In this document: piece by piece, positions 1-64,000 of the stretch
Position numbering within the stretch: the first letter of the stretch is position 1
Layout: each line of letters starts with the position of its first letter
Assembly: GCA_903813345.2 (NCBI GenBank)
Contig: CAIIXF020000002.1
Span: 348,001 to 412,000 of the forward strand
Reading direction: 5' to 3'
DNA: 64,000 nucleotides
Origin: Owenia fusiformis
Lineage: Eukaryota > Annelida > Polychaeta > Sabellida > Oweniidae
The notes under the pieces: model-generated
What the model was told of the DNA's origin: nothing
Databases searched by the model: none
What the model saw: only the letters and a program-made list of their open reading frames with translations
Program-made: the position numbers and the translations under genes

Positions 1-301
1 AAAAACAAAAAAATTCAGTGAAAAAATCAGAAAAGGATATGTATCGATATGGTGAACTGAATTTAACAATGTTTTTCTCTTAAACCAATTATTGAACACA
101 TTCTGTAAAAAATATGAGAACTGAAAAACCAAAAAACTTTACATATGATTTAATTCTCCTAATCTCATATTGTTATACCGACTAGTACTTAAATCAGTCA
201 GTCATACATGTTGCACTAAAATCTTGCAAAGATTTAAACTGCCACATTTATAGATCTAGTGAAATACATGAACAATACATGAATAACTTGATTTTTTCTA
301 G

Positions 302-2444
<2,143 letters not shown>

Positions 2445-2489
2445 TGAATATCAGAGGTTTCATTAGAATTCATTGTAACAGGCAAAATG

Positions 2490-2495
2490 AATAAA
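2490..2495 (+). promoter_or_regulatory. Candidate poly(A) signal of SRL
   Basis: AATAAA lies 46 bp after the SRL stop codon at 2444. No cleavage site can be proved from sequence alone. Confidence 0.4.
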
Positions 2496-2499
2496 AACA

Positions 2500-3390
2500 G
2501 TAAGCAAAATAATTGACTATTATAATTTTGATGTTCAAGTCCATGAGTAGTAACATATTTTCTTACAATATCAATTTTGGGAGAGAAAAATGCCTGTTGA
2601 CTGCTGCTAAAGAAACCTCTGAATATGACATTTATTTACTACATGTATCCCTTATATCCCATATCCAAGATATACAATTCTCGGACGGGACAAAACCCAG
2701 AGAGGAAATAACAGTAGTATCTACATCCCATTGTGGCACCTGAAAAGCTTCTTTGTACAATACGCTCAGGATTTCAAAACAAGTGAAGGAGGTCTGCCCC
2801 AAAAACTTCACTAGTTATACCATCTGATGGTACACTGTTAAGAGGATGTGGATACTGTACTGCCTGTGAAATTTAAAGAATGGGATGGGAGATAAGTACT
2901 GTACATGGACTTGTGTTTTTATGTCATCATATAGTGAAAACTATGTAGTATGCTTCTCATAAAACAGTGCAATTATTTTAAGGCTTTTAGTCCCTCATAT
3001 TCCATTTTTAGTCATTAAACATATCTAATTATGTCTCAAAGTATGTGATGTTGAGGTTATGAAATTATTTTAGTATCATAAAAGTCTATCCAGGAAATTA
3101 ATGCCTAAATGAAATAATGTATGTTAGCTATGAATTGGCAGATTACAGTGATGAATGTAACTGATTTTTGAACAACTGGCATCTTATGAAGCTTCTTATT
3201 GAAAGAGGTTTACAAAATCATTATTTTTCAAAGAAATTAGAGAAATATGTCAAGCATTTCTTTATACTTGTATATACAAACTCAAAAAGTAAAGGGTACT
3301 GCCATGAACAGTATTATGTAAGGCTGCTTATGTAATATAATCAACATTCCATTTGTGAAAGATTTAGCTGTGTGAATTAAGTGGAACACC
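2500..3390. other. Intergenic, no gene recognised
   Basis: AT-rich sequence with only short ORFs that have no recognisable domain. I searched the minus strand for the missing ST13 C-terminal exons (basic coiled coil, Gly/Met/Pro-rich DP domain) and saw none. Confidence 0.5.
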
Positions 3391-3391
3391 T

Positions 3392-3712
3392 TTAACCCTT
3401 TCCTGACGTGAATATAAGAGGAAAATGTTGGCTGTGGTGACGGATAAGTAAGAGCAGTTTTTAGGGGAAAACTGCAAAATACCTATGCCCCGGGACCTTT
3501 ACCCTGAATTTTATCACTGAAATACAATTTTTAGTAAGGATTATCACATTAGAACTTGTCAAAATTTGGTGTCAAAATACTGAATAGAACTGGAGATATT
3601 GTCATTTCATTGATGTATATAGATAAAAATAATGGTGCCAAAAGGAGCCTATCGTCCTGAAAGGTATTACATAATAGGGCTCCATATGGAGCCTATCGTC
3701 GTGAAAGGGTTA
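3392..3712. mobile_element. Small piggyBac-like MITE with TTAA ends
   Basis: The element begins TTAACCCTTTC and ends GAAAGGGTTAA. That is a perfect 11-bp terminal inverted repeat with TTAA at the outer edge, as expected for the piggyBac target duplication. It is about 321 bp with no coding capacity. Internally, the phrase GAGCCTATCGTC occurs twice near the right end. Confidence 0.6.
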
Positions 3713-4053
3713 ATAGGCTGTATGAAGTGTTCATACAGGCCTGTAATTCATAGGTTTCACTGTTTAAGACTTGCTGACTCTTGCTCAGGTACAGTAGTAT
3801 GTATGCTTTTAGCCAACAGGCCAAGACTGCCTGTAACCTGGTGTGTTATGTTATCCAAATAATTGCTCAATTTATGTGTTATAAAATCAACTATAATTTG
3901 AGATTCAAATAAACGCGAAAATAAGTAAATGTATGTGCCAATAAACTTCAAATAATCAAATTATGAAGTTTTGTTTTATAATACAGTAATTTTCCCAGCA
4001 TTAAAGCAACTTGATGCTGCACCCTGCTGTACATTTGAAAAGAACATTACATC

Positions 4054-4918
4054 CAGTGTTCGCGCCAGCCATTTAAATTTCTGAGTCCCCATCTAATTTT
4101 TTTGCGTCCCTCTTATTTCTTCACAAAGTTCAAGAAAATATTGTGAAAGTGAAAATAAAGTGGGCGATAATAGAGTGCTTACACTAAAATGGGATAAAAA
4201 TGACATATATTGTAATTTGATGCATCCTCCCGATAAATATTTATCACTGGGTCCTTTTCACACAATTCTTAAGCAATGTTATACCAAAATAGTCCAAAAT
4301 GAATAAAGGAAATGCTCAAATTAAGAGTTTTGTTTTCACATTTTACAAACTTGCGATCTTGAAGGTCATGTCAAGGTCGTGAAGTTTTGCTTCTTTTTAT
4401 TAACATTTCTCCTTATTCTGAAGACTTTTAGATGAAAAACCTCGATCTATCATTAAACAATTATCTTGATGTATAACATTAGATCAATATATAATGGTTC
4501 CTAGTGGAAATAATAAAGATAATCGTGAAAAACAATCGTTTCAATTGTGGGGCACCACAGGGGATTTCTGCAATATTGTATGTTTTGATCTTCCATTTCG
4601 ATTGCGGCATTTTCCGGAATATATCGGAATCAATCAAAATCCATGTCTCATACTTGAAACCCTGTTAATCTTCGGTAGCCATGATAGCCAATCAGATTTG
4701 CCATATAAATATACCTGGATCATTGCTCGTATATCAAGGCAGTGAGTTTGAAAATCTTGATGAAAACCATGTTTCACCGCTACTGTGCTGCAGTAAAAGT
4801 TATCTTGATGCAGTTTATAATTTTTGCGTCCTAGGGACGTAAGTTGATTTTGATTTTAACGTCCAACCTTCTGAAATTTCCGTAAAAATGGCAAAAAACG
4901 GCGTCAACGCGAACACTG
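4054..4918. mobile_element. Non-autonomous hAT-like element
   Basis: It has perfect 11-bp inverted termini, CAGTGTTCGCG and CGCGAACACTG, about 865 bp apart. Subterminal parts (GCGTCCCTC; GCGTCCTAGGGACG) are also partly inverted. CAGTG ends suggest hAT, but I could not define a clean 8-bp target duplication; ACATCC occurs at both junctions. It interrupts a tandem repeat, whose units ACATTTGAAAAG...CATTAC lie on both sides. No transposase ORF. Confidence 0.55.
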
Positions 4919-5028
4919 ACATCCATTTGAAAAGGACATTACACCCTTTTGAAAAGTACATTACACCCTTTTGAAAAGTGCATTACACCCTTTTGAAAAG
5001 TACATTACACCCTTTTGAAAATCTACTT
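4919..5028. repeat. 22-bp tandem repeat
   Basis: About five units of the type ACATTACACCCTTTTGAAAAG. One diverged unit lies left of the hAT-like element at about 4031-4053, so the element inserted into this array. Confidence 0.75.
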
Positions 5029-5168
5029 GCACCTGGATTGATTCAACTGCCAAAATTATTGAAAATTATCATTTAACACTGGAATCGGTACAAAATTCAA
5101 AGGCAACTGCAATTTGGCAATAAACTAATCATAGCAATAAAGCAAGTGAGTGGTGTACTCAATAGTCT

Positions 5169-5592
5169 AGATGCGAGTAGAAAAAATCTTGATTTACACC
5201 ATTAAATATTCAAAATTCAGTCAAAGCGATGTTATATTTGAAATCTACATGTAAAAGTACATCTAGAAATATGGTTTCGAAAATTGTTTATCAAGTTTGA
5301 AAATTTAATTATTTTTGAATGTGTGACTTCTAGTTCGGGTTGATTCTCCATAGAGCCCATGTTACGAAATCACAAAAAGTGGAATATCTTTTCTTGTATT
5401 GGTCAGATAACATTTTCATTTACTGGACATATTTTGATTTGCATAACTATTAGATACATAAGGGTTATATGAAAATTGAACCACTAAAACAGATGTAATT
5501 TAAGTTAAAGGGAACTTTCTACTATACTCGCCATGCTATCTGACCCGAACGAGCCACCTGGTGGTGAAACTGGTAACTACCTACTCGCATCT
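5169..5592. mobile_element. Possible MITE with 12-bp inverted ends
   Basis: AGATGCGAGTAG at 5169-5180 and its exact reverse complement CTACTCGCATCT at 5581-5592 bound about 420 bp of non-coding AT-rich DNA. No internal ORF; the family is not recognised. Confidence 0.4.
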
Positions 5593-5716
5593 GCGTTATT
5601 GAGATTTTGAAAAGGGCTAATGCACCCACCTGAAAACCTATTTTCACTCAACAGAAAAACGTGAAAAATTGGCACATTTTGACCAACATTTGTCTGAACT
5701 TTTGAATTTCACATAC

Positions 5717-8700
5717 CCTTGGCATAATTTCCTTCAGCATTTCATTGGCATCATCATCATAATCAAGTTGGCAGGCTTTACTGAGATCCTTTGCTGCCTC
5801 TTCCCATTTTCCAAGTAATCTATAATAAAAAAGTATAGTAAAACAATATCACAACAATTATGTAATGTCCAAAATTAATTCCATAACAGCAATAGGTGAT
5901 TATCTCAAGAATTAAAACAATTTATTAAAAAAAACAAAGTCAACACACTGTAAATTGTGTTAATTTGGACCTACTTTATTTGGTGATTTTGCCATTTTAG
6001 GCATATTGGCAGCTATTTAAATTGTCAGACACTATCACTGTTCAACAGCTTGATGACTCTAACTGCAGTTAGCGTTATTCAAGATGGTTGCCAAATTATT
6101 TTGTATTTGATAAACCCCCGATTTCAGCTAGACTAAACTGAATCTTGATTCCAAAAGTTTTGCCACTTTGCAAACTAATAAAACTATGATTGTAAAAAAT
6201 TAGTACCATGGGTACTGGGCTCACATGGTAACAGAAAAAAACAGATATAATTTTTTGCTGATTTTTTGTTACAAAATTATTTCAAGCCATCTGTCTCTCA
6301 GTCAATTAAAATGGCTGAAAAAACAGATATAATTTTTTTCCAATAATTTGTAACAAAATTATTTCATACAACTACTCTTTACAGTGATCAATCAGGCAAG
6401 CTTTTGAACCAGGAGTCATAGGGGAGTTTTTTGTATTGATGTTGAACAAAAATAACTTGAAACTGGAATCCTATCGACAGAGGTTTTAAACAAATGGTCC
6501 AAAAGAGGATTTCGCGAGACAGAAGGACAAATCAATGTTAACTAAAATGGCTGAAAATAAAAAAAACAGATATAATATTTTGTCGATTTTTTGTAACAAA
6601 ATTATTTCATACAACTACCTTTTACAGTGACATGGCTTTTTACAATGCAGGACAGCTGAAATTATTTGTAAAGCTAGGATCTTGGCAAAAAGTGAATTTC
6701 GCGAAACAAGAATGGCAACCATTTTGAAAATAGGCGAGCTTTTGAACCAAGAGTCATAGGAGAGTTTTTTGTATTGATGTTGAAAATAATTAACTTAAAA
6801 TGGGAATCCTATCAACAGAGGGTTTAAGGTAAATGGTCCAAAAGTGGATTTTGCGAGACAGATGGACAAATCAATGTTAACTAAAATGGCTGAAAATAAA
6901 TAAATGGATATAATTTTTCGCTGATTTTTCGTAACAAAATTATTTCATACATCTACTCTTTACATTGACATGGATTTTTACAATGTAGGACACTTGAAAT
7001 TATTTGCAAAGCTAGGAAATGGGTCAAAAGTGAATTTCGCGAGACAAAAATGGTGGCCATTTTGAAAATAGGCGAGCTTTTGAACCAGGAGTCATAGGGG
7101 AGTTTTCTGAATTGATGTTGAACAGAAATAACTTAAAACAGGAATCCTATCGACAGAGGTTTTAAAACATGCCACAGACAGTGAATTTCGCGAAACAAGA
7201 ATGGCAACCATTTTGAAAATAGGCGAGCTTTTGAACCAAGAGTCATAGGAGTTTTTTGTATTGATGTTGAACAAAATTAACTTAAAATTGGAATCCTATC
7301 AACAGAGGGTTTAAGGTAAATGGTCCAAAAGTGGATTTTGCGAGACAGATGGACAAATCAATGTTAACTAAAATGGCTGAAAATAAATAAATGGATATAA
7401 TTTTTCGCTGATTTTTTGTAACAAAATTATTTCATACATCTACTCTTTACATTGACATGGATTTTTACAATGTAGGACACTTGAAATTATTTGCAAAGCT
7501 AGGAAATGGGTCAAAAGTGAATTTCGCGAGACAAAAATGGCGGCCATTTTGAAAATAGGCGAGCTTTTGAACCAGGAGTCATAGGGGAGTTTTCTGAATT
7601 GATGTTGAACAGAAATAACTTAAAACAGGAATCCTATCGACAGAGGTTTTAAAACATGCCACAGAAAGTGGATTTCGCGAGTCAGATAGACAAATCAATG
7701 TTAACTAAAATGGCTGAAAATAAAAAAAATGGATACAATTTTTCGCTGATTTTTTGTAACAAAATTATTTCATATATCTACCCTTTACATTGACATGGAT
7801 TTTTACAATGTAGGACAGCTGAAATTATTTGTAAAGCTAGGAAATGGGTCAAAAGTGAATTTCGCGAGACAAAAGTGACGGCCATTTTAAAAATAGCCGA
7901 GCTTTTGAACCAAGAGTCATAGGAGAGTTTTTTGTATTGATGTTGAACAATAATAACTTAAAATGGGAATCCTTTTGACAGAGGGTTTAAGGTTAATGGT
8001 CCAAAAGTGAATTTTGCGATACAAATGGACAAATCAATGTTAACTAAAATGGCTGAAAATAAATAAATGGATATAATTTTTCGCTGATTTTTCGTAACAA
8101 AATTATTTCATACATCTACTCTTTACTTTGCAATGGATTTCTACAATGTAGGACACTTGAAATTATTTGACAAGCTAGGAAATGGGTCAAAAGTGAATTT
8201 CGCGAGACAAAAATGGCGGCCATTTTGAAAATAGGCGAGCTTTTGAACCAGGAGTCATAGGGGAGTTTTCTGAATTCATGTTGAACAGAAATAACTTAAA
8301 ACAGGAATCCTATCGACAGAGGTTTTAAAACGTGCCACTGTTATTGACAGAAAGTGGATTTCGCGAGTCAGATAGACAAATCAATGTTAACTAAAATGGC
8401 TGAAAATAAAAAAATGGATACAATTTTTCGCTGATTTTTTGTAACAAAATTATTTCATATATCTAATCTTTACATTGACATGGATTTTTACAATGTAGGA
8501 CACCTGAAATTATTTGTAAAGCTAGGAAATGGGCCAAAAGTGAATTTCGCGAGACAAAAGTGACCGCCATTTTGAAAACAGGCGAGCTTTTGAACCAGGA
8601 GTCATAGGGGGGTTTTCTGTATTGATGTTGAACAGAAATAACTTAAAACAGGAATCCTATCGACAGAGGTTAGCTAGGAAATGGGGTAAAAGTGAATTTC

Positions 8701-11700
8701 GCGAGACAAAAGTGACGGCCATTTTGAAAATAGGCGAGCTTTTGAACCAGGAGTCATAGGGGGTTTTCTGTATTGATGTTGAACAGAAATAACTTAAAAC
8801 AGGAATCCTATCGACAGAGGTTTTAAAACGTGCCACTATTGTTGACGGACAGACGGACGGATGGACGGACAGACGGACAAGTGAGTGATTGCAAAAGCTC
8901 ACCATGTGAGCTAAAGACATAAATAAATGCCCAAACACCCACAACATTAGAGAATTTGAAAGAAAACAGCTTCATTTAGAAGGACTCTAACTGAAGTTGA
9001 TGATGACAACTTCAGTTGGGTCATTCTAAGTGAAGCTGTTTTCTTTAAATTTCACCCATATGGCAGTTGATAGAGCATTTATCTGTGGTTGTTTACAATT
9101 GTAATTTTATAAGTTTGTATGGCGAAACTTTTGAAATCCAGATTCAACTTAGTTTAGCTGAAATCAGAGGTTTGTCGATAACAAAAGAATTTCGGCAACC
9201 ATCTTGAATGACGCTCACTCACTGCAGTTAGAGTCATCCAGCTGTGGAACAGTGACTATGAACAGGCGCCAAATTAACCCATATAATAATTAGGATTCAA
9301 TTTGCAGGAGGCAACTGATGGTGTTCCCATGTAACTGTAATAAGCTTGCTTTTTTTTATTGTGATTCAAATGCTGATATGAAATGTTAAAAAAACACATT
9401 TGGAACTGAACCATCACATTTTTGATTTGTGACCTGGATTGAATGAGCAATACTTCTTTTGGAGAAAAGTGTTTCCCAGCAGCTGATTCTGATTGTGTGG
9501 AATGTCCCAATCTTTTTAAGTTCATTAAATTACTTACCTATTAGCCTTTCCCTTCCATTTATGAGGAGGTGCTGAGTCGGGATTCAGTAAGATTGCTTTG
9601 TCACAATCTCTGATGGCTGCATTAGGCTTCTGGAGTCTAATAAACACGCTAAAAAAAGAATATTCAGGTTATCAATGTGGTAACCATCCTCCGATCACAG
9701 GGCTTCAAAATCCAGAATATATTCTTTCTTTTTACCCCCTGCGATAAGCAGTTAGCATTTCCCCAATTAAGAACTCGCAATCTGATTGGCTGTCGCAACA
9801 TTGCGACAGAAATCATGTATAAGTCATTGCGCATAATTAGATAATGTGATTCAGTTTAATCGGGCGCTTCCAAATTGGTTATAGCAGGGGGAAGAAGGAG
9901 GTACGGATTCTGGATACCTGCTTAGGAGGATGTGTGGTAACACACATGCAGAATACTTGCATACATCACTTTATTTAATAAACTGTAAATAACAGGATGT
10001 TAATGAAACGATTTATGTAGTGCCTGGTCACCGCCTTGACTCAAAGAACTATGCACACCTAGTAGATCAATGATGACCATATAGCACTTTTTCAAAGAGC
10101 CATAAAAATTGTATATTATCAAAAAAATTTACCTTGCACGTTTAGCATAAAGCAGACCTGAGTGGGGATTCAACTTGATTGCTTCAGTAAATAAGCCAAT
10201 AGCATCCTCAAGTCGCCCTGAAAATATGAAATAATAGGGATTTATTATAAGCCTCTTCAAATCTCCCTGGAGATATGCAATTGATTACATTTTTATTTCA
10301 AAAGTTTTCCTCCTTTTCAGAGCTTAAATGTATTATCTTATGTCACCATCTAAAAAGGTACATCATTAGTTTAATTTTGTCATCAGCATTTGATAAAGGC
10401 AAAGTCTGCAACAGATCTTTAATAAATACATGTACAACGCACATTGAGCCATAGGGAAAGGACCAACATTTTTTACTGAACCCAACAGCTTTTCTTGCAA
10501 CCAGGTAAGTTGAAATCGAAGTACGGAATGAGAGCACAATGTTGTATGTAATAACACATTAAGATAAGCTACAGAAAATATAATATTTATAGGATATCCT
10601 ATGATTTTGAGGAATATCATTTTTATCTACGAGGTGATATTGATATCTGCACGAGAGAGCGAAGCGAACGAGTGCATATATCAATATCACCGAGTAGATT
10701 AAAATGATATTCTGAAAAAAATCATAGGATGTTCTTATTATCCTACACTTACAAGGTGTGTACTGAATGTATGATATCATTGTAAAATTAATTTCATGCC
10801 TGATAGAGTCAATTTTGGCGGGAAATCAACAAGCGGAGTATATCGTCACAATATCCTCCGCATATTGGGTTTTCCGGAGTATATCGTCACGATATCCTCC
10901 GCCCGGAGTATATCGTAACGATATCCTCCGGATATTCATTTTGCCAATAAATATCAAATTTATTTTTTCATGTTATTATACATTTAGTACACTAAGTGTA
11001 GGATAATTTATATTATATTTTAACATGACTAACTTTAACATTATATTTTATATTATTTCAAATATTTTTTCATACACACCATCACTGACAGCTTCCATAG
11101 CTTCACCACGTTTAGCAGCAGATTGCTCCATCATCTCATCTGTAACCTCAAGGTTCTCATCGCCCATTTCCTGGTTAACATCAGTGTCTCCCTCTATAAC
11201 TCCCTCATTGTCTATGTCAATGTCACTTTCCTCACTCTCAGGTTCTGGGGTAGGCTCTCGTTTCTATAACAAACAAATATCAAATGTTTCTATATCATTG
11301 TCACTTTCCTCACTCTCAGGTTCTGGGGTAGGCTCTCGTTTCTATAACAAACAAATATCAAATGTTTCTATATCATTGTCACTTTCCTCACTCTCAGGTT
11401 CTGGGGTAGGCTCTCGTTTCTATAACAAACAAATATCACATGTAGCACAAAATACTTGAAAATAGTAATCAAGTAATTTTCAATGTCTAAGAGACAGTAA
11501 GCAAATATTTTTGTGAATATGTTATCTCTCAAGCTAAGAAGCAAGTAGGCACAGCACCTAGTACAGTACTTGAAAATATGAAAAATAGATTTACACCCCT
11601 TGAAAATAGATCGGCACTTGAAAATGAGAAGAATCTTAAAAAATACCAATTATTGACAACTGTCAATTATTTTTTATATGTTACAATAATTAAAATTACA

Positions 11701-14700
11701 TATTTTTACTTACTGGGGCAGGAGCTGGTTTTGGTTGCTCTTCTGTTGGAGGTGGAGCATCAAATGATGTGTTTGGGGCTGGCACCTCTGCACCAAGGCT
11801 AAAAATAACAAAAATAATGGAAGATAGAAAATATCAGCCATATTTGGCAAACCATCTAATAATGTGCTCTAACCTGTTTACGATTGAATTTTGAAAATAT
11901 TTCTTCTAACATTTTACAATCTAGTCTTTGCTATCATGGCTATCACTTTAACTAAAACAAGTCCAAAGTATGACAAAGGTGAATTTTGTAAAATCATCTT
12001 AACATTAACATGCATGAAAATAACTGGTATTGGTACATGTGTTAATCCTGGAGAAATAAGAGATTTAAATATCCCCCATCTTTATGAAAATAACTGGTAA
12101 ATGACATGAAAATGAGAAACAAAACATGGCAGTCATTTCTTCAAGATTTTTTCTTAACAAGGTACAGGTGCTATCCTAAAAATCCTGTACAACTTTTGGT
12201 CGAAATATCTCACAATTTCTCCCATTTGCAGGGTACAAACAGATTTTCAACAGGTTGGCATTTGTTTATAAGATTTAAAATAGGGTTCGACACCAGTTAA
12301 TTACGTTGCTCCAAGTTACCTACATGTACATTTACTGTATTAATTATTGTAACATCTCTGAATCATTGATTCATTCTCATAAAACAAACACTAACCGAGG
12401 TAATTAATTATTTATTATTATGATTCTAGCTTTAAACATATTGATAACACTTTAATTGGAATACATTGTGAGCATTGGCCCAATACGCAAACCCAGATAC
12501 TAGTAATCAATGCTTTTATTCAACTGATGAAAAATGCAAACATTTGATGTCAAGAGAAAAGGAGAGCTGGTTTATCAAACAGATGATGTACAGTTATTAA
12601 ACTGAGAGTTTTCTTTATGAAACCATCACTCTCACGAAACACTGGATAACATCAAGCATCTCAATGGATCATTGGCAATAAGATAAGAATATTATCAATG
12701 TTGGAATCTCATGCAATTACTACTCCCCCCTATACACACAAACTCCCCCATACATGTATACACACAAACTCTCCTTATACACACAAACTCCCCCAATACA
12801 CACACAAACTCTCCCCTACACAGCCAATATAATTCGGCACCGTTTCGGCATCAAGGAAATTCGGCGCTGTTCCGGCACCGTTTTGACACCGTTCCGGCAC
12901 CGAAACCTTTGGACACTTAAATTTGCTACCGGACTAGTCAGTCCATTTGGTGCCGTTTTTTGGTACATACAATGTGCATGATGTCATACCTTTCTAAGCA
13001 CACCTTATCCCCCTACCTCATATACAGTACACAACAAACTCTCCAGAATGTGAACATACAATGTGCATGATGTCATACCTTTCTAAGCACATCTTATCCC
13101 CCTACCTCATATACAGTACACAACAAACTCTCCAGAATGTGAACATACAATGTGCATGATGTCATACCTTTCTAAGCACATCTTATCCCCCTACCTCATA
13201 TACAGCACACAACAAACTCTCCAGAATGTGAACATACAATGTGCATGATGTCATACCTTTCTAAGCACACCTTATCCCCCTACCTCATATACAGTACACA
13301 ACAAACTCTCCAGAATGTGAACATACAATGTGCATGATGTCATACCTTTCTAAGCACACCTTATCCCCCTACCTCATATACAGTACACAACAAACTCTCC
13401 AGAATGTGAACATACAATGTGCATGATGTCATACCTTTCTAAGCACATCTTATCCCCCTACCTCATATACAGTACACAAAAACTCTCCAGAATGTGAACA
13501 TACAATGTGCATGATGTCATACCTTTCTAAGCACACCTTATCCCCCTACCTCATATACAGCACACAACAAACTCTCCAGAATGTGAACATACAATGTGCA
13601 TGATGTCATACCTTTCTAAGCACACCTTATCCCCCTACCTCATATACAGTACACAACAAACTCTCCAGAATGTTATTATACAATGTACATGATGTCATAC
13701 ATGTATGAGTATTTTGATTGGGAAATTTGAAATCTGTTTAAAATTCCCAAACTTCCGGATTTTGCACTTAAAGATGATGTCATGAAATTTGAATTCCTAC
13801 AATTAAGTGATAGATAATAAGATGAAGTCGCTGCTTGCAGACTTTATCGCGGAATTCAGAATTTTATGCAGACTTTGGCCAAAATTTTTCTCATGCAGAA
13901 AACTAGGATGTGTGTTTAAAGGGTTCTTCTTGCATAGCTCAGTGAATCCTTTCAACAACGTCAATTGGGTCTTAACCCCCCCCCCCCCCCTACACAAAAA
14001 CCCAGTGTATACCTCATACCTTTCTATCCATTCTTTGAAGAAGGCCAATTGTGGGAGATGTAAGATTGAAGGGTTCTTCTTGCATAGCTCAGTGAATCCT
14101 TTCAACAACGTCAATTGGGTCTTAACCCCCCCCCCCCCCCTACACAAAAACCCAGTGTATACCTCATACCTTTCTATCCATTCTTTGAAGAAGGCCAATT
14201 GTGGGAGATGTAAGATTGAAGGGTTCTTCTTGCATAGCTCAGTGAATCCTTTCAACAATGTCAACTGGGCCTTAACCCCCCCCCCCCTCCTACACAAAAA
14301 CTCAGTGTATACCTCATACCTTTCTATCCATTCTTTGGAGAAGGCCAACTGTGAGAGATGTAAGATTGAAGGGTTCTTCTTGCATAGCTCAGTGAATCCT
14401 TTCAACAATGTCAATTGGGCCTTAACCCCCCTCCTACACAAAAACCAAGTGTACACCTCATACCTTTCTATCCATTCTTTGAAGAAGGCCAACTGTGGGA
14501 GATGTAAGATTGAAGGGTTCTTCTTGCATTGCTCAGTGAATCCTTTCAACAACCTCAATTGGGTCTTAACCCCCCCCCCCCCCCCCTACACAAAAACCCA
14601 GTGTTCACATCATACATTTCTATCCATTCTTTGAAGAAGGCCAACTGTGGGAGTTGAATATTGAAGGGTTCTTCTTGCATAGCTCAGTGAATCCTTTCAA

Positions 14701-15019
14701 CAATGTCAACTGGGCCTTAATCCCTCCCCCTCCTACACAAAAACCCAGTGTATACCTCATACCTTTCTATCCATTCTTTGAAGAAGGCCAACTGTGGGAG
14801 ACGTAAGATTGAAGGGTTCTTCTTGCATAGCTCAGTGAATCCTTTCAACAATGTCAACTGGGCCTTAACCCCTCCCCTCCTACACAAAAACCCAGTGTAT
14901 ACCTCATACCTTTCTATCCATTCTTTGAAGAAGGCCAACTGTGGGAGATGTAAGATTGAAGGGTTCTTCTTGCATAGCTCAGTGAATCCTTTCAACAATG
15001 TCAACTGGGCCTGGTCCAT
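5717..15019 (-). CDS. ST13: HSC70-interacting protein Hip, exons 1-6 (C-terminus missing)
   Basis: Minus-strand exons: 15019-14910 (ATG), 11798-11714, 11263-11080, 10217-10133, 9648-9538 and 5819-5717. All have AG/GT borders and the phases agree throughout (2,0,1,2,2,0), giving 226 codons. Exon 1 encodes the Hip N-terminal dimerisation domain ([17 protein letters not shown]...FKEWIE); the split codon AG|C gives the Ser of the conserved E-S-x-G. Exon 3 encodes the acidic linker ([18 protein letters not shown]). Exons 4-6 encode the TPR block ([53 protein letters not shown]). Hip is a cytosolic co-chaperone that binds and stabilises ADP-Hsc70. The charged linker and DP domain that follow TPR in the family are not found before the window's left edge. 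Confidence 0.93.
5945..9290. mobile_element. 3.3-kb element: inverted ends around a tandem array
   Basis: It lies in ST13 intron 5. The ends are long imperfect inverted repeats: GTTAATTTGG...CTGTTC...GATGACTCTAACTGCAG...CAAGATGGTTGCC on the left recurs in reverse complement at about 9115-9285. Between them, about 6190-8850, are tandem 300-660-bp repeats of one sequence (GGCGAGCTTTTGAACC, GAGTCATAGG, ATGTTGAACA, CCTATCGACAGAGG, AAAATGGCTGAAAATAA). No protein-coding potential. It looks like a non-autonomous DNA transposon carrying an expanded satellite. Confidence 0.65.
8843..8882. repeat. GACGGACA-type microsatellite
   Basis: A run of GACGGACAGACGGACGG units closes the large tandem array. It is followed by GCAAAAGCTCACCATGTGAG, a short palindromic motif. 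Confidence 0.7.
10591..10734. mobile_element. Palindromic (foldback) MITE, family M2
   Basis: A near-perfect palindrome: GGATATCCTATGATTTT...GGTGATATTGATAT, then a loop GCGAAGCGAACGAG, then the reverse complement ending AATCATAGGATGTTC. A second copy lies at 25033-25176 in the opposite orientation, next to the Ngaro element. Confidence 0.8.
10737..11007. mobile_element. MITE family M1, copy 1
   Basis: The terminal inverted repeat is ATTATCCTACACTTA / AAGTGTAGGATAAT, and the element is 271 bp. The interior has three copies of a self-complementary phrase of the type GGAGTATATCGT(C/A)ACGATATCCTCC. It directly abuts M2. The same M1-M2 junction occurs around 17111-17382 / 25033-25176. Confidence 0.8.
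11264..11425 (-). repeat. Two extra copies of the ST13 exon 3 acceptor and 5' edge
   Basis: A 78-bp unit occurs three times. It contains, on the minus strand, TTTGTTATAG|AAACGAGAG plus the next ~40 nt of exon 3. Exon starts would be 11419, 11341 and 11263. Only the innermost acceptor (11263) leads into the full exon. Reading from either outer copy reaches an in-frame TAG formed by the next copied acceptor (TTA TAG). Confidence 0.85.
12710..12960. repeat. Low-complexity CA/CT-rich stretch and GGCACCG repeats
   Basis: 12715-12825 holds units like ATACACACAAACTCCCCC. 12830-12960 holds several TTCGGCACCG phrases. Overlapping short ORFs here are products of the repeat, not genes. Confidence 0.5.
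12964..13701. repeat. 89-bp minisatellite in ST13 intron 1, ~8 copies
   Basis: GTGCATGATGTCATACC recurs at 12974, 13063, 13152, 13241, 13330, 13419, 13507 and 13596, with a decayed ninth copy. Units are almost identical, so there are no variable spacers. On the minus strand each unit contains TAGAAAGGTATGA, identical to the exon 1 donor region of ST13. Confidence 0.9.
13915..14909 (-). repeat. Seven tandem copies of ST13 exon 1 with donor site
   Basis: The ~148-bp unit carries, on the minus strand, the exon 1 coding part from [18 protein letters not shown] to FKEWIE plus the donor AAAG|GTATGA and about 40 nt of G-rich intron. Copies occur near 13917, 14070, 14219, 14368, 14513, 14664 and 14812; the functional one is at 14910-15019. 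The copies lack the ATG, and all keep the coding frame open. This produces a 251-codon open stretch that crosses copy borders. Inclusion of one copy (95 nt) would shift the ST13 frame, so they are most likely inert intronic copies. Confidence 0.9.
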
Positions 15020-15059
15020 TGTGAAAATTTACCTAAAATACAATCTGTTGTTTTTAAAT

Positions 15060-15726
15060 AATTAAATAAATATTAATTTTCCTTTTATACTGCAGTTACA
15101 TAAACATGAATAATACTCTAGGCATACACTGTACTTATAATAATTTCATGACTTAAAAAATTCTATAATGGTAAAAATACTAGTAACACTATTTGCTTAT
15201 GAGCAAACCTTTCTTCAATATGCTTTAATGATATAATAGTCATGTACGTAGAGTTAGAGCTGAGCTGTGTTAGTCGAGGTTAGACCTATTGTAAGCCTAG
15301 ATCGTTGCAGTTAACTAGAAGTAAATGACAGTTTTTGAAAATTCGCAAAACATATAGCTGTTAATTCTAAAGGTTCTAACTTGAGAAATATACTAGCCGC
15401 AAAATTCCTGGGAAACTATTTCCCTCAATGTTTTTGTCCATTGCTGGTTGATAAAATACATGTACAGTAGTACAGGGAGGCTATATATTTTTACATTTCA
15501 GGTTCTAAAAGATCATTAATCAAAACAATCAATCTCACAAAATGGCTCAAGATGAAGCCAAACTTTTCAAATGAAGGGAATAGCATGGTCATTTGGTCAA
15601 CAATTTTTTAAGAAATCACAAACTTTTTAAAAAAAATAAATTTTGCGAAAATTTCATGATTACATTCTGTTCCCTAAATGACAGCTCTCTAACCAGAGTT
15701 AAGAATATTGTTGTCATTCTGAACTA
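15060..15726. other. ST13 upstream region
   Basis: AT-rich, no ORF of note. On the minus strand TATTTTAG precedes the ATG by about 15 nt, so a 5' UTR intron acceptor is possible. No clear core promoter can be named. Confidence 0.3.
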
Positions 15727-16605
15727 CTGTAAATTGCTTTAATTAGATGGCTGTTGTCATGTCATTTGGCAGATTTGATTTGTCTCCGCTAATTTTTTAA
15801 AACTAAAATTCCTGGAGATTTTAATCCAATGCAATTTTCAAGTCATACCTTACACAATAAAATGTTAGTGAAAATCTTAGAAACATGGATTAAATATCAA
15901 TTTTAAACCAATTCGGAAGCCAGGGGGGTTCACTGTATACAAAATTCTGTGGGGGTCCTAGGCTGAACCCTCAGATATCAATATGTTCCCAACTTCCCAT
16001 ACCAATCTGCCAAATTTCAATGTGTTCCCATATGTACCAACCCAAATGTCCAAATAAAAGACCAATCCATACCAAATGTCCAAATATAAGACCAAGGGCA
16101 TTCAAAATATCTAAAGCCCTGGACAGATCTTTGAGGAAAATGATCCAAAACAACCTCAAGTTAAGGATATGTGTAACAACTAAGACCAATGCCATCCCAC
16201 AAGTAAGAGGAAACATATTTTCCATGACCATTCTCATACTAGAAAGTGGAAAAATCCAACCATTGCCATACCTCAAAAGTCATAATTTGGGGGGCATTCT
16301 CATACCAGATCCTAAAATGTGGGTCCATTGCCATACCAAATGTCAAAAAAGGTACCCCATGTGCGCCGAGGATCCCCGTCAAGGTTATATACAGTGAACC
16401 CCTGGGGTTTGGAAGACCTACAGAGTCCCCGCTGGTTTAGATAAAACAGCCTGATACCAGAGATAAAACTGTGTTATCAGTGGAATGCTGTTAAGTGAGT
16501 AAATAATACAGTTGATGATGGTCAATCCGCCAAATTAAGCAGCCAAAATGTCAAAATCTGACAATTCCGCCAAATTAAATAGCGCCAAATTAAAGCAATT
16601 TACAG
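15727..16605. mobile_element. 879-bp MITE with perfect 18-bp inverted ends
   Basis: CTGTAAATTGCTTTAATT at 15727-15744 is exactly complementary to AATTAAAGCAATTTACAG at 16588-16605. The interior has repeated CCATACCAAATGTC phrases and no transposase. The terminal phrase resembles the start of the element at 5945 (CTGTAAATTGTGTTAATTTGG), so the two may belong to one superfamily. Confidence 0.7.
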
Positions 16606-17110
16606 GATCATCAATTGTAATTACAGTCCTGTCTACCTGGGAACACCTAAAGTGAGTGACTTACAAATGTTGAACACCTACATTTAAGTTGTCGACACCT
16701 TGGTTCAAATTCTAATGCAATATATTCAAATTTTGGACACCTCGAATTTTTCTCGCTCTCATCACTTGCGTTCACGAATTCCGTCAATGGGAGTTTTGAG
16801 GAAATAAGAAGCAAATGCACGACACATATGCAATTCGCGTAAAAATTCCAGACCAAATGTGCAAAAATCAGAAAAATGTGTATTAGCATGACAGATGTCA
16901 CACAAAAAAATGGCCGTGACTTCAATTTCTGTGTTGGTCGATAGCGCTTGCGGTAATATTTATTGTACAAAAATATCCGACTTGAATATGATGATTCAAT
17001 AAATGTGTGACAAATATACAAATTGCAATGCAGTTGTTAGTATCGCACTTACGGAAAGTACTACAACGGACTTCAGAAACAATTGTGTCACTGCTTGAAC
17101 GATAATTAAT
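16606..17110. other. No gene recognised
   Basis: Non-coding spacer between two MITEs. The 124-codon minus-strand open stretch here has no recognisable domain and lacks composition or context support. Confidence 0.4.
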
Positions 17111-17380
17111 ATTATCCTACACTTGGTGTACTAAACGTATAATAACATTAAAAAATAAATGTGATATTTATTGACAAAATGAATATCCGGAGGATATCGT
17201 AACGATATACTCCGGGCGGAGGATATCGTGACGATATACTCCGGAAAACCCAATATGCGGTGGATACTGTGACGATATACTCCGCTTGTTGATTTCCCGC
17301 AAAATTGACTCTATTTGGCATGGAATTCATTTTGCAATGATATTATACATTTAGTACACTCCTTGTAACTGTAGGATAAT
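17111..17380. mobile_element. MITE family M1, copy 2 (left flank of Ngaro insertion)
   Basis: Reverse-complement copy of the MITE at 10737-11007, with ends ATTATCCTACAC / GTAGGATAAT and the same GGAGGATATCGTNACG phrases. It is followed at once by the retrotransposon, and M2 resumes on its far side. Confidence 0.8.
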
Positions 17381-17382
17381 AA

Positions 17383-17715
17383 ATTCTATGAAATAGAAAA
17401 CTTTATGTGTCAAGAAGGTTGTCGCTCACTTACCGGTTAAGGAGGGGATAATGCAGATTAACCTAGCGGGTTGTAGATGTAACGGCTTAAGTGGAAATGA
17501 ATTTCTAATCCAAATTTAAGTTTTTCAGAGCATCCCGGAAGAAGTGATGCATGATGGGAAGTCTAACTTCCTTTCATGCTTCTTCCATATAGGACTGATA
17601 TCGCAAAGCGAATTTCGGAGGCGAAAAACGGAAAAGTTCAGAGGTAGTAAGTGAGCAGCACATCAAAAATAGGTATGTTAATTCTATCATGATTTAGTAA
17701 GGTGCTAGAAAATTT
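17383..17715 (+). repeat. Ngaro split direct repeat A1
   Basis: 333 bp, starting ATTCTATGAAATAG, repeated as A2 at 24211-24543. It contains a strong 5' splice site, AATAG|GTATGT with GT at 17673, upstream of all ORFs. It probably includes promoter and leader, by analogy with the family. Confidence 0.9.
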
Positions 17716-18215
17716 TAGTTTATGAAAACACTTCCAGGTTTAGAATTAATTGAGGTTTTAAATAATCTCACGTGGTCGGAACGATGGAAGAATCGCCATG
17801 GAAAAAATTTCAAATGAATAGTAAGCCAATAGCAAATTAGCTAGTTAATTTAGGACGATGAATCGTCATTGATTGCAGGGAAATTCAATCCAGATAAAGG
17901 AAAGTTGGTTTGATCTCTTGAATAAAAAAGGGAAAAACAATTAGCCGTACTATGACAAATTTACATAAATATATACAAGAGACCAAGAAAATTTAATTTC
18001 CTTCTATCTGCATGAGCAAATCAGCAAGCAAGCAAGCTAGCAATGATATATAAGCAAGCAAGCAAGCAAGTGGTCATGTGCCTCTAAAAAATTGTAGTTA
18101 AAAGAATTTAGTAGCATGTTACCTGTAGATTTAAGATCCCGAGTAACAATGAGGCGTAACAAAAAGGCAAGCATGCGGTAAGTTTACACCATTATGTTTT
18201 GTTTGTTTCAGTAAC

Positions 18216-18881
18216 ATGAGTAAACAACATGACATGAGGGCATGGATCGTAGGGAGCTCTCACATTGGTCATATAGAGAAGCATCTCAAGGGAAAACAAA
18301 ATCCTTGGGGGTTTAATCCCCATGAGGGTTTTCAAGTGGACTTTCTTCCCATCAGTGGGGGGAAAACAAAGGGTATAATGAAAAAAGTTGTAGATTGGGG
18401 CCCGATGGCATATGATGTCTGCTTTATACAGGCGGGCGGTAACGATATAGCAGACAAAACCTTCTCTCAAAAAACTGATTTGAAAACGGTAGCACAAGTA
18501 GTAGCAGAAGATTTATGGACTTTAGCTTTAAAATGCAAAATTCATGTGAAACCAAATGGCTTAGTGATCATTGGCAAATTAATCCAGAGATGGATCACCC
18601 CCAGGCATTTAAAAAAGGGGATAAAATCTGAAGGGCATGCCAAGCGTCACAATCAGGTTACGCATATGGTGAACAAATTATTAAATCAAAGGTCAAAAGC
18701 ACATCCCCCCATCATATTCTACAGGACCAGTGGAATAGAAATGGGCTTTAGGGACAAACTCAAAGATGGTACGCATTTTACCGATGCATTTATGCCCCAT
18801 TACAGACAGGGGGTTAAGGACGCCCTATTCCTTGGCATAGGAAGGAAGAGTGAGTATTTCTTTATCCAAATAGTTGTTTAA
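18216..18881 (+). CDS. SGNH/GDSL hydrolase-like ORF of the Ngaro element
   Basis: 221 codons. Block I nucleophile region WIVGSSHIGHI near residues 10-20, a GxND-like block (QAGGNDIAD) near 72-80 and a C-terminal DGTHFTD block resemble the Ser/Gly, Asn and Asp-His blocks of SGNH hydrolases. SGNH-type ORFs are known from some Ngaro and CR1-like elements; the function is unclear, perhaps an esterase acting on RNP or membrane. The ATG follows a splice-acceptor-like TTTGTTTCAG, so it could be reached from the A1 donor. A donor-like AAGA|GTGAGT lies near its 3' end. Confidence 0.75.
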   Translation: MSKQHDMRAWIVGSSHIGHIEKHLKGKQNPWGFNPHEGFQVDFLPISGGKTKGIMKKVVDWGPMAYDVCFIQAGGNDIADKTFSQKTDLKTVAQVVAEDLWTLALKCKIHVKPNGLVIIGKLIQRWITPRHLKKGIKSEGHAKRHNQVTHMVNKLLNQRSKAHPPIIFYRTSGIEMGFRDKLKDGTHFTDAFMPHYRQGVKDALFLGIGRKSEYFFIQIVV

Positions 18882-19386
18882 CATAGTTACGGCATGGTAC
18901 TATAACTAAGGAAGCAAGGCTTAGTAAGTAGGCCAAGTAAAAATATTGCATGATACTAATGACACATACATCCAAGTAATTATTTAGCTAGCTAGTATCC
19001 AAGGACTATACTCTCATCTAAATATTCACAAAATTGATGAGTTAGTCAAACATGTACATTTATGTACATGTACATGGATGATAGGTGATACGATATGTTC
19101 ATAAGAATACTTTTATCCAAAATGTATAATAAATATATAAGTTACATGAATTTAACAAGGATTGAAAGAATCGTCACACAAATTAATTAGGTAATGACAA
19201 TTACCCATAAGCAAACCATAGAATAGGGAGTGACCATTGTTTTCTGTTTTTACGATAAATGGGGGGGGGTCATACATTAAGTTCAATATGGCACTTAGGT
19301 AATTGAATTGCAAGTACGCATTTCATTTGCCCAAAGGAGTCGCTCGGAGTATTTAAGTGCTATATTGTACTATCACATTTCAGAAT

Positions 19387-20793
19387 ATGGGAAAAGAAAA
19401 AACAACAAAACGAAGGCGGAAAGTGCCAGTCACTCAAAATAAAAAACTAAAAAAGAAGCAAAAAACAACGCATAGTTTGACCTCAGACAGCACGCTACCG
19501 TACCCGTTATCTCCTGAGAGGGACCCCAACGTAAATGTGTCCAGACATAACATTAGTAATGATACCTCTTCAGAAGAGGAAACAGGTTGGGACCCATTAC
19601 AGTCACAACACACCCTCACACAACCGGGGCCCTCTTCCTCGGCTCAGGGGACACCGGGCGGGGCGCGGGCTTCGGGGAGTGGGGGTGTCCAAGTAGGAAC
19701 TCAGTGGGGCAATCAAATCCCACAATACCATAATATGATGCAACAACCTATCCAACCACCTCTTAGAGGTTACGGAGGAACACAACCATATTGGTGGGAA
19801 TGGCCGGGAATGGGAACAACCTTAACACCACCAGGCCAACATCAACCAGGAATGCAACAATTCAATGGGGCTCCTTTCCTACCATATCCTAATCAAGGAC
19901 TCAATCCACAAACATTCAGACCTCATTATGTTCAGCCTCAGGGGATACCGGGGTGGCAAATGGGTCCACAGCATGATCAACTTCAAGGACAGGGGAACAA
20001 TATGTTTCATAACCAGGCCCCCAGTTCAACCATGCCTAACATGCAAAGGGGTAATATTATGCCATCAATGCCCCTGCTAGACACTTCGTCAGCATTGTTA
20101 CACACCATCCCTCAGGCTTTACGCCAAAAGATTTGGAACAACGAATTCGTTGAACTCTCAAAATTGTTAGAGGATGATGTTAGCGATGACGAGGTAGCTA
20201 GTGGGGTAACTGAAGTTGTTGTAAAAAATGGGAGACAGATATTTTTGCCCCAAAAGAAGGTTAAAAAATATTTGATATACCCTGAATGGCAAAGAGCCTT
20301 TCTCATTTTCATCAAGATCTACACCATTCAGTTCCCACTAGAGGCTGGAGACCTAGCCTCATATATGTCCCTGATTCATGGCCTAAAGTTGAAGAATCGA
20401 AACTGGGGGAGGTATGACCGCCTCTTTAGGAAGGCCAAGGTGAACAGGCCTTGTTCGTGGGGCATGATGGACCAACTCATATACTATGAATGCCTCAACC
20501 TTCCTAGGGGGGAGGTACAAAAGGAAGAAAAGCATCCCAAAAAGTCATGGGGGAATGATAAAGTTAAAAAACAAGAAAAAGAAACAGGGGGCGAGAAGGC
20601 AACTAAAACGGGAAAATCTGTCCCTTACATCCCGGGTGGGTTTTGCTGGAGGTACCACAAAGGGCAAGATTGTAATGGGGGAGATGAATGCAAAGGGAGT
20701 CATTTCTGCCCATCACATAAATCAGCCACGCATCCTGCCATCAATTGCCCGGAAGCCCTCAAAACTCCTTTTCGGTCAAAACCAAAGCAATAA
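19387..20793 (+). CDS. Gag-like protein of the Ngaro element
   Basis: The ATG at 19387 follows the acceptor-like CACATTTCAG; the frame is open back to 19357. The N-terminus is strongly basic (KEKTTKRRRKVP, KKLKKKQK), like a nuclear localisation signal. A Pro/Gln/Met/Gly-rich middle follows, then a folded-looking region (VKKYLIYPEWQRAFLIFIK...LASYMSLIHGL). The C-terminus is a Cys/His cluster, CWRYHKGQDC / CKGSHFCPSHK / HPAINC, typical of DIRS/Ngaro nucleocapsid-like proteins. It overlaps the RT frame by about 300 nt in a different frame. Confidence 0.8.
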   Translation: MGKEKTTKRRRKVPVTQNKKLKKKQKTTHSLTSDSTLPYPLSPERDPNVNVSRHNISNDTSSEEETGWDPLQSQHTLTQPGPSSSAQGTPGGARASGSGGVQVGTQWGNQIPQYHNMMQQPIQPPLRGYGGTQPYWWEWPGMGTTLTPPGQHQPGMQQFNGAPFLPYPNQGLNPQTFRPHYVQPQGIPGWQMGPQHDQLQGQGNNMFHNQAPSSTMPNMQRGNIMPSMPLLDTSSALLHTIPQALRQKIWNNEFVELSKLLEDDVSDDEVASGVTEVVVKNGRQIFLPQKKVKKYLIYPEWQRAFLIFIKIYTIQFPLEAGDLASYMSLIHGLKLKNRNWGRYDRLFRKAKVNRPCSWGMMDQLIYYECLNLPRGEVQKEEKHPKKSWGNDKVKKQEKETGGEKATKTGKSVPYIPGGFCWRYHKGQDCNGGDECKGSHFCPSHKSATHPAINCPEALKTPFRSKPKQ

Positions 20794-22519
20794 CAGTACA
20801 AATTCAAGTTTTGACAAGAATGCCATACCCATCGTAACGTCACCTTTTCAGTGGGAAGTAAATCAAAGTAAAGTCAATCCTAATCCAAATCCACAGACGA
20901 GTCATGAAAACAGTTTAGAAGACCCAACCATTATTACACCAGTAAAAATAGAGAAATTAGCAAGTTATTTGGAAGGTTACGATGAAGATTTAAAAAACCA
21001 GTTGATTGAGGGTTTCACTTATGGCTTTAGAATCCCATTCCAAGGACCAATTCACGAAACAGAACCAAAAAACCTTAAATCGGCTTATACCCAGGGGGTC
21101 GAAATGAGTGAAAAAATTGAAAAAGATTTAAAAGAAAGAAAAATTTTTGGTCCATTTTCAACTAAACCAAAAAACTTGATTATTTCACCTATTGGTCTGG
21201 TTCCAAAGAAAGTTCCGGGGAAGTTCAGAAAAATTCAACACTTGTCTGCCCCGAAGGGCTTTTCGATTAACGATGGAATTGACCCTAATTTGGCATCTGT
21301 TCACTATCATAAAATAAGTGATGCGGTGAATATTTTAAAATCATGCAAGTTTCCAATGTTTTTAGCCAAAACAGACATAAAATCAGCTTTTGACATTATT
21401 CCAATACATCCGGACGATCGTCATTTGCTAGGTTTTAAATTTGAGGAAAACTATTACTATGCCACTACTCTACCAATGGGCTTGTCCATTTCATGCAAGG
21501 TTTTTGAGATATTAAGCACAGCTATTAACTGGATTGCCATAAACAAATTGGGAGTGGGTCATATGCTTCATATTCTCGATGATTTTTTGTTCATTGAACG
21601 ATCTTTCCCAGAAACAATGGCCAGTTTGGAAAAATTTCAAAAATTTTGTGACGAAACGGGTATACCCTTGGCCCCGGAAAAAACTGAAGGCCCAAGCCAG
21701 ATTTTGTGTTTCGCCGGAATAGAGTTAGATAGCGTGCATAGAGAAATACGTTTGCCTCAAGAAAAGGTACTAAAAGCTAGGGAAATTATAAACATATATC
21801 ACAATTCTAAGAAATGTACGAAACGAGAAATACTGAGTATTATAGGCTACCTCCAATTTTGTACATATATCATACCCTTTGGGAATACTTTTCTCCGCCG
21901 TCTCATCAGATTATCAATGCAGGCTAAGGAATTACATTGGCATATACGCCTCACTGCTGAGGCCAAACTGGATTTGTCGATTTGGAAATCTTTCATCGAC
22001 AACTTTAATGGCAAGTCTTTTTTCATGGATGAGGAGTGGCAATTTAGGGAAGGAAATGAGCTAATAACAGACGCATCCCAAAACATTGGTTTTGGTGCTG
22101 TACTAGGGAACGAATGGGTGCAAGGCTTATGGCCCACTAGCTGGAAAGCTTTCAATATAACAATTTTGGAACTGTACCCCATTGTCCTAGCATTCTTTGT
22201 CTGGGAAAATAGATTTGCCAATAAAGCAATAACAATTAGATCTGATAACTCGGCGGTTTGTGCTATTTTGAACAAAGGGGTCTCAAAGGATAGAATTGTG
22301 ATGGTCTTGTTGAGAAAACTAGTAATACAATGTTTGGAAAAGAATATTCTATTAAAAGCTGTACACATTCCGGGAATAGATAACGAAATCAGTGATAGCT
22401 TATCTCGGAATCTTTTCCAGAAATTTCGAAGATTAATACCAACGGCAGATCCCCAACCAAAAGTTATTCCGGACAATTTGAAGCCAGAGAATTGGACAAT
22501 AAATTCAAGCACTTTGTGA
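20486..22519 (+). CDS. Reverse transcriptase-RNase H polyprotein of the Ngaro element
   Basis: 677-codon frame. The first ~100 codons overlap gag, so the true product may start further in or arise by frameshift or splicing. RT motifs: FLAKTDIKSAFDIIPIHP (motif A), LPMGLSISCKVFE (motif B), HILDDFLFIE (motif C with LDD) and FAGIELD. RNase H acidic residues: LITDASQNIGFGAV, ILELYPI, RSDNSAV and HIPGIDNEISDSLSR. No stop or frameshift interrupts it. Its end overlaps the recombinase start by 28 nt. It copies element RNA into cDNA. Confidence 0.92.
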   Translation: MNASTFLGGRYKRKKSIPKSHGGMIKLKNKKKKQGARRQLKRENLSLTSRVGFAGGTTKGKIVMGEMNAKGVISAHHINQPRILPSIARKPSKLLFGQNQSNNSTNSSFDKNAIPIVTSPFQWEVNQSKVNPNPNPQTSHENSLEDPTIITPVKIEKLASYLEGYDEDLKNQLIEGFTYGFRIPFQGPIHETEPKNLKSAYTQGVEMSEKIEKDLKERKIFGPFSTKPKNLIISPIGLVPKKVPGKFRKIQHLSAPKGFSINDGIDPNLASVHYHKISDAVNILKSCKFPMFLAKTDIKSAFDIIPIHPDDRHLLGFKFEENYYYATTLPMGLSISCKVFEILSTAINWIAINKLGVGHMLHILDDFLFIERSFPETMASLEKFQKFCDETGIPLAPEKTEGPSQILCFAGIELDSVHREIRLPQEKVLKAREIINIYHNSKKCTKREILSIIGYLQFCTYIIPFGNTFLRRLIRLSMQAKELHWHIRLTAEAKLDLSIWKSFIDNFNGKSFFMDEEWQFREGNELITDASQNIGFGAVLGNEWVQGLWPTSWKAFNITILELYPIVLAFFVWENRFANKAITIRSDNSAVCAILNKGVSKDRIVMVLLRKLVIQCLEKNILLKAVHIPGIDNEISDSLSRNLFQKFRRLIPTADPQPKVIPDNLKPENWTINSSTL

Positions 22520-23370
22520 ACAATGCAAAAGCCAAAGGCACGCAAGAGCTTTATCGACGCGTGTGGAAAAAACTAGTACAATTTGGGGAAACTATGAATG
22601 TATCAATATATCCACTTTCTACAGGGAATTTAAAACTTTTTATTAGTTATCTACACACAAAAGGGTATGCCCCATCATCTATTAGAACCTTTATATCAGC
22701 AGTAGGATACTTTCATAAGGTGAATGGCTGCGAGGACCCATCCAGACATTTTGTTATTCAGGAGGGCTTGAAGGGACTCAATATTCTAAAAGGGGCAACG
22801 GATGGGCGCCAGCCAATTAACCAACAGCTTCTTCAAATGTTAATCGGCAAGTTAGCTGGGGTCAAGGTGGTTATTAAAGACCAACAATTATTGACGCTAT
22901 TTCGAGCAATGTTCTGTCTGGCATTCTATGGAATGCTCAGAATCAGCGAAATGTGTGGATCGGGTCCTCATAATTTGACAATCAATAACATACAATCGCT
23001 AAGTTCAAAACATTTAGTTATCCGTTTTCAATCTTTTAAACATAGCCAGCGCCCATGCAATGTCAGGTTAGGTAAGGTTGGAGATGACAGCACCTGCCCT
23101 CTCAAAACATTACGTAAATACTTTAGCCAAAGAGGTTGGCAAGATGGACCTTTATTTGTTTACAGAGGGGATCCAATATCAAATCAAATGTTTAGGTCAG
23201 TTCTTCGAGAAACTCTTTCTCTTGCCGGAATACAACACAACGTAATTACTTCCCACAGCTTCAGAATTGGGGGGGCCACATTTTACAGCCAATTGGGCTT
23301 GACAGATATACAAATCATGAAAATGGGCAGGTGGAAGTCTTTTTCGGCATTTACAAAATATGTAAGGTGA
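22492..23370 (+). CDS. Tyrosine recombinase (integrase) of the Ngaro element
   Basis: 292 aa with a SAM-like N-terminal core-binding part (YRRVWKKLVQFGE; SSIRTFISAVGYFHK) and a catalytic domain. Visible catalytic residues: R150 (YGMLRISEM), H255-x-x-R258 (HSFRIGGATF), W281 in MGRWKS and nucleophile Y290 (AFTKYVR). All signature residues are present, so the enzyme may be active. It replaces DDE integrase in DIRS-order elements and inserts circular DNA. Confidence 0.93.
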   Translation: MDNKFKHFVNNAKAKGTQELYRRVWKKLVQFGETMNVSIYPLSTGNLKLFISYLHTKGYAPSSIRTFISAVGYFHKVNGCEDPSRHFVIQEGLKGLNILKGATDGRQPINQQLLQMLIGKLAGVKVVIKDQQLLTLFRAMFCLAFYGMLRISEMCGSGPHNLTINNIQSLSSKHLVIRFQSFKHSQRPCNVRLGKVGDDSTCPLKTLRKYFSQRGWQDGPLFVYRGDPISNQMFRSVLRETLSLAGIQHNVITSHSFRIGGATFYSQLGLTDIQIMKMGRWKSFSAFTKYVR

Positions 23371-23730
23371 ACACTTTAACGCATAAACCTTGACCTAACC
23401 GGGGGTTGCAAAGGAAATAAATAATTTTTCTTTAGATTAATTGCATGTTGCACATGTTAAGAATGGTGTCAACCGGGGATCTGGAGGAGGAGGGCGGAGA
23501 TACCCCCTATCTTCCAGGTCCACGGCGGATTCTAAAAGGTTAGATTTTAAGAAATATACATATGGAAACACTGTAATTTTCCGGACATTCATTGTGGGTT
23601 GGGGAAGAGGGAGGAGATACCCCCTATCTTCAATATCCATCAGTGAGTGTCCCTAGAGTTGTAGGTCAATAAATAAACATTCCTAAACACTAAAATGAGT
23701 TAGCTTACATAGTATACTGTTTTGTGGCGG

Positions 23731-23773
23731 CACTTTGCATCGCACAGAGGATGTGTGTCTGCCCGATGCAAAG
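23731..23773 (+). promoter_or_regulatory. Hairpin at the 3' end of the Ngaro coding region
   Basis: CACTTTGCATCG pairs with CGATGCAAAG across a loop of about 21 nt, just before B1. It could be a structured 3' element of the RNA; the role is inference. Confidence 0.4.
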
Positions 23774-23778
23774 TAGTG

Positions 23779-24210
23779 GCGTGAGTTGCCTTTCACAAAA
23801 AAGGGTTTATGGAACTTACAGGCATTCAGGTGGGAATAGATAGGGAACCTAGGGGAGTACATACATGGCTAATTGTGTGGCACACATGGCTAATCTTGTG
23901 GCAACACATGGCTAATATTGTGGCGACACATGGCTAATCATGTGGAGTACTAATATCAACAATAATAGCGGAGTCAAGAAACGCTAATCAGATAAGTATT
24001 CACTCACCCTGGGGAGAATTTTGGAGAGGCGGATTGTCCACACCGGGTAAGTAATGCATACGTAACAGTATGATAGGTGTGGGTGGCTTTGCCTTCAGGA
24101 AGTTAATTATTTCCTACCTGTTTGCTTAGGTTGTCTAGTAGTAGGTTAAGTGAGCGACTCCTTTATGGCACATTAGCAGTTATAAGACAACCTTTGGAAA
24201 ACATAAATAA
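23779..24210 (+). repeat. Ngaro split direct repeat B1
   Basis: 432 bp, repeated as B2. It contains four short units of the type ACATGGCTAATNNTGTGG at about 23863-23943. Its right end abuts A2, giving the B-A junction AACATAAATAA|ATTCTATG. Confidence 0.9.
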
Positions 24211-24543
24211 ATTCTATGAAATAGAAAACTTTATGTGTCAAGAAGGTTGTCGCTCACTTACCGGTTAAGGAGGGGATAATGCAGATTAACCTAGCGGGTT
24301 GTAGATGTAACGGCTTAAGTGGAAATGAATTTCTAATCCAAATTTAAGTTTTTCAGAGCATCCCGGAAGAAGTGATGCATGATGGGAAGTCTAACTTCCT
24401 TTCATGCTTCTTCCATATAGGACTGATATCGCAAAGCGAATTTCGGAGGCGAAAAACGGAAAAGTTCAGAGGTAGTAAGTGAGCAGCACATCAAAAATAG
24501 GTATGTTAATTCTATCATGATTTAGTAAGGTGCTAGAAAATTT
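24211..24543 (+). repeat. Ngaro split direct repeat A2
   Basis: Second copy of A1, identical by eye over 333 bp. Confidence 0.9.
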
Positions 24544-24600
24544 CCCACCACCACCCCTTCCACCGACCATTTCAAGAAGGGTGACCCTACGACATTTGCA

Positions 24601-25032
24601 GCGTGAGTTGCCTTTCACAAAAAAGGGTTTATGGAACTTACAGGCATTCAGGTGGGAATAGATAGGGAACCTAGGGGAGTACATACATGGCTAATTGTGT
24701 GGCACACATGGCTAATCTTGTGGCAACACATGGCTAATATTGTGGCGACACATGGCTAATCATGTGGAGTACTAATATCAACAATAATAGCGGAGTCAAG
24801 AAACGCTAATCAGATAAGTATTCACTCACCCTGGGGAGAATTTTGGAGAGGCGGATTGTCCACACCGGGTAAGTAATGCATACGTAACAGTATGATAGGT
24901 GTGGGTGGCTTTGCCTTCAGGAAGTTAATTATTTCCTACCTGTTTGCTTAGGTTGTCTAGTAGTAGGTTAAGTGAGCGACTCCTTTATGGCACATTAGCA
25001 GTTATAAGACAACCTTTGGAAAACATAAATAA
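24601..25032 (+). repeat. Ngaro split direct repeat B2
   Basis: Second copy of B1, starting GCGTGAGTTGCC and ending AACATAAATAA at the element border. Confidence 0.9.
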
Positions 25033-25176
25033 GAACATCCTATGATTTTTTTCAGAATATCATTTTAATCTACTCGGTGATATTGATATATGCACTCGTT
25101 CGCTTCGCTCTCTCGTGCAGATATCAATATCACCTCGTAGATAAAAATGATATTCCTCAAAATCATAGGATATCCT
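25033..25176. mobile_element. Palindromic MITE M2, copy 2 (right flank of Ngaro insertion)
   Basis: Reverse complement of 10591-10734, starting GAACATCCTATGATTTT and ending AATCATAGGATATCCT, with the loop CGTTCGCTTCGCTC. Confidence 0.85.
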
Positions 25177-25698
25177 ATAATTATGTGATACTATAAAACA
25201 AAGCGGATAAACTAAATTGAACTAGTCTAAAAATATCAAAGACAATGACTGTGACTGTCACAATCGAATCACGTCAAATAGCAGACGATGCCTTCCATTT
25301 CAGATTCAATATCAACGATTTCTCATAACTTTGTGTTAAGTTCGATGACTCATAATGAGCTTAAATGAATATAGAATCATCAGAAACCTATACTGACCTT
25401 CAACTTGATTTCCTTTGTGAGATATAGCTCAAATTATGAGCAAAATTTTCAAATTTCACATGTGAAGTTTCTAGATTTTGGGAGAAGTTCAATGTGCGAA
25501 CATTGCCGGTTTTTGGCGAAGTGGTATTTATTCAAATAATCCGGCTCGCTCTAAAAATTGCACATCTAATTATTGTTTATAATCAGGGGAGTATTCCTTG
25601 TGTAGTGAATCTATTCTAAATGAATGAAAATGATATATATTTGTAATTATTTGAATATTGGTTAATGTTGTAAGCAGCTTGGTCACATGATCTTCAAA
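25177..25698. other. Upstream region of XPNPEP3
   Basis: No gene seen. It should hold the XPNPEP3 promoter. No TATA box or CpG cluster can be pointed to with confidence. Confidence 0.3.
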
Positions 25699-28600
25699 AT
25701 GGCTGGCATTCTGAAAAAATGTTTTCAGTCTCACTTTAAAGGTAAAGTGCTTTTTTGCCATTATGCATCTTTAAAATGAACTTTTGTGGTTTCAGTGGTA
25801 TACCACTAGCTCTAAACTATATGTATTCGTTCATTATTTCATATGTGTAAGCATTTAGGTCGTTTCGCATTGTTTTCAAACTTTCCTAAATTTTTATTGT
25901 CTTTCAAAACTATACAACATGTACAGGACTACTCAAGGATTGGCTCCAGGGGGGGATTTCCCAAAGATGACCTTTCATATTGGCACGTTTGAAAAAAATT
26001 TATAAACGGGCCTCATTTGCCATTGGACTGAATCTCCCAATGTTCGCTGTAGTTTTATGAGTATTCTCTTCACATTTGGATCGAGTAACTTCAATAGTAT
26101 TAAATTACCATAGGTTTAAAATGATGATATTGAACTGAGCTACTCACCTCTTCTGGATTGATTCCCAGGGACGCCAATCGATATTCTGTTCCATATATGG
26201 GCATCACATAGTCATGTTATGAATACAAAATTCAATCAAGAATATTGGTTATTCTCCTTGCAGTCATAGAAATATACTGGCAGGATTTGAAACTACCGGA
26301 AAATACCTAACATTTTGGTAAAACATTCCTATACCTCCACATGTTATTTTCTGGTACATGTACACTATAAAGTATCAAGGCATGTGTTAATTTCCTTGCT
26401 TTTTTCAGGAAAGTATCATTACATTGTCTTCTTTTAGTACATGTATATCTGGTAAGAGGTCAAAGGGAACTCCAAGAAATTCTGATATTTCACACTTGCA
26501 TGTATTTTTCCATAGACTAAAATATAACACTACACATTGTTGCACTAATAGCGGAGAGTGAATGATCAATGAGTATTATCCATGAATGTCATAAGATGGC
26601 AAATTATCAACTTTTACATATTTATGTGTATTTTTATTTTCAATTTTTCAGATAAACTATGGATTATTCCTTACCTTAAAACTCAGGGTAACAAATTCTG
26701 TACTTGCTTGCCAGAGTATCAGAGATACTTTGGTCAACCCTCGGCACAAACTCATCCGCATATTATCAGCAAAGAAGAAGAAGTCACACCAGCAATTACG
26801 AAGGAAGAATATGCTCAACGAAGAAACACTCTCATGTCCAATTTATCAAAATATGGTATCAATAAGGATTCTAGCAATATTTTAATCATCCCATCTGCCG
26901 AGAAACAGTACATGACACATGATATACCATACCCATTTCGACAGAATACAGAGTTTTTGTACCTGTGTGGGTTTCAGGAACCAGATAGTGCTTTAGTTAT
27001 ATTCAACGAGGGTAAAACATCAAGTCATAAATCTGTTTTATTTGTGCCAAAACGTGATCCGAATTCAGAACTTTGGGATGGTCCTAGATCAGGAATAGAT
27101 GGCGCTATAGCTCTTACAGGAATCGACGAAGCATATAATATGAGTGAACTGGAATTATTTCTCAACAAATACCTCACACACAGCAATAAGTTCACTCTTT
27201 GGTATGATACACAAAGGACGCCAGTGCCAAATGTACATAATAGCACAATATCAGAGTTTATTAAGCAGAAGAAACATTGCTCAATAGAAAATCCAAAAAG
27301 ACTACTGCATATGCAAAGATTATTGAAATCTCCTGCTGAAATTGAATTGATGCGTCATACAACTGAAGTGGCATCGCAAGCTTTCATTGATGTTATGGCA
27401 TTCTCACATCCTGGGGTTTGTAATCGTTTTCTTAGATCTTGTTTTATATGATTTATGGGGTTTGTATTGTATCAAATGTTTCTTGTTTAACTTTTTTTAA
27501 TAAATGCAGTAAAACCTTTGGTACCTCTCAAAAGTTTTCAACTTGGGAGGTGTTTCAGAGGTACATTTAGAGGTACATTTAACATGAAGTAGGTTGGTCA
27601 TGGGACTCTGAAAACTTCCAGAGGTGTTCTACTTTACAGGTTTCTCTGTACTATAAATTTATTTTTTGAATTTTTGACATTGTAGTATTCTCCCATTAAT
27701 CATGTATTTTTTAGTCAATTATCATTCTCCTTTACTCTTTGATGTATAAGGGTCCCTCCTCAAACTTTGTAATAATGTCTTAGTTTTCAGAAACCAATTC
27801 ATAAATTCGTAATAAAATGAAAATGAAGTCATTATTACCTGATGTTATTGCATCCCAATCGGTATGAATTTGATGCACGTGATTAAATTTGCATCTGTTG
27901 ATCTGCCTCTTTGATTTGCCTCTGTTGATTTGCCTCAGCTGATTAAATTTGCCTCTGTTGATTTGCCTCTTCGATTTGCCTCAGCTGATTAAATTTGCCT
28001 GTATTGATTTGCCTCTTTGAATTGCCTCTATTGATTTGCCTCAGGCGATTAAATTTGCCTCTGTTGACTGCCTCTTTGATTTGCCTCTGTTGATTTGGCT
28101 CAGCTAATTAAATTTGGTTCTGTTGATTTGCCTCACCTAATAGATACATTCCTGAGATGAAATAGCATATAGTCAGGTACTTAAATCATGACGTTCCCCC
28201 TTCCCTCCCACTCCATTCATAACATGCTCTAAAATCCAATCAATGATATTCCCTTTGCTTTTAAATGACAATGCTATCCGTCTTAAAGCTCACAACTTAC
28301 TCAATATACCATTTATAGTTGTCATTTTTTTTATTATATTTAGGTTAATGAGGCCCACCTTTATGCCAAGATGGAAGTGGAGTGCAGAATGAGAGGAGCG
28401 GATTTCCTTGCCTATCCCCCTGTAGTTGCAGGTACTGTAGTCTACATATGTGTATGCAGCTTACATATTACCTATAGTATTGCATGCATTGATATAGCTT
28501 TATGTGTATAGTTTGCCAATTTTGTCACTTCGGTAGCTGGAAGATAGGTTTAGCTTTTTGTTGTACATTGCAAAATTCAAGAAACTGCTTTAAATGTTCA

Positions 28601-31600
28601 TGAAAATATCAATTTCTACTCACTTCATGAGATGTTTTGCACGGAAATCAGATAATCGTCTCTTGAATGTAAAACATTGTAAAATATAATCATAATAGTG
28701 AATTTTCTCTTTAGGTTAAATTTTGTTTCACCCAGTTTTAAATCCTCAGGCTCTGCCGCTGACCATTTATATACCATTTTAGGAGGAAATCGGGCCAACA
28801 CCATCCATTACATAGCTAACAATCAGCTAATAGATGGCACAGAGATGGTATTGATGGATGCAGGTTGTGAGCTACATGGGTACACCAGTGACATCACTAG
28901 GACGTGGCCTGTTTCAGGTTAGATTGTGTAGTGGGCATGTGGATGGCTATAAGAAAGAGCACTTGCATGTGTACAGCAGCGTATGAACTGTAAAAGGGGA
29001 TGTATGTTGTATGCATGTCTATCTTTCATCCTCTTACCTCTTATATTTTGGACACTTACGGGGTTTTCACTAGAATTTTCCAACAAAATGGGCATGAAGT
29101 AAAAGCAATGGGAAAAATTGTGGAAGTCATAATTTAAACATGAAAAAAGTTCCAATTCCATTTTTAGTTGAAAGTAATAAATTAGACAAAACCATAAAAG
29201 TAACCAGAGAAAATCTGGATTTTAATAATCTGAGTATTTACCCCCATAAAACGTCCCCTCTATTTAAATTGTATATGTCTAAATGATTTGCAAGCTTTAA
29301 TACATTCTAGGTACATTTACTGATGCACAGAGAGAAGTTTACGAGGCTGTACTAGAAGTGCAGTTAGCATGTATTAAGCTATGTAAAGTGGGATGCAAGC
29401 TGGATGATATGTTTAGAGCCATGGTCCATATGATTGGCAAACAGCTAATAAGGTTGGGTATCGTTCCTGAATCCACAAGTGACTCTGAGATCTACAAGGT
29501 ATTATATTTATCATCAATTTGTACCATTTCAAAGGGTAGCAAATGATAGAAGTAAATTGGAGAAATCTAGCGACATATTGCAGAGGCATATCTCGGGTAA
29601 AAATTGGGCAGACTTGAAAGTTGAAGCAAATTAGGTTAAAAATGGGGTACATTGTATATTTTTACCTTTAAACCTCATTTCCACAGTTTTAATTGAAAAA
29701 TTGTCCATTAATTATCACATTTGACACAGTATCTAAAATGTTCTTACTTAAGGTGTATTAATTATTTAGTATTTTAATCGCATAGGAAACCTATTTTAAC
29801 CACTAAAGTTTTAGTGCAATCTAAAAGATTCTTAAGACTGAGCTTTAGATATATTATGTTTTATCCTATGCCAAGTACAGTTTTAGGGAGATAAGTTGGT
29901 AAGATATATCCCGTATCCTGATTTTGAGGTTTCCATATCAAGAACCTCCATATCTCTCGCCATATCTCCCGCTTCGGTGCATATCTTCCCGCTTCCGGTG
30001 CATATCTTCCCGCTTCCGGTAATGCAATAAAATGACTTGATTTGTTTATTTTTACACCTTGTACTATTAAAATGGCCATATGCCCCTGAAAACTCTACTT
30101 GGTATAGGATAAAGCAGTTATGTACGGTCGGTTTGGATATGGGGTTCATCCCTCGTGAGATATGCACATCTACCTTCGGTCCCTACGGTCCCTCAGGTAG
30201 ATATGCATATCTCCCTCTGGATAAACCCCATATCCAAAACCTCCCAGTACATAACCCTTATTTATTGTAAAGACGCACCTGTGAAAGTGTGCCGCTGATA
30301 CAAAAGCGTAGTTCTGAATAAATAAATAAATAGGCAGTTGAAAAAATTATTTTTATTTCCATTTATTATCACAATTTTATCAGTTTTTAGTAACACTGAC
30401 AAAAGGCAAAAAAAATAATTTCCAACATGCTCTATTCTCAACAACCACTTTAAAATATCATTGAAAGCCATTTTCATAATATTGACAGCTGATTAACTGA
30501 GCATTGTGGATTATAGTTTTCCTGTAATAATGAACACATGCAATGGAAGTCTTACTTTGACTGTAAGACAATTTGATGAATATTTAAGTATTTTTGCTAA
30601 TATTATGGCTTGCAACTTTTGTGAATAGTCAGAATAAAGTATTTATGTTATTTTTATTTCAGTTTTTAATTTTTGGAATTCAAATATGTTTATCCTTAGA
30701 CTCACTGTACTATATCTAGTATACCATTTTGTTCCAGTTGGCAAGGGATATTTGTCCCCACCACGTGAGTCATTACTTAGGAATGGATGTCCACGACACA
30801 CCTTCAGTATCAAGGAGCCTGGCTATACAACCAGGGACTATAATCACTGTTGAACCAGGTAAGGGGACTATTACCACTGTTCAACCAGGTAAAGGGGACT
30901 GTTATCTCTTTGATCCAGGTAAGAGGACCATTATCAGTGTTCAACCAGGTAAAGGGGACTGTTATATCTTTGATCCATGTAAGGGGACTATTATCACTGT
31001 TGAACTAGGTAAGGGGACTGTTATCTCTTTGATCCATGTAAGGGGACCATTATCACTGTTGAACCAGGTAAGGGGACTGTTATCTCTTTGATCCAGGTAA
31101 GAGGACCATTATCAGTGTTCAACCAGGTAAAGGGGACTGTTATATCTTTGATCCATGTAAGGGGACTATTATCACTGTTGAACCAGGTAAGGGGACTGTT
31201 ATCTCTTTGATCCAGGTAAGAGGACCATTATCAGTGTTCAACCAGGTAAAGGGGACTGTTATATCTTTGATCCATGTTAGATGACCATTATCAGTGTTCA
31301 TCCAGGTAAAGGGGACTGTTATATCTTTGATCCAGGTAAGAGGACCATTATCAGTGTTCATCCAGGTAAAGGGGACTGTTATATCTTTGATCCAGGTAAG
31401 AGGACCATTATCAGTGTTCATCCAGGTAAAGGGGAACGTTATCTCTTTGATCCAGGTAAGAGGACCATTATCAGTGTTCAACCAGGTAAAGGGGACTGTT
31501 AAATCTTTGATCCAGGTAAGAGGACCATTATCTCTGTTGAACCAGGTAAGGGGACTGTTATATCTTTGAACCAGGTAAGGGGACTTTTATCTCTTTGATC

Positions 31601-34600
31601 CATGTAAGGGGACCATTATCACTGTTGAACCAGGTAAGGGGACTGTTATCTCTTTGATCCAGGTAAGAGGACCATTATCAGTGTTCAACCAGGTAAAGGG
31701 GACTGTTATATCTTTGATCCAGGTAAGAGGACCATTATCTCTGTTGAACCAGGTAAGGGGACTGTTATATCTTTGATCCATGTAAGGAGACTATTATCAC
31801 TGTTCAACCAGGTAAAGGGGACTGTTATCTCTTTGATCCAGGTAAGAGGACCATTCTCAGTGTTCAACCAGGTAAAGGGGACTGTTATATCTTTGATCCA
31901 TGTAAGGGGACCATTATCACTGTTGAACCAGGTAAGGGGACTGTTATCTCTTTGATCCATGTAAGGGGACCATTATCACTGTTGAACCAGGTAAGGGGAC
32001 TGTTATCTCTTTGATCCATGTAAGGGGACCATTATCACTGTTGAACCAGGTAAGGGGACTGTTATCTCTTTGATCCAGGTAAGAGGACCATTATCAGTGT
32101 TCAACCAGGTAAAGGGGACTTTTATCTCTTTGATCCAGGTAAGAGGACCATTATCAGTGTTCAACCAGGTAAAGGGGACTGTTATCTCTTTGATCCAGGT
32201 AAGGGGACTGTTATCTCTTTGATCCAGGTAAGAGGACCATTATCAGTGTTCAACCAGGTAAAGGGGACTGTTATATCTTTGATCCATGTAAGGGGACTAT
32301 TATCACTGTTGAACTAGGTAAGGGGACTGTTATCTCTTTGATCCATGTAAGGGGACCATTATCACTGTTGAACCAGGTAAGGGGACTGTTATCTCTTTGA
32401 TCCAGGTAAGAGGACCATTATCAGTGTTCAACCAGGTAAAGGGGACTGTTATATCTTTGATCCAGGTAAGAGGACCATTATCACTGTTGAACCAGGTAAA
32501 GGGGACTGTTATCTCTTTGATCCAGGTAAGAGGACCATTATCAGTGTTCAACCAGGTAAAGGGGACTGTTATATCTTTGATCCATGTAAGGGGACTATTA
32601 TCACTGTTGAACTAGGTAAGGGGACTGTTATCTCTTTGATCCATGTAAGGGGACCATTATCACTGTTGAACCAGGTAAGGGGACTGTTATCTCTTTGATC
32701 CAGGTAAGAGGACCATTATCAGTGTTCAACCAGGTAAAGGGGACTGTTATATCTTTGATCCATGTTAGATGACCATTATCAGTGTTCATCCAGGTAAAGG
32801 GGACTGTTATATCTTTGATCCAGGTAAGAGGACCATTATCAGTGTTCATCCAGGTAAGGGGACTGTTATATCTTTGATCCATGTTAGATGACCATTATCA
32901 GTGTTCATCCAGGTAAAGGGGACTGTTATATCTTTGATCCAGGTAAGAGGACCATTATCAGTGTTCAACCAGGTAAGGGGACTGTTATATCTTTGATCCA
33001 TGTCAGGGGACCATTATCACTGTTGAACCAGGTAAGGGGACTGTTATATCTTTGATCCAGGTAAGAGGACCATTATCACTGTTGAACCAGGTAAAGGGGA
33101 CTGTTATATCTTTGATCCAGGTAAGAGGACCATTATCAGTGTTCAACCAGGTAAGGGGACTGTTATATCTTTGATCCATGTCAGGGGACCATTATCACTG
33201 TTGAACCAGGTAAGGGGACTGTTATATCTTTGATCCAGGTAAGAGGACCATTATCACTGTTGAACCAGGTAAAGGGGACTGTTATATCTTTGATCCAGGT
33301 AAGAGGACCATTATCAGTGTTCAACCAGGTAAAGGGGACTGTTAAATCTTTGATCCAGGTAAGAGGACCATTATCAGTGTTCAACCAGGTAAGGGGACTG
33401 TTATATCTTTGATCCATGTAAGGGGACTATTATCACTGTTGAACCAGGTAAGGGGACTGTTATCTCTTTGATCCAGGTAAGAGGACCATTATCAGTGTTC
33501 AACCAGGTAAAGGGGACTGTTAAATCTTTGATCCAGGTAAGAGGACCATTATCAGTGTTCAACCAGGTAAGGGGACTGTTATATCTTTGATCCATGTTAG
33601 ATGACCATTATCAGTGTTCATCCAGGTAAGGGGACTGTTATATCTTTGATCCATGTTAGATGACCATTATCAGTGTTCATCCAGGTAAGGGGACTGTTAT
33701 ATCTTTGATCCATGTTAGAGGACCATTATCAGTGTTCATCCAGGTAAAGGGGACTGTTATATCTTTGATCCAGGTAAGAGGACCATTATCAGTGTTCATC
33801 CAGGTAAAGGGGACTGTTATATCTTTGATCCAGGTAAGAGGACCATTATCAGTGTTCAACCAGGTAAAGGGGACTGTTAAATCTTTGATCCAGGTAAGAG
33901 GACCATTATCAGTGTTCAACCAGGTAAGGGGACTGTTATATCTTTGATCCATGTCAGGGGACCATTATCACTGTTGAACCAGGTAAGGGGACTGTTATCT
34001 CTTTGATCCAGGTAAGAGGACCATTATCTCTGTTGAACCAGATAAGGGGACTGTTATATCTTTGATCCAGGTAAGAGGACCATTCTCAGTGTTCAACCAG
34101 GTAAAGGGGACTGTTATATCTTTGATCCATGTAAGGGGACTATTATCTCTGTTGAACCAGGTAAGGGGACTGTTATCTCTTTGATCCAGGTAAGAGGACC
34201 ATTCTCAGTGTTCAACCAGGTAAGGGGACTGTTATATCTTTGATCCATGTAAGGGGACTATTATCACTGTTGAACCAGGTAAGGGGACTGTTATCTCTTT
34301 GATCCAGGTAAGAGGACCATTATCAGTGTTCAACCAGGTAAAGGGGACTGTTATATCTTTGATCCATGTTAGAGGACCATTATCAGTGTTCATCCAGGTA
34401 AAGGGGACTGTTATATCTTTGATCCATGTAAGAGGACCATTCTCAGTGTTCAACCAGGTAAAGGGGACTGTTATATCTTTGAACCAGGTAAGGGGACTGT
34501 TATCTCTTTGAACCAGGTAAGAGGACCATTATCTCTGTTGAACCAGGTAAGGGGACTGTTATATCTTTGATCCATGTAAGGGGACCATTATCTCTGTTGA

Positions 34601-35852
34601 ACCAGGTAAGGGGACTGTTATATCTTTGATCCATGTAAGGGGACCATTATCTCTGTTGAACCAGGTAAGGGGACTGTTATATCTTTGATCCAAAAGAGGA
34701 CCATTATCTCTGTTGAACCAGGTAAGGGGACTGTTATCTCTTTGATCCAGGTAAGAGGACCATTATCTCTGTTGAACCAGGTAAAGGGGACTGTTATATC
34801 TTTGATCCATGTAAGGGGACCATTATCTCTGTTGAACCAGGTAAAGGGGACTGTTATATCTTTGATCCATGTAAGGGGACCATTATCTCTGTTGAACCAG
34901 GTAAGGGGACTGTTATCTCTTTGATCCAGGTAAGAGGACCATTATCAGTGTTCAACCAGGTAAAGGGGACTGTTATATCTTTGATCCATGTAAGGGGACT
35001 ATTATCACTGTTGAACTAGGTAAGGGGACTGTTATCTCTTTGATCCATGTAAGGGGACCATTATCACTGTTGAACCAGGTAAGGGGACTGTTATCTCTTT
35101 GATCCAGGTAAGAGGACCATTATCAGTGTTCAACCAGGTAAAGGGGACTGTTATCTCTTTGATCCAGGTAAGAGGACCATTATCAGTGTTCAACCAGGTA
35201 AAGGGGACTGTTAAATCTTTGATCCATGTAAGGGGACCATTATCTCTGTTGAACCAGGTAAGGGGACTGTTATATCTTTGATCCAGGTAAGAGGACCATT
35301 ATCAGTGTTCAACCAGGTAAAGGGGACTGTTATATCTTTGATCCATGTAAGGGGACTATTATCACTGTTGAACCAGGTAAGGGGACTGTTATCTCTTTGA
35401 TCCATGTAAGAGGACCATTATCACTGTTGAACCAGGTAAGGGGACTGTTATCTCTTTGATCCATGTAAGAGGACCATTATCACTGTTGATCCAGTTAAGG
35501 GGACTATTATCACTATTAAACCAGGCGCAACTAGGTGATTGTTTTTTTGGTCAAATGATAAGCATATTGCATTTCTAATTGCAAATCAGACCGTATGAGG
35601 CAAGTCAATTGAATTCTCAAGTTTTACTTATACTTAGGCTTATTGTATTCCTTTTCAGGCATGTACTTCCCTAAGGACAACACAAAAATACCTGAACGAT
35701 TCCGTGGAATTGGCATAAGAATAGAAGATGATGTTCTCATAACAGAAGAAGGTCCTGACGTCTTGACTCACAATTGTCCTAAAACTATAGGAGCCATAGA
35801 ACATGTGATGAAATATCAGAAACGTGTGACGTGGAGTAAGGAGGGATATTAG
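25699..35852 (+). CDS. XPNPEP3: Xaa-Pro aminopeptidase 3, mitochondrial (complete)
   Basis: Seven exons: 25699-25741, 26652-27415, 28344-28431, 28783-28917, 29311-29498, 30738-30858 and 35659-35852. All are AG/GT and phase-consistent, totalling 1533 nt = 510 aa, close to human (about 507). Exon 1 gives [14 protein letters not shown], a basic start fitting a mitochondrial presequence. The N-domain holds [32 protein letters not shown] and [14 protein letters not shown]. The M24 metallopeptidase ligands are present: D324 and D335 ([19 protein letters not shown]), H418 ([13 protein letters not shown]), E445 (TVEPG) and E469 (IRIEDDV). It removes N-terminal residues before proline, including from mitochondrial proteins. 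Exon 6 ends inside the catalytic TVEPG motif, and intron 6 is filled by repeats made from that exon edge. Confidence 0.96.
27875..28140. repeat. Tandem GATTTGCCTC-type repeat in XPNPEP3 intron 2
   Basis: About ten irregular units of the form CTGTTGATTTGCCTC or CAGCTGATTAAATTTGCCTC. There is no similarity to the adjacent exon edges. Confidence 0.7.
29880..30255. mobile_element. Foldback MITE in XPNPEP3 intron 5
   Basis: The core at about 30115-30250 is a palindrome: GGTTTGGATATGGGGTT... with loop CTTCGGTCCCTACGGTCC, then AACCCCATATCCAAAACC. The end phrase GTTATGTACGGTCGGTTTGG recurs inverted at about 56924-56943, so both belong to one family. A 27-bp tandem TATCTTCCCGCTTCCGGT lies on the left side (29963-30022). 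Confidence 0.6.
30859..35525 (+). repeat. ~4.7-kb array of exon 6 3' edges with 5' splice sites
   Basis: Array of ~29-30-bp half-units in a ~59-bp alternating higher-order pattern. One half reads like the last 25 nt of exon 6 plus GTAAG (ATCACTGTTGAACCAGGTAAG). The other is a diverged version ending TTTGATCCAGGTAAG. It begins directly at the exon 6 donor (30858/30859) and ends near 35525, about 130 bp before the exon 7 acceptor. Dividing length by period gives roughly 150 donors of the form CAG|GTAAG/GTAAA. Short open frames on both strands here are repeat artefacts. Confidence 0.95.
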
Positions 35853-35867
35853 CAGTAATGGGGGAAA

Positions 35868-36280
35868 ACATGGAGCTGGTATATATGAAACATGTAGCAG
35901 GAATATGTGACATTGAGCAGGAATATGTGACATTGAGCAGGAAAATGTCACATGGAGCGGGAATATGTGACATGGAGCAGGAATATGTGACATTGAGCAG
36001 GAATATGTGACATGTAGCTAGCAGGAATATGTGACATGTAGCAGAAATATGGGACATTGAGCAGGAATATGTGACATTAAGCAGGAATATGTGACATGGA
36101 GTAGGAATATGTGACATTGAGCAGGAATATGTGACATGTAGCTAGCAGGAATATGTGACATGTAGCAGGAATATGTAACATGGAGCAGGAATATGTGACA
36201 TGTAGCAGAAATATGTGACATGGAGCAGGAATATGTGACATGGAGCTTGTGTATATGTGACATTTACCAGGAATATGCGA
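35868..36280 (+). repeat. ~21-bp minisatellite in the XPNPEP3 3' UTR
   Basis: About 20 units of the form GAATATGTGACATGGAGCAG start 16 bp after the stop codon and run almost to the candidate poly(A) signal. They are probably transcribed with the 3' UTR. Confidence 0.85.
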
Positions 36281-36318
36281 CCTTTGAGCAGTCCTGTGTG
36301 GTAGAGGCTGAAATATGG

Positions 36319-36324
36319 AATAAA
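36319..36324 (+). promoter_or_regulatory. Candidate poly(A) signal of XPNPEP3
   Basis: AATAAA lies 467 bp after the stop, just beyond the 3' UTR minisatellite. Confidence 0.4.
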
Positions 36325-36329
36325 GGCTT

Positions 36330-39009
36330 AAATGAGTCATGATGATTAAGAGTGATAATCGGGAAATAACAAATTTTTGGAAATGCGTTACTCACTCATG
36401 TATCTCCCCCTCAGGACCTAATAGAATAGCACTCCCCCTGTGGTTCATTCGACGTGCCTTACTAATAATATGAAAAAACATGAGATTAGACAATTATTAT
36501 GACTATTTAATAATAAATATGAATACTGTTTTAATCCTTATAACATGTGTAAGATCTTGTTGACGCTATGTTTTACTTGCATTTGGGTAATTTGATTTTA
36601 GTTTGTTCAATGTATGTACCATACATTATTGATGATTATCTGCTGGTCTAATTTTGAAGGTTGATTGAAAAAGCCAAAATGACAAATTGTCGTATGATCT
36701 TCTAAATCGCTGATAAAAATGGAAATTACAAAAATTTAAATGTGCTCTTTAACAAATAGCATTGAACGGGTGATTCAATTTATGATTAGTAATCTGTTTG
36801 TTCAGAAATTTATTATTTATTTAGTATTCATTTACTTTTATAGGTGAATTGAATAAACTCCTTATAAATCAATAAAAATCAGTATCACCTATAAAAACTG
36901 AATGCAAAATTAGTAGGGAGTTTAACCTTGCATATAAAATCGAAACGCCAACCTATACGTATGACCAATAGCCCATACAAATGCATTGCTTACATTATTT
37001 TCCATTTGCGTTTAGGTTTTTAAAAATATTGCAAGCTTAAACTCCACAATATTATAATTTCCCGGGAGAATTACTTCAGAATGTACTGTTTGTGTTTATG
37101 TATAGAGAATGTACGGTACTTGTACGAATAAAACAATACTAATCGTATTTTAAACATGTTTTTCGTTATAATAAATAAGAAAGTACAAAAAATTGATTGA
37201 TATTGAACGGCAATAAAAGAAATGTGTGAAAATACCATTTTTGAATGATAATGTGCGTGTCGCGTGGACCAGTGTAGATTGAGGTTATAGCAAATATAAA
37301 TAACGTTCTAACATTTCCTCAAGGAAGAACATGAAGGGACCCCTGCCTGGTGAGATTCACTCTTTCGTCCTGTCCAATTTAGAATCCGGAATACTCTTCG
37401 CCTAGATTGGCAAAACAGCGTAGTTACGCGTCTGAATGTATCATTTCAGCGGTCTAGGCGAATTACACGGGTGATCTCCCTTTTGACATCTGCAATTATC
37501 CTGGGGTCACTCTCTAACGATATCTTTGGCTTATTCCCACAGGTAGAAATCAGGTAGGAGGAAGACATATGCAAGGTTGGCTAAATCGCAATAGTGACCA
37601 ATGGGGCATGTTGTAAAACGCTATAACATTGTGATAAAGAGACATATAAAACATGTCTGATTGTGACTATCCGTTTAAAGTACTAAAGTACTAAAGTCAC
37701 GACTTCTGCATCCTGTCAATACTTGCAATTTTGGTGACGTTTCGAAAAACATTTTGCAATACAATGGGAATTCAAGGGACATGGGGGACCTTGCCATGGG
37801 GTTTCAATCAAGAATATCTTAGCCACGTGGTTCCAAGAAACTGTTATTTTGTTACCGTGATTTTCAATTTTTACCGTTTCTATCTAGCTTAGTGTCACAC
37901 TTCACATTGGTAAAAAAAATTTCCTCCCATTTGCTGATTCATTTCAATACTTGATTTTCTTCAATTCTAATCCAGGCCCAGCAAAACGTAAGTAAGCTAA
38001 TCTAGTAACAGTCGCCAAACATGCAAGATTTTTGATAAAGTTGACCAATAAATCGATAAATTGCCCCAGGTAAATTGCACGCCCTCCAGAGGTTACTCCC
38101 ATATACTATACCATAGTATTTGCTATATGGGACGTAAGCCTGCCGCTATTTAAGTGGATCGCATTTTGATTGAAAAAAAGATGTTGGTCCCATTTTAACG
38201 AAAATATCCGTTGAAGCTGGTCCACGTTTTAAAGTTTACTAAAAGTTTTTCAAATTCACAAATTGAATTCCTAACCTGGATGCGGCCCGAAGGATGCAAG
38301 CTCCCTTGAACAAAAAAATCTGTAGAACTAAATTGTGGGAAATATAGCATGTTTGATAATTTTGAAAAAGATAAAACAAACGTTTTTTGGGCCCTAAAAT
38401 TTTGAGATCCCCCCCCCCCCCCCTGGGTCAACTAGTTGGATCCGCAAGTGACTCCACTTCTTAGTAGTGCAATATTAGCTCCAGAACTGTAGGTTCAAAA
38501 CAAGGACAAGCAATGAAAATGTTTCTTCGACATGCATCATGCCAGGCTATAAATGCACCGAAGTTAGACGTTTTGGCGCCGTTTTCAGATTTTCTACCTC
38601 CTACTCGTTCTACTTGAAGAGGTACACAAGCACTCTTCAAAAAGAAAGTAACAAAATTATTTCATTTTCATGAGATTTTTCCTGATTTTTCAAGTTTTGT
38701 AGATAATATACAAATCTGAGAAAGCTTAATTTCATAGATATATGAGTAAAGGTTGGTGTGCTATGTTATACAGTATATTTTATGGGGAAAACTACCGAAA
38801 TTAGTTTCGTATCGAGTATAAATGAAAATATGCTAAGCTTTTTATGATCGATTTTTCACTTTCTGTTTGTTTTATATTTACATGTAGTGGCACAGTCAGT
38901 GCCAGCTATCCTAGCCCGTGATAGAGTAAAATTCATAAGGTTTAATCCTGTAGCATGGGTCTTATCTTTTTTATATTTTGGTTTTGTAATGTTTGTTTTG
39001 TAATTTCAG
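36330..39009. other. Intergenic, no gene recognised
   Basis: Only short ORFs. It holds a small foldback around 36819-36911 (TTTTATAGGTGA / TCACCTATAAAA) and a poly-C run at 38409-38423. Confidence 0.45.
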
Positions 39010-39145
39010 CCTCCGTGTTAGAGGTCCATGTGGGAGTCATCAAGACCGTGCATGTACAAGTTGTATGTACAGAAAGAAGAAAGATTTATAGCTAGTTTAA
39101 GCACAGAGACACATTGCACAACTCATTCAAAGGGTTTTTGACATC

Positions 39146-42069
39146 ATGGGTAGTTCTAGTAACACATACCAACTGACACGTTTAATTCAGGATGCTGTCA
39201 TGAAACTTTGCACACGAAACATTTTATTCTCAAGATCTCTTGAGGTGGATGGCATCATTTGTATATCAGAAGGAGATGATAAACCAGAAGTTGTCGTGAA
39301 AATGCATCGCACAATCGTCAAACCGCCTGACACTCCTGATGCATTCTGTCAAATTCAAGAAGCAACAGCTACTCAGTATAGTCACAATGATGTCACGGCG
39401 CCATTAACAACACAAGGGAATGAATTTGCCTTTCAAAATAAAGAGACTGAAAACTTAGTATCTAATAGAAAAAGGAAACAGAAATGTGAAGGACTTCATA
39501 AGGTTAAAAGTAAGTCATATATGACCTGGAAAATTCTGCTCAGAACATTAAAATATTTTGTGCCCATTTTAATTAGGTGGTTACTTAATTAATTTGATCA
39601 ACTTAAAAATTAAGGCTTGCTATTGGTTAATCGACGCTTTGCTATATCCATGTGCGTTACAAGAGAGTGTATATGTATTCTTCAAAACATGTGAATTATT
39701 TGATATGTTATTATTTAGAAATATTTATTTATACATGTACCTTTTTTACATTTTATAGATGAACACATGAATTACCCCTCCTGTGCCTATAATAAAAGAA
39801 AAAATGACAATATTGAGCTAACTAGTCCAGAAAAATGTCTAAGAATAAAAACTGAAAATCCTGTAGTCGAGACTGATGAAAGTATTGATGGAGGAACAGA
39901 TGTGACAAGCAGCAACTCTAATTGGACACCAAGTAATGCGTCACATGATCAACTCGGATATGGGACAACCAATCACAGCGCCTCTAACATTAACATACGT
40001 AAGTACATGTATATACTTTCCTCTGAAATTGTGTGTTTACCTGTGTTCTTCATTCTATATCATGCAAGCAATACATCTCTCTCCAGAAAGTAATTTATAT
40101 CAATGGGTCATCTCAATCACCAATACTGAATAAAGGTATCCTCTATAAAGGAGTTAATAAAATTGAGTATGAACTATCACAAATTCAATCTCAAAAATGT
40201 TAATATCCGCACTGTGGACACATGATACCCTCACTTCTTGTTTTTATATAACTCAGTCTGTGTATGATTTGTTAATAGGTTGTCCATGTTAATGATGTAA
40301 TGGGCTATGTGTGTTTTTAAAGTATTTAAATATATTTTTTACTTTTTATATATAGATAAACCAGTGAATTATCCCACTTGTGTCTACAATAAAATAAAAA
40401 ATGACAATGTTGAGCTTACTAGTCAAGAAAAATGTCAAAGCATAAAAACTGAGCACCCTGTAGGGGAGACTGATAGCATTGGTGGAGAAACAGATGTAAT
40501 GAACAGCAGCTCTGATTGGACACCCAGTAATGTGTCACATGATCAAGTCAGATATGGGACAACTAATCACAGCACTGCTAACATAAACATAAGTAAGTGT
40601 ACATTTACATTTAGTCAGAAATAACTAATTATTAATTCCTTCAGGGGTTTTAAAAATTTCCACTCTGGTTGACCAAAGTTAAGCTGAAAGCAATGGATCG
40701 CATAAGTTTTCTCTATGGGAAAATAACATCAGAAATACTGTTTATCACTATTAACTAAAATTAATTTACTTATTCCTTTTAAGGGGTTAACTGTGAGTCA
40801 AAACGCAACACATTGATGCAACAACAATTCAAAAAGCATGGATGGAAGGGGTTGAAAATCTGGACAACATTTCAGAAAAAAACATGTGGTTTGCATCTTC
40901 CCTGTCTCAAAGTCAAAATTATTTTATCATCTCTATGAGTGCTTTTCCTAGAGGTTGCCTTACATTATCCACCTGTTAAATCCTCAGGAAATAACCAACA
41001 TCCAACATACGATCGTCAGAAATCTGTTGCGATACTTTCCCTCCTCCTTTCTGATGTTTATGAATTCTAAAAGTAAATCTGACAGTTTTGTGCTTTGTCA
41101 TATAATTTTGGCATTGTTCCAATTGATGACATTATGAATTATTAAGATCTGAGACAATGAGACAACATTTTTCTTCATTTTTTAGCCCATATTTATTGAG
41201 CTATTGTTTCAACCAGGTTTATCTGCATTTTTCATCTGCAAGGAAATAAAATCTGAATGGGAGCCAATCTGCTAGATTCCCTATTCACCTAAATGTTAAT
41301 TTTATCATAAACTCAACAAATTAATTAGATTGACTTATCCCGATTTGGTAAGGGAAGATCAAGGAATTATTCAAAGAATATAGTTGTAAAATTGTGATGT
41401 TTGATTTGTATGCATTTTAGATAAACTAGGCTAGTTAAACAGTTCCACATTTAATATATTGCAGCTCCTGATAAAGACCTTGTATGTAATATCTGCTACA
41501 AGACATTCGCAAATGCTGGGAATTTACGACGTCACATAAGAAGTGCACATTTGAACCAGTCCTTTCAATGCCTGAAGTGCAATAAGAGTTTCAATTACTC
41601 TAGCAATTTGAAACGTCACAGTAAAACTTGTCAAGGATTAAATTCAACCACAAGGAGTAAGGAACTTACAAACAAACAAGGTAGAAATACACAGTATGAT
41701 GATAATACAAGGCAATATGATGATAACTACACTGAGAATGATGATAATACCAGACAGTATGATGATAACTATACACAAAATGATGACAATATCAGACAGT
41801 ATGATGAAAACTACATACAGAATGATGATAACACCAAACATGATGATAACTCTACACAGAATGATGATAATACCAGACAGTATGATGATAACTACATACA
41901 GAATGATGATAACACCAGACAACATGATGATAACACCAGACAACGTGATGATAACTCTACACAGAATGATGATAATACCAGACAGTATGATGAAAATGAT
42001 ACGCAAAATGATGGTAACAAGACTTTGTATAATGATGATATCACTTATTATGATAATAATACAACTTAG
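39146..42069 (+). CDS. Zinc-finger protein with tandemly duplicated exon and Asp/Asn-rich tail
   Basis: Exons 39010-39509 (ATG 39146), 39759-39998, 40356-40592 and 41465-42069 (stop). All joins are phase 1 and give 481 aa. The N-terminus (GSSSNTYQLTRLIQDAVMK, VDGIICISEGDD) is not recognised. Exons 2 and 3 are tandem duplicates (NYPSCAYNKRKNDN / NYPTCVYNKIKNDN) ending SDWTPSN..SHDQ..YGTTNHS. Exon 4 has two fingers: CNICYKTF...HIRSAH (C2H2) and CLKCNKSF...HSKTC, whose last ligand is Cys (C2HC). A repetitive tail of NDDNTRQYDDN units follows. Nuclear DNA or RNA binding is likely from the fingers; the partner is unknown. Gene identity is not assigned. Confidence 0.75.
40625..40960. mobile_element. 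Repeat copy in intron 3 of the zinc-finger gene
   Basis: It shares ordered phrases with 60065-60440 and 60600-60720: GTCAAAACGCAACA, TCTGGACAACATT(TC)AGAAAAA, GCATCTTCCCTGTCT and AAATTATTTTAT. This is a dispersed element related to the inverted-repeat element at about 60.1-60.7 kb. Confidence 0.5.
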
Positions 42070-42215
42070 TATGATGATAATTAATATAACTTAGTATGAT
42101 GATACTACAACTAAGTATGATGATACTACAACTAAGTATGATGATAATACAACTAATTATGATGATAACACAACTTAGTATGATGATAATACAACTTAGT
42201 ATGATGATAAAATCA
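41695..42215 (+). repeat. TATGATGATAA minisatellite spanning the stop codon
   Basis: Units of TATGATGATAAT type encode the (Q)YDDN/NDDN tail and continue about 140 bp past the stop at 42067-42069 into the 3' UTR. The stop arises inside the repeat (ACAACTTAG). Confidence 0.85.
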
Positions 42216-42314
42216 TATGTAAAGTAATTCTGTGATTACAAATGAGGACAGAACTCATACTATTACAAAATGAGGATACGCTTTGTAAAACCTGTTCAAA
42301 GGAACACCTCTGTA

Positions 42315-43145
42315 TCACAGGCTGGTATCGAAAGATTTGTCCGCTGTGACTGAGCATGCTATTTTTCATAAAAACACTAAGAATGCTTCACGATTTATTT
42401 TTTAACTCATATGTTTCGTTATATCAAAGATAATTACTTACTCCATGCAATGGATATATCATTTGCGTGTAACCTTCACTTCTGTTTGAAGTCCAATAAC
42501 GATAGGAGTAAAATCTATTGAAAACGGCGCCAGAGTATCAAACTCAAAATGTACCATTTCTTTTTTAACTTTTTAATGGCATGATATAGTGACACGATAA
42601 TATTAACATATGTTTTCAGCATAACTCTGAATGTATTAATGAGATATTAATGTATTGGGTCTTTTTAATTGTTTTATAAAAAATTATATCAATATTTTTT
42701 GTCCGCTGTGACGGAGCATTTTCACAGTTCACATTTGCAACTGCTCCGTCACAGCGGACAAAAAAATTAAACATTATTTTTTATAAAAGAATTAAAAAGA
42801 CCAAATACATCAACATCTCATTTATACCTTCATAGTTATGCTTAAACCATGTGTAAATATTATCGTGTCACTATATCGTGCCATTAGAAAGTTAAACAAG
42901 AAATGGTACATTTTGAAGTATGATACTCCGGCGCCTTTTTTAATAGCTTTTCTTCCCAGCGTAATTGGACTTCAAACAGAAGTGAAAGTTACGCGCAAAT
43001 GATATATCCATTGCATGGAGTAAGTAATTTTGTATGGTATAACGAAACATATGAGTTAAAAAATAAATCGTGAAGTATTCTTAGTGTTTTTATGAAAAAT
43101 AGCATGCTCCGTCACAGCGGACAAATATTTCCATACCAGCCTGTG
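42315..43145. mobile_element. 831-bp foldback element
   Basis: Nearly the whole element is one inverted repeat. The outer ends are CACAGGCTGGTAT / ATACCAGCCTGTG; inner arms include TTTGTCCGCTGTGAC and GCATGCTATTTTTCATAAAA. The centre near 42745 has TCCGCTGTGACGGAGCA around a short loop. No ORF. Confidence 0.85.
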
Positions 43146-43566
43146 TGTATAAGGAACAGTTTTCAAAATAATCAAAATGTTTTACTGTAAGTTAAATGTT
43201 AATGGAAACTCTCTGTATTAAGCACCATACTGAAGTTGTTGGGAAAATAAAAAAAAAACATATGTGTTCACAACAAGCATGTTTTGTTGATTATATCATA
43301 ATACTGTTTTTAGATTGACTTAAGCCAATATCCATGTAACTTTAGACAGATATAAATTAGATAAGGATTAAATATTTATGATATGAACTCAATATCGTTT
43401 GAATCTGTTGTATAGAACCTTTGTAAGTAGAACACCCTTGGCTCTGCCAAAAAATGGTTCACGTGTGACGTGTTCCAATGGCAGAGGTTATTGTATTACA
43501 GGGATTTAAAGAAATACAAACACAAATTATACATTATTTGTCAGAAGCATATCCCATATGGGGTAG

Positions 43567-43640
43567 CATACCTGCCAACCTACAGTATTTTTACGCGAAT
43601 CTACTGTAAAATTTTCGTTTTTTCCGTAAAAAAAGATAAT
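43567..43640. mobile_element. Half of a small MITE (CATACCTGCCAACC end)
   Basis: Matches the left end of the MITE at 52781-52954, with TTTTTACGCGAATC/CCGTAAAAAA phrases. The opposite end is missing. Confidence 0.4.
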
Positions 43641-43649
43641 TGAATGAAG

Positions 43650-45110
43650 TATACATGGAGAAAATTTGAACATCCTAGCTTCACTAATAAAAATTAGTGC
43701 CCTTTTGACCCCTCTTGGGCGTTCGTGTAACTTTATTTACCTAACCATCCTAAGCCACTGTACCCTCGATCTTTACAACAAACGTGGTCATCCAACTCCC
43801 GTCAACATCAGAGCTAAGTGTACACATATTAATAAATGCATAACATACAAATGAATTGAAACTTAGTGTATTCCCTTATTCTGCATATTGGACTATAGTT
43901 GTACAGAGTACGCTACATCATGTTTTGTTATATTCCAACAACAATAGATGGCTCTCGATGCAACTAATGTAACATGTTCTACCACTAGCTTTCAACTCTT
44001 TATTAATTGATATGGTGCATGTTGTATGACGTGTCTGTTTTTCTAGACGCCCATTTATTAAGATATTTTGTATGATTATCTGTCTTGGATTCTCCGTTCT
44101 CTTTTAAATAATGGCCGCGATTTTGTACAGGTCTGAACATGGAAAGTTTTATGATTATACATATGGTATCTCTTTAGTTTTAAAACAAAATCATCCTCGA
44201 AATGTATTTCGACGATATCTTTAATTCAAGTGGACGTTTTTGTTGGGTTAATTTCACAATGTGACTTGGCTACCCATATGACGTTATTCTTAAGATGTAA
44301 AACGTCCGTTCAAGAAACACGAACAGTCAAAACAAAAAGAGTGTTTGCCATGACCAATGTTGTTCTTGTTGCTCTTGTTGGTGTCATATTGAATTCCTTC
44401 TGCATGTGTGTAACTTTAGGCTGTATTTTTATTCTGGAAATAGAATATTTATCAATTCATTATCTTTGTAACAGCTGCAAAATACAAATCACGAGGCACG
44501 TGAATTATTGAATATCGTATATAATTGGTTATTGAGGAATGATGAGAGGAACCCCAAGGCAAGAAGTGTAAGAAACGCCAGTTGTCATGGTTCTCGTGTC
44601 AAATATATGAACGATAACCAAAGCTCTGTGAAAATGGTTCCTTTTAACGTAGATAATTGTTCACCACACGTTTATTTTTCAATAAGCATAACTCCTAGTC
44701 GCCAGTTTATCTTTGAAAGAATTGCCCGCCGCAGTGGTATGTGAAGACTAGCACTACCAGGGAGTATGGTGGAAATTTATCAGCTTTCCATTTCAGAACA
44801 CATTTTTCTAAGAGCTCAAAAAACGACAAGAGGTTCTAGAACTTTTAATAAAACCCGACTTTGCCAAATCACAAAGGCCGGTGTAACAGATTTAAGTGTC
44901 CCACAGTGGTCAGTGTCCGTGGGACTTCCAGTTGGAGGACATTGAAAACCAGGTTTTATTTCCTATAATTACAAGGATAAAATGGGGAGACAGTTATAAC
45001 TGGGGAGACTCTCAGATCTGTCACACCAGTAACAGATTGTAATGTCCCCCTTGTAGTTAGTAGGATCAAAGTTATAGTGTACTCGAAACCGATTATCGGC
45101 ATCTCTCCCA
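43650..45110. other. Intergenic, no gene recognised
   Basis: The 93-codon and 78-codon plus-strand ORFs near 44230-44744 have no recognisable domain or splice support. Confidence 0.4.
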
Positions 45111-45111
45111 C

Positions 45112-45202
45112 TGTGGCGTAATGGTATAAGCGTTGGCATAATGTGTATTTATTAATTCTGATTTGTGTTTATTAGGTTCCAGGTTCGAATCTTTGGTAAA
45201 TC
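45112..45202 (+). ncRNA. tRNA-like sequence, probable SINE head
   Basis: GTGGCGTAATGGTATAAGCG fits a pol III A box, and GGTTCGAATC is a perfect B box about 60 nt later. CCAGGTTCGAATCTTTGG can form a T arm. The spacing is too long for a plain tRNA, so a tRNA-derived SINE or a pseudo-tRNA is likelier than a working tRNA gene. Confidence 0.4.
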
Positions 45203-45299
45203 ATGTGTAAATATATTAACCGTCTACACCGTTTATATTGTTATCAAAGTTTTAAGTGTCCCCCTTGAAGTTTTGAATGTCCCCTTGGGGACACTAAAA

Positions 45300-46970
45300 A
45301 CCAGCATCATTCGAAGCTAGTTTTTAGTTGCCCCCTTTATTTATGTCTCAACTAATAATGCGTTTTATCATTAATAAATCATCAAGCACTACTCTGTTAC
45401 GTTAAATATAGACCAAATATAACACAATTCACAAAATGTAAGTATATTATTGCTTTTATTTGCATAGACATCAAGTGAGCCGACATTAACCTTAATGACT
45501 CTGCATCACTGTCCTCTACTACGTATGTATAATGAACATAGGTCACATTTCATCGCGTATATACTCCTAAATACAAGGGCCGTTCGAATATTTTTGATGA
45601 TCTTAAAAAATGTTTGGTCAATTTGAAGCAAGTTGAAATTTAGTCTTGAAAAAATTCCAAATTTGACCTTTTTCAGTTTTTGAGGTCTAATATCTCAAAA
45701 CTGGCTCACAATTTTAATGGATAGTCAATTGCTTATGTGTAGAACCTTTAGTGGAATATATATTCTGACTTTCATCAAAAAATATTAATTTGTAATCATC
45801 AGCTTTGAGAAACTAAGAAAACACAGTTTGTGATTTAGTTTGATGACCTTGACATTTGACCTTGCAAAGGAGTGGTATCGATATGATGAACTCTTTGAAC
45901 ACACATTTCTCTTCTGAAAATTTTACACATCGTCAATTTAATGGTCATCTTTTGGATGGTAACATTATAATTTGAATTATATATATAGACTTTTCTCTAT
46001 ATTGTTTAAGAAAACACAGCAGACACTTCTTTCGGTCTTGGTATCATATGTTCGGAATGAGAAATATCTATCCCAATCTCATTGGAACAAAACGACATAA
46101 ACACAACGTGTTTAGGTCTCTCAATATTGCAATTGTACAAAGGTAAGTTTGGTTGATTTTAAATAAGTATCTTGTAAATGAAATGAAAGGTTTATCTTAA
46201 TTTTTTTCTATTTTGGGGCTTTTGCTTTAAGTTTTTGGATACTTTTTGTTAAATCAACCAAAATTTTCTTTGTATAACTATAATATTGAGAGGTCTAAGA
46301 AAGTGTTGTATATGCTATTTTTTCCAACAAGGTTCGGAAAGACATTTTATTTCATTCTCAAGAATTGGTAAAAAGGAACAAAAAAATAATTACATCAAAA
46401 AACAAAAAATGTTAACAAAAACAGTTATATAAAATATATATACATAATTTTTGCATTTAATTGTTGCCAATCAGTCAACATTACATATAGGACAATTTGT
46501 AGGGAATGCTTGTCTAGTTACATTTTAATTCATCGCAAGAAATAATGAAATATGAAGACGAAATCTGAGAAACTTAAAAAAACTCTGATTTGACCTAGAT
46601 TTTGGCCTTTGACCTTGACCTAGATAAAAATTCCTTTCCTGCCAAGTGCAGCTCAGGTCCTTAGTAGAAGCATATAAGAGTTTTCTCAGACCTAGCTAGA
46701 AGTAGGAGAAAAGTGGTTAGGAGGAATAAATAAAGAATATCTATAAAAACTAATAAGGTGGTATCCTTTGAAAATGAAAACAAAACTAAAGAGTCATTAC
46801 CACTTGTAAGAGCAGACATGAAAAGTAATACCTACTCAGTCGGAATTCGATTCAGGAACCCTGACGACTTTGATTACAGTAATCAAACATTGGTGTTTGC
46901 CGAAAAGAATCCAATGCTGATATGAGGTAAACATTTCCCTTGTAGTGAAAAAGCATGATTAAACCCTATG
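45300..46970. other. No gene recognised
   Basis: AT-rich. A stretch near 45920-45965 (CAATTTAATGGTCATCTTTT) is similar to one near 56248-56270, so it contains fragments of a dispersed repeat. Confidence 0.35.
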
Positions 46971-46974
46971 CAAC

Positions 46975-47843
46975 GTGCGCAAAGCAGGCATGTCTGAAAT
47001 CCAGAGTTTCCAAAACGTGTAGTCTTACCTATTTAGGTCATCCAATGACATCGAAGCGCATTGAGACATAGTTTAACTCTATCTATGCAACGTACGATTC
47101 AGGCATGTCTCAAATTCACAGTTTCCAAAACGTGTAGTCTTACCTATTTAGGGCACCCAATGACATTGAACCGCATTGAGCCATGATTTAACTCGATGCG
47201 GCATGCAACGCAGGCGTGTCTCAAATTCACAGTTTCTAAAACTTGTAGTCTTATCTATTTAATTAGGGCACCCAATGTCATCGAACCGCATAGACATAAT
47301 TTAACTCTTTGCGACGTGCGATGCAGGCATGTCTCAAATTCATAGTTTCCAGGATTCGAAGTCTGACCTTTTGAGGGCATCCAATAATATTCAACCACAA
47401 AGACACGATTTAACTCTATGCTACGTGCAATGCAGGCATGTCTCAAATTCATAGTTTCCAGGATTCGTGGTTTTACCTGCTATTTAGGGCATCCAATAAA
47501 ACTCAACCGCAATCACATGATTCAGTAATGCCTGGGTCACATATGCTCCGATCCATCGGCCGGCGCCCGGCCGATTGAGTGTTTTGTTCAATATTCTATT
47601 CAATTTTGAACAAAATATTCAATCGGCCGGGCGCCGTAGTGAAAATCGGAGCAAATGTGACCAAGGCATAACTCTATGCTACGTGAAATGCAGGTATGTC
47701 CCAAATTCATAGTTTCCAGGATTCGTGGTCTTACCTATTTAGGGCATCTAATAAAACTCAACCGCAATTACATGATTTAACTCTATGCTACGTGCAATGC
47801 AGGCATGTCTCAAAGTCATAGTTTCCAGGATTCGTGGTCTTAC
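46975..47843 (-). repeat. Six extra copies of the 3' edge of the last discoidin exon
   Basis: The ~115-bp unit carries, on the minus strand, ATGCGGTTCAATGTCATTGG...CCTAAATAG|GTAAGAC. That is the codons MRF(N/D)VIGCPK, the stop, a donor-like GTAAG and about 70 nt of following DNA. Copies lie near 47026, 47141, 47258, 47365, 47472 and 47728; the functional exon ends at 47844. A MITE interrupts the array at 47530-47668. Confidence 0.85.
47530..47668. mobile_element. 139-bp foldback MITE
   Basis: Ends ATGCCTGGGTCACAT / ATGTGACCAAGGCAT, with inner arms TCGGCCGGGCGCC and TTTTGTTCAATATT inverted. It is inserted in the discoidin exon-edge array. Confidence 0.75.
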
Positions 47844-50800
47844 CTATTTAGGGCATCCGATGACATCAAACCGCATTGAGATATAGGTACTGCAAGCTTG
47901 AGGATTGATGCGGACAAACCTCGCTAACACAGGTGGCTCAATCAAGTTTGTAACATGCGTGTTTGTATCTGTGTTCCCCGACAATATCTTATAGCAGAAA
48001 CAAAAAAAACATATTTCAAGTTTGGGGATTGATGCAAACAAACCTCACTTACACAGGTGGTTCTATGACGTTTGTTACATGGCTGTTTTAATATGCGTTC
48101 CCCGACAATATCTTAAATCAGAAACAAAAAAACATATTCAAAGTTTGAGGATTGATGCGAACAAACCTCGCTAATACTGGTGGTTCTATGAAGTTTGTAA
48201 CATGCGTGTTTGAATCTTTGTTCACTGGCAATATCTTGTCAGAAAAAATATGTGCTATTGTAAATGGGACATTCGACTCATTTTAGAATTTATAAACGAG
48301 ATAAACAATGATGTCGCAAAATAACGTCAACATACATGTCTGCATGTACATATATACATTACTGGACAATCAATGGACTGAATTGAACACAATAATTTAC
48401 AGTAAATACTTTGATATAAAAGGTGTCTCATAAGCCGGAGACGGCTAGGGCTATTGCCTTTCTTGTAAATGTATAATGTATTCACCATGTAGCCTGTGAT
48501 ACTATAATAAATATTTAACTTACTAACTATATATGTGGCGCATATTGTTTATAATGCATACATCGTTTCTATTAGATTATGTAAGTATTTGAAACATTTT
48601 GGAAAACGCCGACTATCAAACAGTTTTTAATTTTAAAAGGACGGGGGTATTAAGGTCCTTATTTAAGCCTCCGAAATATTTAGAATAATTTGAACGAATA
48701 TTAAAGAATGGACTTTGTTTGATAATCAAAATTAAAAAATTAGGTAATTATGACCTTTATTTTACAAAAGAGAAAACCCAAGGAAAGCTATGGAGAATAA
48801 ACAGTACAGTTTAGGGATCTTTTTGGATTTAAGTAAAGCCTTTGATACGGTTAACCATGATATTCTACTTACTAAATTGAAATTTTACGGCTTCCAGGGT
48901 AAATCCCTGGATTGGTTCAAAAGTTATCTTAGTAAGAGGAAGCAAACTACTTTTTTTGAACATGAATAATCGGGTATGAAAACAATACAATTTGGTGTCC
49001 CTCAGGGATCCATTTTAGGCCCCGTACTTTTCATCCTTTACATAAATGACCTAATCTCTACTAGCAATTTATTCAAATATGTAAATTTTGCTGATGATAC
49101 AAATATTCTTTGCTCTGACAAAAATATTTATTCCTTAATTGATATAGTGAATAATGAATTAAAAACTGTAGATGATTGGTTCTGTGCTAATAAACTCTCA
49201 TTGAACATTGATAAAAACAACTTTAGGGTCTTTACAACTTCCCAAAATATGGTTCCAGATAATATCTCAATCAAAATTAGAGACTCTTACATTACTCGTG
49301 TTTTTTCAACAAATTTCCTTGGCGTTATAATTGACCAAAATTTAAATTGGAAAGAACATATTCGAAAATTGCTCTAAAAATTTCAGAAACCATAGGTACT
49401 CTATTTTGAATAAAACACAAACTCAGTGTTAAATCATTATTGAATATCTATTACTCACTTATTTATTCACACTTACAATATTGCATCCCAGCTTGGGGTG
49501 GGACAGGAAAAACACATATTGATATCTTATTAAAGTTGCAATTGCAGAAACGATTTGCCCGGTTAGTTACTAATAGTGAATATAATAAAGCACCATCATC
49601 ACCCTTATTTCAACAACTAAATATACTTAAAATAAATGATATTTATAAACTCAATGTTCTCATCTTTACTTACAAATGCATCAAACGTCCACACAATTTC
49701 CCGAATGACTTATTTTGCAATTATTTTCAAGCAAATCAGCAGGTACACGACCACAATACAAGACAGACTGATAATCTTCATATTTTCAAATTTAGAACCA
49801 ACTATGGCAAACGAAGTATTAAAACTCAAGGGGGAATAATCTGGAATTCAACTCCAGATGTTATCAAAAATTCAAAAACCATTTTTATCTTTAAGCGAGC
49901 CTTTAAAAGACATGTAATTAGTCTCTATGATTAGTACCCTGTACAACAGATGCACCTTTTATCCATTTAGCTATTCTATATCATTAAAATGTTTTTATCA
50001 TATTTTTTTTCATCATATTTATTTGTTTCCCAATTTGGCTTACATAATTTATATTTTGAGACACTTTGTAACATCAATAATAATTGTAACTAACAATATG
50101 CCATTTGTCAAATATTTTAGCTTGTGATAACACATACACCCATTAGGGTGTCATTATCACTGATATGTATAAATGTTTATGTGATTTTAATAAATAAATA
50201 AAAACAATAGGTCATTGTATTAGCATGTTTAAAATGACTTCTTTAAAGTGTGCGCCTGACCCGGCTACGTATAGCACAGAGTTTATACTGGCGGATTAGA
50301 CTAGTTCATTTTTTATATGTGTGTGAAAGCTTTCTCTTATTTGCGTTTTTTTCGTTTAGTACGGTTTTGTTATAATTGCCGAGGTCATATAACCGGGATA
50401 AAACAATGATTATCGTTGACTGCCCACACACAAAACATACGTTGAGTGAACAGTGGTATTACAAACAACAGGCTTTAGAATACAAAGCGTAGTGTGATAA
50501 TAAGCTGCACACTACCACTGCTGCATGTACATATTACTAATTTACTAGGGCTCCCAAAGAGTGGATAGAGAGGTTGTGTTTGTCACTTTTAAATTTTACA
50601 TTTCAAAATTGTCATTTTACATGTCATAATTTGTTGGTTTCATTCGTTTAGCCAATCAAAACATTGTAAAACAATAAATTGTATGTTACGTACAATCAAT
50701 TTTGTTCAGTTTTGATTAGTTGTCAGAATAAAGTTACGTTCATCTGAATCCATGTATCAAAACAAAAATCCTATTTTCACTTCAAAATACTTCAGTGAAA

Positions 50801-53800
50801 TGAAGGCTCGGAATTGTCACATGCAATAACTTATTGTCGTATTCGTTATTTTATCTTCTCGATAGTAGCATTTAGTCGCACATTTGATGCCAGGTCACCT
50901 TGTCGCGTACCTCTTGGGGAACCCCACATTTATGTGTGTACTCATGGAAGTAAATTCCCCGGTGTAGCCGAGAGCCACAAACTTTTCAACGGGTTCGAAA
51001 TGACCAATTTCTCTCATATATACTCTAAATATTTTATTATTTAGCACCTACAAAGTATTGCTAATAACCATATGTAATTTCAATAAGGAAACTTATCTGG
51101 CTACATATAAATTCAATATCAACACTAGCTGTTCTCTCAACACGTCCTGGCTTACCTTGTGGTGACAAACCCTGGATTTTCGCTATTTATAGTTTATCAA
51201 CACCTGGACGCATGCGCATTTTATACTTTATCGGGCACTTTAAGTTAGAATCATATTCACAGCTAGTATCACACTGTAACTATTTACTGTCAAATTAATA
51301 ATAGTTCCAAAGTCTCAAGGTTTTTAATTGTACTCTTTTACACCACAGTGAAGATAAACAAACCGCATAACTATCAATGTTTTAAGAAAAATATATAATA
51401 GAAATCATAGATGTGACAATTTTCAAATTTTATTCTTAACTTTTCTTCATTTTGTTGCCCTTACACAAACAGTGTAAATAAGCACATTTTCTCTCAAATT
51501 CTGAATAACCATGTTATCATTAGAGGCTTGCTTGATTTAGTGATATTTAATTTCATGGTTGGGCCGTCATGGCTACAGATTAAAATCTTGTCATGATTTT
51601 GCCCAGTTATTTTAAACCTAACTTGCATAATTATGTATAGCGTCTTGTTGCACTTATGATGTGCAAAATATTATCAGCAACATAGGCTTTCTTGTATTAT
51701 CATCTTTATGCAACGAGAAAGTGCCTAACAGCAATTTGAGCGACTGAATTATAAATGTACATTGCGATGATGAGCATGTAAAGAAAAAAAACTTAATATT
51801 TGTCACACTCAATTCGTAGATTAAAATTATAATTTTAAATCGTCACATAAAACATATGAAAATATGTCAAGTCTCTACATGTTGATGCTTATTATCTTCA
51901 TGAAATATGAGAAGAAAATGTCAATAGTGTTACTTGTTTGCTAATATATATATTTATGTGGTATATGAAAATATCTTCATAATAATCTTTCTAACTAGCA
52001 GAATTATTATATCCCAACTTTATGCTCAAACCCTTTTACAAATATCATAATCTTTTTACTCTCATCTTTTGGATGTTTGAAACAACAATTTATGTTGTTC
52101 AAATGGTTAATGATACATATTATTGTATCAGCCCAAAATCAGTCAACTTATCCTCTCCGTGTTAGAATCCAATAGCGTCCTATAGAGTGATGTTCAAGAT
52201 GTATGAACATTCGGTTACATGCGCTACTTAAGTAAGAGTGTATATTTACGTTGTACGTAACTGATGTAAAAATATATTAACTATATGTTTAATATTTTAG
52301 GGACATTTAATGAGGTTTTGTATAAATATACTCATTGTGGTAAACATGTGTGATACATGTATATTGACCTTGAAGTAATAAAAGGAATTGCGACACAAGA
52401 TTCAATTACCTGACCATAGTCTTGCAAATTATCTTCAACTTCACTATAGATGAACTTATATGATAGAACCCATGCGTAAGTAATAAAAGGAATTGCGACA
52501 CAAGATTCAATTACCTGACCATAGTCTTGCAAATTATCTTCAACTTCACCATAGATGAACTTATATGATAGAACCCATGCGCCAAAGGCTTGGGATCCTT
52601 GAGTTACCACCTCGGATACAAACATAACTTGGCCAAGGTCTGCTTGTATCCACTGGTTCGTGTTCATATCTGCAAAAGCAACAGCCCAGCTCCTACTGGA
52701 AATATAACATATACTTTTCAATTGATTATGTACATATTTGCTAAACTGTTCTGACTCTATCAATATTTATTGATACACATCATACCTGCCAACCTAAGAC
52801 TAACAATTTGCGGTAGTTTTTTTTTAATTGCGGTATTTTTGCGGTAGATTTTACATGAAAAAACGGTAATTTTTTACAGTAGTTTGTCATTTTTACGGAA
52901 AAACAAAAATTTTACGGTAGATTCCCGAAAAAATACGGTAGATTGGCAGGTATGCACATAGTATTCCAGGTCTGTATTTGTTAATGACGGTGCATGTTAA
53001 TTTGAATATTAAGTTCAACGATAAACAATTATGTATCATTTTTAATTTTTGAATTATTGATATTGATGTCAATTATATATTAGCACTGTAATTCCGGAAT
53101 TGTCACTTAATACACACAATAAACGTGATTCGAACATGACTGTATTCACGCCTTCTATAAACTGTGAACAAAGTCAATGCTTCAGCTGAGTTATATTCGA
53201 GATCAAATCCCCGGTTCTGTACGGAGTGTTTCGTTCAGTGTACTGAATTGTCAATTCGGGCTGTTCCGTTCTTTTCGCATCCCCCTCTCGTCTGCAATAA
53301 AAATCAATATGGAGGCCGGACAGAATTGTCCTGATCCTAAGTTTGCCGTGGGAGATTTCGTTACTTGTAATTTGAAACACCCTGATATTAGTTTAACAAT
53401 TGAGAACAAACTTGTTTATATTACAAGCATCACCAATAGAACAGGAACAAATAGGTACTCCGTATTTATGATTGATTCACAATTGAGTATGGATTTCGCC
53501 ACTTGGAATTTGGAATTAAGCCAGGAATTTAGTGATTTTTTCGACAATGCTGATGTTTTTGAGAAAACAGTTATCGATAATGATACATCTTGTCCAGCGG
53601 AAGTGAAAGTGAAACGCCATAGCGAAGTAGAATAAGCAGAAATCAAAAACTTACAAGACTGTAGAGAAGAGCCCTCCACAAAAGCAGCCACAAGATGGAG
53701 TGTGAATATTTTCAAAGGTAGGCTTACGCCGGCTAAGTTCGATTGCAAAATAAATTAAATAATCCCAAGTTATCAAGATCACTTAGTTTGTCTTTTTTTC

Positions 53801-56088
53801 TTTTTTTATCATTTAGGTTATTTTTGTTTTCTTAGGCTAGCCATGGACGTATATCATCGTAGTGTAGATCTACAATTTTTTTTTCATTTTCAGGTTGGCT
53901 GGCAGAAAATGAGGAAGCAGTAACATTTGAGGAAATGACACCTGATGAATTGAACACTAGATTAAAACGATTCTATGCTTCTGTGAGAACATCTAAAGGC
54001 GAAGTGTACAGTAAGTCAGGATTAGTCGCTATTCGTGCAGGACTGCAGCGACATCTGATTAACCATGACAAGAAAATAAACATAATTGTCGACAGGGACT
54101 TTCAGTCTGCCAATAATGTATTGAAAGGAATGTTGAAGAAAATAAGGCGTGATGGTCATGACAAAACTATGCATAAACCCGCCATTAATGATTCAGATAT
54201 GATGAAACTGAACGATTATTTTGCCGATTGGAAAGTTAACTCGACAGTATTGGTGAGAAAAGTGTTCTTTGACATTTGTCTACATTTTGGTAGAAGGGGC
54301 AGAGAAGGTTTACGAAAACTCGATGTGAATTCGTTTGAAGTAAAAGTTGATGAAAATGGACAAAAATATGTTCAACAAACATTTAACGAATATGACAAAA
54401 CCCATAAAGGATTAGATCCTAGAGAAACAAATAAAAGTCCTATCATGGCAGCAAGTGAGTGTGTGGAGTCATTTGAGTTCTACCTATCTAAAGTTAATGA
54501 GAAATGCAACAGCTTCTTCCAGACACCTGACACTGTGACCAAAGATAGGCCAAATGGATCATGGTACATGAACAGGTATGTAATAATGGATTTATTTTGG
54601 CAATGTGGATTTTTTTTATCATATGCAATAAATGAACAAATGTTTGCCAGGCACGTACACTCTATTTGATCATGACTACAGCCATTAAGTATTTTATCCC
54701 AAAATCCATATGAAAATTGTTTTGATAGAAAATTTCAATGCCAGTTCAAGAGACATTTGTATATTATTTCAGACCCCTTGGTCACAACAAGCTAGCCTCA
54801 ATGATGGCGACTATATCAGAGGCTGCTTCTCTGTCACGCAAATATATAAACCATTGTATTCGAGCGACATGCGTCACTCTTCTGGATCGTGCGGGCGTAA
54901 AAGACCGTGACATTATGTTGGTAACTGGTCATAGAAATCCAAGCAGCCTTAAGCACTATGCACAGGCTCCTACTATAGAGAAGAAGACAGATCTGTCAAA
55001 TGTGCTTCATTGTAGAAAAGCAATTGTACCACCTAATCAAGGAAATATGTCAGTGCCACTTACTAGTATTATACCAGGAGGAACTGTAGTAGCAAACAGC
55101 AGTGCTACAAGTAGTGCTACACACAACAATTTTCAAAATTGTCAGGTTTCATTAAGTTATTATAACTAAAACTGATAAACTGATGAACTGATAAACAATG
55201 ATAAGGACCAAGAGACATAAGATTACTGTACATGAGTTTTAACTTAATTGTTTTTTTGTATTTATTACTTTATGGCTAATACAAGTTACAATGTTTACTA
55301 AAATGCCAGAAGTTTTGTTTACATGTTTGCTTTTTAAATGCCTCAATAGATGGCGAAAAGCAAAATTAATTCAAAGGTCATAGTATAGAGGGCGTAAGAA
55401 CTTAGCAAAATGCAGTGATTACTCCGTTATATGGATATCCGCCGTGATCTTTTTGATTCTGGGCAATATAGAATTAATTTCAATAATTATCAGTGATAGT
55501 AGATATGCGTGAAACCAATAAATTAAGCCGAAATGTCAATAAAAAAACTTACGTCGGGGTCAAGAGGTAAGTAAACAAATTGGAACAGCCAAACGCCTAA
55601 CCGGAAGTAGAAATGAAAAAATTGGAAATGAACAATGAAATTGAAGATTGTGCATTATTCTGGTGAGTTTTCATGTTCGAATCGTAATATAGACATCAGA
55701 GCAGGGTTTCTAGTTTCGAATAACACCCCGCTGGTCTCGGCACAAAAGCTTTCGAACCCCTCACTCCCTTCGGTCGTTCGGGGTACAGAAAACGTTTGTG
55801 CCGAGACCAGCGGGGTGTTATTCGAAACTAGAAACCCTGCTCTTTGGTCTATATTTCTTAATTATAATATGATACGTGACGTCACAAAAGTTAGAACAAT
55901 TGATTTACTAGTCTACATTGACATGTTTCACCAATTAAAGTTATATCCCAATATTTGGTATACGTACCCTGTCAGGTCTAATCTAGCATTATGTGGGGCG
56001 TTAATTACAGAATACATCGACGTTGCAGTAAAATCCCCATCAGCAACATAATACATGTCTCCAGATATCAGCCTGTATTTGCAGGTGA
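47844..56088 (-). CDS. F5/8 type C (discoidin) domain protein, three exons
   Basis: Minus-strand exons 56088-55968, 52695-52515 and 47987-47844. The joins are phase-perfect (GG|T, then phase 0) and together form one full discoidin domain. Visible landmarks: start C-KYRLISGD, DGDFTATSMY, NAPHNARLDLTG; middle WIQADLGQVMFVSEVVTQG and WVLSYKFIY; end GNTDTNTHVTN, EPPVLARFVRINPQ and MRFDVIGC. The frame closes with CPK and TAG. The domain usually binds carbohydrate or phospholipid in secreted or surface proteins. Exons further 5' are not identified. In the last exon TAG is followed at once by GTAAG, so the annotated end could also be an exon border. One intron contains a Crypton-like gene, the other a LINE. 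Confidence 0.85.
47990..48245 (-). repeat. Two extra copies of the 5' edge of the last discoidin exon
   Basis: The ~124-bp unit contains the acceptor region and the first ~95 nt of the exon (AAG|ATATTGTCGGGGAACA ... AGGTTTGTCCGCATCAATCC). The extra copies have decayed: stops and substitutions such as GAACGCATATTAAAAC break the GNTDTNTHV segment. Confidence 0.8.
48770..50205 (+). mobile_element. 5'-truncated, degenerate LINE (CR1/L2/Jockey-type)
   Basis: Broken RT frames: FLDLSKAFDTVNHDIL, then GVPQGSILGPVLFILYINDL and FADDT (catalytic DD), then a C-terminal part with HNTRQTDNLHIFKFRTNYGK and WNSTPDVI. Stops near 48967 and 49375 and frame changes split it into several pieces (48976-49377, 49440-49934). 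The 3' end is TTTTAATAAATAAATAAAA. It lies in a discoidin-gene intron, antisense to that gene. Confidence 0.85.
50210..52330. other. Intronic/intergenic, no gene recognised
   Basis: AT-rich. No exon of the discoidin gene and no repeat family that I can name. Confidence 0.35.
52373..52582 (-). repeat. Tandem duplication of a discoidin exon 3' edge with donor
   Basis: Two copies with a 105-bp period. Each includes, on the minus strand, AWVLSYKFIY(G/S)EVEDNLQDYGQ codons, the donor GGTCAG|GTAATT and about 40 nt of intron. The upstream copy belongs to the real exon ending at 52515; the second donor is at 52409. Confidence 0.9.
52781..52954. mobile_element. 174-bp MITE with CATACCTGCCAACCT ends
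   Basis: CATACCTGCCAACCT on the left and AGATTGGCAGGTATG on the right. The interior is rich in TTTACGGTAG/GCGGTAGATTTT repeats. Confidence 0.75.
53309..55169 (+). pseudogene. Crypton-like tyrosine recombinase gene with an in-frame stop
   Basis: Exons about 53309-53717, 53894-54575 and 54773-55169 with phase-consistent AG/GT joins (FKG|WLAE; MNR|PLGH). The catalytic part shows HFGRRGREGLRKLD (Arg), HCIRATCVTLLDRAG (His-x-x-Arg), VTGHRNPSSLKHYA (His and Tyr) and HNKLASMM, as in DUF3504/Crypton-derived recombinases. The first exon reads through MEAGQNCPDPKFAVGDF... but has a TAA at 53633-53635; the frame resumes at once (AEIKNLQDC...ATRWSVNIFKG). Either translation starts downstream or this copy is broken. 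It lies antisense inside a discoidin-gene intron. No terminal inverted repeats are seen, as expected for Cryptons. Confidence 0.75.
55687..55854. mobile_element. Foldback element, ~48-bp perfect arms
   Basis: AGAGCAGGGTTTCTAGTTTC through CTGGTCTCGGCACAAA is repeated as an exact reverse complement at about 55795-55843. Outer AATATAGAC/GTCTATATT extends the arms. The loop contains CCCTTCGGTCGTTCGGGG. Confidence 0.9.
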
Positions 56089-56229
56089 CTGCAATATAAC
56101 AGCAATATATCAAGTATTGTGTATATAAGACTTAAAAAGTATATATGAGTATATAGCAGACATCAGGAACACATGTCAAATCACCGATTGATGAACTATA
56201 TGTTTTATTGAACAAGTTATTGAAAAATG

Positions 56230-56800
56230 TTAAAAATTACACATTGTCAATTAAATGGTCATCTTTGAATAGTAACAGTTTCATATAAAAAATAACCATT
56301 TGTTTTTAGATTTTTTAAGTAATAATTTGTATTTTGTTATTGCCACCAGTTGAGGCACTTTGAGTGTTATGTAAAGTATTTCAGATTAATCGTTGACATC
56401 TGCTACCTCGGTGAGTTTTTTCTAGTTAATCCATTTCATAGCTAATGAAGGTGTTTTAGTGGTCAATATTCATAAATCAAACAGTCTTGCGGGATGTTTT
56501 GTTCTGAAAATCAATAAGACTGAAACCGGCAATTCGAAAAAACTGTAGAAAGTCGGGGTTACTTAAAATAAATCCGGAGAAAAATCAGGGTTTAAAATAT
56601 AATGTGAGAATCATAGGCTTATGTATGAGTGCACATAAAATAAAACAGGGCTTCTTCAAATATGATTGTCTTGCACAATTGCATGCGTAATTACAACCGT
56701 ACATATATATATAAAATACACCCAAAAGATATATCTCACCTTCATTGGAGGTAAACAAAATACATTCGGGCTGCGGGAAATATACTGAGGGAAAGATATA
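56230..56800. other. No gene recognised
   Basis: AT-rich, presumably upstream intron or 5' flank of the discoidin gene; no further discoidin exon identified. Confidence 0.35.
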
Positions 56801-56807
56801 GGGGTTA

Positions 56808-56945
56808 TGCACTGGGAGGTTTAGGATACAGGGAATATCCCGAGGGATATACAATATATCTTCCCGAGGGACCGAAGGGACCGAGGGAAGATGTATTGTA
56901 TATCCCAAGGGATATTCCATGTATCCAAACCGACCGTGCATAACT
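56808..56945. mobile_element. Foldback MITE, same family as at ~30.1 kb
   Basis: A palindrome, GGAATATCCCGAGGGATATA...TATATCCCAAGGGATATTCC, with loop GAGGGACCGAAGGGACCG. It ends with ATCCAAACCGACCGTGCATA, matching the 30117 element. Confidence 0.75.
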
Positions 56946-57144
56946 GGTGTATCTCATACGTGAGTGGGTTTAGGGTAGATATAACCTTTTCCACCTTTTT
57001 CAAATGACAAGATATTTATATTTAACATTTTCGTAATATTCTTTTTGTTCAATACAATGAAATTGTAACATTTAAACTTAAAAAAAATTAAATTTTAAAA
57101 TTAAAAAATTATAACTTTTGATATTTAAACTTTTTAAACTTTTG

Positions 57145-57270
57145 AAAAATTCCCGGGAGCGGGATGGATATATTATATCTGCCCGCATTTGGCCTGGAGC
57201 GGGACAAATACAATATATCCTGCCCGCTCCTCAGATATGATATATATTCCCGAGTGATATCTACCCCAAA
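57145..57270. repeat. Imperfect inverted GAGCGGGA/CCCGCTCC repeat
   Basis: GGGAGCGGGATGGATATATT...CTGCCCGC and GGAGCGGGACAAATACAATA...CCCGCTCC alternate with ATATAT phrases; probably another foldback remnant. Confidence 0.4.
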
Positions 57271-57654
57271 CCCACTTCAGTATGAGATACGAACATTTAT
57301 CACATGGTTAGGTGTTTCTAAGCATTTTGATTGGTCAATTGTGACAACGTATATTCCGTATCACATGACACGTGACTAATTTTCATGTGATATGGTGGGC
57401 TGGCTGTATTACTAAGGAGTCAATAGTAACGATATGACGTCACTGGTTATATCACTTCGTAGCTAAAGAAAACAGTTTGAAAATAGTATGATGTCATATT
57501 GTACGAATACAACAGTATGACGTCATATTATTTCAATGCGAACTTTCAAAACACACAAAATTATAATAGTTACTGGGAGTACAGAGTACTGAACACGATC
57601 ATAATGACCAAATCAAAATGCTTCAATTCAACATTCCAAGACATGTGATAAAAT

Positions 57655-57802
57655 CGTCATCACACTTTTCAGCTTATGTGATACAGGAAATATTCCACTC
57701 GGGTAAGAATGTATCATCACTCAAGCTTCGCTTTCGTGGATGATACAATATTACCTTTCGTGGAATATTTCCTGTATCACATGCTGAAACGTGTGATAAC
57801 TA
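57655..57802. mobile_element. Foldback MITE
   Basis: Arms TGTGATACAGGAAATATTCC and GGAATATTTCCTGTATCACA, outer CATCACACTTTTCAGC / GCTGAAACGTGTGAT. The inner palindrome ATGTATCATC...GATGATACA surrounds AGCTTCGCTTTCG. Confidence 0.8.
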
Positions 57803-58260
57803 ATAGTATTCACCTCAATAGAATGGAATTTTTGATTTATTATATCATTTGAATGTTCTACAAATTAAGTGTATTTCTTTTAACCATTTGACCATTTTAA
57901 CCATTACATAGATACAATACATGTGCTCATCAGAATAACCACTCTAACTACAGCCACTCTTAGATGCAAGATATTGCCATCTTTCATCCTCAAAAGTCAC
58001 ACGTGCAAGATGACTTGTGACATCACATCACTTGTTTATAAACATCAAGAACATGGCAACGGATGCACAATTGCTATGAGTACTCATGCTCATACTACAA
58101 ATATAAGCTGTGACGTCATAACAATGAAGTTTTTTTGCAATGCGTATCCAAGTATTTTCTACAATATTGTTGTGACGTCATAACAAAAACATAACATCCG
58201 GGACTTTCTACCGTGGTATATACTTAGCAGTTATGTCCCTATCATTGAATAAATCCATAA

Positions 58261-58311
58261 GGTCTGTCATCAATATAGCCCGAGCTTGCGAGGGTTATAT
58301 TACGACAGACC
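58261..58311. mobile_element. Short foldback
   Basis: GGTCTGTC...AATATAGCCCGAG and CGAGGGTTATATT...GACAGACC are inverted around CTTG. Confidence 0.7.
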
Positions 58312-58825
58312 GAAATACTATGTAATACTATATGTAATACTCCGTGCTATAGGATATAGTTCTGAGTAAGGACATTAGCGGTTAGTGATTTGGTTTTCTG
58401 AATAAAAAGTCATTTTCTCCTTCCCTACCCCATTGGAGCGCCATCTGGCGTGGGGGTGTATAGAGATATTGTATATCGTATAAGAGGCTGAAAATTTATT
58501 GTATATTGTATAAGAGGGGGCAATATTAATCATATATTGTATAAGAGGTGTAAAAAATATGGTATAATAGAAAATATATGGTATATGGTATCTAGAATAA
58601 AAGAAGGCTAATTATGAAGAAATTGTCCCCTTAAGTTTCCCATTGTGCCAACTCTCTTACTGTAACCGTGTTGGAAAAACATGGAAAAGTAGTTTCTCTA
58701 ATTGGTTCCACATTCCAGGTCAATCAATACTGTAAGTTTAGAGAAAATCCCTCTCAAACTAAGAGTTTTGTGCCCTTTTCATTCAAATTTTCACACGAGG
58801 TGTTAAATATAGTCTTAAATAAGAA

Positions 58826-59796
58826 TCACGCCCGGTGATCAGAAGAAATGAATGGAGGGGGGAGTAGATCTAGCTGATTTTCGGTAGAAAATTCAACAAA
58901 TCATGAAGATATATTTTTTCAAGAGAAAGTTTACAATTGAATGACTCAATGAATAGACGCAGTGGACGGGGGAATATGTAAGGTCTTCTTAGATTTTTTT
59001 TGAACTGTGGAGTTCTAAAATAAAAGATCTATTAAAAAAGTGCTGCGTCGCCAATGTGCATATGCCAATGTAATTGCTATACATCAACCAACAGGGGTCT
59101 ACACGACCTGTAATAAATACTTGTAAAGTGAAGTGATTATCACAAAACTATTGTCATCATTGGTTTTGTAAAACACGTTACCATACATTATATAAAAAGT
59201 AATCGAAAATTATTAAAATTGAACGGAGGGGGGGGGAGTAATGTGTCTATATAAGTCATATGAAAACTTCCAATAACTCCATATGTCCCCATTTTTCACT
59301 TTTCAGAGTTGTAACATCAAGTTACTGGTGAGTTCCTTTTTCAAGTACACGAATTTGTGGAAATTTCTTCCACCTTAAAGACATATTAATTCCCCCCTCC
59401 ATTCACTCCCCCCTCCGTTCAATTTTAATTATTTTCGATTATTTTTTATCTATCATTTGGAAAATTATTTTAAAAAACCGGCAATGAATTTTGTGATAAA
59501 AACGTCGTTTATATATTTATTACAGGTCGTGCAGACCATTGTTTGATTTATAGCAAAAACATTGGCATTTGCACGTTGGTGACTCAGCGCCTTTTTTAAT
59601 AGATCTTTTATCTTAGAACTCCATCAGTTCAAAAAAATCCAAGAAGACCTAACATATTTCCTTGTGCACTGCACCTATTCATTTAGCCATTCAATTGTAA
59701 ACTTTTTCTTGAAAAAATAAATCTTCAACATTTGTTGAATTTACCGAAAATCAGCTACTCCCCCCTCCGTTCATTTCATCAGATCACCGGGCGTGA
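58826..59796. mobile_element. 971-bp foldback DNA transposon derivative
   Basis: The termini TCACGCCCGGTGATC / GATCACCGGGCGTGA are exact inverted repeats. Most of both halves also pair: GGAGGGGGGAGTAG / CTACTCCCCCCTCC, GCTGATTTTCGGTA / TACCGAAAATCAGC, CGACCTGTAATAAATA / TATTTATTACAGGTCG. No ORF. Confidence 0.85.
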
Positions 59797-60064
59797 GACT
59801 GCCAAATGTCATTGACTCATCTTAACTTTGATGAAAAATATGGTCACTGTGGCTACTCGTGTTTCGGGGTATGTGGGATAAATAATTAAAATATTTGAGT
59901 ATAAAGTGTTCATACAGCGCATGTTTTAATACACGCATCACAATGCTAATATAGCATAATATAGCAAAAGGTGTTTATTTGGTCTTCAAACTGTCATAAT
60001 GTTGGATTTCGGCTATTTATTGGGGATTTGAACAGGTGCATATGTAAGGCCAATGCATTAACTC

Positions 60065-60720
60065 CAGATCAAGCACTCATAGAGATTATAAAATAATTTG
60101 GACTTTGATACAGGGAAGGTTTTTCTGAAATGTTGTCCTGATTTTCAGCCTTTTCCACATATTTTTTTTCAATGTTTGATGCACCAATATGTTGCACTTT
60201 AAGACACAGCTTTGAGACACAGTTAACCTCTAAAATATGATTTATTTGGGATAAAGTGGAAAACAGTACATGTATTTCCCATGTTATTTTCCCATAGGGA
60301 AAACTCATGTTATCCATTGTTTTCAGCTTAATTTTGGTCATCCAAAATTGATATCTTTAAAACCCCTGCATGAATCATATTTTCATTTAAATATGTTAAC
60401 CATGTCTCAAAACGCAACAGAGTGATCGATGCAACAAACATTGAAAAACAGGTGTGGAAAGGGCCGGTGTGAAAGAAATGATGGTCCCCCAGGGATTATG
60501 GTCCCCTTTCTTAACGGCCCTTACTGGCCCTGATTGCGTATAAGATAATGAGGGAAAGTGTTGTATTTAGGTCACCATATAAATCGATGGAGAGTAGGAC
60601 CATAATTTGATAGGACCTCCTACCCTTTTACACCTGAAATCAGGACAACATTACAGAAAAACATGTTGATGGGGTGTTTGCACCTTCCCTTTCTTAAAGT
60701 CCAAATTATTTTATAATCCT
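60065..60720. mobile_element. Inverted-repeat element, relative of 40.6-40.9 kb repeat
   Basis: AAATAATTTGGACTTTGA...GGGAAGGT...TCTGAAATGTTGTCCTGATT on the left pairs with AATCAGGACAACATTACAG...ACCTTCCCT...AAAGTCCAAATTATTT on the right. The middle contains a separate GGTCCCCCAGG segment. Confidence 0.6.
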
Positions 60721-60829
60721 GTAACCATGGGGCGAGGGACAACACATGGGAACACGAAAAATGATGTAAAACTATAAAACACTGATTTATTTCAAAATAT
60801 ATGCAAATGGAATAAAATATCTGGTTTAA

Positions 60830-60985
60830 AGTGACAATCTAGCTTAAAGTGAATAGCTAGCTTAAAGTGAATAGTTAGCTTAAAGTGAATAGCTAACTTA
60901 AAGTGAATACTACACTCAAAATACTAGCTCAAAATGAATATCGAGCTTAAATTGAATACTATCTAGCTTAAAATCTATCTGTCTA
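60830..60985. repeat. ~18-bp tandem repeat AGCTTAAAGTGAATAG
   Basis: About eight imperfect units, ending in two CTATCTG(T/C)CTAAATGACC units. Confidence 0.75.
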
Positions 60986-60999
60986 AATGACCAAAATCT

Positions 61000-62216
61000 A
61001 TCTGCCTAAATGACCAGGCCACCCGCTAGGGCACCCACACTTGACCCTAAAATGTAAAGAAATATATTAAGGTACACGTACACCATATACATAAGGTATT
61101 CAATACAATGTAATAATCTACAGTTTTACGATAAAACCAGTTAGTGAGAGGGCTGTGGAATTAAAAAGGGCCCTTGTTATGTTTCCAAAATAAACCCTAA
61201 CACAGTGCTTGATACACTTTGCAGATTATAGTTACCGTATCAAATATAATGAAATTAAATGGATTTAATAGGACATCACCGTGAAGGTTTACAATAATAA
61301 AAATATAAAAGTACCTAAATATATCTCAACAGGGTGGTGAGTATTAGCACTAGAAAGCCCACTGGTAGACCCGTGGCTATAAAATAAGTATGGCAAGATA
61401 AGTCATATTACCAAATAGTTGTCACAAATAACAATGTAGGGATACTATCTGTTTATTGACAAAGAATGTAACTTTATGAAATGTCTATGCACAAAAACCA
61501 AAACTGTCATGATTGTGCAAAATAGAAATACTCAAGTAAATATCTCAAAAAGTATTCAAAATACAAAAATAGTATTTACACTAGGTTGAAGCTAAAGTTA
61601 TGTGGAATAAAGTAGTAATGACAAATATAATGTTGCAATATTCAAAAAGGGGACAAAAAGTGGATAAAATGATGAAATATTCTTACCAGGTCCTGGCTGT
61701 TTGAAAGTTGAGGCTAATACTGAAGAAAACATGTGAAGTGTGAATGAAAGTTAAGCTCCCAGCAGGGTTTGATTAGCCTATAGAAAACTGTAAAATGAAA
61801 TATTTAGCCCTCCATAACAGGGTTATAAAAAATACAAAATCCGAATGTCACACACACGCGGACATTGTCATAATTTGTCCCAAATTATCCTTAACATTAG
61901 GCTTACCACAGGAATTTAAAAACTTAACTGAAAAACATTAAACTGTCACACACACGTGGGAAAATAACAATATGAAGTACCATTATAAAGGTTTATCCTC
62001 CCCTTAATAGCATCCACTACCTAAAATGGTAGTTTATAAAATTATAATCTCATATTACAAAGTAACTGAAAACACCAAACTTTTTATGTGATTTTAATTT
62101 TTTTTTTAAACACGAACTACTTTCAAAATATAAAATTCTCTTTCTTCTTCACTTGTACTTAAAATTATTACATTTAGATACACCCTAAAAAATATACCGC
62201 AAAATACACTGCAAAA
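61000..62216 (-). other. Region downstream of Ty3/gypsy pol, possible 3' LTR
   Basis: AT-rich. On the minus strand, purine runs AAGGGGAGGA (61996-62005) and GTGAAGAAGAAAGAG (about 62140-62154) are candidate polypurine tracts. LTR borders cannot be set, because only one LTR could be present in the window. Confidence 0.35.
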
Positions 62217-64000
62217 TCAGAGGGTTGCGATTTTTTGAATGCTGCGCAAAGGGTATCTATGTTTTCTTCCTTCATTATCATCTTCATCTTTGTCACCATT
62301 TTCATCTCTCATGTTTGGTGGCAATTCTTTAATGTCTTTCCTATTTACACATTTGGTAACGGATTCATCATCAGCTTGTTTTATTGTATAGACGTCATCT
62401 TTCTTTGATACTATTTCATAAATTTCTTCTTCATACGAGTCTTGTATTTTGTTCCTTCCACTTATTCGTTTCCTGTTTGATACTTTGCTTCCCACGTTTA
62501 GGTCATCTGTCCTTGATTTCTTATCATGAAGATCCTTTCTTCTATCAGCTTCTGTCTCTATTCTTTTTAAGGCTATTTGGTTCGCGTCTTGTAGCTTCTG
62601 TTTGTGTTGTTTAATCCAATCCTCATCTTCGTCCGTTTCTCCTTCACTGACATCAAGTTGAATGCAGATAGGTAGTCTTGGATGTCTCCCAAACATTAAG
62701 TAGAAGGGTGAGTACCCTGTAGTGCTATGTGGTGTGATGTTGTAGCAGTATGTGAGTTCTCGAATGTATTCTGGCCACTTCCTTTTCTTATCTTGTTCTA
62801 AAGTTGTAAGAAGTGAATGTAGTGTTCTATTGTAACGTTCACACTGTCCATTACCTTCTGGGTGGTAGGGAGTAGTCCTAGATTTCTTGATGTTGTATGT
62901 CTTACACAGACACTTGATTACATTGCTTTCAAAATTACGTCCTTGGTCACTGTGAAAACGTTTTGGTACACCATACACTTGTATAAAGGATTTCAGCAAG
63001 ACTTTAGCCACTGTTTCTGCCTTTTGATCTTTTGTTGGCTCGGTTACCGTCAATTTGGTAAAAGCATCGGTGATGACTAAGACATTCTCCATGCCATTGG
63101 AAGCTTTCTCGAGTAACGTGAAGTCAAGAAACACTAGATCCAAAGGTCTTTTTGCTGTTAATCGTCCTAGAGGTGTCACGATCTTGTGGTATGGTAACTT
63201 ACCAAAGACACATCTACTACAATTCTTGATCCAATCGATTACATCATTGTGGATTTCTGTCCAGTAGAATCTTTGTCGAATAAGTTTCTCAGTTCTCTCT
63301 ATTCCTTGGTGTCCAGTATAATCATGTAGACTTTTCAGCACTTCTTCCCTTAGCACTTCTGGCACAACAGCTTGCATTATGGCTCTGTCATTATCATGCG
63401 ATTTTCTGTAAAGTATGTTGTTGTATATTGTAAGATTCTTCAGCTGTAGCACAAGTTTTCTTTGACTCTTGGTTAACTTCTTTATAACTTTGTTTGTAGG
63501 TTTGTACTTTGTCTCTACCATTTCTGTGACTAGTGATATATCTTTGTCTTTCTCTTGTAGTTCTCTAAAACCTTCTTTTGTTATACTTGGTAGAAGTGTT
63601 GTTTCAGCTGGTGCGATTTCTGCTTCTATGGACATCACATTCGAACGAGTATGTTTCAGCTCACAAGATAGATCAGGGATTTGTGTTGTTTTTGTTAAAT
63701 GTCCAATGACACTCATGGCGCTCACTTCAAATTGTTCTTCTTTATCGTCTTCTTCCTCATCTGAGCTATGTTCAAGTCTCGATAAGATGTCTGCTGCAAC
63801 ATTGGTTGAGCCTGGCTTGTATTTGATTTCGAAATTGAAAGAGGCAAGATCTGATACCCAGCGCTGTTCTACTGCAGGCAGTTTCTTTTTGTACATGATG
63901 TATGTCAGAGGATTGTTGTCTGTGAAAACAGTAAATGTAGTTCCAAGCAGGTAATCTCTGAACTTCTCTGTGATAGCCCACTTCAGTGCTAGTAGTTCAA
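62217..64000 (-). CDS. pol: Ty3/gypsy retrotransposon Pol: RNase H end plus integrase (partial)
   Basis: The frame is open from the window's right edge (ELLALKWAITEKFRDYLLG, FTVFTDNNPLTYI) to a stop at 62217. Domains in order: RNase H C-terminus (KYKPGSTNVAADILSRLEH); HHCC zinc-binding domain (HDYTGHQGIERT ... NCSRC); integrase core with D in LVFLDFTLL, D in RFHSDQGRNFES and E in YHPEGNGQCERYNRTL, then FYLMFGRHPRLP; GPY/F-like module (NRKRISGRNKIQDSYEEE, VYTIKQ); and an acidic tail ending RYPLRSIQ. No stop or frameshift is seen in about 590 codons, so the copy may be young. No chromodomain recognised. The rest of Pol and Gag lie right of the window. Confidence 0.93.
   Translation of the reverse strand, partial: ELLALKWAITEKFRDYLLGTTFTVFTDNNPLTYIMYKKKLPAVEQRWVSDLASFNFEIKYKPGSTNVAADILSRLEHSSDEEEDDKEEQFEVSAMSVIGHLTKTTQIPDLSCELKHTRSNVMSIEAEIAPAETTLLPSITKEGFRELQEKDKDISLVTEMVETKYKPTNKVIKKLTKSQRKLVLQLKNLTIYNNILYRKSHDNDRAIMQAVVPEVLREEVLKSLHDYTGHQGIERTEKLIRQRFYWTEIHNDVIDWIKNCSRCVFGKLPYHKIVTPLGRLTAKRPLDLVFLDFTLLEKASNGMENVLVITDAFTKLTVTEPTKDQKAETVAKVLLKSFIQVYGVPKRFHSDQGRNFESNVIKCLCKTYNIKKSRTTPYHPEGNGQCERYNRTLHSLLTTLEQDKKRKWPEYIRELTYCYNITPHSTTGYSPFYLMFGRHPRLPICIQLDVSEGETDEDEDWIKQHKQKLQDANQIALKRIETEADRRKDLHDKKSRTDDLNVGSKVSNRKRISGRNKIQDSYEEEIYEIVSKKDDVYTIKQADDESVTKCVNRKDIKELPPNMRDENGDKDEDDNEGRKHRYPLRSIQKIATL

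Follow-up and report, generated by a model that had tools for sequence, protein, structure and literature searches.

In most studies of how the spliceosome chooses among equal donors, two or three sites are compared in minigenes. The gene XPNPEP3 in a 64-kb stretch of DNA from Owenia fusiformis (hereafter the window) poses a similar question with 156 sites, 38 of which have an identical donor 9-mer: exon 6 runs directly into a tandem array that repeats its own splice junction. Which of these donors is likely to be used, what would follow from the use of the others, and how could an array of this kind grow in a gene that stays unbroken?

Identity and exon layout of XPNPEP3

Six exons on the plus strand were joined to give a product of 495 residues, in which Pfam identifies an AMP_N domain (PF05195) and a Peptidase_M24 domain (PF00557). 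The top PDB match of the joined product is 5x49, Probable Xaa-Pro aminopeptidase 3 (E 2.7e-151); the gene in the window therefore has both domains of an M24B aminopeptidase P together with closest similarity to XPNPEP3. The best database protein, P0001 from Owenia fusiformis, is 100% identical across the whole query, and a tblastn search of the window with P0001 recovered the same exon regions. P0001 has 13 extra residues at its N terminus compared to the joined exons, and 12 of these letters are readable upstream at 25666-25776, which places a first exon there and makes the numbering "exon 6" right. The joined exons, P0001, the TRF call and the unit list all agree with a preliminary description of this DNA in the identity of the gene, the number of the exon, the presence of the array and the composition of its units. 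The positions of the features are collected in Table 1. No Rfam family matched within the window at the gathering score.

Table 1. Positions of the XPNPEP3 exons, the intron 6 array and the other junction-spanning arrays in the window
Feature	Coordinates	Strand	Description and evidence
XPNPEP3 exons 2-5	26654-27415, 28344-28431, 28783-28917, 29311-29498	+	from exon 2's first whole codon; joined exons, P0001 match
XPNPEP3 exon 6	30738..30858	+	121 nt, ends ...TVEPG in phase 1; joined exons 100% identical to P0001; PF00557, PF05195
Exonic founder copy of the repeat unit (GGGACTATAATCACTGTTGAACCAG)	30834..30858	+	TRF start, unit list
Tandem array of ~30-bp units	30859..35525	+	156 donor-register sites including the real donor; TRF, donor-motif reading
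Units ending at donors 2-6	30859..31008	+	use would insert 10, 20, 30, 40 or 50 in-frame codons
Units ending at donors 7-156	31009..35494	+	use leads to a premature stop; NMD predicted for 146
Non-repeat remainder of intron 6	35526..35658	+	133 bp, own acceptor TTTTCAG
XPNPEP3 exon 7, last coding exon	35659..35852	+	joined exons, P0001, tblastn
ST13 exon 1 end and ~45 bp of intron, array	13919..15012	-	exon 1 is 15019-14910; 7 donor copies (one AAAT|GTATGA), period ~150 bp; TRF
Intron end and ST13 exon 3 start, array	11211..11443	-	3 acceptor copies, 78 bp; TRF
Presumed donor CAG|GTAATTG of the F5/8C-domain exon, array	52373..52581	-	2 copies of 105 bp; TRF

Intron 6 consists almost entirely of a tandem array of donor sites

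TRF reports a single repeat at 30834-35525, with a period of 59, 78.9 copies and 91% matches. Intron 6 is 4800 bp long, and the array accounts for 4667 bp (97%) of it. The array had been described as starting at the exon 6 donor; the first site is indeed the real donor at 30858, but repeat homology begins at 30834, inside the exon. Because this is 25 nt upstream of the junction, the unit comprises the last ~25 nt of the exon and 5 nt of the intron start (GTAAG). Reading of the motif in donor register yielded 156 sites, the last of them at 35494, and the 155 spacings between them measure 30 bp (113 cases), 29 bp (41 cases) and 57 bp (one case); in the 57-bp unit (34665-34721) one further donor has been destroyed by a deletion. 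The motif CAG|GTAA occurs 113 times in 30859-35525, whereas 200 dinucleotide shuffles gave 0.66 occurrences on average and never more than 4; the 113 copies represent a single tandem event and not 113 independent ones.

The units are not uniform. GT is kept at 154 of the 156 sites and CAG|GTAA at 114 (77 with GTAAG, 37 with GTAAA), fewer than the earlier statement that every half-unit contains CCAG|GTAAG or GTAAA would require; the other classes are CCAT|GT (36/156), CTAG|GT (4/156) and sites that have lost GT (2/156). Written out, 77 sites read CCAGGTAAG, 37 CCAGGTAAA, 26 CCATGTAAG, 7 CCATGTTAG, 4 CTAGGTAAG and 3 CCATGTCAG, the remaining 2 being those without GT. Two unit types were distinguished, A (n=77) and B (n=79), the latter reading CTGTTATCTCTTTGATCCAG|GTAAG, and the exonic -1 G is replaced by T in 36 of the 79 B units. 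Neighbouring units alternate between A and B at 152 of 155 steps, which produces the ~59-bp higher-order repeat and bears out the doubling that had been proposed. Among the 156 units there are 34 distinct sequences, their order is non-periodic, and the longest repeated block in the array spans 9 units.

Consequences of using each donor

Each of the 156 donors was joined in silico to exon 7, and nonsense-mediated decay (NMD) was predicted by the 50-nt rule. With donors 1-6 the frame is kept to the normal stop and the exon measures 121-271 nt; donors 7-10 lead to an early end, yet escape the 50-nt rule; and with donors 11-156 the distance from the stop to the last junction downstream exceeds 50 nt, so that NMD is predicted for these 146 of the 156 sites. 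The proposal that later donors would add codons in frame at first is thus correct for donors 1-6, including the first peptides given, but does not extend beyond donor 6.

The deposited protein P0001 carries the donor-1 junction direct to exon 7 (...TVEPGMYFP...), without an insert. Its cluster has 1 member, and neither an isoform with an insert nor any other protein named Owenia was found among the 120 listed of 6779. Gene models tend toward open frames, and this weighs against taking the deposited use of donor 1 at face value. The published Owenia annotation combined RNA-seq splice junctions, protein alignments and ab initio prediction, according to the portion of PMC9977687 consulted; P0001 may have another origin. 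When the 75 nt preceding the junction are compared, 90 of the 156 donors are identical to at least one other, and since junction reads from these donors would be ambiguous, annotation from short reads, which are nearly blind to late donors, would under-report the later ones.

Donor strength and signs of selection

Duplex energies with the 5' end of U1 came to -11.5 kcal/mol for donor 1, whereas the exon 2-5 donors gave values of -5.7 to -8.0. The same calculation gives good pairing (<= -8 kcal/mol) at 118 of the 156 array sites and near-optimal pairing (<= -10 kcal/mol) at 77, donor 1 among them, and the phrase "about 150 equivalent donors" therefore overstated the case; outside the array, 1.4% of 6421 GT sites on both strands reach -8 kcal/mol. 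The 9-mer of donor 1 is common to 38 of the 156 sites, donor 1 counted, so neither U1 pairing nor the 9-mer alone can single out donor 1.

To describe conservation within the unit, entropy was averaged over columns, giving 0.33 for the donor columns versus 0.40 for the others. Among 31 circular shifts the donor window ranks 8 and GT ranks 6 for conservation, and clear selection on the donor motif was rejected on these ranks. A gradient of donor strength along the array was sought and none was found (Spearman 0.04, P 0.64), so a change of strength with distance was likewise rejected. The open frame through donor 6 was also considered as a sign of selection and was rejected: the frame stays open because two successive B units are 30 bp long, and with 37 of the 79 B units at 30 bp such an outcome is expected in about 22% of cases from the unit mix. 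Altogether, the entropy, the ranks, the T at -1, the lack of a gradient and the frame expectation lend no support to the idea that the donors are kept up for a function; weak upkeep, with which the slightly low entropy of the donor columns is compatible, may nevertheless exist.

Other junction-spanning arrays in the window

Three further arrays in the window span a splice junction and are new here: two lie in ST13, which encodes Hsc70-interacting protein, and one in an exon with an F5/8C domain, the donor of which is presumed. The deposited Owenia ST13 protein, P0121, fits donor copy 1 of 7 and acceptor copy 3 of 3, both of which adjoin the single-copy body of their exon, and the upstream acceptor copies at exon 3 would run into a stop. 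In the F5/8C exon (PF00754, E 4.1e-09) the Pfam match extends to residue 60, beside the presumed junction; exon borders outside XPNPEP3 and ST13 were placed by eye. Deposited models were available for three arrays, the one in XPNPEP3 and the two in ST13, and each of them fits the exon-adjoining site.

Units that span a splice junction were found in 4 of the 26 arrays in the window, where 0.56-1.79 would be expected (P 0.003-0.11), in a post hoc estimate for which 41 TRF rows were collapsed by hand to 26 arrays and 25-80 junctions were assumed. The excess of junction arrays over chance is only suggestive. It is doubtful whether tandem arrays in Owenia arise preferentially at exon-intron junctions, with XPNPEP3 as the extreme case in which more than 100 dual-specific sites would be spliced internally in steps and the donor chosen by adjacency to the exon and not by site sequence.

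Probable origin of the array and alternative explanations

We consider it probable that the array in intron 6 is a minisatellite seeded at the splice junction, that its donors are passengers which are tolerated and not selected, and that the donor next to the single-copy exon is mainly used. The seed may have been a short tandem duplication over the exon 6/intron 6 junction, comprising ~25 nt of exon with GTAAG, in an intron that is otherwise ~130 bp long. Growth by slippage or unequal exchange would have expanded it to ~156 units with their A/B higher-order repeat, the donors riding along with the duplicated unit; the limited number of distinct unit sequences and the repeated blocks described above are as in an array that turns over. 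Under exon definition with an exon 6 of 121 nt, the other splice site of the exon would pair with its nearest available partner, and the spliceosome would mainly use the donor that adjoins the single-copy exon. Occasional use of donors 2-6 would add a small in-frame insert to the product, and use of donors farther out would lead to NMD. The array would be nearly neutral and tolerated because the nearest partner site is the one paired and because decay would remove most transcripts mis-spliced at later sites.

The leading rival, which we judge to be quite unlikely, is dual-specific or recursive splicing, in which CCAG|GTAAG would act as acceptor and donor, the intron would be removed stepwise and some transcripts would carry 10-aa cassettes, as in UBC. 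Many units are acceptor-like (CTCTTTGATCCAG|G) and so are candidate dual-specific sites, and splicing of UBC itself proceeds via AGGT dual-specific sites arranged in tandem, in the account that PMC10809524 gives of that gene. By a simple acceptor score, built on frequencies and without a branch-point term, the 120 AG sites of the array range from -2.51 to 4.97 compared to -1.43 to 4.8 for the six real acceptors of the gene; 19 of the 120 score 3.89, within the range of the real ones, and of 3130 other AGs on the plus strand, 6.2% score at least as high as the array median of 1.63. However, intron 6 already has a strong acceptor of its own (score 4.8), and an insert is absent from the deposited protein. 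Regulated alternative donors, by analogy to IFI6, would make functional XPNPEP3 isoforms from donors 1-6 with up to 50 extra residues beside TVEPG. The six are all in frame and 5 of them pair with U1 at <= -8 kcal/mol, and in IFI6 two downstream repeat units serve as donors and give three mRNAs, by the statement in PMC4526556; but the insert would sit directly after the conserved TVEPG segment, the lone cluster member noted above is the single Owenia protein among those listed, and an open frame to donor 6, expected in about 22% of cases from the unit mix, is no sign of selection, all of which makes such isoforms improbable.

Suppression of premature polyadenylation by a U1-binding array, a role suggested in the preliminary description, was weighed together with titration of U1, and we give both very little credence. 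Favorable to them are the 118 sites that pair with U1 at <= -8 kcal/mol and the 5 AATAAA in intron 5, directly upstream. The counts of hexamers in the array and the intron tail do not show the arrangement of U1 telescripting, in which U1 sites guard intronic polyadenylation signals: the array has 0 AATAAA and 1 ATTAAA, the 133-bp tail has neither, and protection of polyadenylation signals was rejected for this reason. Moreover, without the array only ~133 bp of intron would be left to protect. With no AATAAA in the array and a donor motif whose conservation does not clearly exceed that of the other unit columns, this function is unsupported. Inflation of a truly short array during assembly is just as hard to credit, since 34 unit types in non-periodic order are unlike a looped assembly, and the published Owenia genome, which may differ from the window's assembly, came from a single male with a PacBio N50 of 25.75-30.75 kb, in the sequencing details seen in PMC9977687, and such reads could span 4.7 kb.

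Two observations on the window were counted for the reading of the donors as passengers of a junction-seeded array, namely that tandem arrays are common (41 TRF rows in 64 kb) and that the junction arrays of ST13 and, presumably, of the F5/8C exon are the same kind of event. Counted against it was that junction arrays may exceed chance, which simple neutrality does not explain.

Implications for donor choice

The XPNPEP3 pre-mRNA offers a natural test of donor choice, in which the 38 sites with an identical 9-mer, the real one included, differ mainly in position, and the neighbouring ST13 adds a version with 7 donors and a mirrored version with 3 acceptors. Should the exon-adjoining site dominate in RNA, then position and exon definition decide and not U1 strength; should a ladder of donors appear instead, it would be a direct measure of the error rate. 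The locus also indicates that a short intron can enlarge tens-fold from its own splice site while the gene remains unbroken.

Comparison with known systems

None of the matches listed in the open-access literature describes the XPNPEP3 array or another donor array of comparable size. The closest functional analogue is likely the minisatellite of human IFI6, with units of 12 nt in ~26 copies, which the array would work most like in supplying several donors. The minisatellite in exon 2 of IFI6 (6-16) provides multiple splice donors, in the words of the title of Turri et al. (1995 NAR 23:1854) as cited in PMC2572611 and PMC4526556. The two have in common a tandem repeat that is continuous with the exon end and a donor within the units, as is seen here from 30834 through 30858. 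They differ in that the early repeats of IFI6 are documented as used, whereas the XPNPEP3 array is known from its sequence and from a deposited model with donor 1 only; the XPNPEP3 array is further set apart by its ~30-nt units, 156 sites, 4.7 kb, A/B higher-order repeat and recurrence at neighbouring junctions.

An intronic minisatellite that alters splicing in a protein gene is also found in the 38-bp VNTR of hTERT intron 6, but there the repeats act via RNA:RNA pairing and not as donors, by the part of PMC3948165 that treats them; INS1/VNTR6-1 was rejected as a junction array, as that text places the repeats more than 1 kb from exon junctions. The intron repeats of earthworm metallothionein were rejected as a parallel, being intronic minisatellites that are not stated to span a junction in the excerpt seen of PMC12783039. 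UBC resembles XPNPEP3 in having AG|GT at repeat boundaries and in that repeat and splice site evolve together; in the passages on UBC in Duan et al. (2024, PMC10809524), however, the repeats are coding monomers whose sites demonstrably serve as donor and as acceptor, whereas the XPNPEP3 repeats are intronic and mostly out of frame. The same source gives an 8.4-fold enrichment of human introns that are embedded in repeats and spliced via dual-specific sites. Finally, in the intron gain of potato RdRp, as outlined in the section available of PMC4974935, a duplicated segment over an intron-exon boundary likewise brings splice signals along; one duplication created a new intron in that gene, whereas in XPNPEP3 an existing intron would have been enlarged in many successive rounds, starting at its donor side.

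Junction-spanning repeats in ST13 and other tandem arrays

Two further junction arrays, in which the repeated unit spans an exon-intron boundary and the splice site is thereby copied, were found in ST13 (Hsc70-interacting protein). At the exon 1 donor, copy 1 of the 7 matches the deposited Owenia ST13 protein (P0121); at the exon 3 acceptor, an open frame follows only from the last of the three copies, and it is this copy that agrees with the deposited protein. The presumed donor junction of the F5/8C-domain exon is also duplicated. A further tandem array begins about 15 nt past the XPNPEP3 stop codon, and the repeat that makes up the C-terminal part of a zinc-finger ORF has a 21-bp period, corresponding to 7 residues.

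Junction arrays and neighbouring features in the window
Feature	Position	Strand	Details
Dynamin-type GTPase ORF	1539-2444	plus, opposite to ST13	Pfam Dynamin_N
ST13 intron end and exon 3 start	11211-11443	minus	unit 78 bp, 3 copies giving three acceptors
ST13 exon 1 and intron start	13919-15012	minus	unit about 150 bp, 7 donor copies
Retroelement between ST13 and XPNPEP3	19357-23370	plus	Pfam RVT_1 and Phage_integrase
Tandem array in presumed XPNPEP3 3' UTR	35868-36281		20-bp unit, 20 copies
Zinc-finger ORF	41455-42069	plus	C-terminal part a coding tandem repeat
F5/8C-domain exon (Pfam PF00754), presumed donor junction duplicated	52373-52581	minus	105 bp, 99% matches

Gene content and order around ST13 and XPNPEP3

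Down to coordinate 1, the C-terminal exons of ST13 were recovered neither by short-motif search nor among tblastn pieces at ≥85% identity; the dynamin-type GTPase ORF, which we take to be EHD-like, may therefore lie within an ST13 intron. ST13 (exons 1-3, 11078-15019, minus) and XPNPEP3 (exons 2-7, 26654-35852, plus) form a head-to-head pair, and the retroelement between them, presumably DIRS-like, carries, by Pfam, a phage-integrase-type recombinase ORF as well as a reverse transcriptase. In Xenopus tropicalis, ST13 has the locus tag XENTR_v10012375 and XPNPEP3 the tag XENTR_v10012376, which suggests that the two genes are neighbours in that species too, and that the pairing is an old microsynteny.
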